Shown here piece by piece: positions 1 through 64,000 of a stretch of 64,000 nt of DNA. Both the position numbers and the translations under genes were made by a program. The stretch's first letter is position 1, and each line of letters opens with the position of its first letter. The notes beneath the pieces were generated by a model. That model was not told where the DNA came from. It was given only the letters and a program-made list of their open reading frames with translations, and did not search any database. The stretch comes from Scatophagus argus (lineage: Eukaryota; Chordata; Actinopteri; Scatophagidae): NCBI RefSeq assembly GCF_020382885.2, contig NC_058496.1, positions 18,270,501 through 18,334,500 of the forward strand, written 5' to 3'.

Positions 1-249
1 GGACAGGATTGGCTAGCCCATAATCAATTGCCCCAGTCAGGTTTTGCTGAAAGGACCCCTGCAAGTGATAAAGTTGCTAATTGTTGATTTCTTGTCGTTC
101 CTTTGATCACGATGTAGCATCTCAAACGCGGGTAATGAGAATTTTGTGAATGGAAGAGAAAATTTGTGTTCATTGTTAAAATTAAACTATACCATGACGT
201 CCCCTTGGTATGTGGCCAATCCCGAAGGTGATGAGATAAATTTTCCACC

Positions 250-1010
250 AATGGGGACAGAGACAAGCGCAGAAACGGACCAATGGTAGGTTGGCATGCA
301 AATAAGGAATTTGTCTCGGCAAGAGCTGAATGTCAACTAGTCAAAGATGGAGTCCGGAGCTGGGAGGCCGTGAGGTTGCCAACAGACGAAATACCCTTTT
401 TTCTGACCGAGGAGCTGTTACGCCTCGCGGACCGTCACTGCGGTTGAAACGGACCTATGTGCGGGAGCTAGATGGTAACGGCCAGGACGTTTTCCTCTGT
501 CAAAGTGAGCAACTTGTCTCCGTTGTGCTTCTTCTGTGTGTTGAGCTGTACGGACCGGCCCTGCCTCTGCCAGGTACCGTGCACCAGAACCTCTGCGAGG
601 GGAACGCTGCTGCTGCGGGGCGGAGATGGCGTGGAGCTCGCAGATAAACGTGGATGTCGGTGGGTCTGATTGGCCGCGGAGATGTTCCGCGAGCTCTCCT
701 TGCTGAAAACTGTATAGCAGCTATTGTGTGTATCTGTGGGCGCGCGCGCGCGTGTGTGTGAGAGAGGGAAAGATAGAGAGACATAAGTGGAGGCAGAGAG
801 AGCGCGCGTACACGTGAGGGCAAGCGTGATAAAGGGATTGATTGACAGGTGTGTGCCCATGCAAGTGATTACTCCTGGCCGAAAACGGATATCAAAACTA
901 AGTAGGCTACGATCATATGAGCTAATCCGCAGGCTCCAAAGTGGGGTCCAGGGACACCCATGGGTCCGCCAGGGCTGCCCGCGGGTCCCAGCAAAACGAC
1001 AAATGAGTCA
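250..1010 (+). promoter_or_regulatory. CpG-rich promoter-like block of the miRNA host
   Basis: Unlike the AT-rich surroundings, this block is rich in CG dinucleotides and contains a (CG)n/(TG)n run near 738-762 and GA-rich stretches to about 820. It lies upstream of four plus-strand miRNA hairpins, so a promoter and first exon of their primary transcript is the simplest reading. No TATA box or clear first-exon donor could be fixed. Overlapping ORFs on both strands look like by-products of high GC. Confidence 0.4.
283..447 (+). CDS. small ORF of 54 codons in the CpG-rich block (hypothetical)
   Basis: This ATG-to-TGA ORF encodes 54 residues. Its second half reads like ordinary protein, with the stretch RLPTDEIPFFLTEELLRLAD around residues 32-51, acidic and leucine-rich with no low-complexity bias. 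The start context has a purine at +4 but a C at -3. The frame is open upstream only to a TGA at 232. I recognise no family. It may be an upstream ORF in the leader of the miRNA host RNA, a fragment of an unrecognised exon, or chance in GC-rich DNA. Only its composition supports it. Confidence 0.15.
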   Translation: MVGWHANKEFVSARAECQLVKDGVRSWEAVRLPTDEIPFFLTEELLRLADRHCG

Positions 1011-2498
1011 TTAATTACAGTATCACATAATAATCTAGTTATTAAGCCTATTAGCTAATATTTTAGACCCACAGTCTCAGGTTTATTTTTTTTTCACTCG
1101 GCTGCTAATCGAGAAACCTCCCCCATACAGAAGGCAATTTAATAATCAACAATTGCTTTGCGATTATTATTTTAACATGAGTTCGTGGATTATTAAGCCG
1201 GGGTTTTATTTCGCTTTCAAGCATTTCACAAACAGGTAAAGCTAAATCGGAGTGAGCTGTAGTGACCATACATCATGCTTAGCTGTAGTGTTTGCAACGC
1301 TTTTACCTGGATAAAGCCCCTCTTCTGAATGTACAATTTTACACGGCTTTACAACGGCTGGGGGGAGCTAGGCTATATGGCGTTTGCTCCACAACCACAC
1401 ATGTCCATGCGTTTTGAAGAGTTGCGGTTAAAGCTGTTCTCCGTACCGTAGGAATGTGTGCTTGGTATGGCTGCAGCGTTTTCAAAACACCCTAACCTCG
1501 TATTCCGTGAACGAACAGAAAAATATGGAGAAAATAAGAAAAGCGCTTCGACGTTTAAATAAATGCGTGTCCTCGTCATTCTATTAGGAAAGAACATTTC
1601 TCGCATATTGAGCAAATTCTTTAAGGCTAATTAAGCCTGCTGCAAATCGGGACAAGTAAAACGAAAAAGTTGCCTTAGCTAGCTGGTGGTCTTTTGTTCT
1701 GGTGGCATTTGTTCGTTTGAAACGCTTTGGCAGTTTGTTTTTTTAATCCGTATGCATATGTGTTTTATCAGAGTTTTAGGCAGGAAAATGAGCACTTGGT
1801 GTGATTGTAAACTTCTGCAGACACTGGAAATAACAAAGACCATCACAGGCCCCCACCGTTCGGCTTCCTAAACGAGGAGGGTTTCAAATTGCCACTTTGG
1901 CTAAAGGGACAGGAATAGTAGGTATTAAATGAAGGTTTCTGGTATTGTATGGCGGAATGTGCTCTTTGCCCTATATATGTTTTCTCCACCCTCGTTTCCT
2001 CCAGGCGAAGTCCTGCTCACTGCCTGTTTTCAGTCAGGCCGCTGCATATAGCAATAGCTTGTCTTTGATTTGATTCAGCATGTTTCCCTCCACGTTTTTT
2101 AATGAAACAAAATACAGGAAAGGTGACAGACCTAGAGAGAGAGTCCACCATATGAAAGCACCATCAACAAACATTATAGTTTGATTTTTTTGTATTTATT
2201 TTATTAAGTTAATGGTTGCATAGCTTAACAATTCCTATCCCTTTTGCATAGATTACAGGCTTTCCTACTTATGCTTTTTACGCCATATAGGCTGCATTGT
2301 GGTAAACCTAATAAGCCTTTTTCGGTTGTTTCACGGCTGCTGGTTTGCATATGGCCTCTAACATGTTAATAGTTGTTTGGTGGTAGTCTCACACATATAG
2401 GCCCTCTACTGTCTACATAGTTTAGTAACGTTGGAGCTGACGGCTTGCATGCTGGGTTTCTGAATAGAAATTGAACGGATTTGAAGAGCAGCTTTGTT

Positions 2499-2572
2499 GT
2501 CCAAAGCCCTTTTTCTGTTGTACTACTGTGAAATCAGATGAGCAGTGCAATATTAAAAGGGCATTGGCTGAC
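2499..2572 (+). ncRNA. mir130c: miR-130c-type microRNA hairpin
   Basis: The 3' arm at 2543-2564 begins CAGTGCAATATTAAAAGGG and has the complete miR-130 mature sequence in the form I recall for fish miR-130c, with seed AGTGCAA. The 5' arm at 2506-2527 (GCCCTTTTTCTGTTGTACTACT region) pairs with it across a short loop. The stem extends outward through GTCCAA at 2499-2504 against TTGGCTGAC at 2564-2572. miR-130 members repress targets through 3'-UTR seed matches. It is the first of four related hairpins on this strand. Confidence 0.93.
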
Positions 2573-2885
2573 AGTTCCTCCCCCCTACACACACACATAC
2601 ACACACACACACACCATGCCTCCTCTCCCTCCACTGCCTCCCATTTCCTCTGCTTACAAATCGTATTTGAACATGACAAGAATGTATAGAATTGACTCTC
2701 TGATGGCTACAAAGGGACTGGGCACCTACATAGCCACAGTATGTAAAGCTGTGTCGTAGCTTTAATTTATTTCAGCACTCATTTTGTTGTCATGCTACAT
2801 CTCCAGTGTGGTGTATGTGTGTGGTATGGCTGCCGTGAAAGAGCTGTTCACAGTCTGTGTGTGTGTGTGTGTCCCAGTGTGCAGA

Positions 2886-2962
2886 GGTCAACTGCTTTGA
2901 CGATGTTGCACTACTGTACCATCCGCTAAAGCAGTGCAATAGTATTGTCATAGCATTCGGCC
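2886..2962 (+). ncRNA. mir301: miR-301-type microRNA hairpin
   Basis: The 3' arm from 2932 reads CAGTGCAATAGTATTGTCAT and continues to about 2956; this is the miR-301 mature sequence with the fish-type 3' end (TAGCAT rather than human AAAGC). The 5' arm at 2894-2915 (GCTTTGACGATGTTGCACTA...) is the usual miR-301 star strand and pairs with it. Outer bases GGTC (2886-2889) pair with GGCC (2959-2962). It lies about 390 bp after mir-130c, the tight 130/301 spacing seen in vertebrate clusters. The b/c letter suffix cannot be assigned safely from memory. Confidence 0.92.
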
Positions 2963-4561
2963 TTCGCCCTATGCTACAGCAGCAGTACAGCTAAATGGAG
3001 AAAAATAGATGAGAAAATAGAAACCATGGAGGAGCCTCTGTAGGTTCTTATTGGAAGACAGCCCCACCCCTTCCCCTAGATTCACACACACACACACACA
3101 CCAGCACCAGTCATATGACACAAGCCATAGGTTTACAGTAGATTGGAGCCAATTTTACCACAGCTGGTCTTTGCTGGCCAAGTTTAAGTTCATATAATAC
3201 GTGAGGAAAATCCCATAATCCAATTCCAATTGTCAGTTAACATCAAAACCTATGCTCAGAAGAGAGTGAATTTCTAGGGACAGCTGTTAGCAGTAATAGT
3301 ACACATGAGCTATTAAATCTGTAAAGTCTTTGGTTTATTCTTTTCTCAGTTTTAGAATGAGGAAGGTGTATTCGATTTAGACATTGACAGCTACTTGGGG
3401 CTCATGTTTGGTTGCTGTCCTCATTTAGTGAGTTCTTGAATTCATTTCAGATATCCACACAGACGCAAGTTAATGTGACCTTAATTTTGACGGTCCTAGG
3501 AAAGCCCATTTGAGTTTACTGATATCTAATATAGCTCAATAGCCCGTCTAGTAAGCTCAGTTAAACTTGTGCCTAAAACAGTGAATTTAATTTAAAATTT
3601 TATTGACTGATATTAAAAAAAAAAGTGGCCTTTATTTTGGAAACTCCCTCAAGGACCGCTGGAGGTCCCCAGTCCGTAGTTTGGGAACCAGTGGCTTAGC
3701 CAGAGATCCTTATGGCAGGAAGAGTCTGAGGCTTTTCTCTTCAACCAAGCTGCATTATTAACTGGGAGATATAGGCCTCCTGGACCACGCCTCCTAAAAA
3801 AAAAGGACATTTTGTTCACAGAACTTCAGAGGCTGTCTTGGTTTGCTTTGCAGACCACGTGTCAGATTAAGTAACATGCTTTGAGGTCAACTTTCACAAC
3901 TTTTAACACATTTTCTTAGTCTGTGTAATGTGCTGCTACATACTGGCCCACAGTGTGAAACCATTTGGTTTAGTAAATGCTGGATCATCTTAAATTCTCC
4001 TGCTGGACAAGGCTTGTTAGAGTTATCTGATTTTACTATAATCACAAACCTCAACTTAACCACAGTAGTTTTTTTATTTTGCGTAAAACTTAATGTCATA
4101 CTGTAAATTTATTGTGTTAAATCAGTGTGTGTGGAAACCACTGGAATTAGTTTGTATTAAGCAACAGAGCTATTAAAGACTATTCGGCAAAAATACTATA
4201 TTTTTTGTAAAGTTGTTATTTTGGATCGCTTGGCTCAAATGATATGCAACCTCTTTTATTGTGAAACATCTTATTTATCCAAACATACAAACCAGGCATT
4301 TTAAAATCTAAATTATCCTTGGTAAAAGTTTGTGTATTTTTATATATGAAAACAAAAATCCCCAAAAAATACAAAAAAATATTCACTTTGGAATACAGTT
4401 TAGTTACAAGTGTGTAAAACCCTCAGGCTTATTTCATGTCATCATTTTACTTGTGAACAAATGCTATTTTTCAGAATAAAAAGAGCAACCGTATGTGACT
4501 TCCCTGTAAAGGAACGTGTGAACCTCTAGGTTAACGCTGCAGTCATTTTGTTCTGGCCGTG

Positions 4562-4563
<2 letters not shown>

Positions 4564-4604
<41 letters not shown>
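4564..4604. repeat. (TG)n microsatellite
   Basis: An uninterrupted TG run of about 20 units in the interval between mir-301 and mir-454. It is probably length-variable. Confidence 0.95.
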
Positions 4605-4605
<1 letters not shown>

Positions 4606-4842
4606 AGCACAGGGCTCTTTTTTCTCTCATTCAGTCGGCCTTTGAAAGCATAATTTGAATGTGCAGGCTTGAAGAAGTCACGGTGTGGGTGGGAAAAATG
4701 GGGTAAGTTTCCTATTTGGGGCAGGTTGTGGGGGGGGGGATGGGGCTCCTTGTGAGGAATGTGAAGGGCAGGGCTGCTCTGAGTGAGGGGGGTGGGGTGG
4801 AGGGGGGTAGGTTTTCATCGTCCTCGGTTACTGCCTTTGCTC

Positions 4843-4846
<4 letters not shown>

Positions 4847-4880
<34 letters not shown>
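4847..4880. repeat. (TG)n microsatellite
   Basis: A second uninterrupted TG run of about 17 units, 240 bp after the first. The G-rich stretch between the two creates spurious ORFs on both strands. Confidence 0.95.
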
Positions 4881-4882
<2 letters not shown>

Positions 4883-5035
4883 TGCGCGTACTTGCCTTGG
4901 AGTATTGGAGCCTGTAGCGTCATATTTAGCCACTGTTTTGCAAGCCACTGTGGAATTTGCTGTTGTGTGTCTTTAGGGTGAAAAGTGTTGTAGTGACGGA
5001 TGAAGCGGAGGGTAAAACCACTGCTGTTTTGCAGC

Positions 5036-5406
5036 AGGGCTGCAACAAATGATTATTTTCATTATTGATTAATCTGCCATTTATTTTCACGATTAAGCTG
5101 CAAGAGTTTCATTTTAATTTTAGTCAACAAAATGTCAATAAATGTTTTAAAATGCTCATCAGAATTTCACAGAGCCTTAGTGCCATCTTTAAGTTGCTTG
5201 TTTTGTCCAATCAACAATCTAAAACTTAAAGACTCTTTAATTACTGTCATAAATGACAAAGAAAAGCAGCAACTTAGCAAGCAAAAATTACATTTAAGAA
5301 TGTTGGGCATTTTTCTTGAAAAATGACTGGAAAAATGAATCGATTTTCAAAATAGTCTAATCTAATTCTTTTTTGATCAACTAATTGATTAATCTTTGCA
5401 GCTGTG
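5036..5406. mobile_element. teleost MITE-like interspersed repeat (CTGCAAC ends)
   Basis: It begins CAGGGCTGCAACAAATGATTA and ends with GATTAATCTTTGCAGCTGTG, so the ends form short imperfect terminal inverted repeats around CTGCAAC/TTTGCAG. The interior carries the GATTAATC, TTGTTTTGTCC and ACTGTCATAAATGACAAA words of a very common teleost non-autonomous repeat. No coding capacity. Related pieces occur near 6487-6550, 52315-52350 and 54670-54960. Confidence 0.7.
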
Positions 5407-7875
5407 TTTTGCAGCGAGGTCTTCTACTGCTAATTTAAGCTCATACATCCAATAACATAATATGAAGAGGGTGCCATTTGAAGAGAAAAACATAAAGTAT
5501 TTGTCAAAAATAGTTAAACTGATTTACTTTTTACTATCACTTTTCCATGTTAATAAAAAATAGTTCAATAATGAAAATTAATCCAGAAATCATAACAAAC
5601 AGTATTAAGTATTAACCTTTCACATGAGACTCCAGAAAAGTCCAAACAATACATGAATTAATGCTTCTTTTTTTTTGCATAATCTAGTATTTTTTTACAT
5701 AGAGGAGGTCCTAGTTGTCCCCCTTTCTCATTGAATGTTATATTTGTAGTGCATCCACACTGAAGACTGTGCTGGAGGAGCAGGCCATGTTATTTCAGCC
5801 GCTGCTCCACATGTAAACAATCAAAGCCTCCATCAGGTGTGCGTGGCATGTTATCAGATGAGGCCGAGAATGTAAAAATGCTTATGTACGGAGGGGATGG
5901 GTGAGTTTGGATGAGCACCATGTAGAAACTTGTCTTTCTCGTTGTGCTGGCAGGCAAATACCAGAGCAGACTGGGTCTATACGAAGTGTAGCTGATAGGG
6001 ACGGTCCATGCCAGCTACCATTAGCGTGTCTCCTGAGTGATCGAGCCCATCATGCTCAGCCTGTAGATCCTGCACCACATTAAGGCTGTGATCCTATCTC
6101 TACCTCCGGACTCTGTATGAGACGCATCACATTCAGTGATCTGTCAAGTGTAAATGCATCTGCACTGAACAGTATGTCACCTCTCAGGACATCATCCATA
6201 CACCTCATCACATTTGCTGCTTTAGCAATGGCCACAGCAACCAGCTGTGTGCAACATCCTTTGTTTATGTTGCCATGTCTTCCATACAAAGTGCTGTACA
6301 TATTGTCTTCCTCCAGCTTTTGTCAGCTGCAAATATAAAGTAATGAAGCGCTTACAATGATGAACGAATAAAGGAGGCTGAGTTTGATGGGGCTGTTTCA
6401 GAGAAAGGAAAAAAGCAATCTGTTCATTTGTTACTGCTCAGGAATTCACAGTGTAAATACATAGTGATCACAGCTGATCTGTTTTAGAGCTGGAACAATT
6501 AGTCGATCACTTGATTATCTGAACAGGAAGTTAATCAGCGAGTTTTTTATTTTTTTCAAATGATTTCTTGAGCAAAAATGGCAAAATTTCACTGGGTTCC
6601 ACTTCTTGACTGTGGCTTTGTTCTGAGCGCAGTGTTTCCTCTGTTTTCCAGCAGTGGTGCTGAAGTGTGTGAGTTTTATTTTGCTCTGCCTGGAACATAT
6701 TTAGAGTGTCGGCTGACAAGAGAAGTAGATGTCGAATTACGTTTAATAAAATGCTTCAGGACCCACCCAGACAGCCTGTGTCCTGTGGTTGGTCTGGTCT
6801 CTCCTCCTCTCATGTCTTCGTCTCACCTATCTCCATACTTTTCTGCACTACCTGTTGTCTTAATAAAGTAATTCATGAAATGAAGTGCTTCACACAGAGC
6901 AAAATGCAGGACTGAAATCAAGTAACTCCTGCAAGGCATTTTTTAGATTTTACACACGAGTCAAAATACCCACCTCCTCTTTAATTTTATCCATCTTCAG
7001 ACTTTGTTTTCCTTACCAACCACCAAACCCATCTGAAAAATCATTTACTGTGACCACATTTTGGAAGAATGTAAGCTATGTAGGTTTGTCAGCAGTGGCC
7101 AAAAGTGACATTCAAATATTCATTCTAAAGTAAATAAACACGTTGAAATATACTTGAAATTCTGTTCGAACATGTGTTGAAAATTTCAAAATAATACAGC
7201 ACACATACACTCACACCAAAAGCGAATCATGAGCCCTACATTCATTTTCAATAGGGAGCAAATGATCACCTGCTTGGGATGAGAAAAATTTTGAGTTTGA
7301 GAAGAGTTTAATAGTCTTTGAATGAACTGATAACCAGATCGGATTAGGACGAAACAAGGGCGGTTGCCCTGTATTTAGCTTTCCCGGTCAGTTCTGCTTC
7401 TTAATGTAGAAACTGACTACAGCAGTTTCAGGTTTACTAAACTCTCTCAATACAACAATAATGACAGGAAAAGTCATGCTTGGAGGAAATTGTTGGAGAT
7501 TATTGATGATCCTAATGGGAAATTTTGCCAGTAAATTGATGTGGTGAACTCACAGTGAGTCGGAACAGAGTGGAGTTTAATATGTAGTGGTCCTTGAGAT
7601 ATCTGATCCTTTTGATATGTATTCTACCGCTCTGACTCTGCAGCTAGCTAAATAACAGACGTCCCATAAAGACAAAGAGGATATCCCTTTTTGATAAAGA
7701 GGAGTGGTCTGTCTTTGAGCTGCTCCATGTCCTCTCACTGAACTGGATTGTTAGTGGTAGGTAGCAGGATCTTCTGTGCCGGGGTTGTAAGCGGAGCATC
7801 TTTGAGTTTTGGAATGTTGATCAGTGAAAACAAGTTATTTGAAGATGTCACCATGGACTGAGATTCTATTATCGG

Positions 7876-8227
7876 GGCAGCTGTGGCCTAGAGGTTGGAG
7901 AAGCGGCTTGTGACCGGTTCGATTCCCCCACCGGACAGGCAGGAAAAATTTGGGTGTGGTGGAGTGATTAATGCGAAATGTGCTCCCCTCCTCCATTAGC
8001 CGACTGATGTGCCCGTGAGCAAGGCACTTAACCCCCCAATATGCTCCCCGTGCGCTTGATGCTGCCCACTGCTCCTGTGTGTGTTTCACTGCATGTAATT
8101 TGCCAGGTGTTACATGTGTGTGTTCAACTAAGGATGGGTCAAATGCAGAAGACGAATTCAGTGTGTGTATGTAAAAATATATATACTGTCAATAAAGCTG
8201 ATTCTTCTTCTTCTTCTTCTTCTTCCT
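7876..8227 (+). mobile_element. tRNA-derived SINE, plus orientation, with (TTC)n tail
   Basis: The head contains polymerase III promoter elements: an A-box-like TGGCCTAGAGG at 7884-7894 and a near-perfect B box GGTTCGATTCC at 7916-7926. A tRNA-unrelated body follows, including GAGCAAGGCACTTAACCCCC, and the element ends AATAAAGCTGATTC followed by (TTC)n at 8204-8226. The inverted second copy at 16549-16893 confirms the element boundaries. Confidence 0.85.
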
Positions 8228-10716
8228 AAACAAGAGTTAATTGAGAAAATAGCTGGTGGAATAATAAATAATGAAAACAATGGATACAAGTGCCATGAGG
8301 GTAAAACATCCGTGAACTATCCTGTGGCCTCTGTAATCACTACATGAACTAATATCTGTAACACCAACACACAGGACATTGTACAATATTGGAAATATTG
8401 TGAGGTCACAACTGTAATGAATTCAAAAATGTGTTGCTTATAATTTGGACGATTAGTCAAAGTTTTGCCATTGGTGACTTTCTTCACTTTAGCATGCTGC
8501 AGGGATTCTGGTCTGATAGGATGGCAGGAGCAGAGGTGCATGCTTATAAATGTGTAATTGTTGGTTGAAATGTATGTTTTGCCAAATTTGATCCACCAAA
8601 ACAAAGCTTAAATAGTTTGGAAGTGTAGTGACAGCATTTGATATAACCTTGCATTATACTACGTTTATTGTTGAATGGATATATGGAACAAAACAGATTC
8701 ATATTTCTGAAATGAGAATATTTTTATTATTTGTGACTTTAACATTGAAGGTAAGCTGCAATGAATAATTTTTCACCTCTAAAGTGAGCCATTTGTGTGG
8801 TTGGAGAGCACATCAAAGACATGCATCAAGCCCCCTGACCATTTTTAAAAGAGCAAAAAAGGGGAAAAAGACGAGTGGAATTTATCACGTCTGTTGTCCC
8901 CAAAGTCTTTGGTTTTAATGAGGGTCAGAGTGCAGCGTTTCTGCCACTGAAAATAAAAGAGGCTCCTCAGAAGCTCTTTCTGTTTAATATGAGCCAAATG
9001 TTTCCTCGGTTCTGATAAATGGAAACATGGAGATCAGCAGAGACTTCTAGATGATGTCCTGAAAGTCAAAGAAAGAGAGAAAAAGAAGAATGTATTTTGT
9101 CTTGTTTTGCAGGTATTTTTGGTAAACTGTGTGCAGAGGGGAGGTTAGCAAATAACTGACCAGCTTAGTAAACCCTTTAGGACCTTCAGAACTGTCAAAC
9201 TTTCAAACCTCCACCAGTCTGATTTCACTGTAAGTTTAAAGTTTTTATACATTATAAATAAATAAAGGGCAGACCATGTGGACTCCCCCAGGACGTTTTT
9301 TTTCAATAGCATAGCAATCTCTACTAGTATAATTTATACGGGCGTTCCTAACGACTAATTTCCCTGACATTTAAACAGCTTGACTAGTCTTGAAGTAAGA
9401 AAACTGGCGCAATTTAATCTGTAAAGTTAAACATTGTTAAAAATTATTGTGTACATTATAAAAGCCATATGAAATCGTTAATCACATTCTTCAGTGACAG
9501 TTTAGACAAAACAATTAACCAGCATTGTTAACATTAATAACAGATGGTCGTACTTTTGACTATGAAGACATGACATTTCAGTGTAAATTATGTCACCATG
9601 TTAATTTAAATGTGTGCTGTAGTAGCTAAGCTGACACTTAAGGCCTTTATTGTCAGTGAGCCAAAGCACAAAGGTGACACCTCCAGGACTAATGTGGTGT
9701 CCTATATACACTTTTTTCGCTCTAGAAATTCCTCCTCCATGTACAATATTAAAATAATAATAATTAGTTTAATAACTGACTAGCGTCTCTGGTGTCGACT
9801 AGCGAGGGTAGCAACTATTCAAGGGCTAATTGGCTGGTTGTGCACATGCCTAATAATTCACCCCAAAAAACTTGAAAATGAGTGAAGGAAATGAGAGGAG
9901 TTACTAATTTGTACATAATAACATCTGCCACATACACTGGGTTTTGAAAAGTGCGTGGAACCTTTTGTTTCTTCTGGGCAGAGGAATCATTAGGTGAAGA
10001 GCAAGCTGTCCATCCTCCTTATCGGCGGCCTGGCTTCACCAAGACAACATAGCATGACAGTAGTTCATCAGATAGTCATAAAATATAATCTGTAGGATTT
10101 GTGTACAAGGATACGAGCGATTGATTTTTTTTTTTTTTTTTTAAGACTCTCGGCACAAATATGTTTCGTCTCTGCACCATGTTTCTTTGACTGAATAGAA
10201 CACTCCATTGCTAAACTCACCTGAGTTGCAGGGAGGTGGATGTACAATGTCCAGGACTGTCACGGCATCCATGGTTAACGACCTGTCTGTGGTTAAATTT
10301 CAGCAAGAAAAGTACTGTCCCGAAGAATATTGAGAATTCATGCCCATGTACATGGTTTGTTCAGTTAATACTCTAATAACTTAGGAATATTAACCTTTCC
10401 AAATGTACATTTGTCAGTAATAGCAGCATCTCTAATTGGTGGAAAAGCTAAGGGAACAAATTTGGACTAAAAAAGTCATCGATGTGAGATTGATGGCTTC
10501 TACAGAAGCACAATACGGTTGGTTTAATGGTCTAGCAGACAATGGTAAGTCCACATCACAACATTACTGCATCAAAGCCTAAAAGCAAAGACTGGAGGAC
10601 TAGGCGACTTCCAGACGTTGAAGTCCGAGTCCTCTCCTGGTGTTGATGGCTTTGTAGCTGTTTAGACGGGGACTGCCGCGCTCTGAGAAGAAGTCTGTCT
10701 TGCCTCTGTTACCTTG
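8228..10716. other. non-coding interval between hairpins, nothing recognised
   Basis: AT-rich DNA with no reading frame resembling a known protein and no hairpin with a miR-130/301/454 seed. It includes a 20-base T run at 10123-10142. It is probably intronic or spacer sequence of the miRNA host. Confidence 0.6.
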
Positions 10717-10799
10717 CAGATGAGACCCTATCAATGTTGCCTCTGCTTTCACTAGAGTTAACACAGTAGTGCAATATTGCTTATAGGGTCTTGACTCTG
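10717..10799 (+). ncRNA. mir454: miR-454 microRNA hairpin
   Basis: The 3' arm at 10767-10789 starts TAGTGCAATATTGCTTATAG and equals the vertebrate miR-454-3p mature sequence, sharing seed AGTGCAA with miR-130/301. The 5' arm at 10725-10746 starts ACCCTATCAATGTTGCCTCT and matches miR-454-5p with two substitutions in the stem centre. The loop is about 20 bases (CACTAGAGTTAACACAG region). The terminal stem GAGACCCTAT/ATAGGGTCTT is well paired. Human MIR454 sits with MIR301A on another chromosome, so its presence here suggests an ancestral 301/454/130 cluster. Confidence 0.93.
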
Positions 10800-11724
10800 A
10801 GGGATGATCTTCCTGTTCTGGTGTGTTATGCGGCTGATGTCACGCAGGCCTTATTCAGCTCTGTTCAATACACAGTGTGATACAAGCTGTGTGTGAGAAT
10901 TACTGTGAGTGAAAGGCTCAGTCTTTGTGTTCACCCAATAAATGTTGCTGCTGATGAATTTGTTTTGAACTCTCTTTGGTTCAGGAGTTTGCTGTACAAT
11001 TAACTGCTTGTTTGTCTTAAGTTGATAACATTTTAAAATGTGTCCTTAGGTGTTAGGAGTTTGTTATTTTATAACTGCATTTTCAGCTTGTTACCTTCAT
11101 TAGTTAAAAAAATGTCATGAAGATCACAGGCTGAATTCACACTTACACAAAACAGTGCTGATGCTAGCTTTCCTTAAATACAATAATCCACGACTATTCT
11201 AGTATCCCTAGAAGCCCCTACAGAGGTACACTGTTTTTGTAATGAGATATTGCTTCAGAGTTTTTTAAATATAATTTTTCAGAGCCTGCAGCACAGCAAG
11301 AAAAATTCCATTCATGTCCTGTATATTGGCACCGAGGTGGCAACCTTAGGGACAAATGTTTCAGAAACTGAACAAATAAAAGCAAAGCTATCAGCACGGT
11401 CAGTATAGGTAGGTTATTTTGGTGAACTGACCATTTAGATGTTAGTCCTGATATTATTAATGTCCTCAGTTGTAGCTTTGCCTTTATATGATTTACAATA
11501 TTTAAACTGTTCATTGAGATAATTGTTTATCATTTCATTTCAAACTGCCTAAAAAAGAAAGTATGAAGCAGTACATGTCTCCAGCACCTGGACTGAATGA
11601 TGGGAAGGCTGCTAGAAATTCTAAGGCTTTATGAACAGATGGAAACTGCTTTGATTAGTGTCACTTCACAGTTTTGGGAGCAGTGTTGTTAATAATATTA
11701 ATTGTGTGATGCTTTTTGTCAACA

Positions 11725-12147
11725 GAGGTGGAAGAAGTACTCAGATCTTGTACTTAATAGAGCGTAGAAATGTTCTGTTATGAGTCGAGGTCATGCATTC
11801 AAGATTTAACTTAACCCTTCATTATGTAGAATGGCATATTTCAGAATCATGTATATTATTACAATTACCAGTGTACATCATTTGAATGTTGAAGCAGGTA
11901 AGGGTGGTTTACCTAATTTTTAAGTTTTATCTTAACCTATAATATTAAATCATGTAGTTGGTGAAAGTGTTTTGTATTATTAAATTAAATAACAAATAAC
12001 TGAAGTTAAGAAGTGAATTAACAATTCCTTTAGGTATTGTAGTGTAGTAGAAGTATACAGTAGTAGAAAATGTAAATGATCAAGTAAAATACAAGTACCT
12101 CAAAATTGTGCTTAAGGACTACTGAGTAAAGGTACTCTCCATCACTG
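11725..12147. mobile_element. teleost MITE-like repeat (GTGGAAGAAGTACTCAG ends)
   Basis: The left end AGAGGTGGAAGAAGTACTCA and the right end ACTGAGTAAAGGTACTCTCC (ATCACTGG follows) are imperfect inverted copies of each other. The interior contains AAATACAAGTACCTCAAAAT. This end signature belongs to an abundant teleost non-autonomous DNA transposon. No ORF is present. It lies between mir-454 and mir-130b. Confidence 0.7.
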
Positions 12148-12488
12148 GTCATCAACAGGCTTTTTGTATGATCTGCATGAGCTCAGTATGCTTCTGCTGT
12201 ACTGTCTTTACTCAACAAAGTGCTGAATATTTGAATTAAACACTAACATGACACAGTAGTCATAGAGTAATAACATGACGTCGCAATTTTGTCTCAGTTA
12301 TAAGTTGTTGTCCTGCCTCTTAAACCTAAACTTATTCCACATGTAGCCAGATGATTTGTTTAACTGCACCGAGAAAAACTCTGGTGATTCAGAGTGGAAC
12401 ATAAATGTGGTTTGCGCTCACAGGCGGGTTGAAGGGAGAATACTGCACTTGAAGTTGTCACCTGGGACGGCTACAGGACGCTCTCTGC

Positions 12489-12562
12489 TTGACACTCTTT
12501 CCCTGTTGCACTACTGTGGGAGCTGCAGCAAGCAGTGCAATAATGAAAGGGCATCGGTCAGC
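12489..12562 (+). ncRNA. mir130b: miR-130b microRNA hairpin
   Basis: The 3' arm at 12533-12554 begins CAGTGCAATAATGAAAGGGC, the fish miR-130b mature form (mammals have GATG in place of AATG). The 5' arm ACACTCTTTCCCTGTTGCAC at 12492-12511, continuing TACT, pairs with it across the loop GTGGGAGCTGCAGCAAG. Outer bases TTGAC and GGTCA close the stem. A 137-codon ORF overlaps the hairpin (12356-12769), but its sequence is dictated by the hairpin and it is not supported as a protein. The poly(A) signal lies 140 bp downstream. Confidence 0.93.
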
Positions 12563-12696
12563 TGGGCCCAGCCTCCTCCACACAGCCTTCAACCTGCCCT
12601 ACACCTGCCTCTGAGCAAGGCACCACAACCCAGCGCTAATGGACACATTTCACTGCAGCTCACCCGCATTCACCTTGTCATCGGAACGATTATTTC

Positions 12697-12702
12697 AATA
12701 AA
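12697..12702 (+). promoter_or_regulatory. poly(A) signal, probable 3' end of miRNA host RNA
   Basis: A canonical AATAAA is followed about 20 bases later by the GT-rich run GTGGTGTTTGTGTTTTATT, the expected downstream element. It lies 135-140 bp after mir-130b and is the best candidate for the end of the primary transcript. Confidence 0.5.
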
Positions 12703-12810
12703 GACTATGCTGACCGAAGAAGTGGTGTTTGTGTTTTATTCTGAGCTCAGCTGTGATGATGGTGGGTAGCATTGTGTCTAGTGGATGCGTTGGGTTCCTG
12801 TAGTTACACT

Positions 12811-12875
12811 ACTGCAATAAAAGATAAGATAAAGTGGAATTCTTTTGATCCCTGTGGAGAAAACGAGGTTAAAGG
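12811..12875 (+). repeat. GATAA-tailed teleost interspersed repeat fragment
   Basis: AAAAGATAAGATAAAGTGGA is followed by TTCTTTTGATCCCTGTGGAG. The same layout, GATAAGATAA then CTTTATTGATCC, occurs at 29909-29965 and, inverted, at about 42886-42914. It is a short piece of a dispersed teleost element whose ends are GATAA repeats. Confidence 0.5.
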
Positions 12876-12954
12876 TAAAAATGAGACAGAAAAGAGAAGT
12901 GTAGCGAAAGAGCTGTACGCAAAGTCACAATACGATCCTAAAACATATTACTGA

Positions 12955-15926
12955 AAAGTATACTGAATTACAACAAAGTAAAACAGGAGGATCTACTGAA
13001 GCTATCGTTCAGTGTTTTTATAATAGGTAAAATATAACTACAACGAAGATGAATGGAATTTAGTTTCTGTGGATTAACCAGAGTGATGGACACCCAGTCT
13101 GTAAATGTAATTCTTGATCACTAAATGATCACACAATAAATTTCCATTCACCTCCACTGTATTGGACTAATAACATCCAAATAACCTTCAACCAAGTGTT
13201 GTACTTTTTTGTCATTTATGTGAATTAAACTTTAAGGCAAGTATAAAAAATGTATAGAAAACATATAATGGTGGCGTTTAAGAAAGAAGTATAGGTTTTA
13301 TTTTGAAGGAATGGGTCAAATTTAGGAAAGCAGATGTGTAAAATATTATCTATAAAAAGCTGTCGAGCTGGCTTCCAGAGTGTGATCCAGCCTGTGTGTG
13401 TTTCCATAAATCTCATCTCTTCATAGGTTTACCTGAGCAAACTAAAATGTTGTTCTGCATGCAGCTGCAAATTAAAAAATCATTAAGTAGGATGTGTTAG
13501 AGACATCAAACCATCATTCTGCGCAGTACCAACAAAAATATGTCAGCTACTAAATGTAACGGCGGTTGACTACTTTGATTAAACAATTTCTGATTAAAAT
13601 CCTCATTCTGCCTGTTATATTTTGGTACTTGTAAGTTCTTCAACAACATGGGACGTTTGACTGCAGTAATCCTTATCCCATCAAACTGCACTGAACTGAA
13701 TTTATTTACCTTCATCAAACTGTGTTTAGACAGTGACCTAAAAACTGGCTGACAACATAATCTGAAATACACAGCATGGTGAAATATGCTGAAAATGATG
13801 ATTCATTCATAAATAACAGAGGTTCATACCACCGAAAACCCCGCGAAATACATCCTAAGTATTTGAACCACAGATAGCAGCTTGAACCGATGTGGATTAC
13901 CTTCTTTTTTTAATTCATTCTTTCTGTTTCATTTTAAGCCGTAAAAGATCAAATGGGTTGAGTGTGGAGGCTTCGCAGGACCACAGTGAGTGTCAGTCAG
14001 TTGTATCATTTAAACAGCTTTGCTCATTCATTTGGAGGTGCTTTCAGTCTCGAGTGAAACCATGAGAATGAGTAGAAATAGACCCAGCGCTGTAAAAACA
14101 GTAGAAACACAGGCGAGGTAATAGAACAACACAGCATTTCCTCCTCAGAGGTGGGTGGTCACATTTACATTTCCTCTGCTCTGCCTGCTGGGACTCATGC
14201 GTGGAGAGCCTGGGATTGGGAACCTCCCTCTGCACCCCCACCCTCTGGACTCCACCCCCACCCCCCAACTACTAAAGCGCCGTTAAAAGGTCAGTAGCAG
14301 TGCACCTTTCACCCGAGCAAAATGGAGGGAAAACTTCCTTTTAGAAGGAGAGAAACAATTCATAAACATGGTATGTTCTTAGAAACAACATGTAACATGT
14401 AACACTTTATTATGATGTAGTCTAGTGCATTAATTTACTTTTAAGAAAGATCATATCAAGAGGTAACATCTATTAGGAACTAAAATTGAACTATTTTAGG
14501 TAGCATGTGTTTATATGTGAATTTAATGTGTCATATCTACACATTTTTTCTTAAGCTGAACTGCTGAGCTATAAAAGGCAGAGTTTAACAACTCATTTTG
14601 TCTCACAGAGCTCAGAACATCTTTAGCTTTCAAGAGTTAGTCATTAACTTTAAGGCAAACTGTGGAATATAATCAGCACTTAAGGATCACATCTGTTTGA
14701 TGTTCTACTTACTTTTCGTCTTGTATGGACAGTTGAATCTCTTAAGTTTAAGCTTTAAGACGGCAATTTTAAGAAAGGGGGGAAAAGTCTTGTCTATACA
14801 TTGTCTCCTTGTAATTAAATTGTACTTGTCTGCTAGCTTCCCAGTTAACACAAATCTGTTTACCTACGTTAAGAGAAAAGGATACATAATAAAATTACAT
14901 GGATAAGTAAAGGAGGAAATTTAAAAGGAGAGAAGGTTAATCTGGATTTTCGTTTAGGACGTTAATTTGACATTCACATAAAAAATAAAAACACTACATT
15001 AATTTTGCCTAATACAAGGAAGGTTTATCGTTTAAAGACTAAAAACTCAAAGTCCTTCAAATGTTTATGGCATCGATGTTAAATGGATAATATAGTAGAT
15101 TTAGGAGTTGCTTAGCGAATATTCATCACCTTTCGTGGGAGCTGACGCAGAATCAAACAGCAGCAGAGAACCTTACATGAAAACACTGCGGGTTTCCCAC
15201 CATCTCTCAGCTCCCATAAAGCATCCTTCAGAGGTGTAATCCCAGTATCCACATCCACACCGTGACTCAGTAAAGCTGCTTTTTTCTGTCAACTCTCTCA
15301 AAATTCACTTAACTGAATGTACGCACCTTGGAGCGGCAGGAGATGCAGGACGCTGAAGGGAAAAAACGTAGCTCGTGATAACAACGGAGATGGTTGTGGT
15401 AATAAGCGTTTTCCGTACGGCGAGGTCTGTCTTTTATGGTAATTTGTCTCCACCTGCTGGACGAAAAATGAGCAGCAGCAAGCAGGGACAGGCGTTTTTA
15501 TCCCGTTTCCACCATCATACTAATTTCATCTCGTGGTACAGTATTGTTTCAGGGCACATAAATGAAGAATTCAACAGATTCCGCAGAGACGAGGGCAGTT
15601 ACATCAGATCACGGTGTTAATCTCAGAGAGGACTGAATTGATCATGAATTATTGAACTTTAGAGGAAATTGCAGTATGCACACCTCAAACACCATGTTTA
15701 GGCCACAACAGGTGCTATATACAACATAAACTGAATATATGGCATCAGTCCACCTTAGTAAGACCCTTAGCTTGGCAACAATTCCATTTCCATGAGACTG
15801 AATACTGATGAGTAATGTTTTTGATGTGTTTCCTGTAAATTGTTATTTTATTTGACTAATGTCCTTTTATTGGATTGGGTTTCTGCTTCCTCAGCTTGTC
15901 TCTTGTGCTGATGCAACATGTGAATC
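12955..15926. other. intergenic, no gene seen
   Basis: AT-rich sequence with only short ORFs that lack protein-like composition. No exon flanked by credible splice sites and no known RNA was seen. A C-rich patch near 14218-14270 produces a spurious glycine-rich frame on the minus strand. Confidence 0.6.
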
Positions 15927-15991
15927 CCTGTCAGTATGGTGGTAGAAAGTGTAGTTTTAAGCGTGTAGTTTTCTACCACCATACTGACAGG
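15927..15991. repeat. perfect 22-bp inverted repeat with 21-base loop
   Basis: Arm 1 (15927-15948) starts CCTGTCAGTATGGTGGTAGA and arm 2 (15970-15991) is its exact reverse complement. The loop is GTGTAGTTTTAAGCGTGTAG plus one T. There is no pairing beyond the arms, unlike a normal pri-miRNA stem of about 33 bp. It may be a palindromic scar, part of a foldback element, or a small-RNA precursor. Confidence 0.8.
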
Positions 15992-16548
15992 CTAGCTGTT
16001 GCTTAGCTTGCTTTATTTCACCATGATAATCCAGTCAGGATCAATACTACTTTTCAGAGACCACATCATCTTGATCACATGAAAACAAACAACCCAAAGT
16101 GTTATGACACCACAGTTAAAAATGGGCATTTGGCACATCAAACTTATCTCACTCTTTGAATCAGTTAATTAAAACTTCTTTTTTAACTGATACATTAAAA
16201 TTCTTTGAAATGATCACCAATTGAACTGAAGAAATTAAGTTGTGCATCTATGCATCAAAATTTAAGTAACACTGTAGCTGTCTGCATGAGAAAATGTTGA
16301 AGTGCTATACTTACTATTAGGCCATTTGCTTATCAAAAGCTCTGTATGGAGGAACCAGAGAGCTGTTGTATTATCACTATGAGCATTACTTTCTGTTCTC
16401 ATCATTATCTGAGCATAAATCATTCTGTAGACAGCAGTTTATGCAGAAATATATAGGCTATAACATGCATAGCATTCTGATGGTAAGAATGGCATCTGTG
16501 CCAGTAACATGACATGAACAATTTTGACATAAAGAACACTACTTCAAA

Positions 16549-16893
16549 AGAAGAAGAAGAAGAATCAGCTTTATTGACAGTATATATATATATATTTACA
16601 TACACATGCTGAATTTGTCTTCTGCACTTGACCCATCCTTAGTTGAACACACATGCAACACCCGGCATGCAGTGAAACACACACAGGAGCAGTGGGCAGC
16701 ATCAAGCGCCCGGGGAGGAAATTGGGGGTTAAGTGCCTTGCTCACGGGCACATCAGCCAGCTAATTTTTTTTGGGGGGGGGCATTTGTCGCATTAATCAC
16801 TCCACCACACCGAAATTTCTCCTGCCCATCTGGTGGTCGAACCGGTGACCCTCCAATCACAAGCCGCTTCTCCAACCTCTAGGCCACGGCTGT
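16549..16893 (-). mobile_element. tRNA-derived SINE, minus orientation
   Basis: Read on the minus strand, this is the same element as at 7876-8227. CAGCCGTGGCCTAGAGGTTG heads the copy, a B-box-like GGTTCGACC follows near 16840, then the GCAAGGCACTTAACCCCC body, and AATAAAGCTGATTC with (TTC)n at the end. The body differs by scattered substitutions and a G-run, so the two copies are not a recent duplication. Confidence 0.85.
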
Positions 16894-19243
16894 ACGTCCA
16901 TACACGTCTATACATGTGTCTTACACGTCAGAATAAAAAGTAGAATCATCACATTAAAATCTTTAATAGGACATCTATTCCTTCCTCCTCAGTGAAAAAC
17001 CCAGAATATCTGAATACGCAAATCATTTTCACCTCACAAACTTAACTGGACAAAAGATGTCTCCTACTTCATTATAAAGTCCACTCTCAGTGTTTGTCAA
17101 CTGGAGGCTTACAGTGTCCACATCACACCTGTGTTTGCTAAGTGTTAGACCAGGACTGGATTCCAAACTATCTGCAATGTCACAAATCATTGTTTCAGGC
17201 TCTGCCTCTTAAAATCAGATTTTCAGTGAGCTCAGAGAAAATTTATTATACCGTCAGCAATGAATGTGAGATCAGTCTGATGGTGTCAGACTCTGCACAT
17301 ACATCATCCTACAAGCTCAAGCATTTAAGTGTAGGAACAAGAAGAAAAACACAGTTTGGACTGGAGGGGGACTTTAAAGTTTAATTCAATTCAGTGCTGC
17401 AATGAATCTTAAAATGTGTCAGGCTTTTGAAGAATGTTAGCAGCTTCACAAAGACAGACTTTATTAGAGGATTGTGATGTTCTCACATGGCCAAAGGTAT
17501 GTGGACAGTTTTGTGCACATTATGATTTTCCCCACAGTGAAGAAATCTGCAATTTCCATTTTAATATGTTGAAATTAGTAATTAGTATAAATACTCAGTC
17601 CTAAAATGTGAGGTCTAAGTGAGATTTTAACCGCAGTTCCTCTTCCTGTTTTGTTTGCCTGCTTTGCTCATCTCTCACCTGACAGTTTTGTCACTTCAAG
17701 TTACTTAGTTACAAGTTCAATCTCAGAGCTTCAAAGAGTACATTTTCATTGGCTGAGTTAATAAAGAGGTTAAAGATGTAACCTTCGGAAGAAGATGAAC
17801 AAATGAAAAACATCAGAGCATCTTCACCATCCAGGTTAAACCTCTCAAATAAGAATGAGTGAAAGCTCATAAACCATCTTGTAGCAAGTATTTTTATGCA
17901 AAATCATGAAACAACAGTCTATGACACAATGTCATCTTGTTTATTTATTTTCTTAAAAAAAACACATGTTGCTCTGAGACAGATGACATCTTCTTGTACA
18001 TCTTCTCCAGAGTTCTGAGTCGCTATCAAGTCAAATCAGTGGTTTGTTATATGTAACGTTAACAAGGTGGTTTCAAATAGAATTTTCATCTATTAACAGA
18101 CTTGTGAAGAATAGTTCACCAGCCACAAATTTACAAAGGAACCCAACAATGAACAAGGAAGGAGGAAAAAGTAAAAATCATTCATTTTAAAAAGTATGTA
18201 CTTCTCTTCCCTTCACATAAAACATTCACCATGACACAAAAATGTTGTTGTCACGCAAGGAGTACTGTACAGAGGCTGAAAAACACAACAAAGGCATTGT
18301 TATAGTGGTGCAGTACAATCGACAAGATTGTGTTGGTTCTGGAGGCTGTTAAAATGATGAATCTGAGCTTTTCTCTCTCTGATTGGTCCACTGCAAGTCA
18401 CATCAGGATGAAAGCAGTTTCAAAGCTGCTCATTTCTGGGGAAGGATTTAAAGAAATCCATATCTGGGTATGAACCCCACTCCACTCAGACATGCTCTAA
18501 ATGTGGTTGCTCACGCGAACAACACGCCCCCAAGTCAATCATCAACGTTAATAAAATAATGGTGAGAATTCTTTGTTGTGGTGACAGTCTGTCTGAACAC
18601 AGCCATCTTTGTCTTGATTAATCTACTAATGGTTTCTTGGGCTGCCTCCTGCCTGATTAAACTGCTAAATGTTTTGAGTAATCATCTGCTCTATAGAATG
18701 TCAGGCAGAAGTGAAAAATGTCTCTCCCAGTGCAAAAATTGAAGGTGGACATAATCCATTGTCTTGCTTTGTTTGAGCAACAGTTCAAAGAGATTCTGTT
18801 TACAGTGATCGAAAATCCTCACAGTGGAGAAACTGACACCAGGGAATGGCTGACATGTCCTTAGCGCAAAGAACTAATGCAGAGCTTTTACGGAGCTTTT
18901 ATTTGACACAGGACCTCTTGATGTTTCAAATGATATTGTTCTGTGGTGTGTGTGTATTTACAACAGTGAATTTTCTGGTCCCCTAAAGGCCCCCATAGCC
19001 CTGTTGGTATTCCAGCCTTGATTTTTCACAAAAAGCATTTTGTCCCTTATGAGAGGAAAGAAGAAAGGGGTAAGAGGAAACAGACAGAATAAATAAAGCA
19101 CGCTGCTACACTACACTACCCCTCATCTCATAACACCCTGAGTGCTTCACATGTGTATACGTGATCAGTCAAGCATTCTACATCATTTGGTCCAGGCGAG
19201 CTATAAAACATGAATCCACAGGCTTAGCATCTCCAAGTGATGA
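16894..19243 (-). other. downstream flank of sdf2l1, possible 3' UTR
   Basis: No coding exon was recognised. As sdf2l1 is read leftward, this holds its 3' UTR. Possible minus-strand poly(A) signals (TTTATT on the plus strand) occur at 18898-18903 and in the TTTATTTATTTT run near 17940; I cannot choose between them. Confidence 0.4.
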
Positions 19244-22200
19244 TCAGAGCTCATCGTGGCGCAGCGGCTCCTGGCTAGGCTGGATGAAGACACCCTCCAT
19301 GGAGCGCCACCAGTTGTGCTGGTTGGGAGAGATCATGCCGTGCACCTCATGCTGGCCGCGGATGGGGTGGCCGTACTGCTCACCCGTCACACTCAGAAAG
19401 ACACTGGTGCCCACGTGTTTGAAACGCACAGCCTCGTCGCGCTCCCAGTAGTCGCTGTCACACTGCACCGCCCACAAGTCCAGGTCGTCACCCTCACCGT
19501 TCTCTCCAAAAGCACTGACTTCCTGCAGATGACAGATTCAAACCGACAATGAACATATCTCATGTGTGTGTCTGTTTGTCTTATCCCTCCGTGGAACAGT
19601 GAGTGACTGTTTGCATACCTGGTTATTAGACAGGGGCGAGCTGAAGTGGTGTGTGTGAAGATTTCGGCCAGTCTTCATGTGCGTGATGCGGATGGCCTGA
19701 CCACACTTGATGGCTGTCCCGCGCTGACATGGACGGTCGGGCCTCCCACGAATCTGCCAGTAACTGTTGCCATCATCTGCATTCTCCACTCCAGTTACAG
19801 ACTGCTGTCCACTGCCTAGACACACACAAAAAATGTGAAATTATCGCTTATCTTATTGAGATCTGCCATTAGAAGCAGGAAATTACTGGTAATCAGCATC
19901 CATTATAGGAAATACATATCATGCATCTCTACTTAAATCATGAGCACAATTTAAACTAAAATGGAGCCTAAAAAGGGCATTTTAACACAGGACTAGGGCT
20001 GGGCAATATATTAATTTTAATGTATTCATTTAATTAATTGAGATTTTTATCTCTGTACAATAATATAACAGATAAAAAATATAATATAATATAGACAACA
20101 CTGCCTCACGTCATGACAGTCCTGAACAGCTGCACCATATGTGCACCTGCTGCAGTTTATATGAGACAGCATAGTTACATTAATGTGATATGAAAAAATA
20201 CTAATACACTTGACAATTGTGAAGTTATGTTGCCTTAATGTATTGTTTATTTTGGCATTTGTATTGCCAGCCCACATCCCGCATTCATTCATTCATTCAT
20301 TCATTCATTCATTTTCTATACCACTTATCCATCAGGGTCATGGGGGAGCTGCAGCCTATCCCAGCTGACTACGGCTGAGAGGTGGGGTACATCCTGGACT
20401 GGTCGCCAGTCAATCACAGGGCCAACACACAAAGACAGACAACCACACAAACATTCACTCACACCTAGGGGCAATTTAGAGTAGCCAATTAACCTAATAT
20501 GCATGTTTTTGGTACTGTGGGAGGAAGCTTGGAGTACCCAGAGAAAACCTACGCATCTATAAATAAATAACAAAAATTACATTTAAAAAAAAAAAATCAC
20601 AGCATATCACCTTCCTTACAGTATCACCATACATCACAATATATCAAATTGTAACTCCTGTATCCTGACATGTACCATATCAACAGTTTCTTGCCAATAC
20701 ACAACAGCAAGTCATCGTAAAGGTAGAAGATTAATTTGACAGTTGACACACAGAAACTTTGTGATTTTGGGATCCCTGGTGATCTGGGGCCTTGGGACAG
20801 AAGCCTGTTCCGTCCATCAAGTTTAGCTGAAACACTGGAATATTTCCTCCAATACTGAAGAATATGGACGTCATTACTGAGGCTACCAATAAATATTTTC
20901 TCAGCAATCAAGTACACCAGTTTCACCCTGCAGACCATTTTCTTCATATGTTAAGAATGATATTTGTATTTAGTTTTGATAATAGTCTGCGACTATGAGG
21001 TATGTTTAGAAAATCTGTTTGGACACTTGGGTTCTACAACATTGATAAATAAACAAAAGGAAAGGAATTTTATTTTAATGATTACAATGGCATAATTCTA
21101 CACAAATTTAAATGCATTTCAAATTCCCATTTTATTAGTTATTATAAAACATTAAGAACAATGTTAAAATAATTGTGTGCTCTTTTTGATGTAAATAAAC
21201 CCCTGGTACCTGTTACTGTTAATACCTGTTACTTTTCCTTTACTGATTGATAGCAGATTAGAATTATCTTCATAAAAGAACCTTTTGTAGGTTAGTGCTA
21301 TGTAAAGTTTATTGATGGCAAACAAAGATACAAATCAGGATAATTTTGTGTTTTCTCATTTGATTAGGGAGGCCCCAATTAACTTTTTTACCTTTCTAGA
21401 TTCACTCATGAAACTTTAAATGCCAACAGGCACATTTACACAACAAAGTGCTAATATGGAACCAAATACATAACTGAACATCAAAGCTGTTCTTCTGCAC
21501 CTCAGATGAATCAGAGATGTGTGACACAACTGACCCATTCCAGGTCTTTTAACTTGATCACTTGCTAAAATTGTACATAATTTAAGTGAAGTTTTGAATG
21601 GCTGAAGAGTCAAGTGTCAGCCTTCTGTCTCTCTGTGTGTGTTTCTGAGGCACAGTGGAGCCTCATTTGCCTTTAGACTGTTCCTGTATCACTTTCAGGT
21701 TCTCTATTTGAACTAAAGTACACGTCTCTTATCACCATGTTTAGCTGGTGCTTCAAAATGTAAAACAGATTCATATATATCCATGTGTAGACACACATCT
21801 ATTATGTCAACAGATGTGTCTTCTATGTCAATAGATGTGTGTGTGCAGCTTTAGATCAGTAAAGCCTATAATGCACTGAGAACAGTAGTAGCTTTCCAGG
21901 TGCAGCCAATCAAAAAAGGAGTAAACCATGTAGAGGCTTATGATTCTTGTGGTGAAGTAGGTAGTTGCAGAGATAAATAGTAGCAGGAGAACATGGAAGG
22001 CAACTGCAGCAAATGGGAGCGGTGTAAACTAATGACCAAGAAATGTGAGAATGTGTGTTTGTAAAGATGGAACGGACTGAAGAACTAACAGAAGAACAGC
22101 AGGATATCACGAGTCGTGTCGTCAACAAACAGTGCCAAATTACATTGACAGAAATGAGAGTTTCATATTTTTTTGCAAGCCGGGCAAAAGCAAAACCCCT

Positions 22201-22888
22201 AAGAGTTCACGTAGCACGTTATAAAAGTGAATAACAACTCTTTTCAATTTCGTCTTAGGACAAGAATATTTGTTCAGATTAAATTTGAAATTATAGCATT
22301 TGTTCATAATTTACCTCCTGTCATTCCCACAGTGCTCTTCCATCTCCACAGACCACAATGGGGGCTGTCGTGAATGGGTGTCATATATTAAGCTTGGCGT
22401 TTTAAGGCATGGAGGACTGTTTGCTAAATCTTTGTTATGCCGAATCTACCACAAAATCAAAACATAAGAGGATTTGCGTTTGGTGTATGTTGCGGTTTAC
22501 GTATATTCGACGATGAGAAAGGCAACTTTAAATTGTACCGTTTTTTTAATGGAATTTTACATTACGTACTCTAAAAAGAACATTTTCTGGAGTTGGAGAG
22601 ACAAACACAACCCGTTTCATCTCATTTGTTGTCGCAGATTTAAAAGCTAGCCTAAATACGCCTAAATGTAAGTAACGTTATGGATACACATGCTATCTGA
22701 TTGGCGTTACCTGAGCCGTATTTGACATCGTGGGAATGAAGGCGGACGTTGTGTCTGGTGTTGAGCAGTTTGACCAGTGAGCCACAGGTCACATAGTTGA
22801 GCTCCGACTCTCTTCCTTCACAGTTTGACCACAGCAGCAAAAAGAGCAGTGATTTGACAAAAACGTGGACAGCGTGAAGTATCTCCAT
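19244..22888 (-). CDS. sdf2l1: stromal cell-derived factor 2-like protein 1 (ER chaperone cofactor)
   Basis: Three minus-strand exons splice to a 217-residue protein: 22711-22888 (start, phase 1 end), 19619-19815 and 19522-19244 (stop). Donors GTAACG and GTATGC and acceptors TCTAG and CTGCAG keep frame. Residues 1-24 form a signal peptide (VFVKSLLFLLLW core). MIR-domain sequence follows, with HDVKYGSGSGQQSVTG, YWQIRG, HFSSPLSNNQEVSAFG and YGHPIRGQHEVHG typical of SDF2 proteins. The C terminus is HDEL, the ER-retrieval signal that favours SDF2L1 over SDF2. The family works with DnaJB11 in the ER to limit misfolded-protein aggregation and is induced by the unfolded-protein response. Intron 1 is about 2.9 kb and holds repeats. 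An in-frame ATG at 22939 is possible but would spoil the signal peptide, so the ATG at 22888 is preferred. Confidence 0.93.
20282..20560. mobile_element. teleost interspersed repeat with (CATT)n end, in sdf2l1 intron 1
   Basis: A (CATT)n run at 20282-20313 leads into CCACTTATCCATCAGGGTCA, then CTGGACTGGTCGCCAGTCAA and AATTTAGAGTAGCCAATTAA, and stops near GAGTACCCAGAGAAAACCTA. These words belong to a very widespread fish retroposon-derived repeat. I cannot name the family with certainty. Confidence 0.75.
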
Positions 22889-22974
22889 CTTACTGTCCCT
22901 GTTCTCATAACCGTCAGACGCTGACAGCAGGAACAGCAAATTCAGTCACTTTCAGACGGTACTACTGGTTTCAA

Positions 22975-23030
22975 CCAATCACAGCTTGACAAGTCCTAAA
23001 CTACGGAACTAAATGTCAGCATGTGATTGG
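22975..23030 (-). promoter_or_regulatory. paired inverted CCAAT boxes upstream of sdf2l1
   Basis: CCAATCACA at 22975-22983 and its exact reverse complement TGTGATTGG at 23022-23030 lie 87-142 bp upstream of the sdf2l1 ATG. CCAAT boxes (NF-Y sites) are core parts of ER-stress response elements in this gene class. The expected CCACG half, nine bases from the CCAAT box, is not present here, so a full ERSE is not claimed. Confidence 0.45.
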
Positions 23031-23539
23031 TCAAAGGGGTACTTCTGTCGGCAATGTGTGGTCATGGTTAGGTGCAAGCCGGAAGTGAGGATCTAATCTA
23101 TGACTATAATATTTAACCTTTCTGTTATATTGTATGTAATAGGCTGTTAATATGGCAGCGATTAAGCAGTGCTTTTGGTGTGATAGAGTGCAGTAGGTTT
23201 ACTTTTTCACAAAAGCAGACGTGAAATTACTCACTAAATAATTTTTAATAGTAACATGAATATTACCTAACAACATCATCCACGATAGCAGGGATTTAAA
23301 CACAAAGAGACAAAAAAGGGCGAAAGAGAAGAGCTGGTGTAGCTGCAACTTACATTTGGTCATATTACTGGGTCGGTTGTGTTATATTAGTTTGTTAAGT
23401 TTAGCTATTCTAGTGATTGCATGAGTTATAGCAATTTCTTAAAATTATATTTTTTATTTCAGTATAATCCATATAACCTATACCATAGTTACTGTGTTAA
23501 TTGATAAGGCATCTGTCATAGAAACACATGGCACGTGGC

Positions 23540-23740
23540 CGCCCACCTAGAGCTGGGGTCTTCTCCCAGTTTCTACCTTCTAAAAGGAGGTTTTTCCTCG
23601 CCACTTTCACCATGTGCTTGCTCATGGGAGAATCTCGGGTCTGTCTGTATTGAAGAATAATTTAAAGACCTTGGTCTATATATGCTTGTCAGGGACTGAA
23701 ATGACCTCTGTGAATAAAGGGATCTAGGCGAGTTCACATT
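23540..23740 (-). mobile_element. teleost interspersed repeat (minus orientation)
   Basis: CCTAGAGCTGGGGTCTTCTC, AAAGGAGGTTTTTCCTCGCC and CCATGTGCTTGCTCATGGGA are the reverse complement of words in the copy at 25830-26045. It is a dispersed teleost element without coding capacity. Confidence 0.7.
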
Positions 23741-25829
23741 CAGGCGAAAGAGGTTTGAAACAGGAGGCAGCAAAGCTTCAGGTGCAAGAAAAAAAGGCTT
23801 TTATTTTCCAAAAATACATCAATACTCTAAATACACTGTCTGAGGGTAGATAAACTCGTGAATAAATGGGAATAACATAACCTCACAGCAGGTCATAGTA
23901 TTTCCCTCAGAGACCTCTGGAAGCTGAATGAGGTCTAAATGAAGAAATGCTAGAGACAAATTATATGATATTTCTGAACTCTGGGAGAAATGTTCCTGCT
24001 CTGGAGAGACACTCCCCTTCCTGCTGTTATTGTCTTTAGATATGCACTGTGATGACCAAAAGGTACCCAAGCAGAAAGAGTGCCAATTTCCAATTAACAT
24101 GTAAATACGAGGTGCTTTGTTCTGATTGGATATTTAAGGGAAACACAAAGATATGGTCTTTGAGCTATTCTGCTATCTTCAGACCTTCCATGCTCTGCAT
24201 GTAGCCATATCTATTTCAGGTATGCTATGTGATATTCTTGACTATTATCTTGCTTGATCGATCTGTTGACTGTTTGATTACTTTTTAGGATTACCTTAGG
24301 AATATCGTTTTATTAATTGTATGTCTATTTTGGTTATAATAACTGTCAGCTGTTAACTTGTAGTATTGCCTTGCTGAGATACTGTATCTAGCAGGCCTAA
24401 ATGCCTGTAGAGGTCTGGAGTCTGAGATTCTTTGAATTTCTAGACTTCATAGTTACATAGTTAGCATCAATGGGTGCTATACCACGCTCTTAACCGCTGG
24501 TGTAGGCTAAGTTCTGTACCGCTGAACATCTCAACCCAGGGCCCGGGCTATTTCCTATGTTTCATAGCTTGTCAGAATGCTTTAGACCTAAATCTCCTAT
24601 CCCTGAACTATTTAACCAGACTTAGTTCTGTTGAACACCTGTTTCTTAGGAGGTGTACTACTGATAATGGTTAACGGTTAAGTTCTACCTTGTAGACATT
24701 TTATAAATTGGAGTCAGATTGGTTAAAATTATTATCTCACCTAAATCTCATTCAAGCACCAGAAAGACAGAACCTGCATTGGGAGAACTCGCTACAAGCC
24801 TGTTAGTTTCTCCCCTTTCAACATCATTACTTGTGAGTGTGTAAATTTGTTTCATGGTATTTAATATTGTGTGCTTTTCATTGACCTTTGGGAGTGTGCA
24901 GAGGCTCCCTGACAGATGTGCACTTCAAATGAACTGAAGTTGAAGATGAAGTTAATACATCAATAGAGTTGCTGCTGGCTTGACAGATGTATATTGGATT
25001 TATTATGGCTCTGATTTAAGAAAAAAGGAGGAAAACCAGGAGATAAAATGCCACAAATTTACCCTAAAATGGAAATAGTTCAAGATCATTTAAAGCTGCA
25101 AGGTATGACTGGCAAAATTATAGAAAACTTTAAACCAGCAGGGTTGCTTGCATTTTAGTACTGTGTGTTTTGTTTATATCCCTGCAAAATGATTTGGCAG
25201 CACATGGCATGAAAATAAAATGCCAAAACTTAAAACCCTGAAACAACAGACACAATTCTTCTCATTCTGACTTTGTATTTGAGGACTTTTTTTGCATAGT
25301 TTAATCATGTCAGATGTTGTTGAACTCCTCTTCTGTTGGCTCTGCCCCGATTCTTCTTCTTGTCAACTCGTCCCCAGCATCTTTAAATGGAGCGTGTTTA
25401 GTTCAGGCACCAGACGTCTTCTGCTAGCTGCTGGTATTCTGCTGAAACAAGCAAACGTTACAAAGGTGAGTGTGATGTTTAGATGTGACCTTACAGTTAT
25501 GATGATGTACAGCACATGCCAGGACATCACACACTTTACATGTAGGTGGCCTGAAATGACCTATAGATCATCTGCTATGCATCTTTTAGGGCTGTTTCTT
25601 CAGCCAGCAGTACTGCACTCTCATGTAAGCAGTATCTATCATACAGTATCTGCAGAGACACTTTCACGACATGTGCTGAGGCTTTGTAACTGTGGACACT
25701 TCCAGCAGAAAAATGAAACCTAACAAGCACACTGTATTGTCTCACCATGTCCCCATCTCTTCTCAGGGCTGTTCCTTCCTGTCCTTTGTCATCCATTTTA
25801 CTCTTTGTTATCTGCTTAATTCACTCCAA
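23741..25829. other. intergenic, no supported gene
   Basis: The interval includes a 143-codon plus-strand ORF at 25292-25723. It has no recognisable domain, runs into repeat sequence, and is cysteine- and histidine-rich in a way typical of random AT/GC-mixed translation. No splice-flanked exon or RNA gene was recognised. Confidence 0.5.
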
Positions 25830-26045
25830 TTCAGTTCAGTTTATTTATATCTCCTGGCTGTATCACACAAACTTTGTAATACAGAGAACCCAACATTCCC
25901 CCATGAGCAAGCACTTGGCGACAGTGGCGAGGAGGAAAAACTGCCTTTTGGAAGGCAGAAACCTCGGAGCAGACCCCGGCTCTAGGTGGGCCGCCATCTG
26001 CCTTGACCGGTTGGGTTGAGAGAGAGAGAGAAGGAGAGAGAGAGG
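25830..26045 (+). mobile_element. teleost interspersed repeat ending in (GA)n
   Basis: It contains CAGTTTATTTATATCTCCTG, CCCCATGAGCAAGCACTTGG, CGACAGTGGCGAGGAGGAAA and CCGCCATCTGCCTTGACCGG, and ends in a GA-rich run (26018-26046). The same family occurs inverted at 23540-23740, and a shorter relative lies at 63112-63180. The ORFs across it are by-products. Confidence 0.75.
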
Positions 26046-26089
26046 GGTGGGGCTGGGGGTGGAATTTGGTTCCATCTCGAATTTGGTTC

Positions 26090-27027
26090 CATCCTCATCT
26101 CGGGTCTTTTGGGAGCTGATTCTCATCTCTTCTGTCATCCTGTGGCTCCTCCCTGTTCTTTCTGCTTTTTCGTCTTCTCGGGTCTTGAAGTTACGCGCAG
26201 ATAAACACACAGATTCAGACAGCTGTACTATTGCGTATACTGTGGTATGCAGTATTTCTCTGGCCATTTGACTTCTTTTAGTAACTCTTTGAAACAGTGA
26301 ACTTGGCAGGCAAAATAATGCAACTCCTACAGTTAGATTACCTCTGTGCCTCACTTTGTTCTTCCGTGTCCCTGCGACTTGGGCTCCCTTGTCTCTCTGG
26401 GCCTGGCTTCACATCTTGGGGCTGGTCCTCATCTCGCCTCTTATCCTTGGGGTCTTTTGGCCGTTTTGGATTGCTGAGTTGTTCAAAGAAAGACGTGAAG
26501 ACTGCATATTTCCTTGTAAACATCAAATATCTTCGTTTTATCCGTTTTAGATCTTGGGGAAAGACTAACCTTTGTTTGTCGAGTTGTTGTTCATCTCAAG
26601 TTCTGATCCTGGGTCTGCTTCTAATTTCTTTTGTCACCCAGGGGCTGTCGCTCACCTCATGGAGGACAAATCTTAAAGAACAAAACAGATAAAACTTCGG
26701 TTAATTCTGAGATTTATTGCATTTTCTCAGACAGCTACAAACCAAGTGCTTTTGTCATGACAACACTGTACATTTAGATCAATACTGATTACCAGTGTTA
26801 GTTAATCCTGAGATAAATCATTAAAATTTCTCAGACAGTAGCAGTGCTGTGTATTTAATTGGAAACAGAAAATATAGAGCCATTTTACCTCTTTGGTAAA
26901 CCTTCTGCAAGTCGTTCATCTCATGTTCTGATCCTGGATCTGTTTCTAATTTCTTCTCTCATCTGTTCGCCTTCACTTGTCTTGTCTGCTTTTGGGGTCC
27001 TCTGGGGTCTTATGTTTAATCCTTGTC
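26090..27027 (-). repeat. series of diverged related segments (minus strand)
   Basis: Read on the minus strand, four segments near 26940, 26600, 26400 and 26130 share purine-rich words: AGAAGAAATTAGAAACAGAT, CCAGGATCAGAAC(A/T)TGAGAT and ACAAAAGAAATTAGAAGCAG. They are spaced about 250-350 bp apart and are clearly diverged. The segment at 26921-27027 has a strong upstream acceptor and is used in the candidate gene below. The others may be decayed exon duplicates or pieces of a dispersed repeat. Confidence 0.35.
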
Positions 27028-28863
27028 CTGGAAGCAAAGAAAAAACAACCAAGCAGAATCCAGTGCAAAATATCTTTCCTGCTGCGCCACATTTTTCCAA
27101 AGGACCTGACATTTTACATTTGCAGAACAGAAACTGAAGAGAGACTATCTAAGAGTTAAAGGAGCGCTTGGCTGCAGGTTCACCTTTTGGGCGTCCAGCA
27201 GTTCTCTTACCTCCCCTGATGCCACCCTGCCTGTTTCTCTCCCTGATAATAGCCTGCATGTTCCTTACCCACTTTGGCCGGGGACCAGCTGTCATCGGAC
27301 GAGGCTTGGTGGGGTTCTGAGAACTCAGACATGTACTCACCTTACTGGGTACTTCAGGTCTGTCAGGGGAACTCAACACTGGCAGCTTCCTTGCTCTGGC
27401 TGGCGACCTTGCTCTGATCATCCTGTGGCCTGCTGGGAGGAGAGGCTGGAGAGGGGCTGGGAGACCTGAGAGAGCAGCCAGAACAGAAGGTGGAGCAAGA
27501 GCAGCTGAGAGAGCAGCCAGAACAGAAGGTGGAGCAAGAGCAGCTGAGAGAGCAGCCAGAACAGAAGGTGGAGCAAGAGCAGCTAGAGCAAGAGCAACAA
27601 AGATAGCCACAAGGTGTGGGAGGAGTAGACCTGGATGTGGAGCTCGGGGAGGAGCTGCTGGAGGGGCCTGGTGCTGGGATCCTCCTCAGGATCAGTCTCG
27701 GGCTGCCGGGCCGGTTGGGGTTGGGCACGAGGACAGATGTCCAAGTGGAACGCTGATCAGGCTGAACACACAAACAAACCTTTACATTTCTGATGCAGGA
27801 CACGTGAATGCAGCATCAACTGTTTGACTAACAAGTAATGATCATCACTACAATCCAGTAATACTCCGTTCAAAGTTAAAGACAATAAATTGTCTTTAAC
27901 TGGTTGAAGCTGCTCTAACTCTGTTGCAGGTGTGATGTTAAAGGACACGTGGACACTGTGCTTTTCTCAGCATCACCAGACACAACCTCAAGTCACTGAC
28001 AGTCAGCACTGATAGACTCAACGTACCGAGTGCAGCTTCACATCACTGACTGTACTCTGACATCATTCTGCTGTCAGTCAGAAAATATTTGATCCAAATG
28101 TTAATTCCCTTCAGAGCAGGACAACACATCTTACTGTCACCCTGGCTGTTTCACAGTCTCATAGCGCATCGTAGGTCAGATGAGGGGTTATATGACGAAT
28201 AACGTTCATAACTAAAACAGCTGCCAACATCTGCATCATTGGATCAGCTCAGTTTACTGTTCTAATGCATAATCCCTGGGATAATTTACTAATCCAGCTG
28301 ATTGTCTCGCCATAGAATCTGGATGCTTGATCACAGGTCACATTCATACGACACCTAATATCATACACATCATTCATTTTACCCTCAGCAGGTAGTTCAC
28401 ATGTTTCAGGAACATGTGATATAGTAGCAGCTTTACTTATCTCACTGAAAAGTAGATCTGAGATTGGACGTCAAAATGACACCATTTATTTCAAGGTTAT
28501 ATTTTGTCTAAAACCCCTTAGTGTCAAACAAAATAGTGTTTGTAGTTGTCTGTAAATATCTCTAACCTGTGTGTAGATGGTCTAAAAGTTCATGGAATTA
28601 TTTTTCTTTTCTCCACTTAATTATTTATGTCGTTTATTAACTGACGACTGAATTATTTGGCCTCGTTTGGCTATCCGACAATCCGTTTGTGTCTTCACAG
28701 AGTGAAATGCTGTCAGTCTGTCAGACCTGTTTAATTAAACCTCAAACTGTTTCACACATCAAAGGAATAAAGCATCAGAATTTTGAGGGTTCTGAAAGTC
28801 ACAGCGGTAAAATACTTAGCAAGACTAACTGCGCTTTAAATGAATAAATCTTACATCTTCCAT
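26921..28863 (-). CDS. candidate gene of unknown function, proline/serine/arginine-rich (possibly broken)
   Basis: A tentative minus-strand model. Exon 1 is 28855-28863 (ATG GAA GAT then donor GTAAGA). Exon 2 runs from acceptor TGTGTTCAG (27761) to a strong donor GGAG|GTAAGAG (27211). Exon 3 runs from acceptor TTGCTTCCAG (27027) to TGA at 26921-26923; phases fit between exons 2 and 3. Exon 2 opens with PDQRSTWTSVLVPNPNRPGS, then SPRLILRRI and a Pro/Ser stretch, and ends in a basic region with GKRTAGRPKGEPAAKR-like sequence on read-through. The opening frame and the closing frame differ, and the change falls at or inside a 39-bp triple repeat. So there is a frameshift, an unseen short intron, or a pseudogene. 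I recognise no family. Confidence 0.3.
27467..27583. repeat. 39-bp tandem repeat, three identical copies
   Basis: Units start at 27467, 27506 and 27545 (TGAGAGAGCAGCCAGAACAG and onward). On the minus strand each unit ends GGCTGCTCTCTCA(G), a pyrimidine-rich stretch resembling a splice acceptor. The period is 13 codons, so any frame stays open through the array; this accounts for the cysteine-rich and alanine-rich ORFs here. Confidence 0.9.
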
Positions 28864-30050
28864 GCTGAAACAGCTTTGTTCCTTTTTACTGGGTCGTCAG
28901 CTGTTGTGGGATTTAAACAAGGTGTGGATGGAGGTCGTCTCTTTCCAGAAATCGTTGAGTGAAACCTTTGAAAAGCACTGCGTGTATTCTCGGCTGAAAC
29001 TCACTTCGTTTATGTTCGAATGATCGTCATGTCAGAATGATGCACGTGGAGACATCACGTAGCAACCACAGAATCCTTCAGTCGTTACCGCAGTGAGCCC
29101 GAACACCGTCAGCAACATTCACATACATGCTTACATATCACATGCGTACAGTTTTGTGCAAAAGTTTTCGGCATGTGCGAAAAAATGCAGTAAACTAAGA
29201 CTGCTGTCAAAAATATAAATAAGAATTGTTTATCTCTATCATTTTACAACTTGAAAAGAAAAATCTAAAATCGAATCAATATTTGGTGTTACACCCTTTG
29301 CCTTCAAACCAGCATCAGTTCTCACAGGTACACTTGCACAAAGTCAGGGATTTTGTAGATTCAAGATGTGTGCACAGTAAGGAGAAGGTTTTCCTGTACA
29401 ATGAAATTCTTACTTTGCTGTCCACACTGAAGGCCAATAAAAGTATAAAGTATACTAAAGAGAATAGAATCATTTAACAAAATACAGTGGTGTAGAATAT
29501 CACCTTGCTCTCGAGGAAAATAAAAACCTATGAAAATATTTCTCCTACAGCCATCAGTCTCCCTGAGGGTACATGCTGCAGAGACAGCAAGATTTAGAAA
29601 ATGTCCTCTTCAATAATGCAGCAGAAATTCTGCTTGGAACATTCTTTTTTTTTTTAGAAAAACCAAACTGTCAAACAATCTCTCTTCAGCGGGCTCTTAG
29701 TACACTTGACTGTTGAAGGGGGGATAATTTGCTGTTGTTAAAAAATAGATGCAGTAAAATGTATCTGATCTATGTGAATAAAACACTTTGGCATAGCATT
29801 GACTGAGCATCATTAGAAATGGACGAAAACACCTTTAGCTGCTGAGTGACTGAATGGCTCAAGAGTAGAAGGGCAGTACGAAGTGTACTGAACTGTCCAG
29901 ACACTGAAGATAAGATAAGATAAGATAAGATGAACTTTATTGATCCCGCAGTGGGGAAATTCACTGTGGCAGCTCACAAGGACAGAAGAGTGAATGTATC
30001 AGTGTTAGAAAAGCCGCGGTAGCCACAGCCACAGTTTACACTATTTTAAG

Positions 30051-30089
<39 letters not shown>

Positions 30090-30779
30090 TTTTTTGTTTT
30101 CTTTAAATGTTTTTTTTTTCCATGTGCGGTAAATCATATGGGTAAGCTGTAGGCTTTTTTGAACAATATATATTTATGTGTGTAGCTGACCTGTCTTGTC
30201 TATCGGAAACTAATAGAAACAGTAAGCTCAGCCTGCGCCAAAACCCACAGCTCACTTTTCTATGACACACAAATCTGCAAGCACAGCAACCACTCCATAC
30301 TGTATATGTCTGGATATCTTTCCAAATCTGTTGTTATTATGTAATTATGGTTGAGTCGAGATGATCAGGTGAGTATTTATTATGTACTTGGAAATGTAAA
30401 ATATTTCTCATACTTGTTAGTTTGCTGCTTGCATGCAGCTTGTTATCAAAAACAGTTAATTATCAGTGAGTTGCATATGTGTGTATTATAGCCACAACTT
30501 AATTTGAGAAAAAAATCATTGCTTCCGAGTGCTTCCTCCTCTCGCCTGTAGTCAGCTGGGATAGGGATATTAGTTTTAGTTTGTTTTTCTAGTTTTCCAC
30601 AATGGAGACAGAGTAGGCTACAGTGTTTGACACTAGTTGTACCTGCCCAAAAAACAGAAGACTGCTTGGGTACGGCTACACCACTTGGACAAACCACACA
30701 CAGAACTGCAGCACACCATAATACTAGAACCGGCAGTTGTAATACTGGAAATTTCCTAAGTTTTGTTATGATTCTGATT
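28864..30779. other. intergenic with simple repeats, no gene seen
   Basis: It contains a GATAA-tailed interspersed fragment (29909-29965: GATAAGATAAGATAAGATGA then CTTTATTGATCCCGCAGTGG) and an (AAT)n microsatellite at 30051-30088. If the minus-strand candidate gene is real, its promoter lies just right of 28863. Nothing else is supported. Confidence 0.55.
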
Positions 30780-31850
30780 GCAGGACGAGCCTTTAGCTAT
30801 CAGGCACCCCTGCTGTGGAACCAGTTGCCAATCTGGGTTCGACAGGCAGCCACCTCCACTTTTAAGACTAAACTTAAAACCTTTCTGTTTAGTAAAGCAT
30901 ATAGTTAGCCCCAAATAAAGTGTGTAGGGCTGGTAGGCATAGTTACACTCACCTCATGATATATAGCCACAGGTAGAATAGGTCTGACTAACTGTTAGTC
31001 TTTAAATCTCTATCATAGCTATGCTGCTATAGGCCTATGCTGCCAGGGGACACAAACATGATCCACAGAGCAGTTCCCCCTCCTCCTTTTCCTCTTCTAT
31101 CCTGTCCCCTCATCAGATTAACATACAATTCATTATTTTATGTCACTAACTGTGTGTCCAGTTCTCCTCGTAGTTTTGTGTCTCTCCCTCCCTCTCTCTC
31201 TCTCTCTATATATATATATTTCTGCAGGTATCTCTCCATCCAGATCTTCATGTTGAGCTGTAACCGGCTCTATGACCAACCCAATGTCTACCGTTGACAT
31301 CTGCCTGTCATTCTTCTGTGCACCGACTATCAGCGGGGTGGTTCTCCCTTGCGGGCCAAAATTGAACTGAATAGAATTGATAGGATAGTGGTTTTCAACA
31401 GCATATGAAAAATACATGAATGATACAGCATTTCATTATAATTTCATTATTATAATTTCAGTCTTGTGAAATGTTAAAATCATATTGAGGTGGTATCAAA
31501 AGTGAAACTGAACAGATGAATCACATGAAAATTTAAAAATTTTTATGAGTTGAGATTTTGTTTTACTTGTCTTTTTAGTAATGTCGTTCTCATGTTGTTA
31601 ACTGCTTTCCTGCCTGTACAACATCCATTGCACGTCTGCCCATCCTGGGTGAGGGATCCCTCCTCTGTTGCTCACCCTGAGGTTTCTTCCATTTTTTCCT
31701 GTTAAAGGTTTTTCTGGGAGTTTTTCCTTAGTCGATGTGAGGGTCGAAGGGCAGAGGATGTTGCTGATGTTATGTTAAGCCCTTTGAGACAAACTGCTTG
31801 TAAAAATGGGCTATACAAATAAAGTTGTCTTGTCTTTTCTTGTCTTATAT
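30780..31850 (+). mobile_element. LINE 3' end (ORF2 C terminus plus 3' UTR)
   Basis: Frame 30783-30908 encodes GRAFSYQAPLLWNQLPIWVR then STFKTKLKTFLFSKAYS, the standard C-terminal tail of fish non-LTR retrotransposon polymerases (RAFS..AP.LWN.LP....STFK..LKT.LF). The 3' UTR follows with the GAGGTTTCTTCC and GTTTTTCTGGGAGTTTTTCC words common in teleost LINE tails, and it ends AATAAAGTTGTCTTG with TCTTG repeats near 31819-31848. It is heavily 5'-truncated and dead. Confidence 0.75.
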
Positions 31851-32185
31851 CACAATTCTAAAACTGCTTTCTTAAGGTTTCACAATCAGGACGGGCATTT
31901 ATTAGAACTTTAGCTTTTGAAGTCACATATCTCATATTTTTCACTTTCACACCACAAAAGAACTGCTCTGCAGACCCACATTCAAATGGAGTCTCAAAAC
32001 ACAGAGACATCACAGTCATCTCATCCAAACATTTTTATTCCATTTTTCAGGCCATGATGTAAATAAAGGTTGTAGACAAATTCTGTTAATAAAGTTTAAA
32101 TTACAAAAAATGTATTTAAAAAAGTTGAAAAAAAAGAAAAAGAAAATACGATGATGTCACAGCACAGACCAAAACCACGGAATGC

Positions 32186-32292
32186 GTTGATGTCACCAAC
32201 TGGCTTTGATCTTTTTCCTTAAATGCAGTTAAATCCACAGTTGCATATCGGCGATGATGTCACCAACTGGCTTTGATCTGATTCCTTAAATG
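32186..32292 (+). repeat. 67-bp-spaced direct repeat upstream of the 895-codon ORF
   Basis: TGATGTCACCAACTGGCTTT followed by GATCT and then TTCCTTAAATG occurs at 32186-32225 and again at 32253-32292, with a few differences. The second copy lies 122 bp before the ORF start, so it could be promoter sequence, but no function can be read from it. Confidence 0.7.
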
Positions 32293-32413
32293 AGGTGCAA
32301 TGTACAGATACGTATTGGCAGAGCTACAGTCAGGGACCGACCTCAGCTACGTACAAAAACATATACAAGAGATACACACAACACATTCAGCACAATAATA
32401 CAAGAAACAATAA

Positions 32414-35101
32414 TTGGAAATGTACAACATGCAGGCAGGAAAAAAGATAAGCACGCTTGATCAGAATGTGAGAGCAGAGGGAAAGCTTCTTAAGAAACGT
32501 TGGCAGAAACAGCAAGAGCCAAAAACAATGGAGGTGCAGCCAATGAAAAAAAATTATGTGCTTACAGAAGAGAACTTTCAAGGAGGATTTTTGCTTGAGC
32601 TTCAACGGAATAGCGATCTCAGGGAATACAACAGCAAACTCCAAAAGAGGAATATTGACACGGAGAATGCAGAAACGCTAATTAAAAACAGGGAAAGACA
32701 GCAAGAAATGGTTGAACATGAAAACCGCAAGTATGAAAGTCAGATGCGGTATGGACAGAGAACTGAAGAAATGGTGCACCAAAGAAAGACCGAGCGATCA
32801 GAAAGGGACAGGAAACTCCAGATGCGCAACCAGATTGTTGCAGACAATCTGGCAGCCTCAAACAAGGACCAGGCTACTGCTATGGCCCTGAAGGAGGAGC
32901 AGAGACTTGCTAAAGATGTGGCTAAAATAGATGCTAAAGACGCAGAGCGGCTGAAACAAAAGAAGGATGAGAGAGCTGCAATGCATCAGTCAATTTCTGC
33001 TAGCAATCAGTCAATGATAGGGTTGAAAAAGCAGAGGGAACAAGATGAACGTCAGCTCTGTATGAACCAGCTGCAGATGGACAAAAACGCTGACGGGTTG
33101 TTCATGGAAGAAACCAAAGTGAAGGCTCAGAAAACCAAAGAGAACAACATCCAAGTGAGTAAATTCAATGCCAACATGGCAAGTCAGAAACAAGCCCACC
33201 TTCAGCAGCTGAAAAGGGAAGAACATGAAGCTGAAGCCAGGAATGCAGAACAGACTGCTATGGAGGAGAAACAATTCCAGCAGCGTGTGCAGCATGATCT
33301 TCACAAGGCTTCAGAGAAGCTACAGAAGAAACGTGGAGAACTCCAGAATTTGCAGCTCAGCAATAAAAAGACTACCCACCTCCCACCCATTTCCAAAGAA
33401 AGATTAACTGTAAAGGGTCAGACTTGCCTCTCCTCTTCACCTGATGACTCTGAGGTTCAGGTGCCCTCTACAATTGCACCATATCCTTGCCTCCCACCAA
33501 TTTCCAAAGCAGTTAACAACCGAGGAGAACATCATCCATTTTTGCATGAGCTTCAACGGAATAGCGATCTCAGGGAATACAACAGCAAACTCCAAAAGAG
33601 GAATATTGACACGGAGAATGCAGAAACGCTAATTAAAAACAGGGAAAGACAGCAAGAAATGGTTGAACATGAAAACCGCAAGTATGAAAGTCAGATGCGG
33701 TATGGACAGAGAACTGAAGAAATGGTGCACCAAAGAAAGACCGAGCGATCAGAAAGGGACAGGAAACTCCAGATGCGCAACCAGATTGTTGCAGACAATC
33801 TGGCAGCCTCAAACAAGGACCAGGCTACTGCTATGGCCCTGAAGGAGGAGCAGAGACTTGCTAAAGATGTGGCTAAAATAGATGCTAAAGACGCAGAGCG
33901 GCTGAAACAAAAGAAGGATGAGAGAGCTGCAATGCATCAGTCAATTTCTGCTAGCAATCAGTCAATGATAGGGTTGAAAAAGCAGAGGGAACAAGATGAA
34001 CGTCAGCTCTGTATGAACCAGCTGCAGATGGACAAAAACGCTGACGGGTTGTTCATGGAAGAAACCAAAGTGAAGGCTCAGAAAACCAAAGAGAACAACA
34101 TCCAAGTGAGTAAATTCAATGCCAACATGGCAAGTCAGAAACAAGCCCACCTTCAGCAGCTGAAAAGGGAAGAACATGAAGCTGAAGCCAGGAATGCAGA
34201 ACAGACTGCTATGGAGGAGAAACAATTCCAGCAGCGTGTGCAGCATGATCTTCACAAGGCTTCAGAGAAGCTACAGAAGAAACGTGGAGAACTCCAGAAT
34301 TTGCAGCTCAGCAATAAAAAGACTACCCACCTCCCACCCATTTCCAAAGAAAGATTAACTGTAAAGGGTCAGACTTGCCTCTCCTCTTCACCTGATGACT
34401 CTGAGGTTCAGGTGCCCTCTACAATTGCACCATATCCTTGCCTCCCACCAATTTCCAAAGCAGTTAACAACCCTTTAACTGCTAAGGTTCCAGCTACAGG
34501 AGGGCGTCGTGACAGACCCCCCCCGGATCGCAGACACTTATCTCCAGATACTTCGCAGCCAACGCCCAAACGTGGCAGGCCTAAGATTGAGAAAGAGCCA
34601 CAGAGTGGCAGATCCCCCCCGGATCGCAGACACTTATCTGCAGATACTTCGCAGCCAACGCCCAAACGTGGCAGGCCTAAGATTGAGAAAGAGCCACAGG
34701 GTGACAGACCCCCCCCGGATCGCAGACACTTATCTGCAGATACTTCGCAGCCAACGCCCAAACGTGGCAGGCCTAAGATTGAGAAAGAGCCACAGAGTGG
34801 CAGATCCCCCCCGGATTACAGATACTTATCTGCAGATACTTTTCAGCCAATGCCCAGACGTGGCAGGCCTAAGACTGAGAAAGAGCCACAGAGTGGCAGA
34901 TCCCCCCCGGATTACACCTACTTATCTGCAGATACTTTTCAGCCAATGCCCAGACGTGGCAGGCCTAAGAAGAAGAGACAGCTGCAGCGTCACAACGTGG
35001 AGCAGCCCTCTGAACATCGCTGTCCTCGCTACAACGTGAAACCTCACCCCCCCCCTCTGGGCTATAAATATGTAAACAAGCAGAGGAACAAAATGAAATA
35101 A
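32414..35101 (+). CDS. intronless 895-residue coiled-coil protein with AT-hook repeats (uncharacterised)
   Basis: A single uninterrupted ORF. Residues 1-57 form a basic leader. Residues 58-369 and 375-686 are two essentially identical copies of a highly charged, Gln/Glu/Lys/Arg-rich helical region (LQRNSDLREYNSKLQKRNID..., KEEQRLAKDVAKIDAKDAER...), looking like a long coiled coil of the trichohyalin/plectin-homology type found in ciliary and filament proteins. That resemblance is by composition and pattern only. Residues about 700-860 are five 32-residue repeats (PPPDRRHLS.DTSQPTPKRG RPK...), each with an AT-hook-like core RGRPK preceded by K or R; the last runs into KKKRQLQR. The C terminus is basic. 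A coiled-coil plus AT-hook layout suggests a dimeric DNA- or chromatin-associated protein, but this is inference. Absence of introns over 2.7 kb points to a retrogene or lineage-specific gene. Confidence 0.6.
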   Translation: MEMYNMQAGKKISTLDQNVRAEGKLLKKRWQKQQEPKTMEVQPMKKNYVLTEENFQGGFLLELQRNSDLREYNSKLQKRNIDTENAETLIKNRERQQEMVEHENRKYESQMRYGQRTEEMVHQRKTERSERDRKLQMRNQIVADNLAASNKDQATAMALKEEQRLAKDVAKIDAKDAERLKQKKDERAAMHQSISASNQSMIGLKKQREQDERQLCMNQLQMDKNADGLFMEETKVKAQKTKENNIQVSKFNANMASQKQAHLQQLKREEHEAEARNAEQTAMEEKQFQQRVQHDLHKASEKLQKKRGELQNLQLSNKKTTHLPPISKERLTVKGQTCLSSSPDDSEVQVPSTIAPYPCLPPISKAVNNRGEHHPFLHELQRNSDLREYNSKLQKRNIDTENAETLIKNRERQQEMVEHENRKYESQMRYGQRTEEMVHQRKTERSERDRKLQMRNQIVADNLAASNKDQATAMALKEEQRLAKDVAKIDAKDAERLKQKKDERAAMHQSISASNQSMIGLKKQREQDERQLCMNQLQMDKNADGLFMEETKVKAQKTKENNIQVSKFNANMASQKQAHLQQLKREEHEAEARNAEQTAMEEKQFQQRVQHDLHKASEKLQKKRGELQNLQLSNKKTTHLPPISKERLTVKGQTCLSSSPDDSEVQVPSTIAPYPCLPPISKAVNNPLTAKVPATGGRRDRPPPDRRHLSPDTSQPTPKRGRPKIEKEPQSGRSPPDRRHLSADTSQPTPKRGRPKIEKEPQGDRPPPDRRHLSADTSQPTPKRGRPKIEKEPQSGRSPPDYRYLSADTFQPMPRRGRPKTEKEPQSGRSPPDYTYLSADTFQPMPRRGRPKKKRQLQRHNVEQPSEHRCPRYNVKPHPPPLGYKYVNKQRNKMK
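32587..34472 (+). repeat. 951-bp-period tandem duplication inside the coiled-coil ORF
   Basis: 32587-33521 recurs as 33538-34472. By eye the copies differ only near their left edge (GCTTGAGC versus GCATGAGC). Reverse-strand by-product frames are also identical in both, so third positions are conserved as well. The period is 317 codons, keeping frame. The two are joined by a short segment encoding RGEHHPF. Confidence 0.95.
34510..34989 (+). repeat. five 96-bp coding repeats with AT-hook-like cores
   Basis: GGAT at 34525, 34621, 34717, 34813 and 34909 marks a strict 96-bp period (32 codons). Copies 1-3 are almost identical (GATCGCAGACACTTATCT); copies 4-5 share their own variants (GATTACA, CCAATGCCCAGACG). 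This pattern indicates stepwise expansion. Each unit encodes (K/R)RGRPK. Confidence 0.95.
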
Positions 35102-35176
35102 GATGACCAGCCAGACCAACTTACTTAATTCCTGTCCCATCTCCTCATTTAACCACTTTTGTTGTTTGCACCGCTT

Positions 35177-36270
35177 CCTTACTGTCAGGTTCTGATTCAT
35201 TCCAGACCTTTCTTTGAGGGATTGATGGGTTTACGCCGGGTGCTCCGGTTTCCCCCACTCAATTATCCAGGTGAAATTAGCAAAAATATATTGCTAATTT
35301 TAGCTGGATAATGGGGAAAAAAACAAGTCAGCGGCAACAAATATACAATTTCTGACCTCATATTTTCATCTCTGACATTCCCTTTTCCTCTTCATCTTTC
35401 CCTTCATTTTAATCTGTTTTAATTATTCTGCTGACTGCAAGTTTTCCTTCCATTTTGTTTTAGGACACCATGCAGTCTCAGTGCTTAGCACTGGTTCCTT
35501 ACAGTCAGGTTCTGGTTCATTCCAGACCTTTCTTTGAGGGATTGATGGGTTTACGCCGGGTGCTCCGGTTTCCCCCACTCAATTATCCAGGTGAAATTAG
35601 CAAAAATATATTGCTAATTTTAGCTGGATAATGGGAAAAAAAACAAGTCAGCGGCAACAAATATACAATTTCTGACCTCATATTTTCATCTCTGACATTC
35701 CCTTTTCCTCTTCATCTTTCCCTTCATTTTAATCTGTTTTAATTATTCTGCTGACTGCAAGCTTTCCTTCCATTTTGTTTTAGGACACCATGCAGTCTCA
35801 GTGCTTAGCACTGGTTCCTTACAGTCAGGTTCTGGTTCATTCCAGACCTTTCTTTGAGGGATTGATGGGTTTACGCCGGGTGCTCCGGTTTCCCCCACTC
35901 AATTATCCAGGTGAAATTAGCAAAAATATATTGCTAATTTTAGCTGGATAATGGGAAAAAAAACAAGTCAGCGGCAACAAATATACAATTTCTGACCTCA
36001 TATTTTCATCTCTGACATTCCCTTTTCCTCTTCATCTTTCCCTTCATTTTAATCTGTTTTAATTATTCTGCTGACTGCAAGCTTTCCTTCCATTTTGTTT
36101 TAGGACACCATGCAGTCTCAGTGCTTAGCACTGGTTCCTTACAGTCAGGTTCTGGTTCATTCCAGACCTTTCTGTGAGGCATTTACAGGTTTACGCCGGG
36201 AGCTTCGGTTTCCCCACTCAATTATCTGGGTGAAATTAACAAAACCCAATGCTAATTTTCGCTGAATAAC
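35177..36270. repeat. 320-bp tandem satellite, three full copies and a diverged partial one
   Basis: The marker CAGTCAGGTTCTGGTTCATT-like start recurs at 35181, 35501, 35821 and 36141, exactly 320 bp apart. Copies 1-3 are nearly identical; copy 4 is diverged and truncated at about 36270. Each unit contains an imperfect 20-bp palindrome: TTATCCAGGTGAAATTAGCA against TGCTAATTTTAGCTGGATAA, with nine bases between. It starts about 80 bp after the stop codon of the 895-codon ORF. Confidence 0.93.
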
Positions 36271-36616
36271 CAGAAAGGTTAATAATTAAATAAATAAATG
36301 TACATATCAAAATAAAAAGAGAAAATACAAGTAAATAAATATCTAATATTTGTATTTCATGTAAAACCAGAAATCGATAACCCTGTTCAAAAATAAAATG
36401 CTGCGATAGATAAATATATTTAAATAATAATAAGTCTATAAAATTAGAAATCACAAGATAAAATCCAGACTGAATAAATGGGTTTTCAATTTTACTGAAA
36501 TAATGACTACAGATACAGAGATAGATTTAACTCTTACAAACCTATATCTATAGAGCTATAGATCTTATGATCAGGCAAATTTCCTTTGCCTGTGGCGCTG
36601 GTCTTCATGTCTCCTC
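36271..36616. other. AT-rich spacer before the Penelope-like ORF
   Basis: Low-complexity AT-rich sequence with many AAATAAATA-type words. No reading frame of reverse transcriptase type extends into it, so the Penelope-like element is 5' truncated close to 36617. Confidence 0.5.
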
Positions 36617-37603
36617 TTGTTGTTACCTACCATGGAAGCTTTGGAAACAGTAAGAGAGCGACTTACACAGGACGACTCCCTCCAGGACAGAACAAAACTC
36701 AGACCAGAACACATATGCCAACTTCTGGATTTGTGCCTAAACACCACATATTTCCAGTTCAATGGCAAATTTTACAGACAGAAACATGGCTGTGCCATGG
36801 GTTCACCAGTATCTTCCATTTTGGCCAATGTATACATGGAGGAAGTGGAGCGCAGGGCCCTGAGCCACTGGTTCAGATATGTGGATGACACGTGGGTCAA
36901 AATCAAAACGCAAGAAGTGCAAGCCTTTACTGAACATATCTACTCAGTGGACAGGAACATCAAGTTCACCAAAGAAGATGTTAAAGATAGTAGTTTGCCC
37001 TTCTTAGATTGTGACGTCCATATAGAAAAGGACAGGAGCCTCCACATTGGGGTATACAGGAAACCCACACACACAGACCAATACCTCCTTTTCGACTCAC
37101 ACCACCCTTTGGAACACAAACTTGGTGTTATCAGAACCCTGCAACACAGAGCTGATAAGGTACCCACCAGCTCGGAGGCCCAAGGGGAAGAACATAAACA
37201 CCTGAGGGATGCCCTCAAAATGTGTGGTTATCCCAGTTGGACCTTTGTGAAAACTGCAGCTGGTTCCAGGAAGAACACCACCAAGGTGGTTGAGGAGAAA
37301 AAACAGGACAAAAGAAATAACATAGTCATCCCATATGTATCTGGGGTATCAGAAAAACTCAGGAGGATCTTCAGCAAGCACCGTATCCCTGTGTATTTCA
37401 AACCCAGCAACACACTCAGACAGAGACTAGTACATCCCAACGACAGAACACCACACACTCAGAAAAGCAATCTGGTGTATGCTGTCCAATGCAATGAGGA
37501 ATGCAAAGACCTCTACATTGGGGAGACAAAACAACCACTACACAAGCGCATGTATCAGCACAGGAGGCCCAACTCCTCAGGCCTAGATTCTGTCAGCTGT
37601 TGA
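36617..37603 (+). mobile_element. Penelope-like retroelement, 5'- and 3'-truncated (RT plus partial GIY-YIG)
   Basis: This 328-codon ORF begins inside the reverse transcriptase domain. QKHGCAMGSPVSSILANVYM (motif B region) and FRYVDDTWVKIK with the catalytic YVDD (motif C) are clear, followed by LPFLDCDVHIEKD and VYRKPTHTDQY, the palm/thumb signature of Penelope-like elements. The C-terminal LVYAVQCNEECKDLYIGETK and HKRMYQH are the start of a GIY-YIG endonuclease, which is cut off after PNSSG by LINE-derived sequence. The frame is intact otherwise, so insertion or loss is not very old. Nothing suggests a current function. Confidence 0.9.
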
Positions 37604-37853
37604 GGAGTCTGATGGCTGAGGGAAAGAAAGAGTTCCTGAGTGTGGTGGTCTTGCACTTCACACTCCTGTACCTCCTGCCTGAGGGGAGGAGACCAGAACT
37701 GACCAGAACTTGTTGGAGGTGGGTGGGGTCCTCAATGATGGAGGCAGTTCTCCTACAGACTCTGCACTGGTAGATGCTCTGCAGATAGGGCAGAGGAGTC
37801 CTGGTGATCTTAGACGCAGCCTTCACCACTCTCTGCAGGCATTTGTGGTCCAT
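37593..37853 (-). mobile_element. LINE ORF2 C-terminal fragment (minus strand)
   Basis: Minus-strand translation contains CLQRVVKAASKITRTPLPYL, CRRTASIIEDPTH and LLPSGRRYRSVKCKTTTLRN SFFPSAIRLLNS, the C-terminal tail of fish L2/CR1-clade polymerases. It abuts and truncates the Penelope-like ORF. It faces the plus-strand LINE piece that follows. Confidence 0.8.
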
Positions 37854-37870
37854 GACTGTAGAGCTGCCTT

Positions 37871-38491
37871 AACACACGGTGATGCAGCTGTGCTGACCAG
37901 CTCTGTGAGGTGGTCATGTACATCTTCAACCTAAGCCATAGTCTGGAGAGGGTCCCTGTCCTGTGGAAGACCTCCTCTGTGGTTCCATTTCCTAAGACTG
38001 CACACCTCAAGGAGACAAACCACTACAGGCCTGTCACCTTGACCTCCCACCTGATGAAGACCATGGAGAGGCTCACCCTCAGCCACCTTCACTCTGTGGT
38101 GAGTACAGCAATGGACACGCTGCAGTTTGCCTACAGGCCAAACATCGGGGTAGATGACGCTGTCATCTACCTGCTGCACCGGGCGCTGACTCACCTGGAC
38201 AGAGCAGGAGTGGACGGACATTTGGCTGCTTGGAAGAAGACTCTGCAGAGGGTGGTGACAGCTGCACAGAAGACTGTGGGACACAGCCTATCCACAACCA
38301 CGGACATTTACACCTCCAGATGCAGGATAAGGGCCTCCTGCATCATGAAGGACCCCACCCACCCCTCACACAAAATGTTTGCCCCTCTCCCCTCAGGCAG
38401 GAGGTTGCAGGACCAGAGCAGGACCACCAGACTGAGGAACAGCATCTTCCCAGAAGCTGTGAGACTGTTGGACTCTGGAGGTCGTCTGTAG
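37871..38491 (+). mobile_element. LINE ORF2 fragment with internal deletion (plus strand)
   Basis: Plus-strand translation starts ADQLCEVVMYIFNLSHSLER, then VPFPKTAHLKETNHYRPVTL TS and AYRPNIGVDDAVIYLLH, which is the front of the RT domain. After HLDRAGV it jumps directly to LQRVVTAAQKTVGH and to the tail DPTHPSHKMFAPLPSGRRL. The catalytic middle of RT is missing, yet the frame is kept. A related but different tail lies in opposite orientation at 37593-37853. Confidence 0.8.
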
Positions 38492-38599
38492 CCCCTGCTG
38501 CTACCCCATACCTTACACCCCACCCACCCCCCAATGTTCAATGTTATTGAAAGATTACTAAAAGAAAAAGAAAATGGAAATAAAGCAAACACACAGAGT

Positions 38600-40259
38600 C
38601 AGGTGACCTCATTGGCATAAACATCAGGTTACTGAGTTTTTAAATCACTTCAATAAAACTGAACGTAAGTTTGCAATCACTCATGAGTTGGTTTCTGAGT
38701 TAAGTAACACGGTGCGGCCACTAGATGGCGCCATTTTCCATATAACTGACAACGACCTTCCTCGCCTCCTCTCCCAGATTCACTGCTTCAGGGACATTTC
38801 TTTCAGAGATCACCAACCTACTGAGGTATTTGTTCCTGTCATTTTACAAATGCTGGGAATTTGTTTCACATTTGACTGACACACACAAAACCACTAAGCA
38901 AGCTATTTCCTGTCTCATCAAAACAAAACACAATGTGAGTTTGAGCAAAGGAAAGTGTTTCTGCCTTATATCAAGATCCTTTTCTGCAGTTGTGATACAG
39001 TCCTTCCTTCACTCTTTCACTCCTCCTCGGTGTAGTCAGACTGAACTGAGGTCAGAAACAAAACACTTTCCTTCACCCCCCCCCCCATTTTCTTCTTCTT
39101 TCACCAGAGCAAGAAAAGTGTTTTATTGCTACTTATATGCAGATTCTGCAGTTACTGCAGTTTAGACTTTCTTCTGTGTTGCATTTGGCCTCTGTATGCT
39201 GATCAGAGCTGGTCAGTCAGTCATTTAATAATCTCCTAAAATATAATTGGGACTTTGTATAGAAGAAATAGTGATTTCCTTGTTGTAATTGTAATTTACA
39301 TTTTCCATGTTCAGCTCAGCCGATGCCATGACTAGTAGACTTTTTGAGATACACCAGCTATTAATCAATGTTAAGGAGAAGTTTACCAAGTGAACACCAT
39401 CTCTATTTTATGTATAACTAGTGCCACATAGTAAAAATAGTAAATGGTTTGGAATTTTTGGATTCTTAATATTACAACAATTTACAGGTAATTATTTGGA
39501 AAATATTCTTTAATATTCAACCTTTTAACCTACAGCACATGGCATGACATTTGAAGGCCCTTAAAAATAAGTGATCATTTAAATCTGGATATATGTCTAA
39601 GGATGGACGCAGAATGACGCAAAACTCATGAAGCGCATAAGATTAACACTGTTACCAAACTGAACTCAGATGGTGCAAAATACTTGGATACTACAACTTG
39701 ATCTTGAGGGTATTTAGTGTGAATGAGGAAGGCTTCATCTTTCTTTGAATTAAAGGTCCACCATGTTCCTACAGTAGCCCAGAACGGACAAACCAAACAC
39801 TTGATCTTTCACATTTTTTGTGTTTTTAGCGGCCATTAGAGGCGATGGTGAGGGGAGGGGTATAGAGTTTGTCACAACCTGCAACCTCACTGTGGAATGC
39901 CACTAAATCCTACTTACTGGAGCTTTAAATAGTATGCGGTCAGTTTCCTCGTAATTCACACATCATATGACAGGACAGTTTTAAGTATGAGAGAATAGAT
40001 AACTTGAAAAACGCAGACTACAGAATATGATTTGTAGCCCATAACTGACCACATGGTGGCGATATTCCAGCATGTATATTAGATGATGCTTTCATGTTCT
40101 CCAAAATTGACCACCATTCAGAAAAAAAAGAAAAATCAGAAAAAAAACAACCCAAACCCTAACTCAACCCCCTAAGTTGAAATAATAATAATAATAATCA
40201 TAGAGATGGGAAAGCTTAGTATGTTAAAAGTGAGGCTACTCTACAATTATAAATGGACG
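38600..40259. other. intergenic upstream of marveld2, nothing recognised
   Basis: Short ORFs only. AT-rich with a C-run at 39078-39087 and an (AAT)n run near 40184-40198. No exon or RNA gene is supported. Confidence 0.55.
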
Positions 40260-40524
40260 ATTCTCGTTTTAACAATTGGAAGTTAAGTCGGAGAGAGGAA
40301 GTGAACGCGTCGTGAGGCTGGTCAGACTGGACAGGTGAGTTTTAGTGCTGTTATGATCCACGATCAGTTTCCTATCCTCCTGTTTACCCTATGTTAAACA
40401 GGGGTTCGTAGGGATGTCCGACCTGAGATCAGTATGAGAGTTTCGGAAAACAAAGAGTAGCTGAGAGACAGGATGTTGCTGCGACCAGTTTGACTGAGGA
40501 AAATAGACGGAGAATTACCAGCAG
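40260..40524 (+). other. marveld2: probable 5' UTR exon(s) and promoter of marveld2
   Basis: Two good donors lie in this block: GGACAG|GTGAGT (exon end 40334) and ACCAGCAG|GTAAGT (exon end 40524). Either could join the acceptor CTCTCTGTAG at 41303, 22 bases before the marveld2 ATG. The block has more CG dinucleotides than its surroundings. The alternative leaders are inference from splice-site shape. Confidence 0.45.
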
Positions 40525-41325
40525 GTAAGTCAGCGTCCAAATATCGAGTTTGTTATGTCATTTTCGTGTTTAATGATAGGAATGTTAACATATTAAGCAG
40601 ACGAACGGGATGGGTTGTGTTTCTTTGTTTTTATTTATTTTATACAACTTTACGATGGAAGTGTCTACAAGCAGACATCTGTTTTCTACAAGTCATCAGG
40701 CTTTTTTTACAGCTTCAGTAAATAGTTGGACGCGTAATTTAACAGTAAGCCAAGTACACATCTGACCGGTCACACTGAAGGTGACAGAGTGTGTTGTAAA
40801 GATTCAGCGCTTCCATATCCCCGACCCACACCGACCTGTAGACTCCAGCTCCTATGCAAACATGCTGTCTGTGTAAGACGTAGGCCTGCTTTTTTGGATC
40901 TCATGACTCAGCTTAAAAAACGCAGATTTTTCCTATTCAGGTTATTTCATTTGAATGATTTTAGGTCTAACAGGGTGTAAGTTGAGGTCAACTTATTTTA
41001 AAATGTGTTTTTTGTTTCCATATAAGCCAATTTAATTTTACTTCAGAGAAAGAAAAAGTTAAGAAAGAAAATTTAATAAATCATCATCATCATATTATCA
41101 TATTAGCCATCTAGGACACCAGCAGGCTTCTCTAAAACTACACTACTACTGTACTGAAATTTAAGTACAATCTTAAGTAAAATAAAATCTGATAAACAGC
41201 TTATAGTTTATAGTGAAATTGTAACCCACACTGTGGAAAACATCAATCATTGTTCACAGTTCAATCATGGCTCGCTATCTTTTATGATTCTTTCTCTCTG
41301 TAGCAAGTAAAGAGTCCAGGTCCGG

Positions 41326-44300
41326 ATGTCGTCAGGAGGAGTTGGTTCTGTCACCAGGTTTGACCGGGTGCGGGAGATCCCACACTATGACCAGGTCCCT
41401 GTGGACTCCCTTTATCGGGACTCGAATTTCCCTCCACCCCCGCCACCAATGAATGGGACATTGCTGGCCTCGAGCTTGGACCCCCTTCCCCCTCCCCCTC
41501 TACCAGAACAGCCAGCTGTTGGACCTGAATCTTTCTACCCCCCCAGCGATGATGAGCCAGTGGAGGGTGACTGCGATGCCATGGACATTAAGCCGGTACA
41601 TCGCTTCATCCCCGACTCTGTCAAAAACTTTTTCCGTGGCAACAGTGGTAACCGTGGCAGCAAGGGCTGGTCCATCCCCCATCCTCCACCTGCTCCTCAC
41701 TCTCCGGCCCCCTCATCCAAGAAGAGCGCCAAATGCCACTCCACGGCAGGAGTCCCCTGCTCACCTCCCCACTCCACCCCTTCATCTCCATCCCTTCCTG
41801 GCTCCTATCGGGATCCATACGGCGGCTCTGGGGGCAGCTACAACTCTGAGAAGGAGCGGGACGGCCTGCTGCTGGGTGCTGAAGCCCTCGACTCCGTGTC
41901 TGCAGTGCCCACCAATCTCTCAGCCCTGACCTACCAGGAAAGGGTGGAGGAGTACCACCAGCGCTACGCCTATATGAAGTCATGGGCTGGTTTGCTGAGG
42001 ATACTGGGTTGTGTGGAGCTGCTGCTGGGAGCTGCTGTGTTCGCCTGTGTCTGTGCTTATGTTCACAAGGACAATGAGTGGTTCAATATGTATGGATACT
42101 CTCAGCCACAGCTGTTTGGGGGGCTTGGGGGAGGTGCTGGTTATGGAGGTGGTTACTACACCGGCCCCAAGACACCTTTTGTCTTGGTGGTGGCTGGTCT
42201 TGCGTGGATAATGACTGTTATTCTGGTTGTTCTTGGGATGAGCTTATACTATAGAGCCATCCTTCTGGACTCTTCTTGGTGGCCGCTCACAGAGTGTTCC
42301 ATCAACCTGGTCTTGGCGGTGCTCTATTTGGCAGCAGGCATAGTGTATGTAAGGGACACCACTCGAGGAGGGCTGTGCAATATACCGGTATTCAATAACG
42401 GAATAAACGGAGCATTCTGTCGCACTGAAGCCGGCCAGACAGCAGCCATCGTCTTCCTCTTCATCACCATGGTGCTCTACTTCATCAGTGCAGGAGTATG
42501 TCTGAAGCTGTGGAGGCATGAAGCAGCCAGAAAGAGGAAGGAGGAGTTGGCACAGGAGGTCTGACACACACACACACTTGTGTGGGCTGTCACTGATATT
42601 ATGCATTCCATAGCCCCTAACCTTAACACAGCTGCGATGATTGCAGTGCTGACCGCCAGAGTTCATTAAAAGTGCTTTTTTTTGCCACTCACAGGCTGAG
42701 ATTATTACTCTTAAGTGTCTGTCAACATTACGAAGAAATCCCAAATGAGAAAGACCTTTTTGAGGATGGAAACATGAGTCAGAGTTGGAGAGAGTAGTTT
42801 ATCAGTTTTTGAGCCATGACAAATGCGAAAATGTTGCCTGCAAATTTTGAACCAAATAAAAAATAAATGTGTACACAACAATTTCCTGCAGGATCAATAA
42901 AGTTCTTATCTTAAATGCGTACAAGAATATTAGGCTGATGTTCCTTGTAGTATATAAGCTTAGCTGCAGACAGGTGCACTCATCGAGACACACACACACG
43001 ACCAAATGCAGTCCCTCCAGACTTCTCCTGGAACACACAGACATAAAAATGCTATAATAACAATATCACTTGTCTCAAAGAATGCTATAAGGTTTAATCA
43101 GATGTTGCATAATGTTTTTTGCATGTTTTGGACCATTTTTTTAAGAATGCATTTTTCAGATTTTGAATGTTCGTGTTTCTCTAACTAACTGTAGTTAGTG
43201 GTCTTTAACTTTCCAAAATGCTTGAAGAGTTCATTAAAATAGCCCATTGAATTGTTTTCAACTCTTTACATTGTGGATACCTAATTAATCACTGCCTGTC
43301 TCTGCTTCCCATCACAATAAAATCTAGATGAAAACTATTGGATCATCGGTCCCTCTGTCTATAGTAAGTATGAAGATATCTTTTTAATGTTCTAGCAGAC
43401 ACTGAATTGCACACAGTATACCTGAACTGAGCACATGACTGTGTGCTGTAGATGGGTCCAGGCTCCAGGGTGTCAGAACAGACTCCTCCTCCCACCATCC
43501 AGCCAGACATCATGGACACTCCAAACAACCCTACAGCTGCTTCCCTGATGAAGATGGAGCCAGAGATCCTCCGAGGACACATACCAGCTGGACACATCCC
43601 CAAACCTGTTGTTATAGCAGACTATGTGGCGTGAGTATTGTCTTCCTTGTCATATTCTCCAGAAATATTTTGTTTTCAGGGTGTCAAGCCTTTCAAATAT
43701 GTATGGCTCATGTGCATATTTGACATCCAAATGAATTCCCATCTGAAGGTTCTCTTAAGCTCTTCGTTAAAGACACAGCCACAGGTTTTGTTGTAGTTCT
43801 TCATTGCGTTCCATCACTTCAAAGTCAGCAAACTTTGCTATCATCTGCATCTGAAACAGCCATAGAAACACATCACAGTTATTGAATGTGATAAGAACTT
43901 TTCCGTCCGATGAAGATCTATGGTAATTACTGAAAGGTTTCCACTGACAGACAGCAAAAAATTTGAACTAAACCCCTAATGCTAATACTAAAACTAATCA
44001 AGCAGATGTCGTCCACAAACAACCCAAAGCCCCTGTTTGTTTCAGGCTACTATTCCTCTATTGCAGCCCTGAGGAAACGCAAGGCAATTTAGTACAAAAA
44101 GAAATTTTATATTAAAAAGATTTTGTACTAAATAGATTTGAACTGACCCATTGGATTTATCAGACTGCAGCCTCACTTCAGAGAAAGTTCGTCGAGCATT
44201 TTATACAGAACTGTATACAGGACTTTATACAGAACTGTAGACTTTGTCTCCCATCACTTGTACTGGCACATCATGAAGGAATCTTTTAAGGTCCTGTATG

Positions 44301-46570
44301 AACAAGAAGAATGTTTACAGAAAGTAAAAAGTTCTCATGTTCTTATAGGCACCCGATTATTATTATTATACTTGTGAACCTGTCCGATAATCCTTATTCA
44401 GGAAACAGCAAATTTTGTGGTAATCTGGCCAATAGCTGTTGTTCTGATTGTGATAAATCTTTCTTTTATATTTATATCTGAGTTCAGTTTTTAGGTAGTG
44501 CACACAGTGACAATAAAGTGATCTTGGTGTGACTCTTGACCTGGACACACACACTTCGGATCTGCTGCTATGACACTGAGACACATTTAGCTGTAGGCAA
44601 AGTGTAGCCAGCAGCCCTAGAAAATGTGTTGTCTCTTGTCCTGTTTCCACAGGAAGTACCCTGACATCCACTCAGAGGAGGAGAGGGACCAGTACAAGGC
44701 TGTGTTCAATGACCAGTACGCTGAGTACAAGGAGCTACATGCTGAGGTTCAGGTCATGGCCAAGAAGTTTGAAGAGATGGACGAGATGATGCAGAACCTT
44801 CCCTCCCGGCCTTCCAGCCAAATGGTACCTCATTCCACAGACACACACATACACACTCACGCAGGAGCACAGATGGGTCTACACTCTATTACTATGTCCA
44901 GTAACATGGGAATTATGTTTCAGGAGAAGGAGCGGATCAATGGCATTTTAATGGAATATCAGAGGAAGAAAGCTGTAAGTATACATCATAAAATGTGATT
45001 TATGATTCGTTCATTGTCACTCACAGAGTGGCTGTCAGAGTTCATGCTCGGGTTAATGTGTTAGAAAGACATTTCTGCTTCTATGAACCCTTGAGGCCCC
45101 TGTGCCATAAAAACATTGCTTAACAAAAAAGCGTAACAAAAGAGCTTGCTTCAACTTACATTAAAGGGGAACTCTAGTAATTCTGTATTTGTATAAGTGG
45201 ACATGGGGGACTTGTGTGAAACTGGCATGGATGAACAAAGGATCTAAATCAGAGCAGCAGAGGCCAAGATTTTCTGACTTTTAGTCCCTAACTCAGTAGC
45301 ATAATCAAGCCTTTAATGACTATATTAAGGAAAAGCCACAAAAAGCCATCTGTAGATGGTGGAAACACAACATTTTCTGTGTAAACATCAAAATTAAAAT
45401 TTTTGATTTCAGCTATTAATCATGTCTTAATTGGTACACAAAGTTGATTTTCTTTTAAAAATGCAAAAAAGTCTTTTTTCCCATAGCCACCAAAAATAAA
45501 ATTCCTGATTTTCTGTGTTGGATTGCTTTTTATTTACGCTGCTAACCTTGGTATTTATATTCCTCATATCATATGAGTTTAGCAGCTCATTCCGTATACA
45601 AGATAACATTTTACTCAAGTACCTAAATTATTTAAATAATTAAGAATTACATGCAGCCTCTAAACAACTAATAAGTAAGTTTAGATGATATATTAATCAC
45701 TTTGTCATCCTAACAAAAGTTGTTGGAGTGAAAGTAGAAGCTTTTCAACTCATTCTGTCGCTCATGAATCAAGCAAAATCATGCCACATTACTTCAGTGT
45801 TTGAGCTTAAGACAGGAATGCTCGATGCTATTATGAGCCACTCTTGGAGAATATAACTATGCTGTCATCTACCTGCTGAAACTATTACGTGACATTTGAT
45901 TATTTAGTCCTCTTGTGTGTTGTGAGAAGATGAGGTAGGATGTAGCACAGCTGAGATAATGTGATCATCTACAGGTTGGATGATCTAATGTCCCTTAGTG
46001 CAGATCATAAAATTTAAAATCATAAAATTCCATTTTTTAGCCTCACTGCTTGTATTCATATTCATGACAGTAAATAACTTAGGAGCAACAGTAAGTACAA
46101 TAAGACTGAGAAAGTTATTCGATCTTGTTTCAGGTAGCTCAGATGTTTTTGAAGCTGTCCTCGGTTCCCCTCAATTTTATGTGATCAGTTGACTGCCCCT
46201 TTAATAAGGACAGATACATTTTCATTCTCCCCATTTTCCCCCATTTGTTACGGTTTGTCTGGTTACCCACAAACTGATTAATGCCTTTGGATGTGATTTG
46301 ATTGATTTGTTTTTTGCGTTGTTTGTGGTGTGGGGTTTTTTCTTTTGGAAATGGGGGATTCTGTATTTTCGATCACTTTTTGATGTCTATCTGAAACAAA
46401 AATGTATTGTTTTCTGCATGTTACTGTAACTGTACTGTGTAATTTATTTCTGTTTTTCTTGTTTTTAGGACCCAACGTATTTGGAAAAAAGGGAGAGGTG
46501 TGAGTACCTGAAGAACAAGCTCTCTCATATCAAACAGAAGATTCAGGAGTATAACAAGGCCATAGAATGA
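41326..46570 (+). CDS. marveld2: tricellulin (MARVEL domain-containing protein 2)
   Basis: Six coding exons: 41326-42558, 43452-43630, 44653-44824, 44924-44974 and 46469-46570 (the leader exon is non-coding), giving 578 residues against 558 in human. Residues 1-215 are a proline-rich cytosolic tail. Four membrane segments lie near 222-245, 285-307, 322-344 and 372-396; the first extracellular loop is Gly/Tyr-rich ([14 protein letters not shown]). The C terminus contains the tricellulin-specific [20 protein letters not shown] and a coiled-coil ELL domain ending [20 protein letters not shown]. Tricellulin seals three-cell tight-junction corners. The first donor, GAG|GTCTGA, is non-consensus; read-through would stop two codons later. 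Occludin, its paralogue, is 5 kb downstream. The window shows five coding exons; I count six with the leader. Confidence 0.95.
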
Positions 46571-46680
46571 AACGACTGCAGCTACACCCTTCGGTTTAAC
46601 GTTGCCATTAGCGCACCTGGAATTCAGAGGCTGTCTGCAATTATATAAGAAAGTGTGATATCTTGTACAGAGATTAGTGC

Positions 46681-46686
46681 AATAAA
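46681..46686 (+). promoter_or_regulatory. marveld2: poly(A) signal of marveld2
   Basis: AATAAA runs into an A-rich stretch 110 bp after the marveld2 stop codon and predicts a very short 3' UTR. A further AATAAA at about 47877 could end a longer form. Confidence 0.55.
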
Positions 46687-46699
46687 AAAAAAACAACAA

Positions 46700-48109
46700 A
46701 AAAACATGACTGCTCAATGTAGATATGGCCTTATTACATTCAAGCAGGTGAATATGCCATCACTGCTGTCAGTAATGTCAGCATGGCGGATATGAAAATC
46801 ATTGTCACAGATAGAAACATCATCAGTAGGTAGAAATGTCATCCTACAGAGTAGTGAACCACAAAAATGGCATCTGAAAACGAGGACAGAATGCAGACAG
46901 CAGGTGCAACCTAAATGAAAGGCATGATAAGGTGTTCACTACTCACTGCAGGTTGTGATGCAGATCACATTTTAAAGAAACGTGTTGGGAAATGTGCTTT
47001 TTTTTGTTTTGTTTTTTTTTTTAAATTTGCTGATAAGGGATGATAATCAGTTTCATCAGTGTGTGTGTCTCTGGCCAATATGTGTTTATCCTATCTTAGC
47101 AATGCAGAGTTGAAGCAGATACAAACCCCTTGACCACTTTTTAGCTGCCTCATTTTATACTTGTGTTTGCTATATATAATTTTACCAGAACTGAAATGAT
47201 TTTTTTTTTCATTTGAGAGTGTGTATGATGACAATCAAACACACTTATTTCCACTGTAAATAAGTAAATCAAATTGTATTTATACAGTGCCTTTCAAATC
47301 AGAGTAACAAAGTGCTACAGCTCATTACAGAAAAACAGGCAACATACATGTATGGCAGTATGCAGAAAAATCAATTACTGCCCCGTCCTGAGAAAGCAAG
47401 TCAGTAAAAATGACAGTTTACAGAAAGCAGATGTAACAAAGGGTGTAGGGTACAAATAAGGCACCTTGAGTGGTCAAGAGGTTAAATAAGGATGCAAAAA
47501 GGGTTAAGACTATGTCGGGTCTTCCCCCATTTCTAGTGTAGCGGACATAGGTGTCAGTAGAGGTTTGTTAAAGGTTAACTTAACTTAACATATTGTTGGT
47601 TGGATAGAATATACTACTGTGTCCTGTATGCTATACTGTGGAGGTTTAGCTGCTTGCCATTGTGCTCACTGTGTTCTGTTGTCACTGGGTTGTCTTCTGT
47701 CCTGTGTCCCTGCTGCACAGCACATGTATGAACTGTCTCTCACACTGACATCACAGTGTTGAATAGAATAGATTTTTAGATGAGGTTTTTTTTTCAAGCC
47801 ATTCCTTTTATATGCTGATATTTGTACAGTGATTTGTGTATGTATATTGTTTTGTATCATCTTGTATCATCTGATCTGTTCTGCTGCTTTATGCCAATAA
47901 AACACTTTTTTTTAAAGATTTTTTGCCTTTTGGGACTATAGCCATGAAGGTATCGCACTGCATGACTTCTGTTACATTAGTCATTCAATGTGATGACTAC
48001 AGTGAAAATCAGAGCAAAGTTCATATTCATTCATAATTTTGTTTATGTTTTGTAAATTTATGCTTATTTATCATTGTCTGTCAATGATGTAAGCAGAAAC
48101 ATTAATTTG
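46700..48109. other. intergenic between marveld2 and ocln, nothing recognised
   Basis: AT-rich with T runs near 47002-47020. A fragment TCAAATTGTATTTATACAGT at 47269-47288 resembles the start of a common teleost repeat. No exon or RNA gene was seen. Confidence 0.5.
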
Positions 48110-48562
48110 TCATAACAAACTAAATATACGAGATACAAGTGTTGAGGGTGGGGGGGGGTAGAGTTGTCTGCCAGTAAGGAAGCTGTGGATCCACCTGCAC
48201 AGGGAGGAGTTCAGTCCAAGATCACACAGCTTAGTTACCAGCCTGGAGGGGACTATGGTATTGAATGCTGAGCTGTAGTCCACAAACAGCACTCTCACAT
48301 AGTTCTCCATCCTAGTGTCTACGTGGGAAAGTGTCTTGTGCAGCAGGAAGGTTATGGCGTCATCTGTGGATCTGTCTGGGCGGTATGCAAACAGAAGGGG
48401 ATCCAGGGTGGGGGGCAGAGAGGAGGTGATGAATGTTTTGACCAGCTTCTCAAAACATTTCATCACCACAGATGTGAGGGCTATGGGGCGATAGTCACTG
48501 GGGTTACTAGGCTGGGCTGTCTTTGGGACGGGGACTACAACAGACTTAAATATGTACTTCAC
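48110..48562 (-). mobile_element. LINE reverse-transcriptase fragment (minus strand)
   Basis: Minus-strand translation gives VVVPVPKTAQPSNPSDYRPI, ALTSVVMKCFEKLV, FAYRPDRSTDDAITFLLHKT and YVRVLFVDYSSAFNTIVPSR, the fingers and motif A (FVDYSSAFN) of an L2/CR1-clade non-LTR polymerase. It is truncated at both ends and lacks motif C (the catalytic second aspartates), so it is dead. It lies between marveld2 and ocln. Confidence 0.88.
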
Positions 48563-49555
48563 TTTATTTATTTCTCTTTTGGATTTTACTGATCTGCAGT
48601 AAGAAAATAATAATGTAGTCTGATTAAGTTTGTATTATTATAGACCATTATAATTTCTTGATGAAAATATTACAGCATGTCTTTTTGGGGGGGGGCTGGG
48701 GTAATGTGTTGTGCCTTCTTTTATTCTAAAATTGTGGTCCAAATTCAATTTCTCTGTCACAATATTGAGGTACAATTGTTTAAAAATAATAAGCATAATA
48801 ATTGGAAGCATGCAAAACGAGCAGAATTTACATATGCACTGGATATTCAATTAGACTGTTATTTACACCAGTATAGTGTGGATAAATGAAACCCTCAGTA
48901 AATGAGGAGGGGAGGCTACCCTCTCCGTGATCCCTTGACAAATACTCAACACATCTGAGGGTAAAAACAGTCAACTTCGGCCATACTGGATATCATTTCA
49001 CTCTGGTGTGACCTGGAAAAAGTTGACTGCCGGCAAAGCTTCCATGTCCATGTCAATGAACAGCTCGTAAGATGGCTGCTCTGCCTGTGTACGGCCGGGA
49101 GGACTGGTTTCTCTGAGCCGAGGTGTCAGGTTTTACAACACTGGAGGCGTTCTCTTGTCTGTTTTCCTCAGCAGGAAAACTGGATCAGTATGACAGCCTT
49201 CCATGCGTCAGGTTACAATAGATACGCACGAAAGCTTTGAATTTTTAAATAGTGCATGTAAAGTATAATCAGCAATTAAGACTTCTTAAAATTTTTCACA
49301 CTCACTTTTTTATTCTGTAAAAAAATTTACGTTTAATTTCCATTTTAACTGATTTTAAAAGAAAACTTGACATAAAGTTGATGATCCTAGTCAATATTAA
49401 ATGTCTTATTGAGAAAATTATAATGGAAACTTAAAAATATTGACATATAGCCTATTATAAGATCTGTTTCACTCATTATGATGAATGATAACACTGAAAT
49501 TCATTCCAGTTTAGAGCCACAATGACAAAGTGCTAACTTTCGATGGACTTGGGTT
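48563..49555. other. intergenic upstream of ocln, nothing recognised
   Basis: AT-rich with a G run at 48687-48695. No recognisable exon. Confidence 0.45.
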
Positions 49556-49875
49556 GTGGAGTCCAGGGAGACTAAAGTGTCCGACTGCCTTGTCCTGGAA
49601 GCTGCGGGGGGTGGGGAGTGGGGTGGAGGACAGGTTGGTCCTGTATGACCTGGGGAGGAACCCACGTGATGGGCGCACACCTGTGGGCGAGTCTCTTTGC
49701 GGTCCCTGAGCGCGTGAAGAGCGCTCAGGATGCGGCTGCGCGCTTAGAGCAGGTGTTGTTTGTGTTCATCACCTTTAGCTTCTCTCCTGTCTTCATCGGG
49801 ATCGGTCGATTTATCACATTAGGTGGGTCAATTTCGACATTCAAACCGAATTTGGAGGGCGGAATCTAACAAGAG
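49556..49875 (+). other. ocln: probable ocln promoter and 5' UTR exon
   Basis: A GC- and CG-rich island in AT-rich surroundings ends in the strong donor AACAAGAG|GTAAGT at 49875. The next acceptor on this strand that leads to a recognised exon is TATTTTAG at 51858, just before the ocln ATG. An 83-codon ORF crosses the block but resembles no protein and is better seen as leader sequence. The transcription start is not visible. Confidence 0.5.
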
Positions 49876-51885
49876 GTAAGTTGGCTATACACTGTGCAGA
49901 GAATATAGAGTCATTTTAATTTACAGTGGAGTCTTTTAAAATGTTTGAACAAATCGCGCGTTTAACTTATTTTATTTGTTGCTGCGCTCGTTAAGCGCTT
50001 AGCTATATTTTGTTTTTGTCTTTGCTCTATTAACTCTGTTTTTCATCACCTTTTCCCCCCGTGGTGTTAAATTCCCGCTGTGAATGTAAATGATTTAGAA
50101 TGTAAATAGCAGGTATCATATCGATTTGTGAGCTGATATAACGTTAAGGCCTACGGGAGGAGAAAATTTAGGCCGATTACAGCATGGACTCTGGATTGTG
50201 TACAGACTGTAGTTTCACTCTGAGATAACCCAACTCAGTTTGACTTATCAACTTTTAAGTTTTGAAAATAGACAGTTTCACTTTGTGTGCCAGTGTATCT
50301 CCACCCACTTACTGCTGCTTTTGTTTCACCATAAACAAACTTTAAGTCCAAGCTGTAGACTTGCCTCCCTCTTGCTTTGGTTTGAGTCGTTGAACAGCAG
50401 CAGGTCAATATTTAAACTTTTTTTTTTTTTTTTTAATGAAGTGAGCTATCCTTCATGCTCTAAATGAAATGTACAAGGGATACCTTACTTTCCAAACATG
50501 TAGACTGGTGACTTATTAAAGGAACAACCTAAATAAATGACTGGAGAAACATAAAATGAGTGCAGATGCTTTCACACAGGTTTAACACTTAACATCCTCT
50601 CATGCTCTGTGGCATCATGTATAACGATGGTGAGCAGGTCCATTCTGATGTCGTACCAAGATGGTGAGAGAAGCCATCTTAGAGACTCTGAAAGAGGATG
50701 GCAGCAGCTTCAGACACAAAGACTGCTCAGCTGCATCATGTTTCAGTATGAACAGAGACTAAAGTGACCCCATCTGTGTTTAGATCTGTGGGACAGACAT
50801 CAGTAAGAAGGGTTGGAAGCTGCACTCACATTAGTGGATATGTGAGGAGAAGGACTGACTGACAGTGTCAATACAGGACATGATCAGACCGCGTCAGCAA
50901 CAGCAGATAATTCTGCAGAGCGATATGATGGGTGGACTGAGGTGCATGAAGCCCTCGTTACAAAGAAGCAAGCACATTTTAGAGTTCAGTGGTGCAGAAA
51001 GGCACTGGTCTACAGAGATGTGGGGAAAAAGTGATGTGGTCATGTTCTGGACATGTTCTGCATATGTGTCGTCCACCAAGAGAGAGACACGGGCCTGAGT
51101 GCTTGACCCCTGCAGTGTCTGTGGGCTGTGGGGACATTTCGATGGCATGATTTGGGTCCACTTGTCCCTCTTAGAGAAAAGTCTCACTGTGGGTCAATGC
51201 TAAAGTGTTCTGAGTGATCCCACTTTTTCCTTTGATGAAACATTTCTCGGCTGATGGTGGTGCTCTCTTCCAGGATCCATAGGGCCCAAGGGCTCACTGA
51301 ATGGTTTGATGCATTGATGTGAATCATATGATATGGCCTCATCTCAACGCCGAGTGGAAGACGTGTTCGATAGCACTCTGCACCGCCATCATCAAAACAC
51401 TAAATGAGGGAATATCTTTGTGCGAACGGTGTTCTTCCCCTCCAGTAGGGTTCAGACACTAGATTCAATGCCAAGACAAAGTGAAGACACTTTATTTTTT
51501 TCCTTAATTTGTCACCTGTCTGTGATTGTAGCACTTGAACATCAGCAAACCATTACTAGATTAACACAAGCATAGTGTTTTTTTTTATTTTTAATGTTTT
51601 CTTCAGCCACTGATTTCCATTCATATCAGTAAGACTTGATATGGAATGTGCATACTTACAGAAAAATACATGAATTGCACATAGTTTCTACTGAAAGGTG
51701 TGGTCAGATTCATAGTCTTGCTAAATTTTTCCTTCAAATATTCACATTTTTGCCAGGATTAGACAATAATATGATGTTGGTCAAACATTAAGAGTGGTTG
51801 TTAGGACTTTTTTATGTTTTTGCAAAATTATTTATTTATTTCTTTCTTTTTATTTTAGCAGGTTGAATTCCAGTTGCATTTCAGT

Positions 51886-54800
51886 ATGCCGAACAACAAA
51901 CACAACCCCTCGCCTCACCACTCCAGTGGCAGCAAACAGTAAGTCGGCCTACATTTATCTATAAGATAGATAGAGATCCTCATGTCTCAGACACGCACAC
52001 ACGCACGAGCATACACACACAGAAGATATATTTCACATGTAGTCCTAACATATGCAGATATACTTTTTCTACATGCTTTTTTCAGTGATTCATTGATTGA
52101 CCTGATTGAATCTATGCTGTACCTTGGTGGAGTACTTCTCCTTTTTAATGCACGTACCTCTATAGCTGCTGAAGGTTCCAACATAAGCAGCATAATTGTT
52201 TAAAGGAACATATTGAAATTATGGGAAATATGCTTGTTTTCTGACTGAGCCAAACAAAAAGCCACATTATCACGTCTCTGTGGGTCCTGTACAGGGAGGG
52301 ATAAGATACATGGAGCTGCAATGATTAATCCATTAGTTGATCAATGAAATTTTTCAATTTCCAGTCTACGCTAGGCAAAACATGCCCTGGACCTCTTTGT
52401 ACAATGGGAAGAGGGAAGATCTTAACATTATCTCCATGTGTCTGTGTGTGTATGTTGGTAACTGTTCATCCTTCACCTCAGTAACAATTCAAACATCCGA
52501 CATGTCTTTCTGAATGTTCGTGTCAATTACTGAGCACATCCTGTAACTCTTTTATGGTTAAAATGCCATCCTGAGCGATGAGTTAAATCACAGGAGCACA
52601 GTGAATATTTTATTCCCCACCTCCCCCTTTAATGTTAATTCCATTTCAATGGGGCTCAAAACAACAACAGGATTTTACTAGATGTTGAACTATTCCTTTA
52701 ATAAGCAATCAAAAGTAGATTACCCCAAAATGAAAGGTTTTCTTTGTAAGTAAAACATGTAAGTTATCTCGACTTCATATTAGCTTTGTCCACTATCAGT
52801 TGCATAGCTGGATTCTTTCTATATCAGTATTTAGTGTGAGTATTGTTTACTGTGCCATATGTGGAGTGCAGCTCCAGCTAGGAGGTTACAGATCACAGAT
52901 TCACTGTGTGTCCTGTTACAGTACACGCTGACCTTCTCTGTCCTCTTCTGTTGCAGCCATAGCAGCAGACACAGGCACAGCGAGCTCATGTCCAACCCAA
53001 CCTTTTCCTACTACCCAGGAGATAAGATGCTTCATTTCTATCGCTGGACTTCGCCACCTGGCGTGATGAAGATATTGTGTATCATCATCATTATCATGTG
53101 TGTGGCTGTGTTTGCCTGTGTGGCCTCCACGCTGGCCTGGGACTACGACATGAGCCTCATGGGTTTGGGTGGTGGAGCTGGCTTGTTGCCAGGTTATGGT
53201 GGTTCGTATGGTGGTTCATATGGTGGTTCGTATGGTGGTTCATATGGCGGCAGTTATGGTGGTGGCTCATATGGAGGCAGTGGTGGCGGCGGCGGCTACT
53301 ATGGCTATGGAAGTACACAAATGGATCCCAAAGCTGGCAAAGGCTTCATCATCGCCATGGCTGCCATCACCTTCATAGCTGTGCTCATCATATTTGTGTT
53401 GGCTGTTTCGAGGCAAAATGCTGCCCGCTCATCGAAATTCTACCTAGCAACCATCATCATCTGTGCCATCTTGGCGTTTCTTATGGTCATTGCCACTATT
53501 GTGTACCTGGTAGCAGTGAATCCAACAGCCCAGTCCACAGGGTCTATGTATTACAGCCAAATCCGCCAGCTGTGTGCCCAGTATCAGAACCAGGACCAGG
53601 CCCAGGGCATCTTCCTCAACCAGTACCTCTACCATTACTGTGTGGTGGAGCCTCAAGAGGTGTGATATGCTTTTCCATTCCAAATCAACTTTTTAAACGA
53701 TGATACAAATTTCTGAAACATTACTGAGATCACTGGAAATCACGCTGGACGCAGGTCACGTTATCTCAACCTGCTGAGCGATTTTCTTTTTCTAGTTTTA
53801 AGAGAAATAAGTGAAGTTTTCTTTTACTGTATGTTGTTTCACAGCATCCAGACAGTCACTGTAATAAAAATAATTGTAATTATTAATTAATTTCAGTATG
53901 ATCCATATAAAATCAAACTGAGACGTGTAACTTCATGACAATGGTGACATCCATAAGCATGGAGACAGCAGCCAAAAGCTAATGTAATTGCTTTTAATGA
54001 GTGACTGAGTGTTGTTTGGATTGGTGGCAGAAGTGTCTTAATTGTGTCTCTGTGTGTGTGCAAATACAAATTTGGATTATAGACAAGGATTATTATTATT
54101 ATTATTATTATGTCTTAATGATTATTTTTTTATATGCATACAAACAGAGATTTCTTCTTTTATATTTGTTGTTAGTGGATGCTGGTGGTTATAATTTCAT
54201 CCCACTGACATTGTTGAGTCCTGTTGTTCCTGCAGGCCATTGCAATCGTCCTGGGCTTCCTGGTGTTTGTTGCCCTCATCATCCTGTTGGTGTTTGCAGT
54301 CAAGACTCGCTCCATGATCAGGCGCTGGGGCCCAGAACGCATTCTTTGGGAGGAAGTGAAAGTTGTTGATAATGGTCTACATAACAGCATCGGGGAGTGG
54401 GTGAGTGCGCATGTGTGTTTATATGAGCTGAGTGGGATGTTAGCCTGGATCAATTAAATATACCTCCATTCAACAAATTAAGATTTATCTAAATACATTA
54501 GGTCAGTTCAACAAATCTGCACTCTGTATCAGTCATTGCTTGCTGTGCAGTTAAACACAAACACAAACCAGTTAAACCCATTACTGTTGCTTTTCTCTTG
54601 TTGTGTGTTCGAATTTGAGTACAACCGAGACTTTGATCAGACTTCTACTTTGATATTTGTGTAGTTCTTCCAATAATGATTATTTTCATTACTGATTAAT
54701 CTGCCAGGTATGTTCACGATTAATTGTTTCGTCTATAAAATATCAAAAAATTGTGAAAAAGTTCTCACCAAAATGTTCCCGTACCCAAAGTGACATCGTC

Positions 54801-55125
54801 AGATTCCTTCTTTTGTTGAACCAACAGTCAAAAACTATACATGTACTATCATAAATGACAAAAAGCAGTTAATCTTTACAGTTAGGAAGCTGCAACCAAC
54901 AAATGTTTTGCTTTAAATTTTGCTTTAAGAGTGACTGAAAAAATAAATCAGTTGGCAATCAAACTTTTCATGTATAGAGTTTTCTTGAGCATATCCTAAG
55001 GCCATATACAACGGCTGTTTTTTGTTTTGTTTTTTCTCAGAAAATGGTTACGTAGGAAAGTGTTTCACTTCAGTGAAAAGAGCACAGAGTGTATCCTGCT
55101 CTGATGTGGCACATTCCTAAAAATG

Positions 55126-55168
<43 letters not shown>

Positions 55169-58100
55169 TGACAGCCAGACAAAGATGGTTTCATTTGCAG
55201 TTTCTAGGTGTGGTCTGTTTAGCCAGTCTTAGTTGCAGCGTGATGTCAGCACGATGTTAGGATGTTGTGTTCTAAAAATAAAATAAACAAATAACCAACA
55301 ACTATTAGAACATACAGTATCTAAACAACACTGAAATCCTGAGGAGTGGTTGGACGAAAGAACATCAATACAAGTCAAAGTGCTCATACATGACATGTTT
55401 CTCGTTCTGAGTAGCGTTTCACAAGTAAAAGTGTTAACCTGAAAACTACTTCCACTCCAGCATAGCTTTCATTCCAGGTGTGTGATCTTTCCCAGAAATG
55501 CTTAGACCTGACATTTCAGTAGTTGTACTGGTTTAGACACATTTTCTCAGAATTCCTGTTCATGGAAGTGATGGTATCGGTTGGTATTCAGGCATGCAGG
55601 GCGAGGTAGACGAACCGGTTGGTCCTAGTGAATGCTGCACACAGCCACACTGTTTATCATATGAGAGAAAACAAGTTGCTTAAGTACAAACTAGGGCAAG
55701 TATGAGAGGAGCCTCTGGAAAAACCTGACCGAAACCTAAGGCAAACATATTTTTATAATCTCTGTAATATGAAGGTTAAAAAAAAAAAATCCTTTATAGT
55801 TTCTTAATCTAAGACTGATGTGTAATTGTACTATATTTTGTAGTATGGAACAGAAGAAGGATCGTAAAACATCTTCTTTTAAATTCAAGAATGTATGCCA
55901 CTGAAGGCCATACGTACAAACATCTTCATTGGATAGTAAAATGTGATATAGTAAATGTAATCAATAGTTCGTAGGTGCTTGTAGCTATTTATGGAAGAGT
56001 TTCGTCAGCCTGAGGGACTTGTGAGAAACGGTTAAAAATAAGAAGCAGTCATAACTGAAGCGAAGCATCTGACCAACACTGAAAGTCAAACTACAGTGAC
56101 AGGTTTTCTGTCAAATTCTGTTGCGAATATCTGACCTTGTCTCTTGCTCCAGGTGAATAATGTGTCTGGTGACCCAGAGGTGCTGGTGAATGACCATAAC
56201 CCAAAAGTTGGGGGATCCAGAGACTATCTGGACCAGCTGGACCACAGCAAGCCTCTTTACCTGCCAGGGTAAGATATGCATCATACAGCACATCACCAAG
56301 GCCTCTCATCCTTTTATGTATCTGGACTGGGGTCAGCCATGGTCGGAGGCATTATGTTTTCAGGTTGTTTGTCGGTCTGTCTCAGGAACGCCTTAACAGA
56401 ATTTACTGAAATTTGGCATGAACGTTCACTGGGGCTTAAAGATGTACTGATTAGAATTTGGTGGTCAAAGGTCACTGTGACCTCACAAAACAAGTTCATT
56501 CATCCTTTAATTTTTATTATAAAATTTCACACAAATGTCTTTCAGAATAAAATGATGACGTGATAACATTTTATATCCAAAAGGTCAAAGGTCACTTTCA
56601 CTATAACATCATAGTGTTTTCTGTCTATCACTCAACATCATACCTCAAACAGGAGGGCAGATTGTGATCATACTTCACATTTGATCAAATGCTAAATTGG
56701 TGACCCTGATATTAGTTGCCCACCTCGAAACTGCTGATTGTATAGATCTTCTGAAGATGTGTTTGAAGCATCCACATTTTAGAATTTGTACTTCCTGTTC
56801 TCTCAGAATCCACTTCATTTGCCTACACATACAGTTCTCTCAGTGACCATACAGTAGTATTCCTCCGCAAGCTCATTGGTTTTACTGACACTGACTTTCA
56901 GCTTAATGTTGTTGGGAACTGACCAAAGTAATGCCAAAGGTGGCGTTACCCTTTTTTCCTGATGCGTGTATACATTATTTTGGCTGACTCTATATATATT
57001 TTTAAAAAGAACTGTACAGTATTCAAAATGAATGGAATGGAGTATAGAAAATACTGATTTAACTTATGTGCAGTCTGTGTTGTTAAACAACCACCATTGC
57101 TGATGAAAACTGATTTGATGTGACTCAGAAATGTTCACAGATGAGGTAATGTTTTATTCACGTTACATTAAGTCATGTTCACTGGTTTCCTCCCTCACTG
57201 TCTGACTCTCTCCTGGAAGTTATAGTGACATACAAATTACAGATTTCTCAGGGTTTGAATATTGCTGGAAGAAATTGGGATAATTTATGTACATAATGAA
57301 AGTCTAGTCACCGTATATATTTTGTTGAGTTGTGCACCTGTGTACGTTCCTGGAAAGTCTAGGTGCTGGAGGACAAAGAGGAGCGCAATGTAGATGGCAT
57401 CGTTTTCAAACCTGTTGTTGTTGCGAAAAATGGATATGTGACGAGGCTGCTACAAAAATGAATAAATCAATGACTGTATTTGCAGAGACTCAGACATCAG
57501 CAGCTCTGTGGGAGTCCTGAAGCCCAGACTGAAGGACTATGACACAGGTGTGGAGTCTGGAGATGAGCTGGATGAGGAGGACTACAGCAAGTGAGTGCAT
57601 ATGAAAGGATCTGATAGCCAATGTTAGTAAAACTGTGAAAAAGATTTTCACTGGAATTGATTTGTATTTATGTACCACAACTCGTTCCTGTGTGCACATT
57701 GCCAGGTGTATTTATCACCCTCTAGTGTATCTAAAGGGTGTTACTATATAGTTGCCACATAATGAATTGTCCAAGTAAATTTCATTATTTTCTCATCTGT
57801 AGTATGTTTCCTTCAATTGTGGATGAGCAAGAGCGTTTGAGCTACAAACGTGAATTTGACCGGGATCACCAGGAGTACAAGAGCCTGCAGGCTGAGCTGG
57901 ACAGCATAAATAAGGACCTGGCTGACCTGGACAGAGAGCTCAGCCGACACCCTGAGGGCAGCCCACAGTTCCTGGTGAGTGTGCTGGTGCCAATTTGACA
58001 TTCGACTCTTTGAAGTAAGGATGGATAGTCTGGCCTTCTTGAAAGATCTAAAATCTGAGTTTAGATCAAGATGAGAAGTGTGCATGCAATGAGAATAAAG

Positions 58101-58606
58101 AGAATAAAATGTTGTTGGGATAAAGTTATGCAATGTTATTTTATTATAAAATTCACCAGCAGTTAAGTAAAAGTGACATCGATGTATGCCATAGCCCAAT
58201 TCACACACCTCATGTTGTGATGGCAGTTCCAATTATTGACCCAAAAAATGTGCTTATTGGTCATAAAGGAAATGAGAAATTGAGAAAACTTGGTTTAGCA
58301 TAAAACAAATTTGTGTGTGAATTTGTGATGGTGCTTTCTTCAGATCATTCACTACTGTTTTTCCAATCTCAGGATGCCATGGATGAATTCACCAAACTGA
58401 AGAATCTTAAGAGGGTGAGGCAAAGACAGCGATTATCTGCAGAATTGTTCTGAACTACAGCTTTTTTTTGTCAATAAAAATCTAATTGTTTGCATTATTC
58501 TCTGCAGTCCACAAGCTACGAGATTAAGAAGAAGAGGTGTAAATATCTCAGATCAAAACTATCACACATCAAGAGGAAGATCAGCGAATATGACCGCCGA
58601 CCTTGA
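51886..58606 (+). CDS. ocln: occludin
   Basis: Eight coding exons: 51886-51938, 52957-53659, 54236-54400, 56153-56268, 57486-57590, 57803-57974, 58373-58414 and 58508-58606, giving 484 residues. A short His/Ser-rich cytosolic N terminus precedes TM1 (about 57-77). Extracellular loop 1 is Gly/Tyr/Ser-rich (GGSY repeats), TM2 is about 149-170, TM3 about 180-203 and TM4 253-275 (AIAIVLGFLVFVALIILLVF). The second loop keeps YHYCVVEPQE, nearly as in mammals. The C-terminal ELL coiled coil (about 382-484) binds ZO-1 in the family and contains YKREFDRDHQEYKSLQAELD and KYLRSKLSHIKRKISEYDR. Occludin is a tight-junction MARVEL protein. The TM4 exon is 165 bp and in frame, so skipping it would give a TM4-lacking form like the known mammalian variant. 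Donor 2, GAG|GTGTGA, is weak. Confidence 0.95.
53191..53313 (+). repeat. ocln: 12-bp coding minisatellite in occludin loop 1
   Basis: TATGGTGGTTC(G/A) units repeat about five times and then decay into GGCAGTTATGGTGGTGGC-type sequence. They encode GGSY repeats, followed by a polyglycine-tyrosine stretch, in the first extracellular loop. Gly/Tyr-richness here is a family trait; the regular repetition is local. Confidence 0.9.
54670..54960. mobile_element. MITE-like repeat in an ocln intron (same family as 5036-5406)
   Basis: TAATGATTATTTTCATTACT, GATTAATCTGCCAG, CACGATTAATTGTTTCGTCT and ACTATCATAAATGACAAAAA match the family seen at 5036-5406. It is diverged and partial and has no coding capacity. 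Confidence 0.6.
55129..55168. repeat. (TG)n(AG)n compound microsatellite in an ocln intron
   Basis: About 15 TG units pass directly into five AG units. Confidence 0.95.
56370..56720 (+). mobile_element. interspersed repeat carrying nuclear-receptor-type elements, in an ocln intron
   Basis: It is related to 63816-63960 through GAATTT(A)CTGAAATTTGGCA, ATTAGAATTTGGTGGTCAAA and CTGTGACCTCACAAAAC. It contains AGGTCACTGTGACCT at 56469-56483 (the consensus palindromic oestrogen-response-type element, AGGTCA n3 TGACCT), overlapping TGGTCAAAGGTCA (DR1) at 56462-56474. A second DR1, AGGTCAAAGGTCA, lies at 56582-56594. Boundaries are approximate. No ORF. Confidence 0.65.
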
Positions 58607-59411
58607 ACCTTCACCTCTGATCCCCTCATCCTGAGAAAGAGACAAATCGGCAATTTCCTGCCACCCTGCGTTTAGGTTTTCAAACCTCTGTGGTTTTACT
58701 AACCTGTTGCGAGCCTGTCGCCTTTGTAATACTTCTGTATCAATCCAATCAAATGAGTTGTTTTCCAGAAAGTAGGGGGCAGAGGCAGTGGTTGTTTTTT
58801 TTTTCTTTTACTATAATCAATTCTTCAGCCTCTGTGAGTTTCATGAAGAACTGTTTAGGTGTATAAAGTGTATTTTATTTTTTCTCTCTGGAAGTTAAAA
58901 ATTGAGAGATGTGAGATTATTTCAGTACTAGTGACTTTTTATTAACAGGTATGCTTTAGTTATGTTTTTTGTGTGTGTGTGTTTCATGTACAACAAATGA
59001 CATCATTATGCCACTGGCCACCCTTGCAGATAATGTTTATTTTCAGTCTTTTGAGACAATGTTAATTGTTCTGGAATAAGATTTTCTGTACTTTTGTACT
59101 TTTAATGATGAAACATATGTCCTGTTAATTGTACGTTTTTATTATGGACTGCTGTCATGGTGGATATTAGAAGGAAAACTCGACCTGATGGATCCATGTG
59201 CCATTGACATTTGTCTTTTACTGTAACAAATTTCTAATTTCTGCATTATTCAAAAACAAATCAAATCAAGATTGCGTGTATATTTTTATTCTACAGATCT
59301 GTAGTTGTTGTAAAAATTACCTACTTCTCTGAACAGATGTATGCAACGTATGTATTTTACAATCAGTAACATCCGTTGGACGTTTTGGAGAAAGCAGTGA
59401 TGTAAGCTCTC

Positions 59412-59417
59412 AATAAA
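59412..59417 (+). promoter_or_regulatory. ocln: poly(A) signal of ocln
   Basis: AATAAA followed by TGAGTGGTCTTATTGTGTTA lies 806 bp after the ocln stop and defines a 3' UTR of about 0.8 kb. No other coding signal intervenes. Confidence 0.65.
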
Positions 59418-59429
59418 ATATGTTAGGCT

Positions 59430-60518
59430 TTGAGTGGTCTTATTGTGTTACTGTGTTTGACATAACGTTTGCACACGGAATCCATCGATAGGTGAAAATA
59501 AAGCCTGTCGTTGTAATTATGCTGCTGTTAAGTTACTGTAAGTAGTAGTAGCAGGCGCCGCATGTGTAGTGAATAATTATTAACTGAGCGGATATTTTCT
59601 CTGGGGAACATGTTTCTATACGGACAGAAAATCCGTTGCACCAGCTGGCGTTTGACTTCACTGGTATTTTAGCTACAGCTGACTTTTTGTTTTTGTAAAA
59701 TTAGTTCATAAGTTGTACCACACACAGTTACAAGATGTTAACTAGACGACACGTTTTGTAACTCGACTGACGTTAGCACCATGATTACTTAAAAGAAACC
59801 TGCTTGTTAAGAGTATTGCTGACTAGCAAGTTGTGTTACAAGATACTGATTTGGAGTAACGTTAGTAACTTGTCGTCCAAAAAAATACCTAACTGTACTA
59901 TAGTTTAAGTTGACATAACTAGGTGTACATAATGCTATAAGATCAGCAAATAATTTGGTGCAGGAAACCAGCGTTAATTATCTTTACTAATGTTATTGTT
60001 CGACATCCGATAATACCTGCTTTGACAGGATGATGCTGAACTCTACAGTATACTTGGGACTGAATACTGTGTTGATTAGTCGCTAATTTTGTGGAGCTTT
60101 TAGTCAGTCATTACATTCAAGTATTGAGCAAATAATTCGTCTTAGACTTTTTATTATTGTTTATGGTAACACCAGAATTTCCGATGAGGTTTTCTGTTTT
60201 GTCACAGAGACATGCCTAATTCCATTCAGAATACTTCTGAATTGAGTTATGCGTTTCTGATTTGTCTTCACAGCCTACTTTGTAGAGCACAGTCTTTAAG
60301 GAATTACAAGTGTCTTCTTAATATACAGCATTCGGCGTATTAAAGACACAAACTAGCTTTAGATGGAATGTAATAAAATCACAAGTGACTCCTTGCGATT
60401 AGTCGGCCATGAATTCACGTGGGCCACCCTGACCAGCAGACCCGTGTGTTAATGTGAAGCTGTTGTTTCTCCGCTCCTTTAGCTATTAGCGCAGTTGAAT
60501 TTCTGGCCGGTGGACACA
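59430..60518 (+). promoter_or_regulatory. gtf2h2: ocln-gtf2h2 intergenic region with gtf2h2 promoter
   Basis: About 1.1 kb separates the ocln poly(A) signal from the gtf2h2 ATG. No TATA box or clear CpG island was seen close to the gene. No other gene is supported here. Confidence 0.4.
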
Positions 60519-63500
60519 ATGGAGGAAGAACCAGAGAGAGCTAAGCGCTGGGAAGGGGGCTATGAGAGAACATGGTAAGACTGTGAAACTCTGGGCATTT
60601 TCAACTTGAGACAGTTTGATGTCATTTGATTCAGCATTGTGGAATTGATGTATTCTCCTACAGGGAGGTGCTGAAGGAGGATGAATCCGGCTCACTCAAA
60701 GCCACAGTGGAAGAGATCCTGTTCCAGTCCAAAAGGAAAAGGTGTGTGTGGGTGTGTAGGTTGTCCTCTCTGTGTGATGTATTTGAGACCCACTGTTCTC
60801 TAAGTTATAACTCAGTCATGTAACATTATCACTATTGTACATTTGAATCCATTTGGAAAGTGTATTTTTCTTCTAATACCCACAAGTGCAATGTATGATA
60901 TACTACTATATTTTTTGTGGAATCCTTTCCTCTTGCTGCCAAATGACTACATATATATATGTGTGTGTGTGTGTGTATTTATTTTAAAATTCCAGTCCTA
61001 ATTCCAGCTAATTCTCTAATTCTCCAAAATGTTATTGCTGTTGCTGTTGTTAGTGCAAACTTAATGCCACCTTGTTTCCTCCCCAGGGTGATAGAAAGCC
61101 ATGGTCAAGTGAGGCTTGGGATGGTGAGTTAGTTCTGTCTCCTTCCTAATCAAAGTTGTTCCTCTCTCATTCTCTGCACGATTCCACATCCCGAGTTGCT
61201 TCTTGTGAATATGGCAAAGCAAGAGTTTTGAAAATTCTTTTGACATTTAATGTTAGTAAATAATCTGCACTCTGCTGTCTACATGTGTATCTCCTGAAGT
61301 TATTAGTCACTGTTTTAATCCCCATCTGCTTCAAAAAAGTGTAACAGTCACATACATGTATGAGTAATTGAAGTTAGAAGATGCAAGTTACAGCAAACGA
61401 GTGAGAAAGCTCACGTTGAGCAAACCTTCAGCTATGTCTGGAAAATGTAAATTGCAGATGTTGTGGCTGACCAAAGACATTTACAAAGACTGGCTTGTCT
61501 ATAACACAGCACAACTGAGAAGTGGTCACGCACTCAAGCCTCTCTCTACTTTTAAGTATTGTCTATGAGATTCTGTAAAGCCCCTCAGTTTTCATTATAA
61601 AAATTCTTAGTGTTGACCCCTCACACTATGCCCTGTCGAGCTGTTCAGTGTTAAACAGGAGTGATTTTGGCATTGGAACACTGCACTACAAACCAATTTG
61701 GACACCCTGGTGTTAGCCTAACATTAAGTGCTGTATTGGGACAAGTGGGTTTTGCTATGAGGAAACTAAGATCTCCTGATTAGAATGTATAATTGCCAAA
61801 AACCTCAAAATATTATGGGATGTCCTGTGCTTTAGATGCGTCACCTATATGTGGTGATTGACTGTTCAAGGAGTATGGAAGACCAGGACTTGAAACCAAA
61901 CCGCCTCACTTCGACTCTGAAGGTAAATTCTGTCACAGACTCGTCACACTGTGCACCAGCAGCCATTCCATATCATTAAATGTAAAGTGCCTTCCCTTTA
62001 ATTCTTTTTCTCTTCAGCTGATGGAAGCTTTTGTCGATGAATACTTTGACCAAAACCCCATTAGTCAGGTATGTTCACACACTCACAAGTTCTGTGCAGG
62101 TTTTACAATAACCTGTATTACTTTTAAATCCCTTCAGCTCTTGTTTTAACACAGCAGGTTCAGCTTTTTGTTATTCTCATTATTCTTGTGTAAAGATGCG
62201 TGTTGTGATAGCAGATGTTGTAAGTACACAGGAGATGTGGGGTTACCCACCCTGTTCCCCTGACCACCATGTTATGGCCAGCTTAAACAACCTTCAACAA
62301 GCAGCCAGGGGCTGTTAAGTGACACCATGTGCAATGTGTCCTCAGGTGGGCATTATCACCACGAAGAATAAAAGGGCTGAGAAGCTGACTGACCTGGCAG
62401 GTGAGGGTCACGTAAAAGGATTATGTTAGACTCCACTCCTCAGTGTACCCCTGTGCATATATTGCAAGCTTATGAAAGATGCATCTCATCTTGAATTTTA
62501 AACTTCTGATTTTCACTTAACCTTTTAACATTTTCTGACCTATTAGATTTTTACTGTTTCTGATCTCCCCTATTGCTGTTGATTGATTCTGTAATGTGTA
62601 ATCGTTCCACTTTCATTTAAAATAAGTTTGAACTTCAATATATATTTGATTCTTCTTGTGCTCCCCGTACAGAATGATGAAAAGTTATTAGGTTATCTTT
62701 TTAAAGTCCAAAGGCAGGTTATCTTTGTCAGACTTTCTCATTAAAACCAGGATTACTGCAACAGAAAGAAATTACAACATTTATACTAATATTGCATGAA
62801 TAAACCAAGTGTCTCCACCATCAGCTGCACAGAGAAAGCTACACCTTCCGGTGATTTTTGTTTTTTTGCCTCTGTCATCTGTTGAAATTTTTCAAGTAGT
62901 GTTGGCTGTCAGCCACATCCTCCAGTCTGCGAAGTTATCCTGTGCAGTTTTAATGTACTTCGATGTTGTTTTGTTTCACCAGGAAATCCAAAGAAGCACA
63001 TTGCTGCTCTGAAGAAAGCGGTGGACACTGTGTGTGTGGGAGAGCCATCATTGTACAACTCTCTCAGCTTGGCCATACAGACCCTCAGGTAGGCTCCCAA
63101 AGACCATATCATACAGAGACCCAGCATTCCCCCAAGCGACAGCGGTGAGGAAAAACTCCAACTGAGATGCATAGCAACAGCAATAATAACAGAAATAATA
63201 GAACTAGGGGCCAGCCTCAGCCAGCCCTAACTATAAGCTTTAAAAGGAAAAGTTTTAAGTCTACTCTTAATTGTAGAGAGGGTGTCTGCCTCCCAGACTG
63301 AAACTGGTGGGTGGTTCCACAGGAGAGGAGCTTGACAATTGCATGTTTTGGATTGGTTTCTGTTATGCTACTGAATGTCATTCAGCTGCTGCCTGTCTTT
63401 GCATTAAGGCACATGCCCGGACATGCGAGCCGGGAGATCCTGATAATCCTCAGCAGCCTTACCACATGTGACCCAGCCAACATCTACGAGCTGATTAAGG

Positions 63501-63803
63501 TGAAGGCACAGTGGCCGGTGTCCACTTGCTCAGCTGCTAGGCTTAATTTGTTTCCGTAATTTTAGCTTAATATGAATGTAACTCTGACTCTGTCCCCGCT
63601 CTGTCAGACCCTGAAGTCTCTAAAGGTGAGGGTGTCAGTAATCGGCCTGTCAGCGGAGGTTCGTGTGTGTACGGTGTTGACCAGGGAAACGGGTGGCTCG
63701 TACCACGTCATTCTGGATGAGAGCCACTTCAAAGAGCTGCTGATGCTGCATGTCAAACCTCCTCCAGCCAGTTCCTCATCTGAATGCTCTTTAATACGCA
63801 TGG
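60519..63803 (+). CDS. gtf2h2: general transcription factor IIH subunit 2 (p44), 3' end outside window
   Basis: Nine exons cover about the first 252 residues (human protein 395): 60519-60574, 60664-60741, 61087-61123, 61836-61922, 62018-62068, 62346-62400, 62983-63088, 63409-63499 and 63608-63803 (donor ATGG|GTCAGT); phase holds at each junction. The sequence is close to human p44: [33 protein letters not shown] (von Willebrand A-like domain, DCSRS at residues 66-70), [45 protein letters not shown] and [20 protein letters not shown]. The C-terminal zinc-binding region is not in the window. p44 is a core TFIIH subunit that contacts and stimulates the XPD helicase in transcription initiation and nucleotide excision repair. 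Confidence 0.95.
63100..63330. mobile_element. teleost repeat fragment in gtf2h2 intron 7
   Basis: ATACAGAGACCCAGCATTCC, CCCCAAGCGACAGCGGTGAG and GAAAAACTCCAACTGAGATG, then GTTTTAAGTCTACTCTTAAT and GAAACTGGTGGGTGGTTCCA, are words of a dispersed teleost element. It is related at its left end to the repeat at 25830-26045. No ORF. Confidence 0.6.
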
Positions 63804-63815
63804 GTCAGTATGCAG

Positions 63816-63960
63816 ATGCTGTCTCCATCCAGGAAATTTATTCAAACTTGGCACAAAAGTCCAATTGGACATTAAAGATAAACTGATTGGATTTTGGTGG
63901 TCAGAGGTCGCTGTGACCTCACAAAACTCCATTTTAGCTTTAACTCAAGAAATCATGCTC
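63816..63960 (+). mobile_element. second copy of the nuclear-receptor-element repeat
   Basis: TCCATCCAGGAAATTTATTC, CAAACTTGGCACAAAAGTCC and GATTGGATTTTGGTGGTCAG align with 56380-56490. The palindrome is AGGTCGCTGTGACCT at 63905-63919, one change from consensus. It begins about a dozen bases after the donor of the last visible gtf2h2 exon. Confidence 0.55.
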
Positions 63961-64000
63961 TAATTATGACACAGTTTCACACCGTCCATTATTCAGCACC

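Follow-up and report, generated by a model that had tools for sequence, protein, structure and literature searches.

A probable CFAP210 retrocopy with a doubled coiled-coil rod and a basic repeat tail in the genome of Scatophagus argus

Introduction

CFAP210 (CCDC173) is described, in a study of mouse sperm doublets, as forming long-helix filaments on the inner wall of the B-tubule with a 48-nm periodicity (PMC10663601). The gene described here, from the fish Scatophagus argus, shares with CFAP210 a long helix and a colinear stretch of about 270 amino acids, including the segments EEQR(I/L)AK...RAAM..SI and QL(R/K)(K/R)EEHE; it is unlike CFAP210 in being intronless, cut at both ends, doubled in tandem and joined to a basic repeat tail. 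For this tail the closest described systems are AT-hook proteins of the HMGA type, with which the gene shares the RGRPK core, neighbouring basic residues and the occurrence of several such cores per protein, although its array stays below the Pfam AT_hook cut-off, its hooks are joined to long helical rods, and the core is absent from related remnants on contig C19.

A further comparison is with the ampliconic testis gene families that occur on sex chromosomes. Several copies on one chromosome, youth, gene conversion and replacement-rich change are features common to those families and, as read here from sequence alone, to this gene, whereas sex linkage and testis expression, which also mark those families, are for this gene no more than possible. 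No gene combining a doubled CFAP210-like rod with an RGRPK array appeared in the literature, among the matches listed, and an annotated orthologue is quite possible, since few fish gene models, to our knowledge, are ever treated in publications.

The gene lies in a stretch of 64,000 nucleotides, hereafter the window (C4:18270501-18334500), of a 570.7-Mb genome.

Structure of the locus

The open frame at 32414-35101 of the window comprises 895 codons and is directly preceded by in-frame stops. Because codon 1 is TTG and the first ATG lies at 32420, the likely protein starts at this ATG and has 893 amino acids (Table 1), with a computed mass of 103.8 kDa and a pI of 9.8. The preliminary description, made from the letters of the window, had reported an intronless 895-codon frame that joins a duplicated block to five RGRPK repeats; apart from the start, which is moved to the ATG, this layout was recovered in full, the 893-aa frame being unbroken and the introns of CFAP210 absent from it. 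Over 926 bp, at an offset of 951 bp (317 codons), the two blocks show no difference at all, and over 935 bp they are 99.9% identical; the RGRPK cores lie at residues 718, 750, 782, 814 and 846 of the protein. The double-block frame is real, and is neither a product of chance nor a slip of the assembly, because three other loci on the same contig share it intact while carrying block differences of their own.

Table 1. Coordinates of the gene, its parts, its surroundings and its intact copies (positions in the window unless a contig is named).
Feature	Position	Strand	Remarks
Longest segment common to another copy (B), giving the extent of the segmental duplication	24954..37580	+	
5' segment, likely 5' UTR or end of the shared unit	32316..32419	+	common to decayed cluster
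Open reading frame, first ATG to TAA, 893 aa, intronless	32420..35101	+	intact also in three other C4 copies
N-terminal segment, about 59 residues, outside the exact duplication	32420..32595	+	common to decayed cluster
Coiled-coil block 1, CFAP210-derived	32596..33521	+	predicted long helix, aa 50-307
Coiled-coil block 2, identical in sequence to block 1	33547..34472	+	offset 951
96-bp tandem array, five units with RGRPK core (AT-hook-like)	34509..34970	+	Pfam AT_hook below cut-off
RGRPKKKRQ, NLS-like basic run (monopartite) overlapped by the last hook core	34955..34981	+	sequence
320-bp tandem repeat, 3.5 copies, apparently grown from the family's 3' flank	35165..36269	+	
Penelope-like fragment, RT above cut-off, GIY-YIG below	36617..37603	+	co-duplicated with the gene to about 37580
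Copy A	C4, 18.68 Mb	-	intact double block
Copy B	C4, 19.45 Mb	+	intact double block
Copy C	C4, 20.97 Mb	+	intact double block

Descent of the coiled-coil block from CFAP210

Pfam TPH (PF13868) reached 7.1 bits on the block (E 2.3), below its gathering cut-off of 27 bits. No Pfam family reached its cut-off with the gene's protein and no known transposon protein was recognised, a match of that kind having been proposed in the preliminary description as evidence against a gene; Gelsolin (E 0.01) and two other Pfam names (E 0.026 and 0.058) fall below their cut-offs and are taken as compositional. A PDB search with the block returned designed coiled coils only, at E 0.12 or worse, and no CFAP210, while PDB searches with the tail, with the protein of a relative on C16 (see below) and with a two-row profile each gave no match. 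Among the viral contigs searched there were three pattern matches and no relatives.

Within the fish genome, the sole match outside the family at E<=0.1 was C11:12.488 Mb, both for the block (E 0.028 and 0.073) and for the C16 relative (E 2.3e-5). This locus is a multi-exon gene whose exon translation, joined by eye, has 530 aa and matches eight PDB sequences. The best is 8snb_3N, named as a TPH-domain protein (E 2e-99); chains named CFAP210/CCDC173 include 7rro_o (E 1.6e-86) and 7ung, 9cpc and 8i7r (E 6e-85 to 3e-79), and the remaining matches are more distant, down to E 1.2e-7. Against Pfam TPH the C11 gene scores 103.7 bits (E 9.9e-30).

The block aligns colinearly to the C11 CFAP210 at 32% over 270 aa (E 6e-24); for the C16 relative the identity is 31% and the aligned length 394 aa (E 4e-24). 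The alignment of the block scores 129 bits, against maxima of 78.6 in 500 local shuffles and 64.3 in 500 heptad shuffles. The similarity is significant and colinear, CFAP210 is the nearest relative outside the family in the fish's own genome, and an origin of the gene from CFAP210 is well supported. Full membership of CFAP210 does not extend to the block, which lacks the N-terminus and the C-terminal GGG.GP...RLGF.W motif that the C11 gene has; it is a truncated, diverged and intronless relative of CFAP210 (CCDC173). The earlier hint at ciliary proteins of the TPH type thus held by way of CFAP210, an axonemal B-tubule protein. The claim that no vertebrate family has this layout stood in part: the coiled-coil half belongs to the CFAP210 family, whereas searches of this genome turned up the fused layout nowhere else.

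Neither the block nor the C16 relative has the two CFAP210 introns that separate the exons at L023:2997-3170, 3331-3480 and 3591-3743, and by alignment the preceding intron is missing as well. Because introns interrupting this stretch of CFAP210 are missing from both, we infer an old retroposed cDNA, and the family is probably an old retrocopy lineage of CFAP210, the C11 gene being the intron-containing relative, or putative parent, that the preliminary description had suggested seeking elsewhere in the genome. Inspection of the ends by eye, with the decayed cluster as the sole reference, showed no clear poly-A tail or target-site duplication.

Relatives and the order of events

The C16 relative (C16:2664366-2665517; L022:4366-5517) is an intact CFAP210-like gene that neither Pfam nor PDB searches named. 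Like the C4 gene it is intronless, and it shares 41% identity with the block in 264 aligned columns and has a similar 3' flank (75% over 127 bp); unlike the C4 gene it has a single block and 384 aa, and stops just before the hook region. Between the block and this relative Ks is about 1.0, near saturation, and Ka/Ks is 0.47 over 318 codons, some of them poorly aligned, which suggests that the intronless CFAP210 derivative arose long ago.

Broken relatives lie on C19 and at C16:1.914 Mb. The form at C19:15.32 Mb comprises a block tail, two hook-like units (RARP and FGKP, with a TGA inside) and the same tail as on C4, and because of this shared tail the tail appears to be older than the C4 copies. 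The RGRP core itself is absent from the two C19 remnants (one has RARP and FGKP, the other none), and RGRPK was found on C4 only, in the four intact copies and in unit 4 of a decayed cluster. The 320-bp repeat downstream of the gene was matched, in a search that skips very common words, only behind family members, namely at the C4 loci, C16:2665734 and C19:15325397 (20 matches). Part of this repeat recalls what we take to be a common fish repeat, and its independent insertion keeps some small likelihood; the several colinear matches on C19 favour its descent.

These relationships would be consistent with a retroposed CFAP210 cDNA that long ago gave rise to a small family without introns. Within the C4 branch, doubling of the rod took place in frame (951 bp), and the gene there carries a basic tail of four or five 96-bp units with an RGRPK core. 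The locus may represent a new gene caught very early: one genome preserves the parent family, a relative with one block, copies in decay and four intact copies of recent origin, which allows intron loss, rod doubling, growth of the basic array, dispersal and gene conversion to be placed in sequence. Its product, were it translated, would be a case of an axonemal protein converted to DNA binding.

Four young copies on C4

A DNA search of the genome with a 1001-bp query gave at least 31 matches, which group as four intact double-block copies on C4, a tandem cluster of four units, also on C4, and further matches located on C19 and C16. The intact copies span 2.7 Mb, and the cluster lies between them. 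Copies A, B and C have frames of 863 codons (861 aa from the ATG); each carries four hook units, where the window copy has five. Pairwise, the four coding sequences differ at 2 to 6 of 2490-2586 aligned sites (0.08-0.24%); all eight differing sites are replacements, and the synonymous count is zero in each of the six pairs. The intact frame had been taken as the sign of a working or very young gene, and its youth and its intactness in four copies are both evident from these comparisons; as evidence of a working gene the intactness proves little, since it follows in large part from how recently the copies arose.

Similarity to the window begins at 24954 for copy B, 27787 for copy C and 29505 for copy A; at the other end the main match stops at 37580 in all three, with an extra, separate match of copy A to window positions 37744-38230. 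Beyond 37580 the copies run on in sequence unlike that of the window. Because the starts differ and the main end is common, the dispersal of the four copies reflects segmental duplication rather than transposition. A mobile element that includes the frame and carries it about, for instance together with the downstream fragment that we presume to be Penelope-like, is accordingly hard to credit: four dispersed copies, an RT and GIY-YIG fragment downstream and a dispersed repeat upstream would fit such an element, but intact copies were found on one contig only, with differing starts and the common end at 37580, the region 31800-38700 has no inverted repeat pair of at least 25 nt, and the coding part derives from the host's CFAP210.

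Residues that differ between blocks vary from copy to copy. Copies A and C have N..L T in block 1 and I..S M in block 2 (three differing residues), copy B has N..L T and N..L M (one), and the window copy has I..S M in both (none). This pattern argues for gene conversion between the blocks, which would explain their identity, and against a simple duplication in the assembly. An assembly artefact behind the 926-bp identity was considered and rejected on these same between-block differences.

The decayed cluster and evidence on translation

The tandem cluster (C4:19.314-19.344 Mb; L015-L018) consists of four decayed units of about 8.7 kb, each with block 1 and a shortened block 2 that lacks 576 bp, in frame, in all four units (frame read in one). 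The block is split by a hAT-like insert whose ends read TAGTGATG and CATCACTA, accompanied by the 8-bp repeat ATGCGGAA; three of the four units have both ends (755-760 bp), and the fourth has the right end only (189-bp gap). A gap of 2.3-2.5 kb precedes the block, with in-frame stops beside the nearest candidate splice sites (by eye, in one unit). The cluster was considered as an intron-containing parent and rejected, the gap in its block being the hAT-like insert and its 2.3-2.5-kb gap having no GT-AG at the homology edges.

Comparison of the window copy with unit 4 of this cluster, the hook array left out, covered 491 codons. A simple count, in which codons with several changes were scored as replacements, gave 3 synonymous changes, 49 replacements and no stop; a pathway count, with six between-block repeat events dropped, gave 46 independent changes, of which 5 were synonymous, 41 replacements and none a stop. 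Neutral simulation (1500 replicates) produced on average 11 synonymous changes and 2.1 stops, giving P values of 0.019 for five or fewer synonymous changes, 0.11 for no stop and 0.002 jointly, in tests picked after the data had been seen. The transition share was taken from an overlapping flank, and shares of 0.5 and 0.67 gave similar results.

The coding part differs at 52 of 1477 sites (3.5%), against 17 of 1097 (1.5%) in the non-overlapping flank (P 0.002). This faster coding rate is not proof of selection, because the far flank of unit 4, with one difference in 468 bp, may have been exchanged recently and may thus differ in history from the coding part. Small indels number none beside 52 substitutions in the coding part and two beside 17 in the flank, a borderline result (P 0.069), and the coding part of the cluster is itself broken by large inserts. 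Replacement-rich change without stops suggests a frame that was still translated, whether unconstrained or diversifying; in the comparison with unit 4 there is no sign of residue constraint in the C4 branch.

These data bear on a possible, though not the probable, account in which the copies are non-functional young duplicates, the frame being open only because the copies stem so recently from a single intact ancestor, with ordinary tandem-repeat turnover behind the array and the blocks. The very low divergence of the copies and the replacement nature of all eight differing sites would be consistent with this account, as would the breakage of the sister cluster by the hAT-like insert (complete in three of four units) and the 2.3-2.5-kb gap, the broken state of the relatives on C19 and at C16:1.914 Mb, and an indel test short of significance. 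It is less readily reconciled with the absence of stops in 491 codons and the few synonymous changes relative to the cluster (the joint result above), or with the intact C16 relative, whose Ka/Ks to the block is below one half at a Ks near saturation.

The basic tail and a proposed role

The tail carries a net charge of +28 over 201 residues and has a pI of 10.96. At the level of the motif it has a GRP core with basic neighbours in five copies, which fits the AT-hook consensus. The AT-hook label of the preliminary description therefore stands for the fivefold RGRPK core and not at the level of the Pfam profile, where AT_hook (PF02178) gives 7.5 bits on the array, short of its cut-off of 17.4, against 24.9 bits for an HMGA2 control; the missing RGRP core of the two C19 remnants also speaks against it. 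Each hook is at best a weak match, so that several in a row would be needed. The RGRPKKKRQ run at the end of the array is presumably NLS-like, by the consensus we assume for such signals.

AlphaFold2, applied to the N-terminal segment plus block 1 (two sequences), predicted one helix, with pLDDT of at least 80 from about residue 61 to 270, a model mean of 73.9 and a pTM of 0.25. The predicted rod would be about 39 nm long at 1.5 Å per residue; a single straight predicted helix would say nothing on partners.

The reading that we find best, and rate as just on the probable side, is that of a young chimeric retrogene whose product, a helical rod, would bind DNA in the nucleus, perhaps in the male germ line. 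We infer its function as follows. The protein would combine a very long helix with a tail that is strongly basic and NLS-like; most likely it would enter the nucleus and bind AT-rich DNA multivalently through several weak hooks, and the doubled rod may give self-association. The male germ line would be the most likely site, since CFAP210 sits in sperm axonemes, and the microtubule role of CFAP210 has probably been lost, because its N-terminus and conserved C-terminal motif are missing.

An axonemal role might instead have been kept, with a CFAP210-like rod of doubled length lying along B-tubule protofilaments and the basic tail bound to tubulin tails rather than DNA. CFAP210 ancestry and an uninterrupted predicted helix are consistent with this, as are the filaments of long helices, repeating every 48 nm, that CFAP210 forms in mouse sperm doublets (PMC10663601). 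We nevertheless regard it as unlikely, as the block represents only the part of CFAP210 without the N-terminus and conserved C-terminal motif, and the tail has both RGRPK and the NLS-like run.

A nuclear role in the male germ line could also be cast as that of a selfish or conflict-driven gene, though we think this quite improbable. Here a sperm-tail retrocopy with a DNA-binding array would have been amplified on a chromosome with a dmrt-like cluster, homogenised by gene conversion and altered mainly by replacement, and would act in male germ-cell chromatin, possibly as a meiotic or post-meiotic driver or as the suppressor of one.

Neighbourhood of the gene

Upstream of the gene, two 67-bp direct repeats (32184-32317) contain TGATGTCA motifs. 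This sequence, which we take to be CRE-like, occurs at 32152, 32188 and 32255, and the whole window has nine CRE-like octamers. Farther upstream lies a dispersed repeat (30900-31848) with matches on at least 17 contigs among the 40 scored of 2101 candidates. A 39-bp minisatellite of 3.2 copies (27466-27596) lies in a segment that is present beside copy B too.

Frames at 41326-42564, 44624-44998, 52859-53665, 57738-57998 and 63311-63559 of the window match MARVEL, Occludin_ELL and Ssl1, and probably represent two MARVEL-family tight-junction genes and a TFIIH-subunit-like gene; presumably these are MARVELD2, occludin and GTF2H2, in the same order as on human 5q13. The contig that holds all four intact copies also has three DM-domain matches within 50 kb (C4:25026474-25073893), a trio that we take to resemble the dmrt1-dmrt3-dmrt2 cluster.
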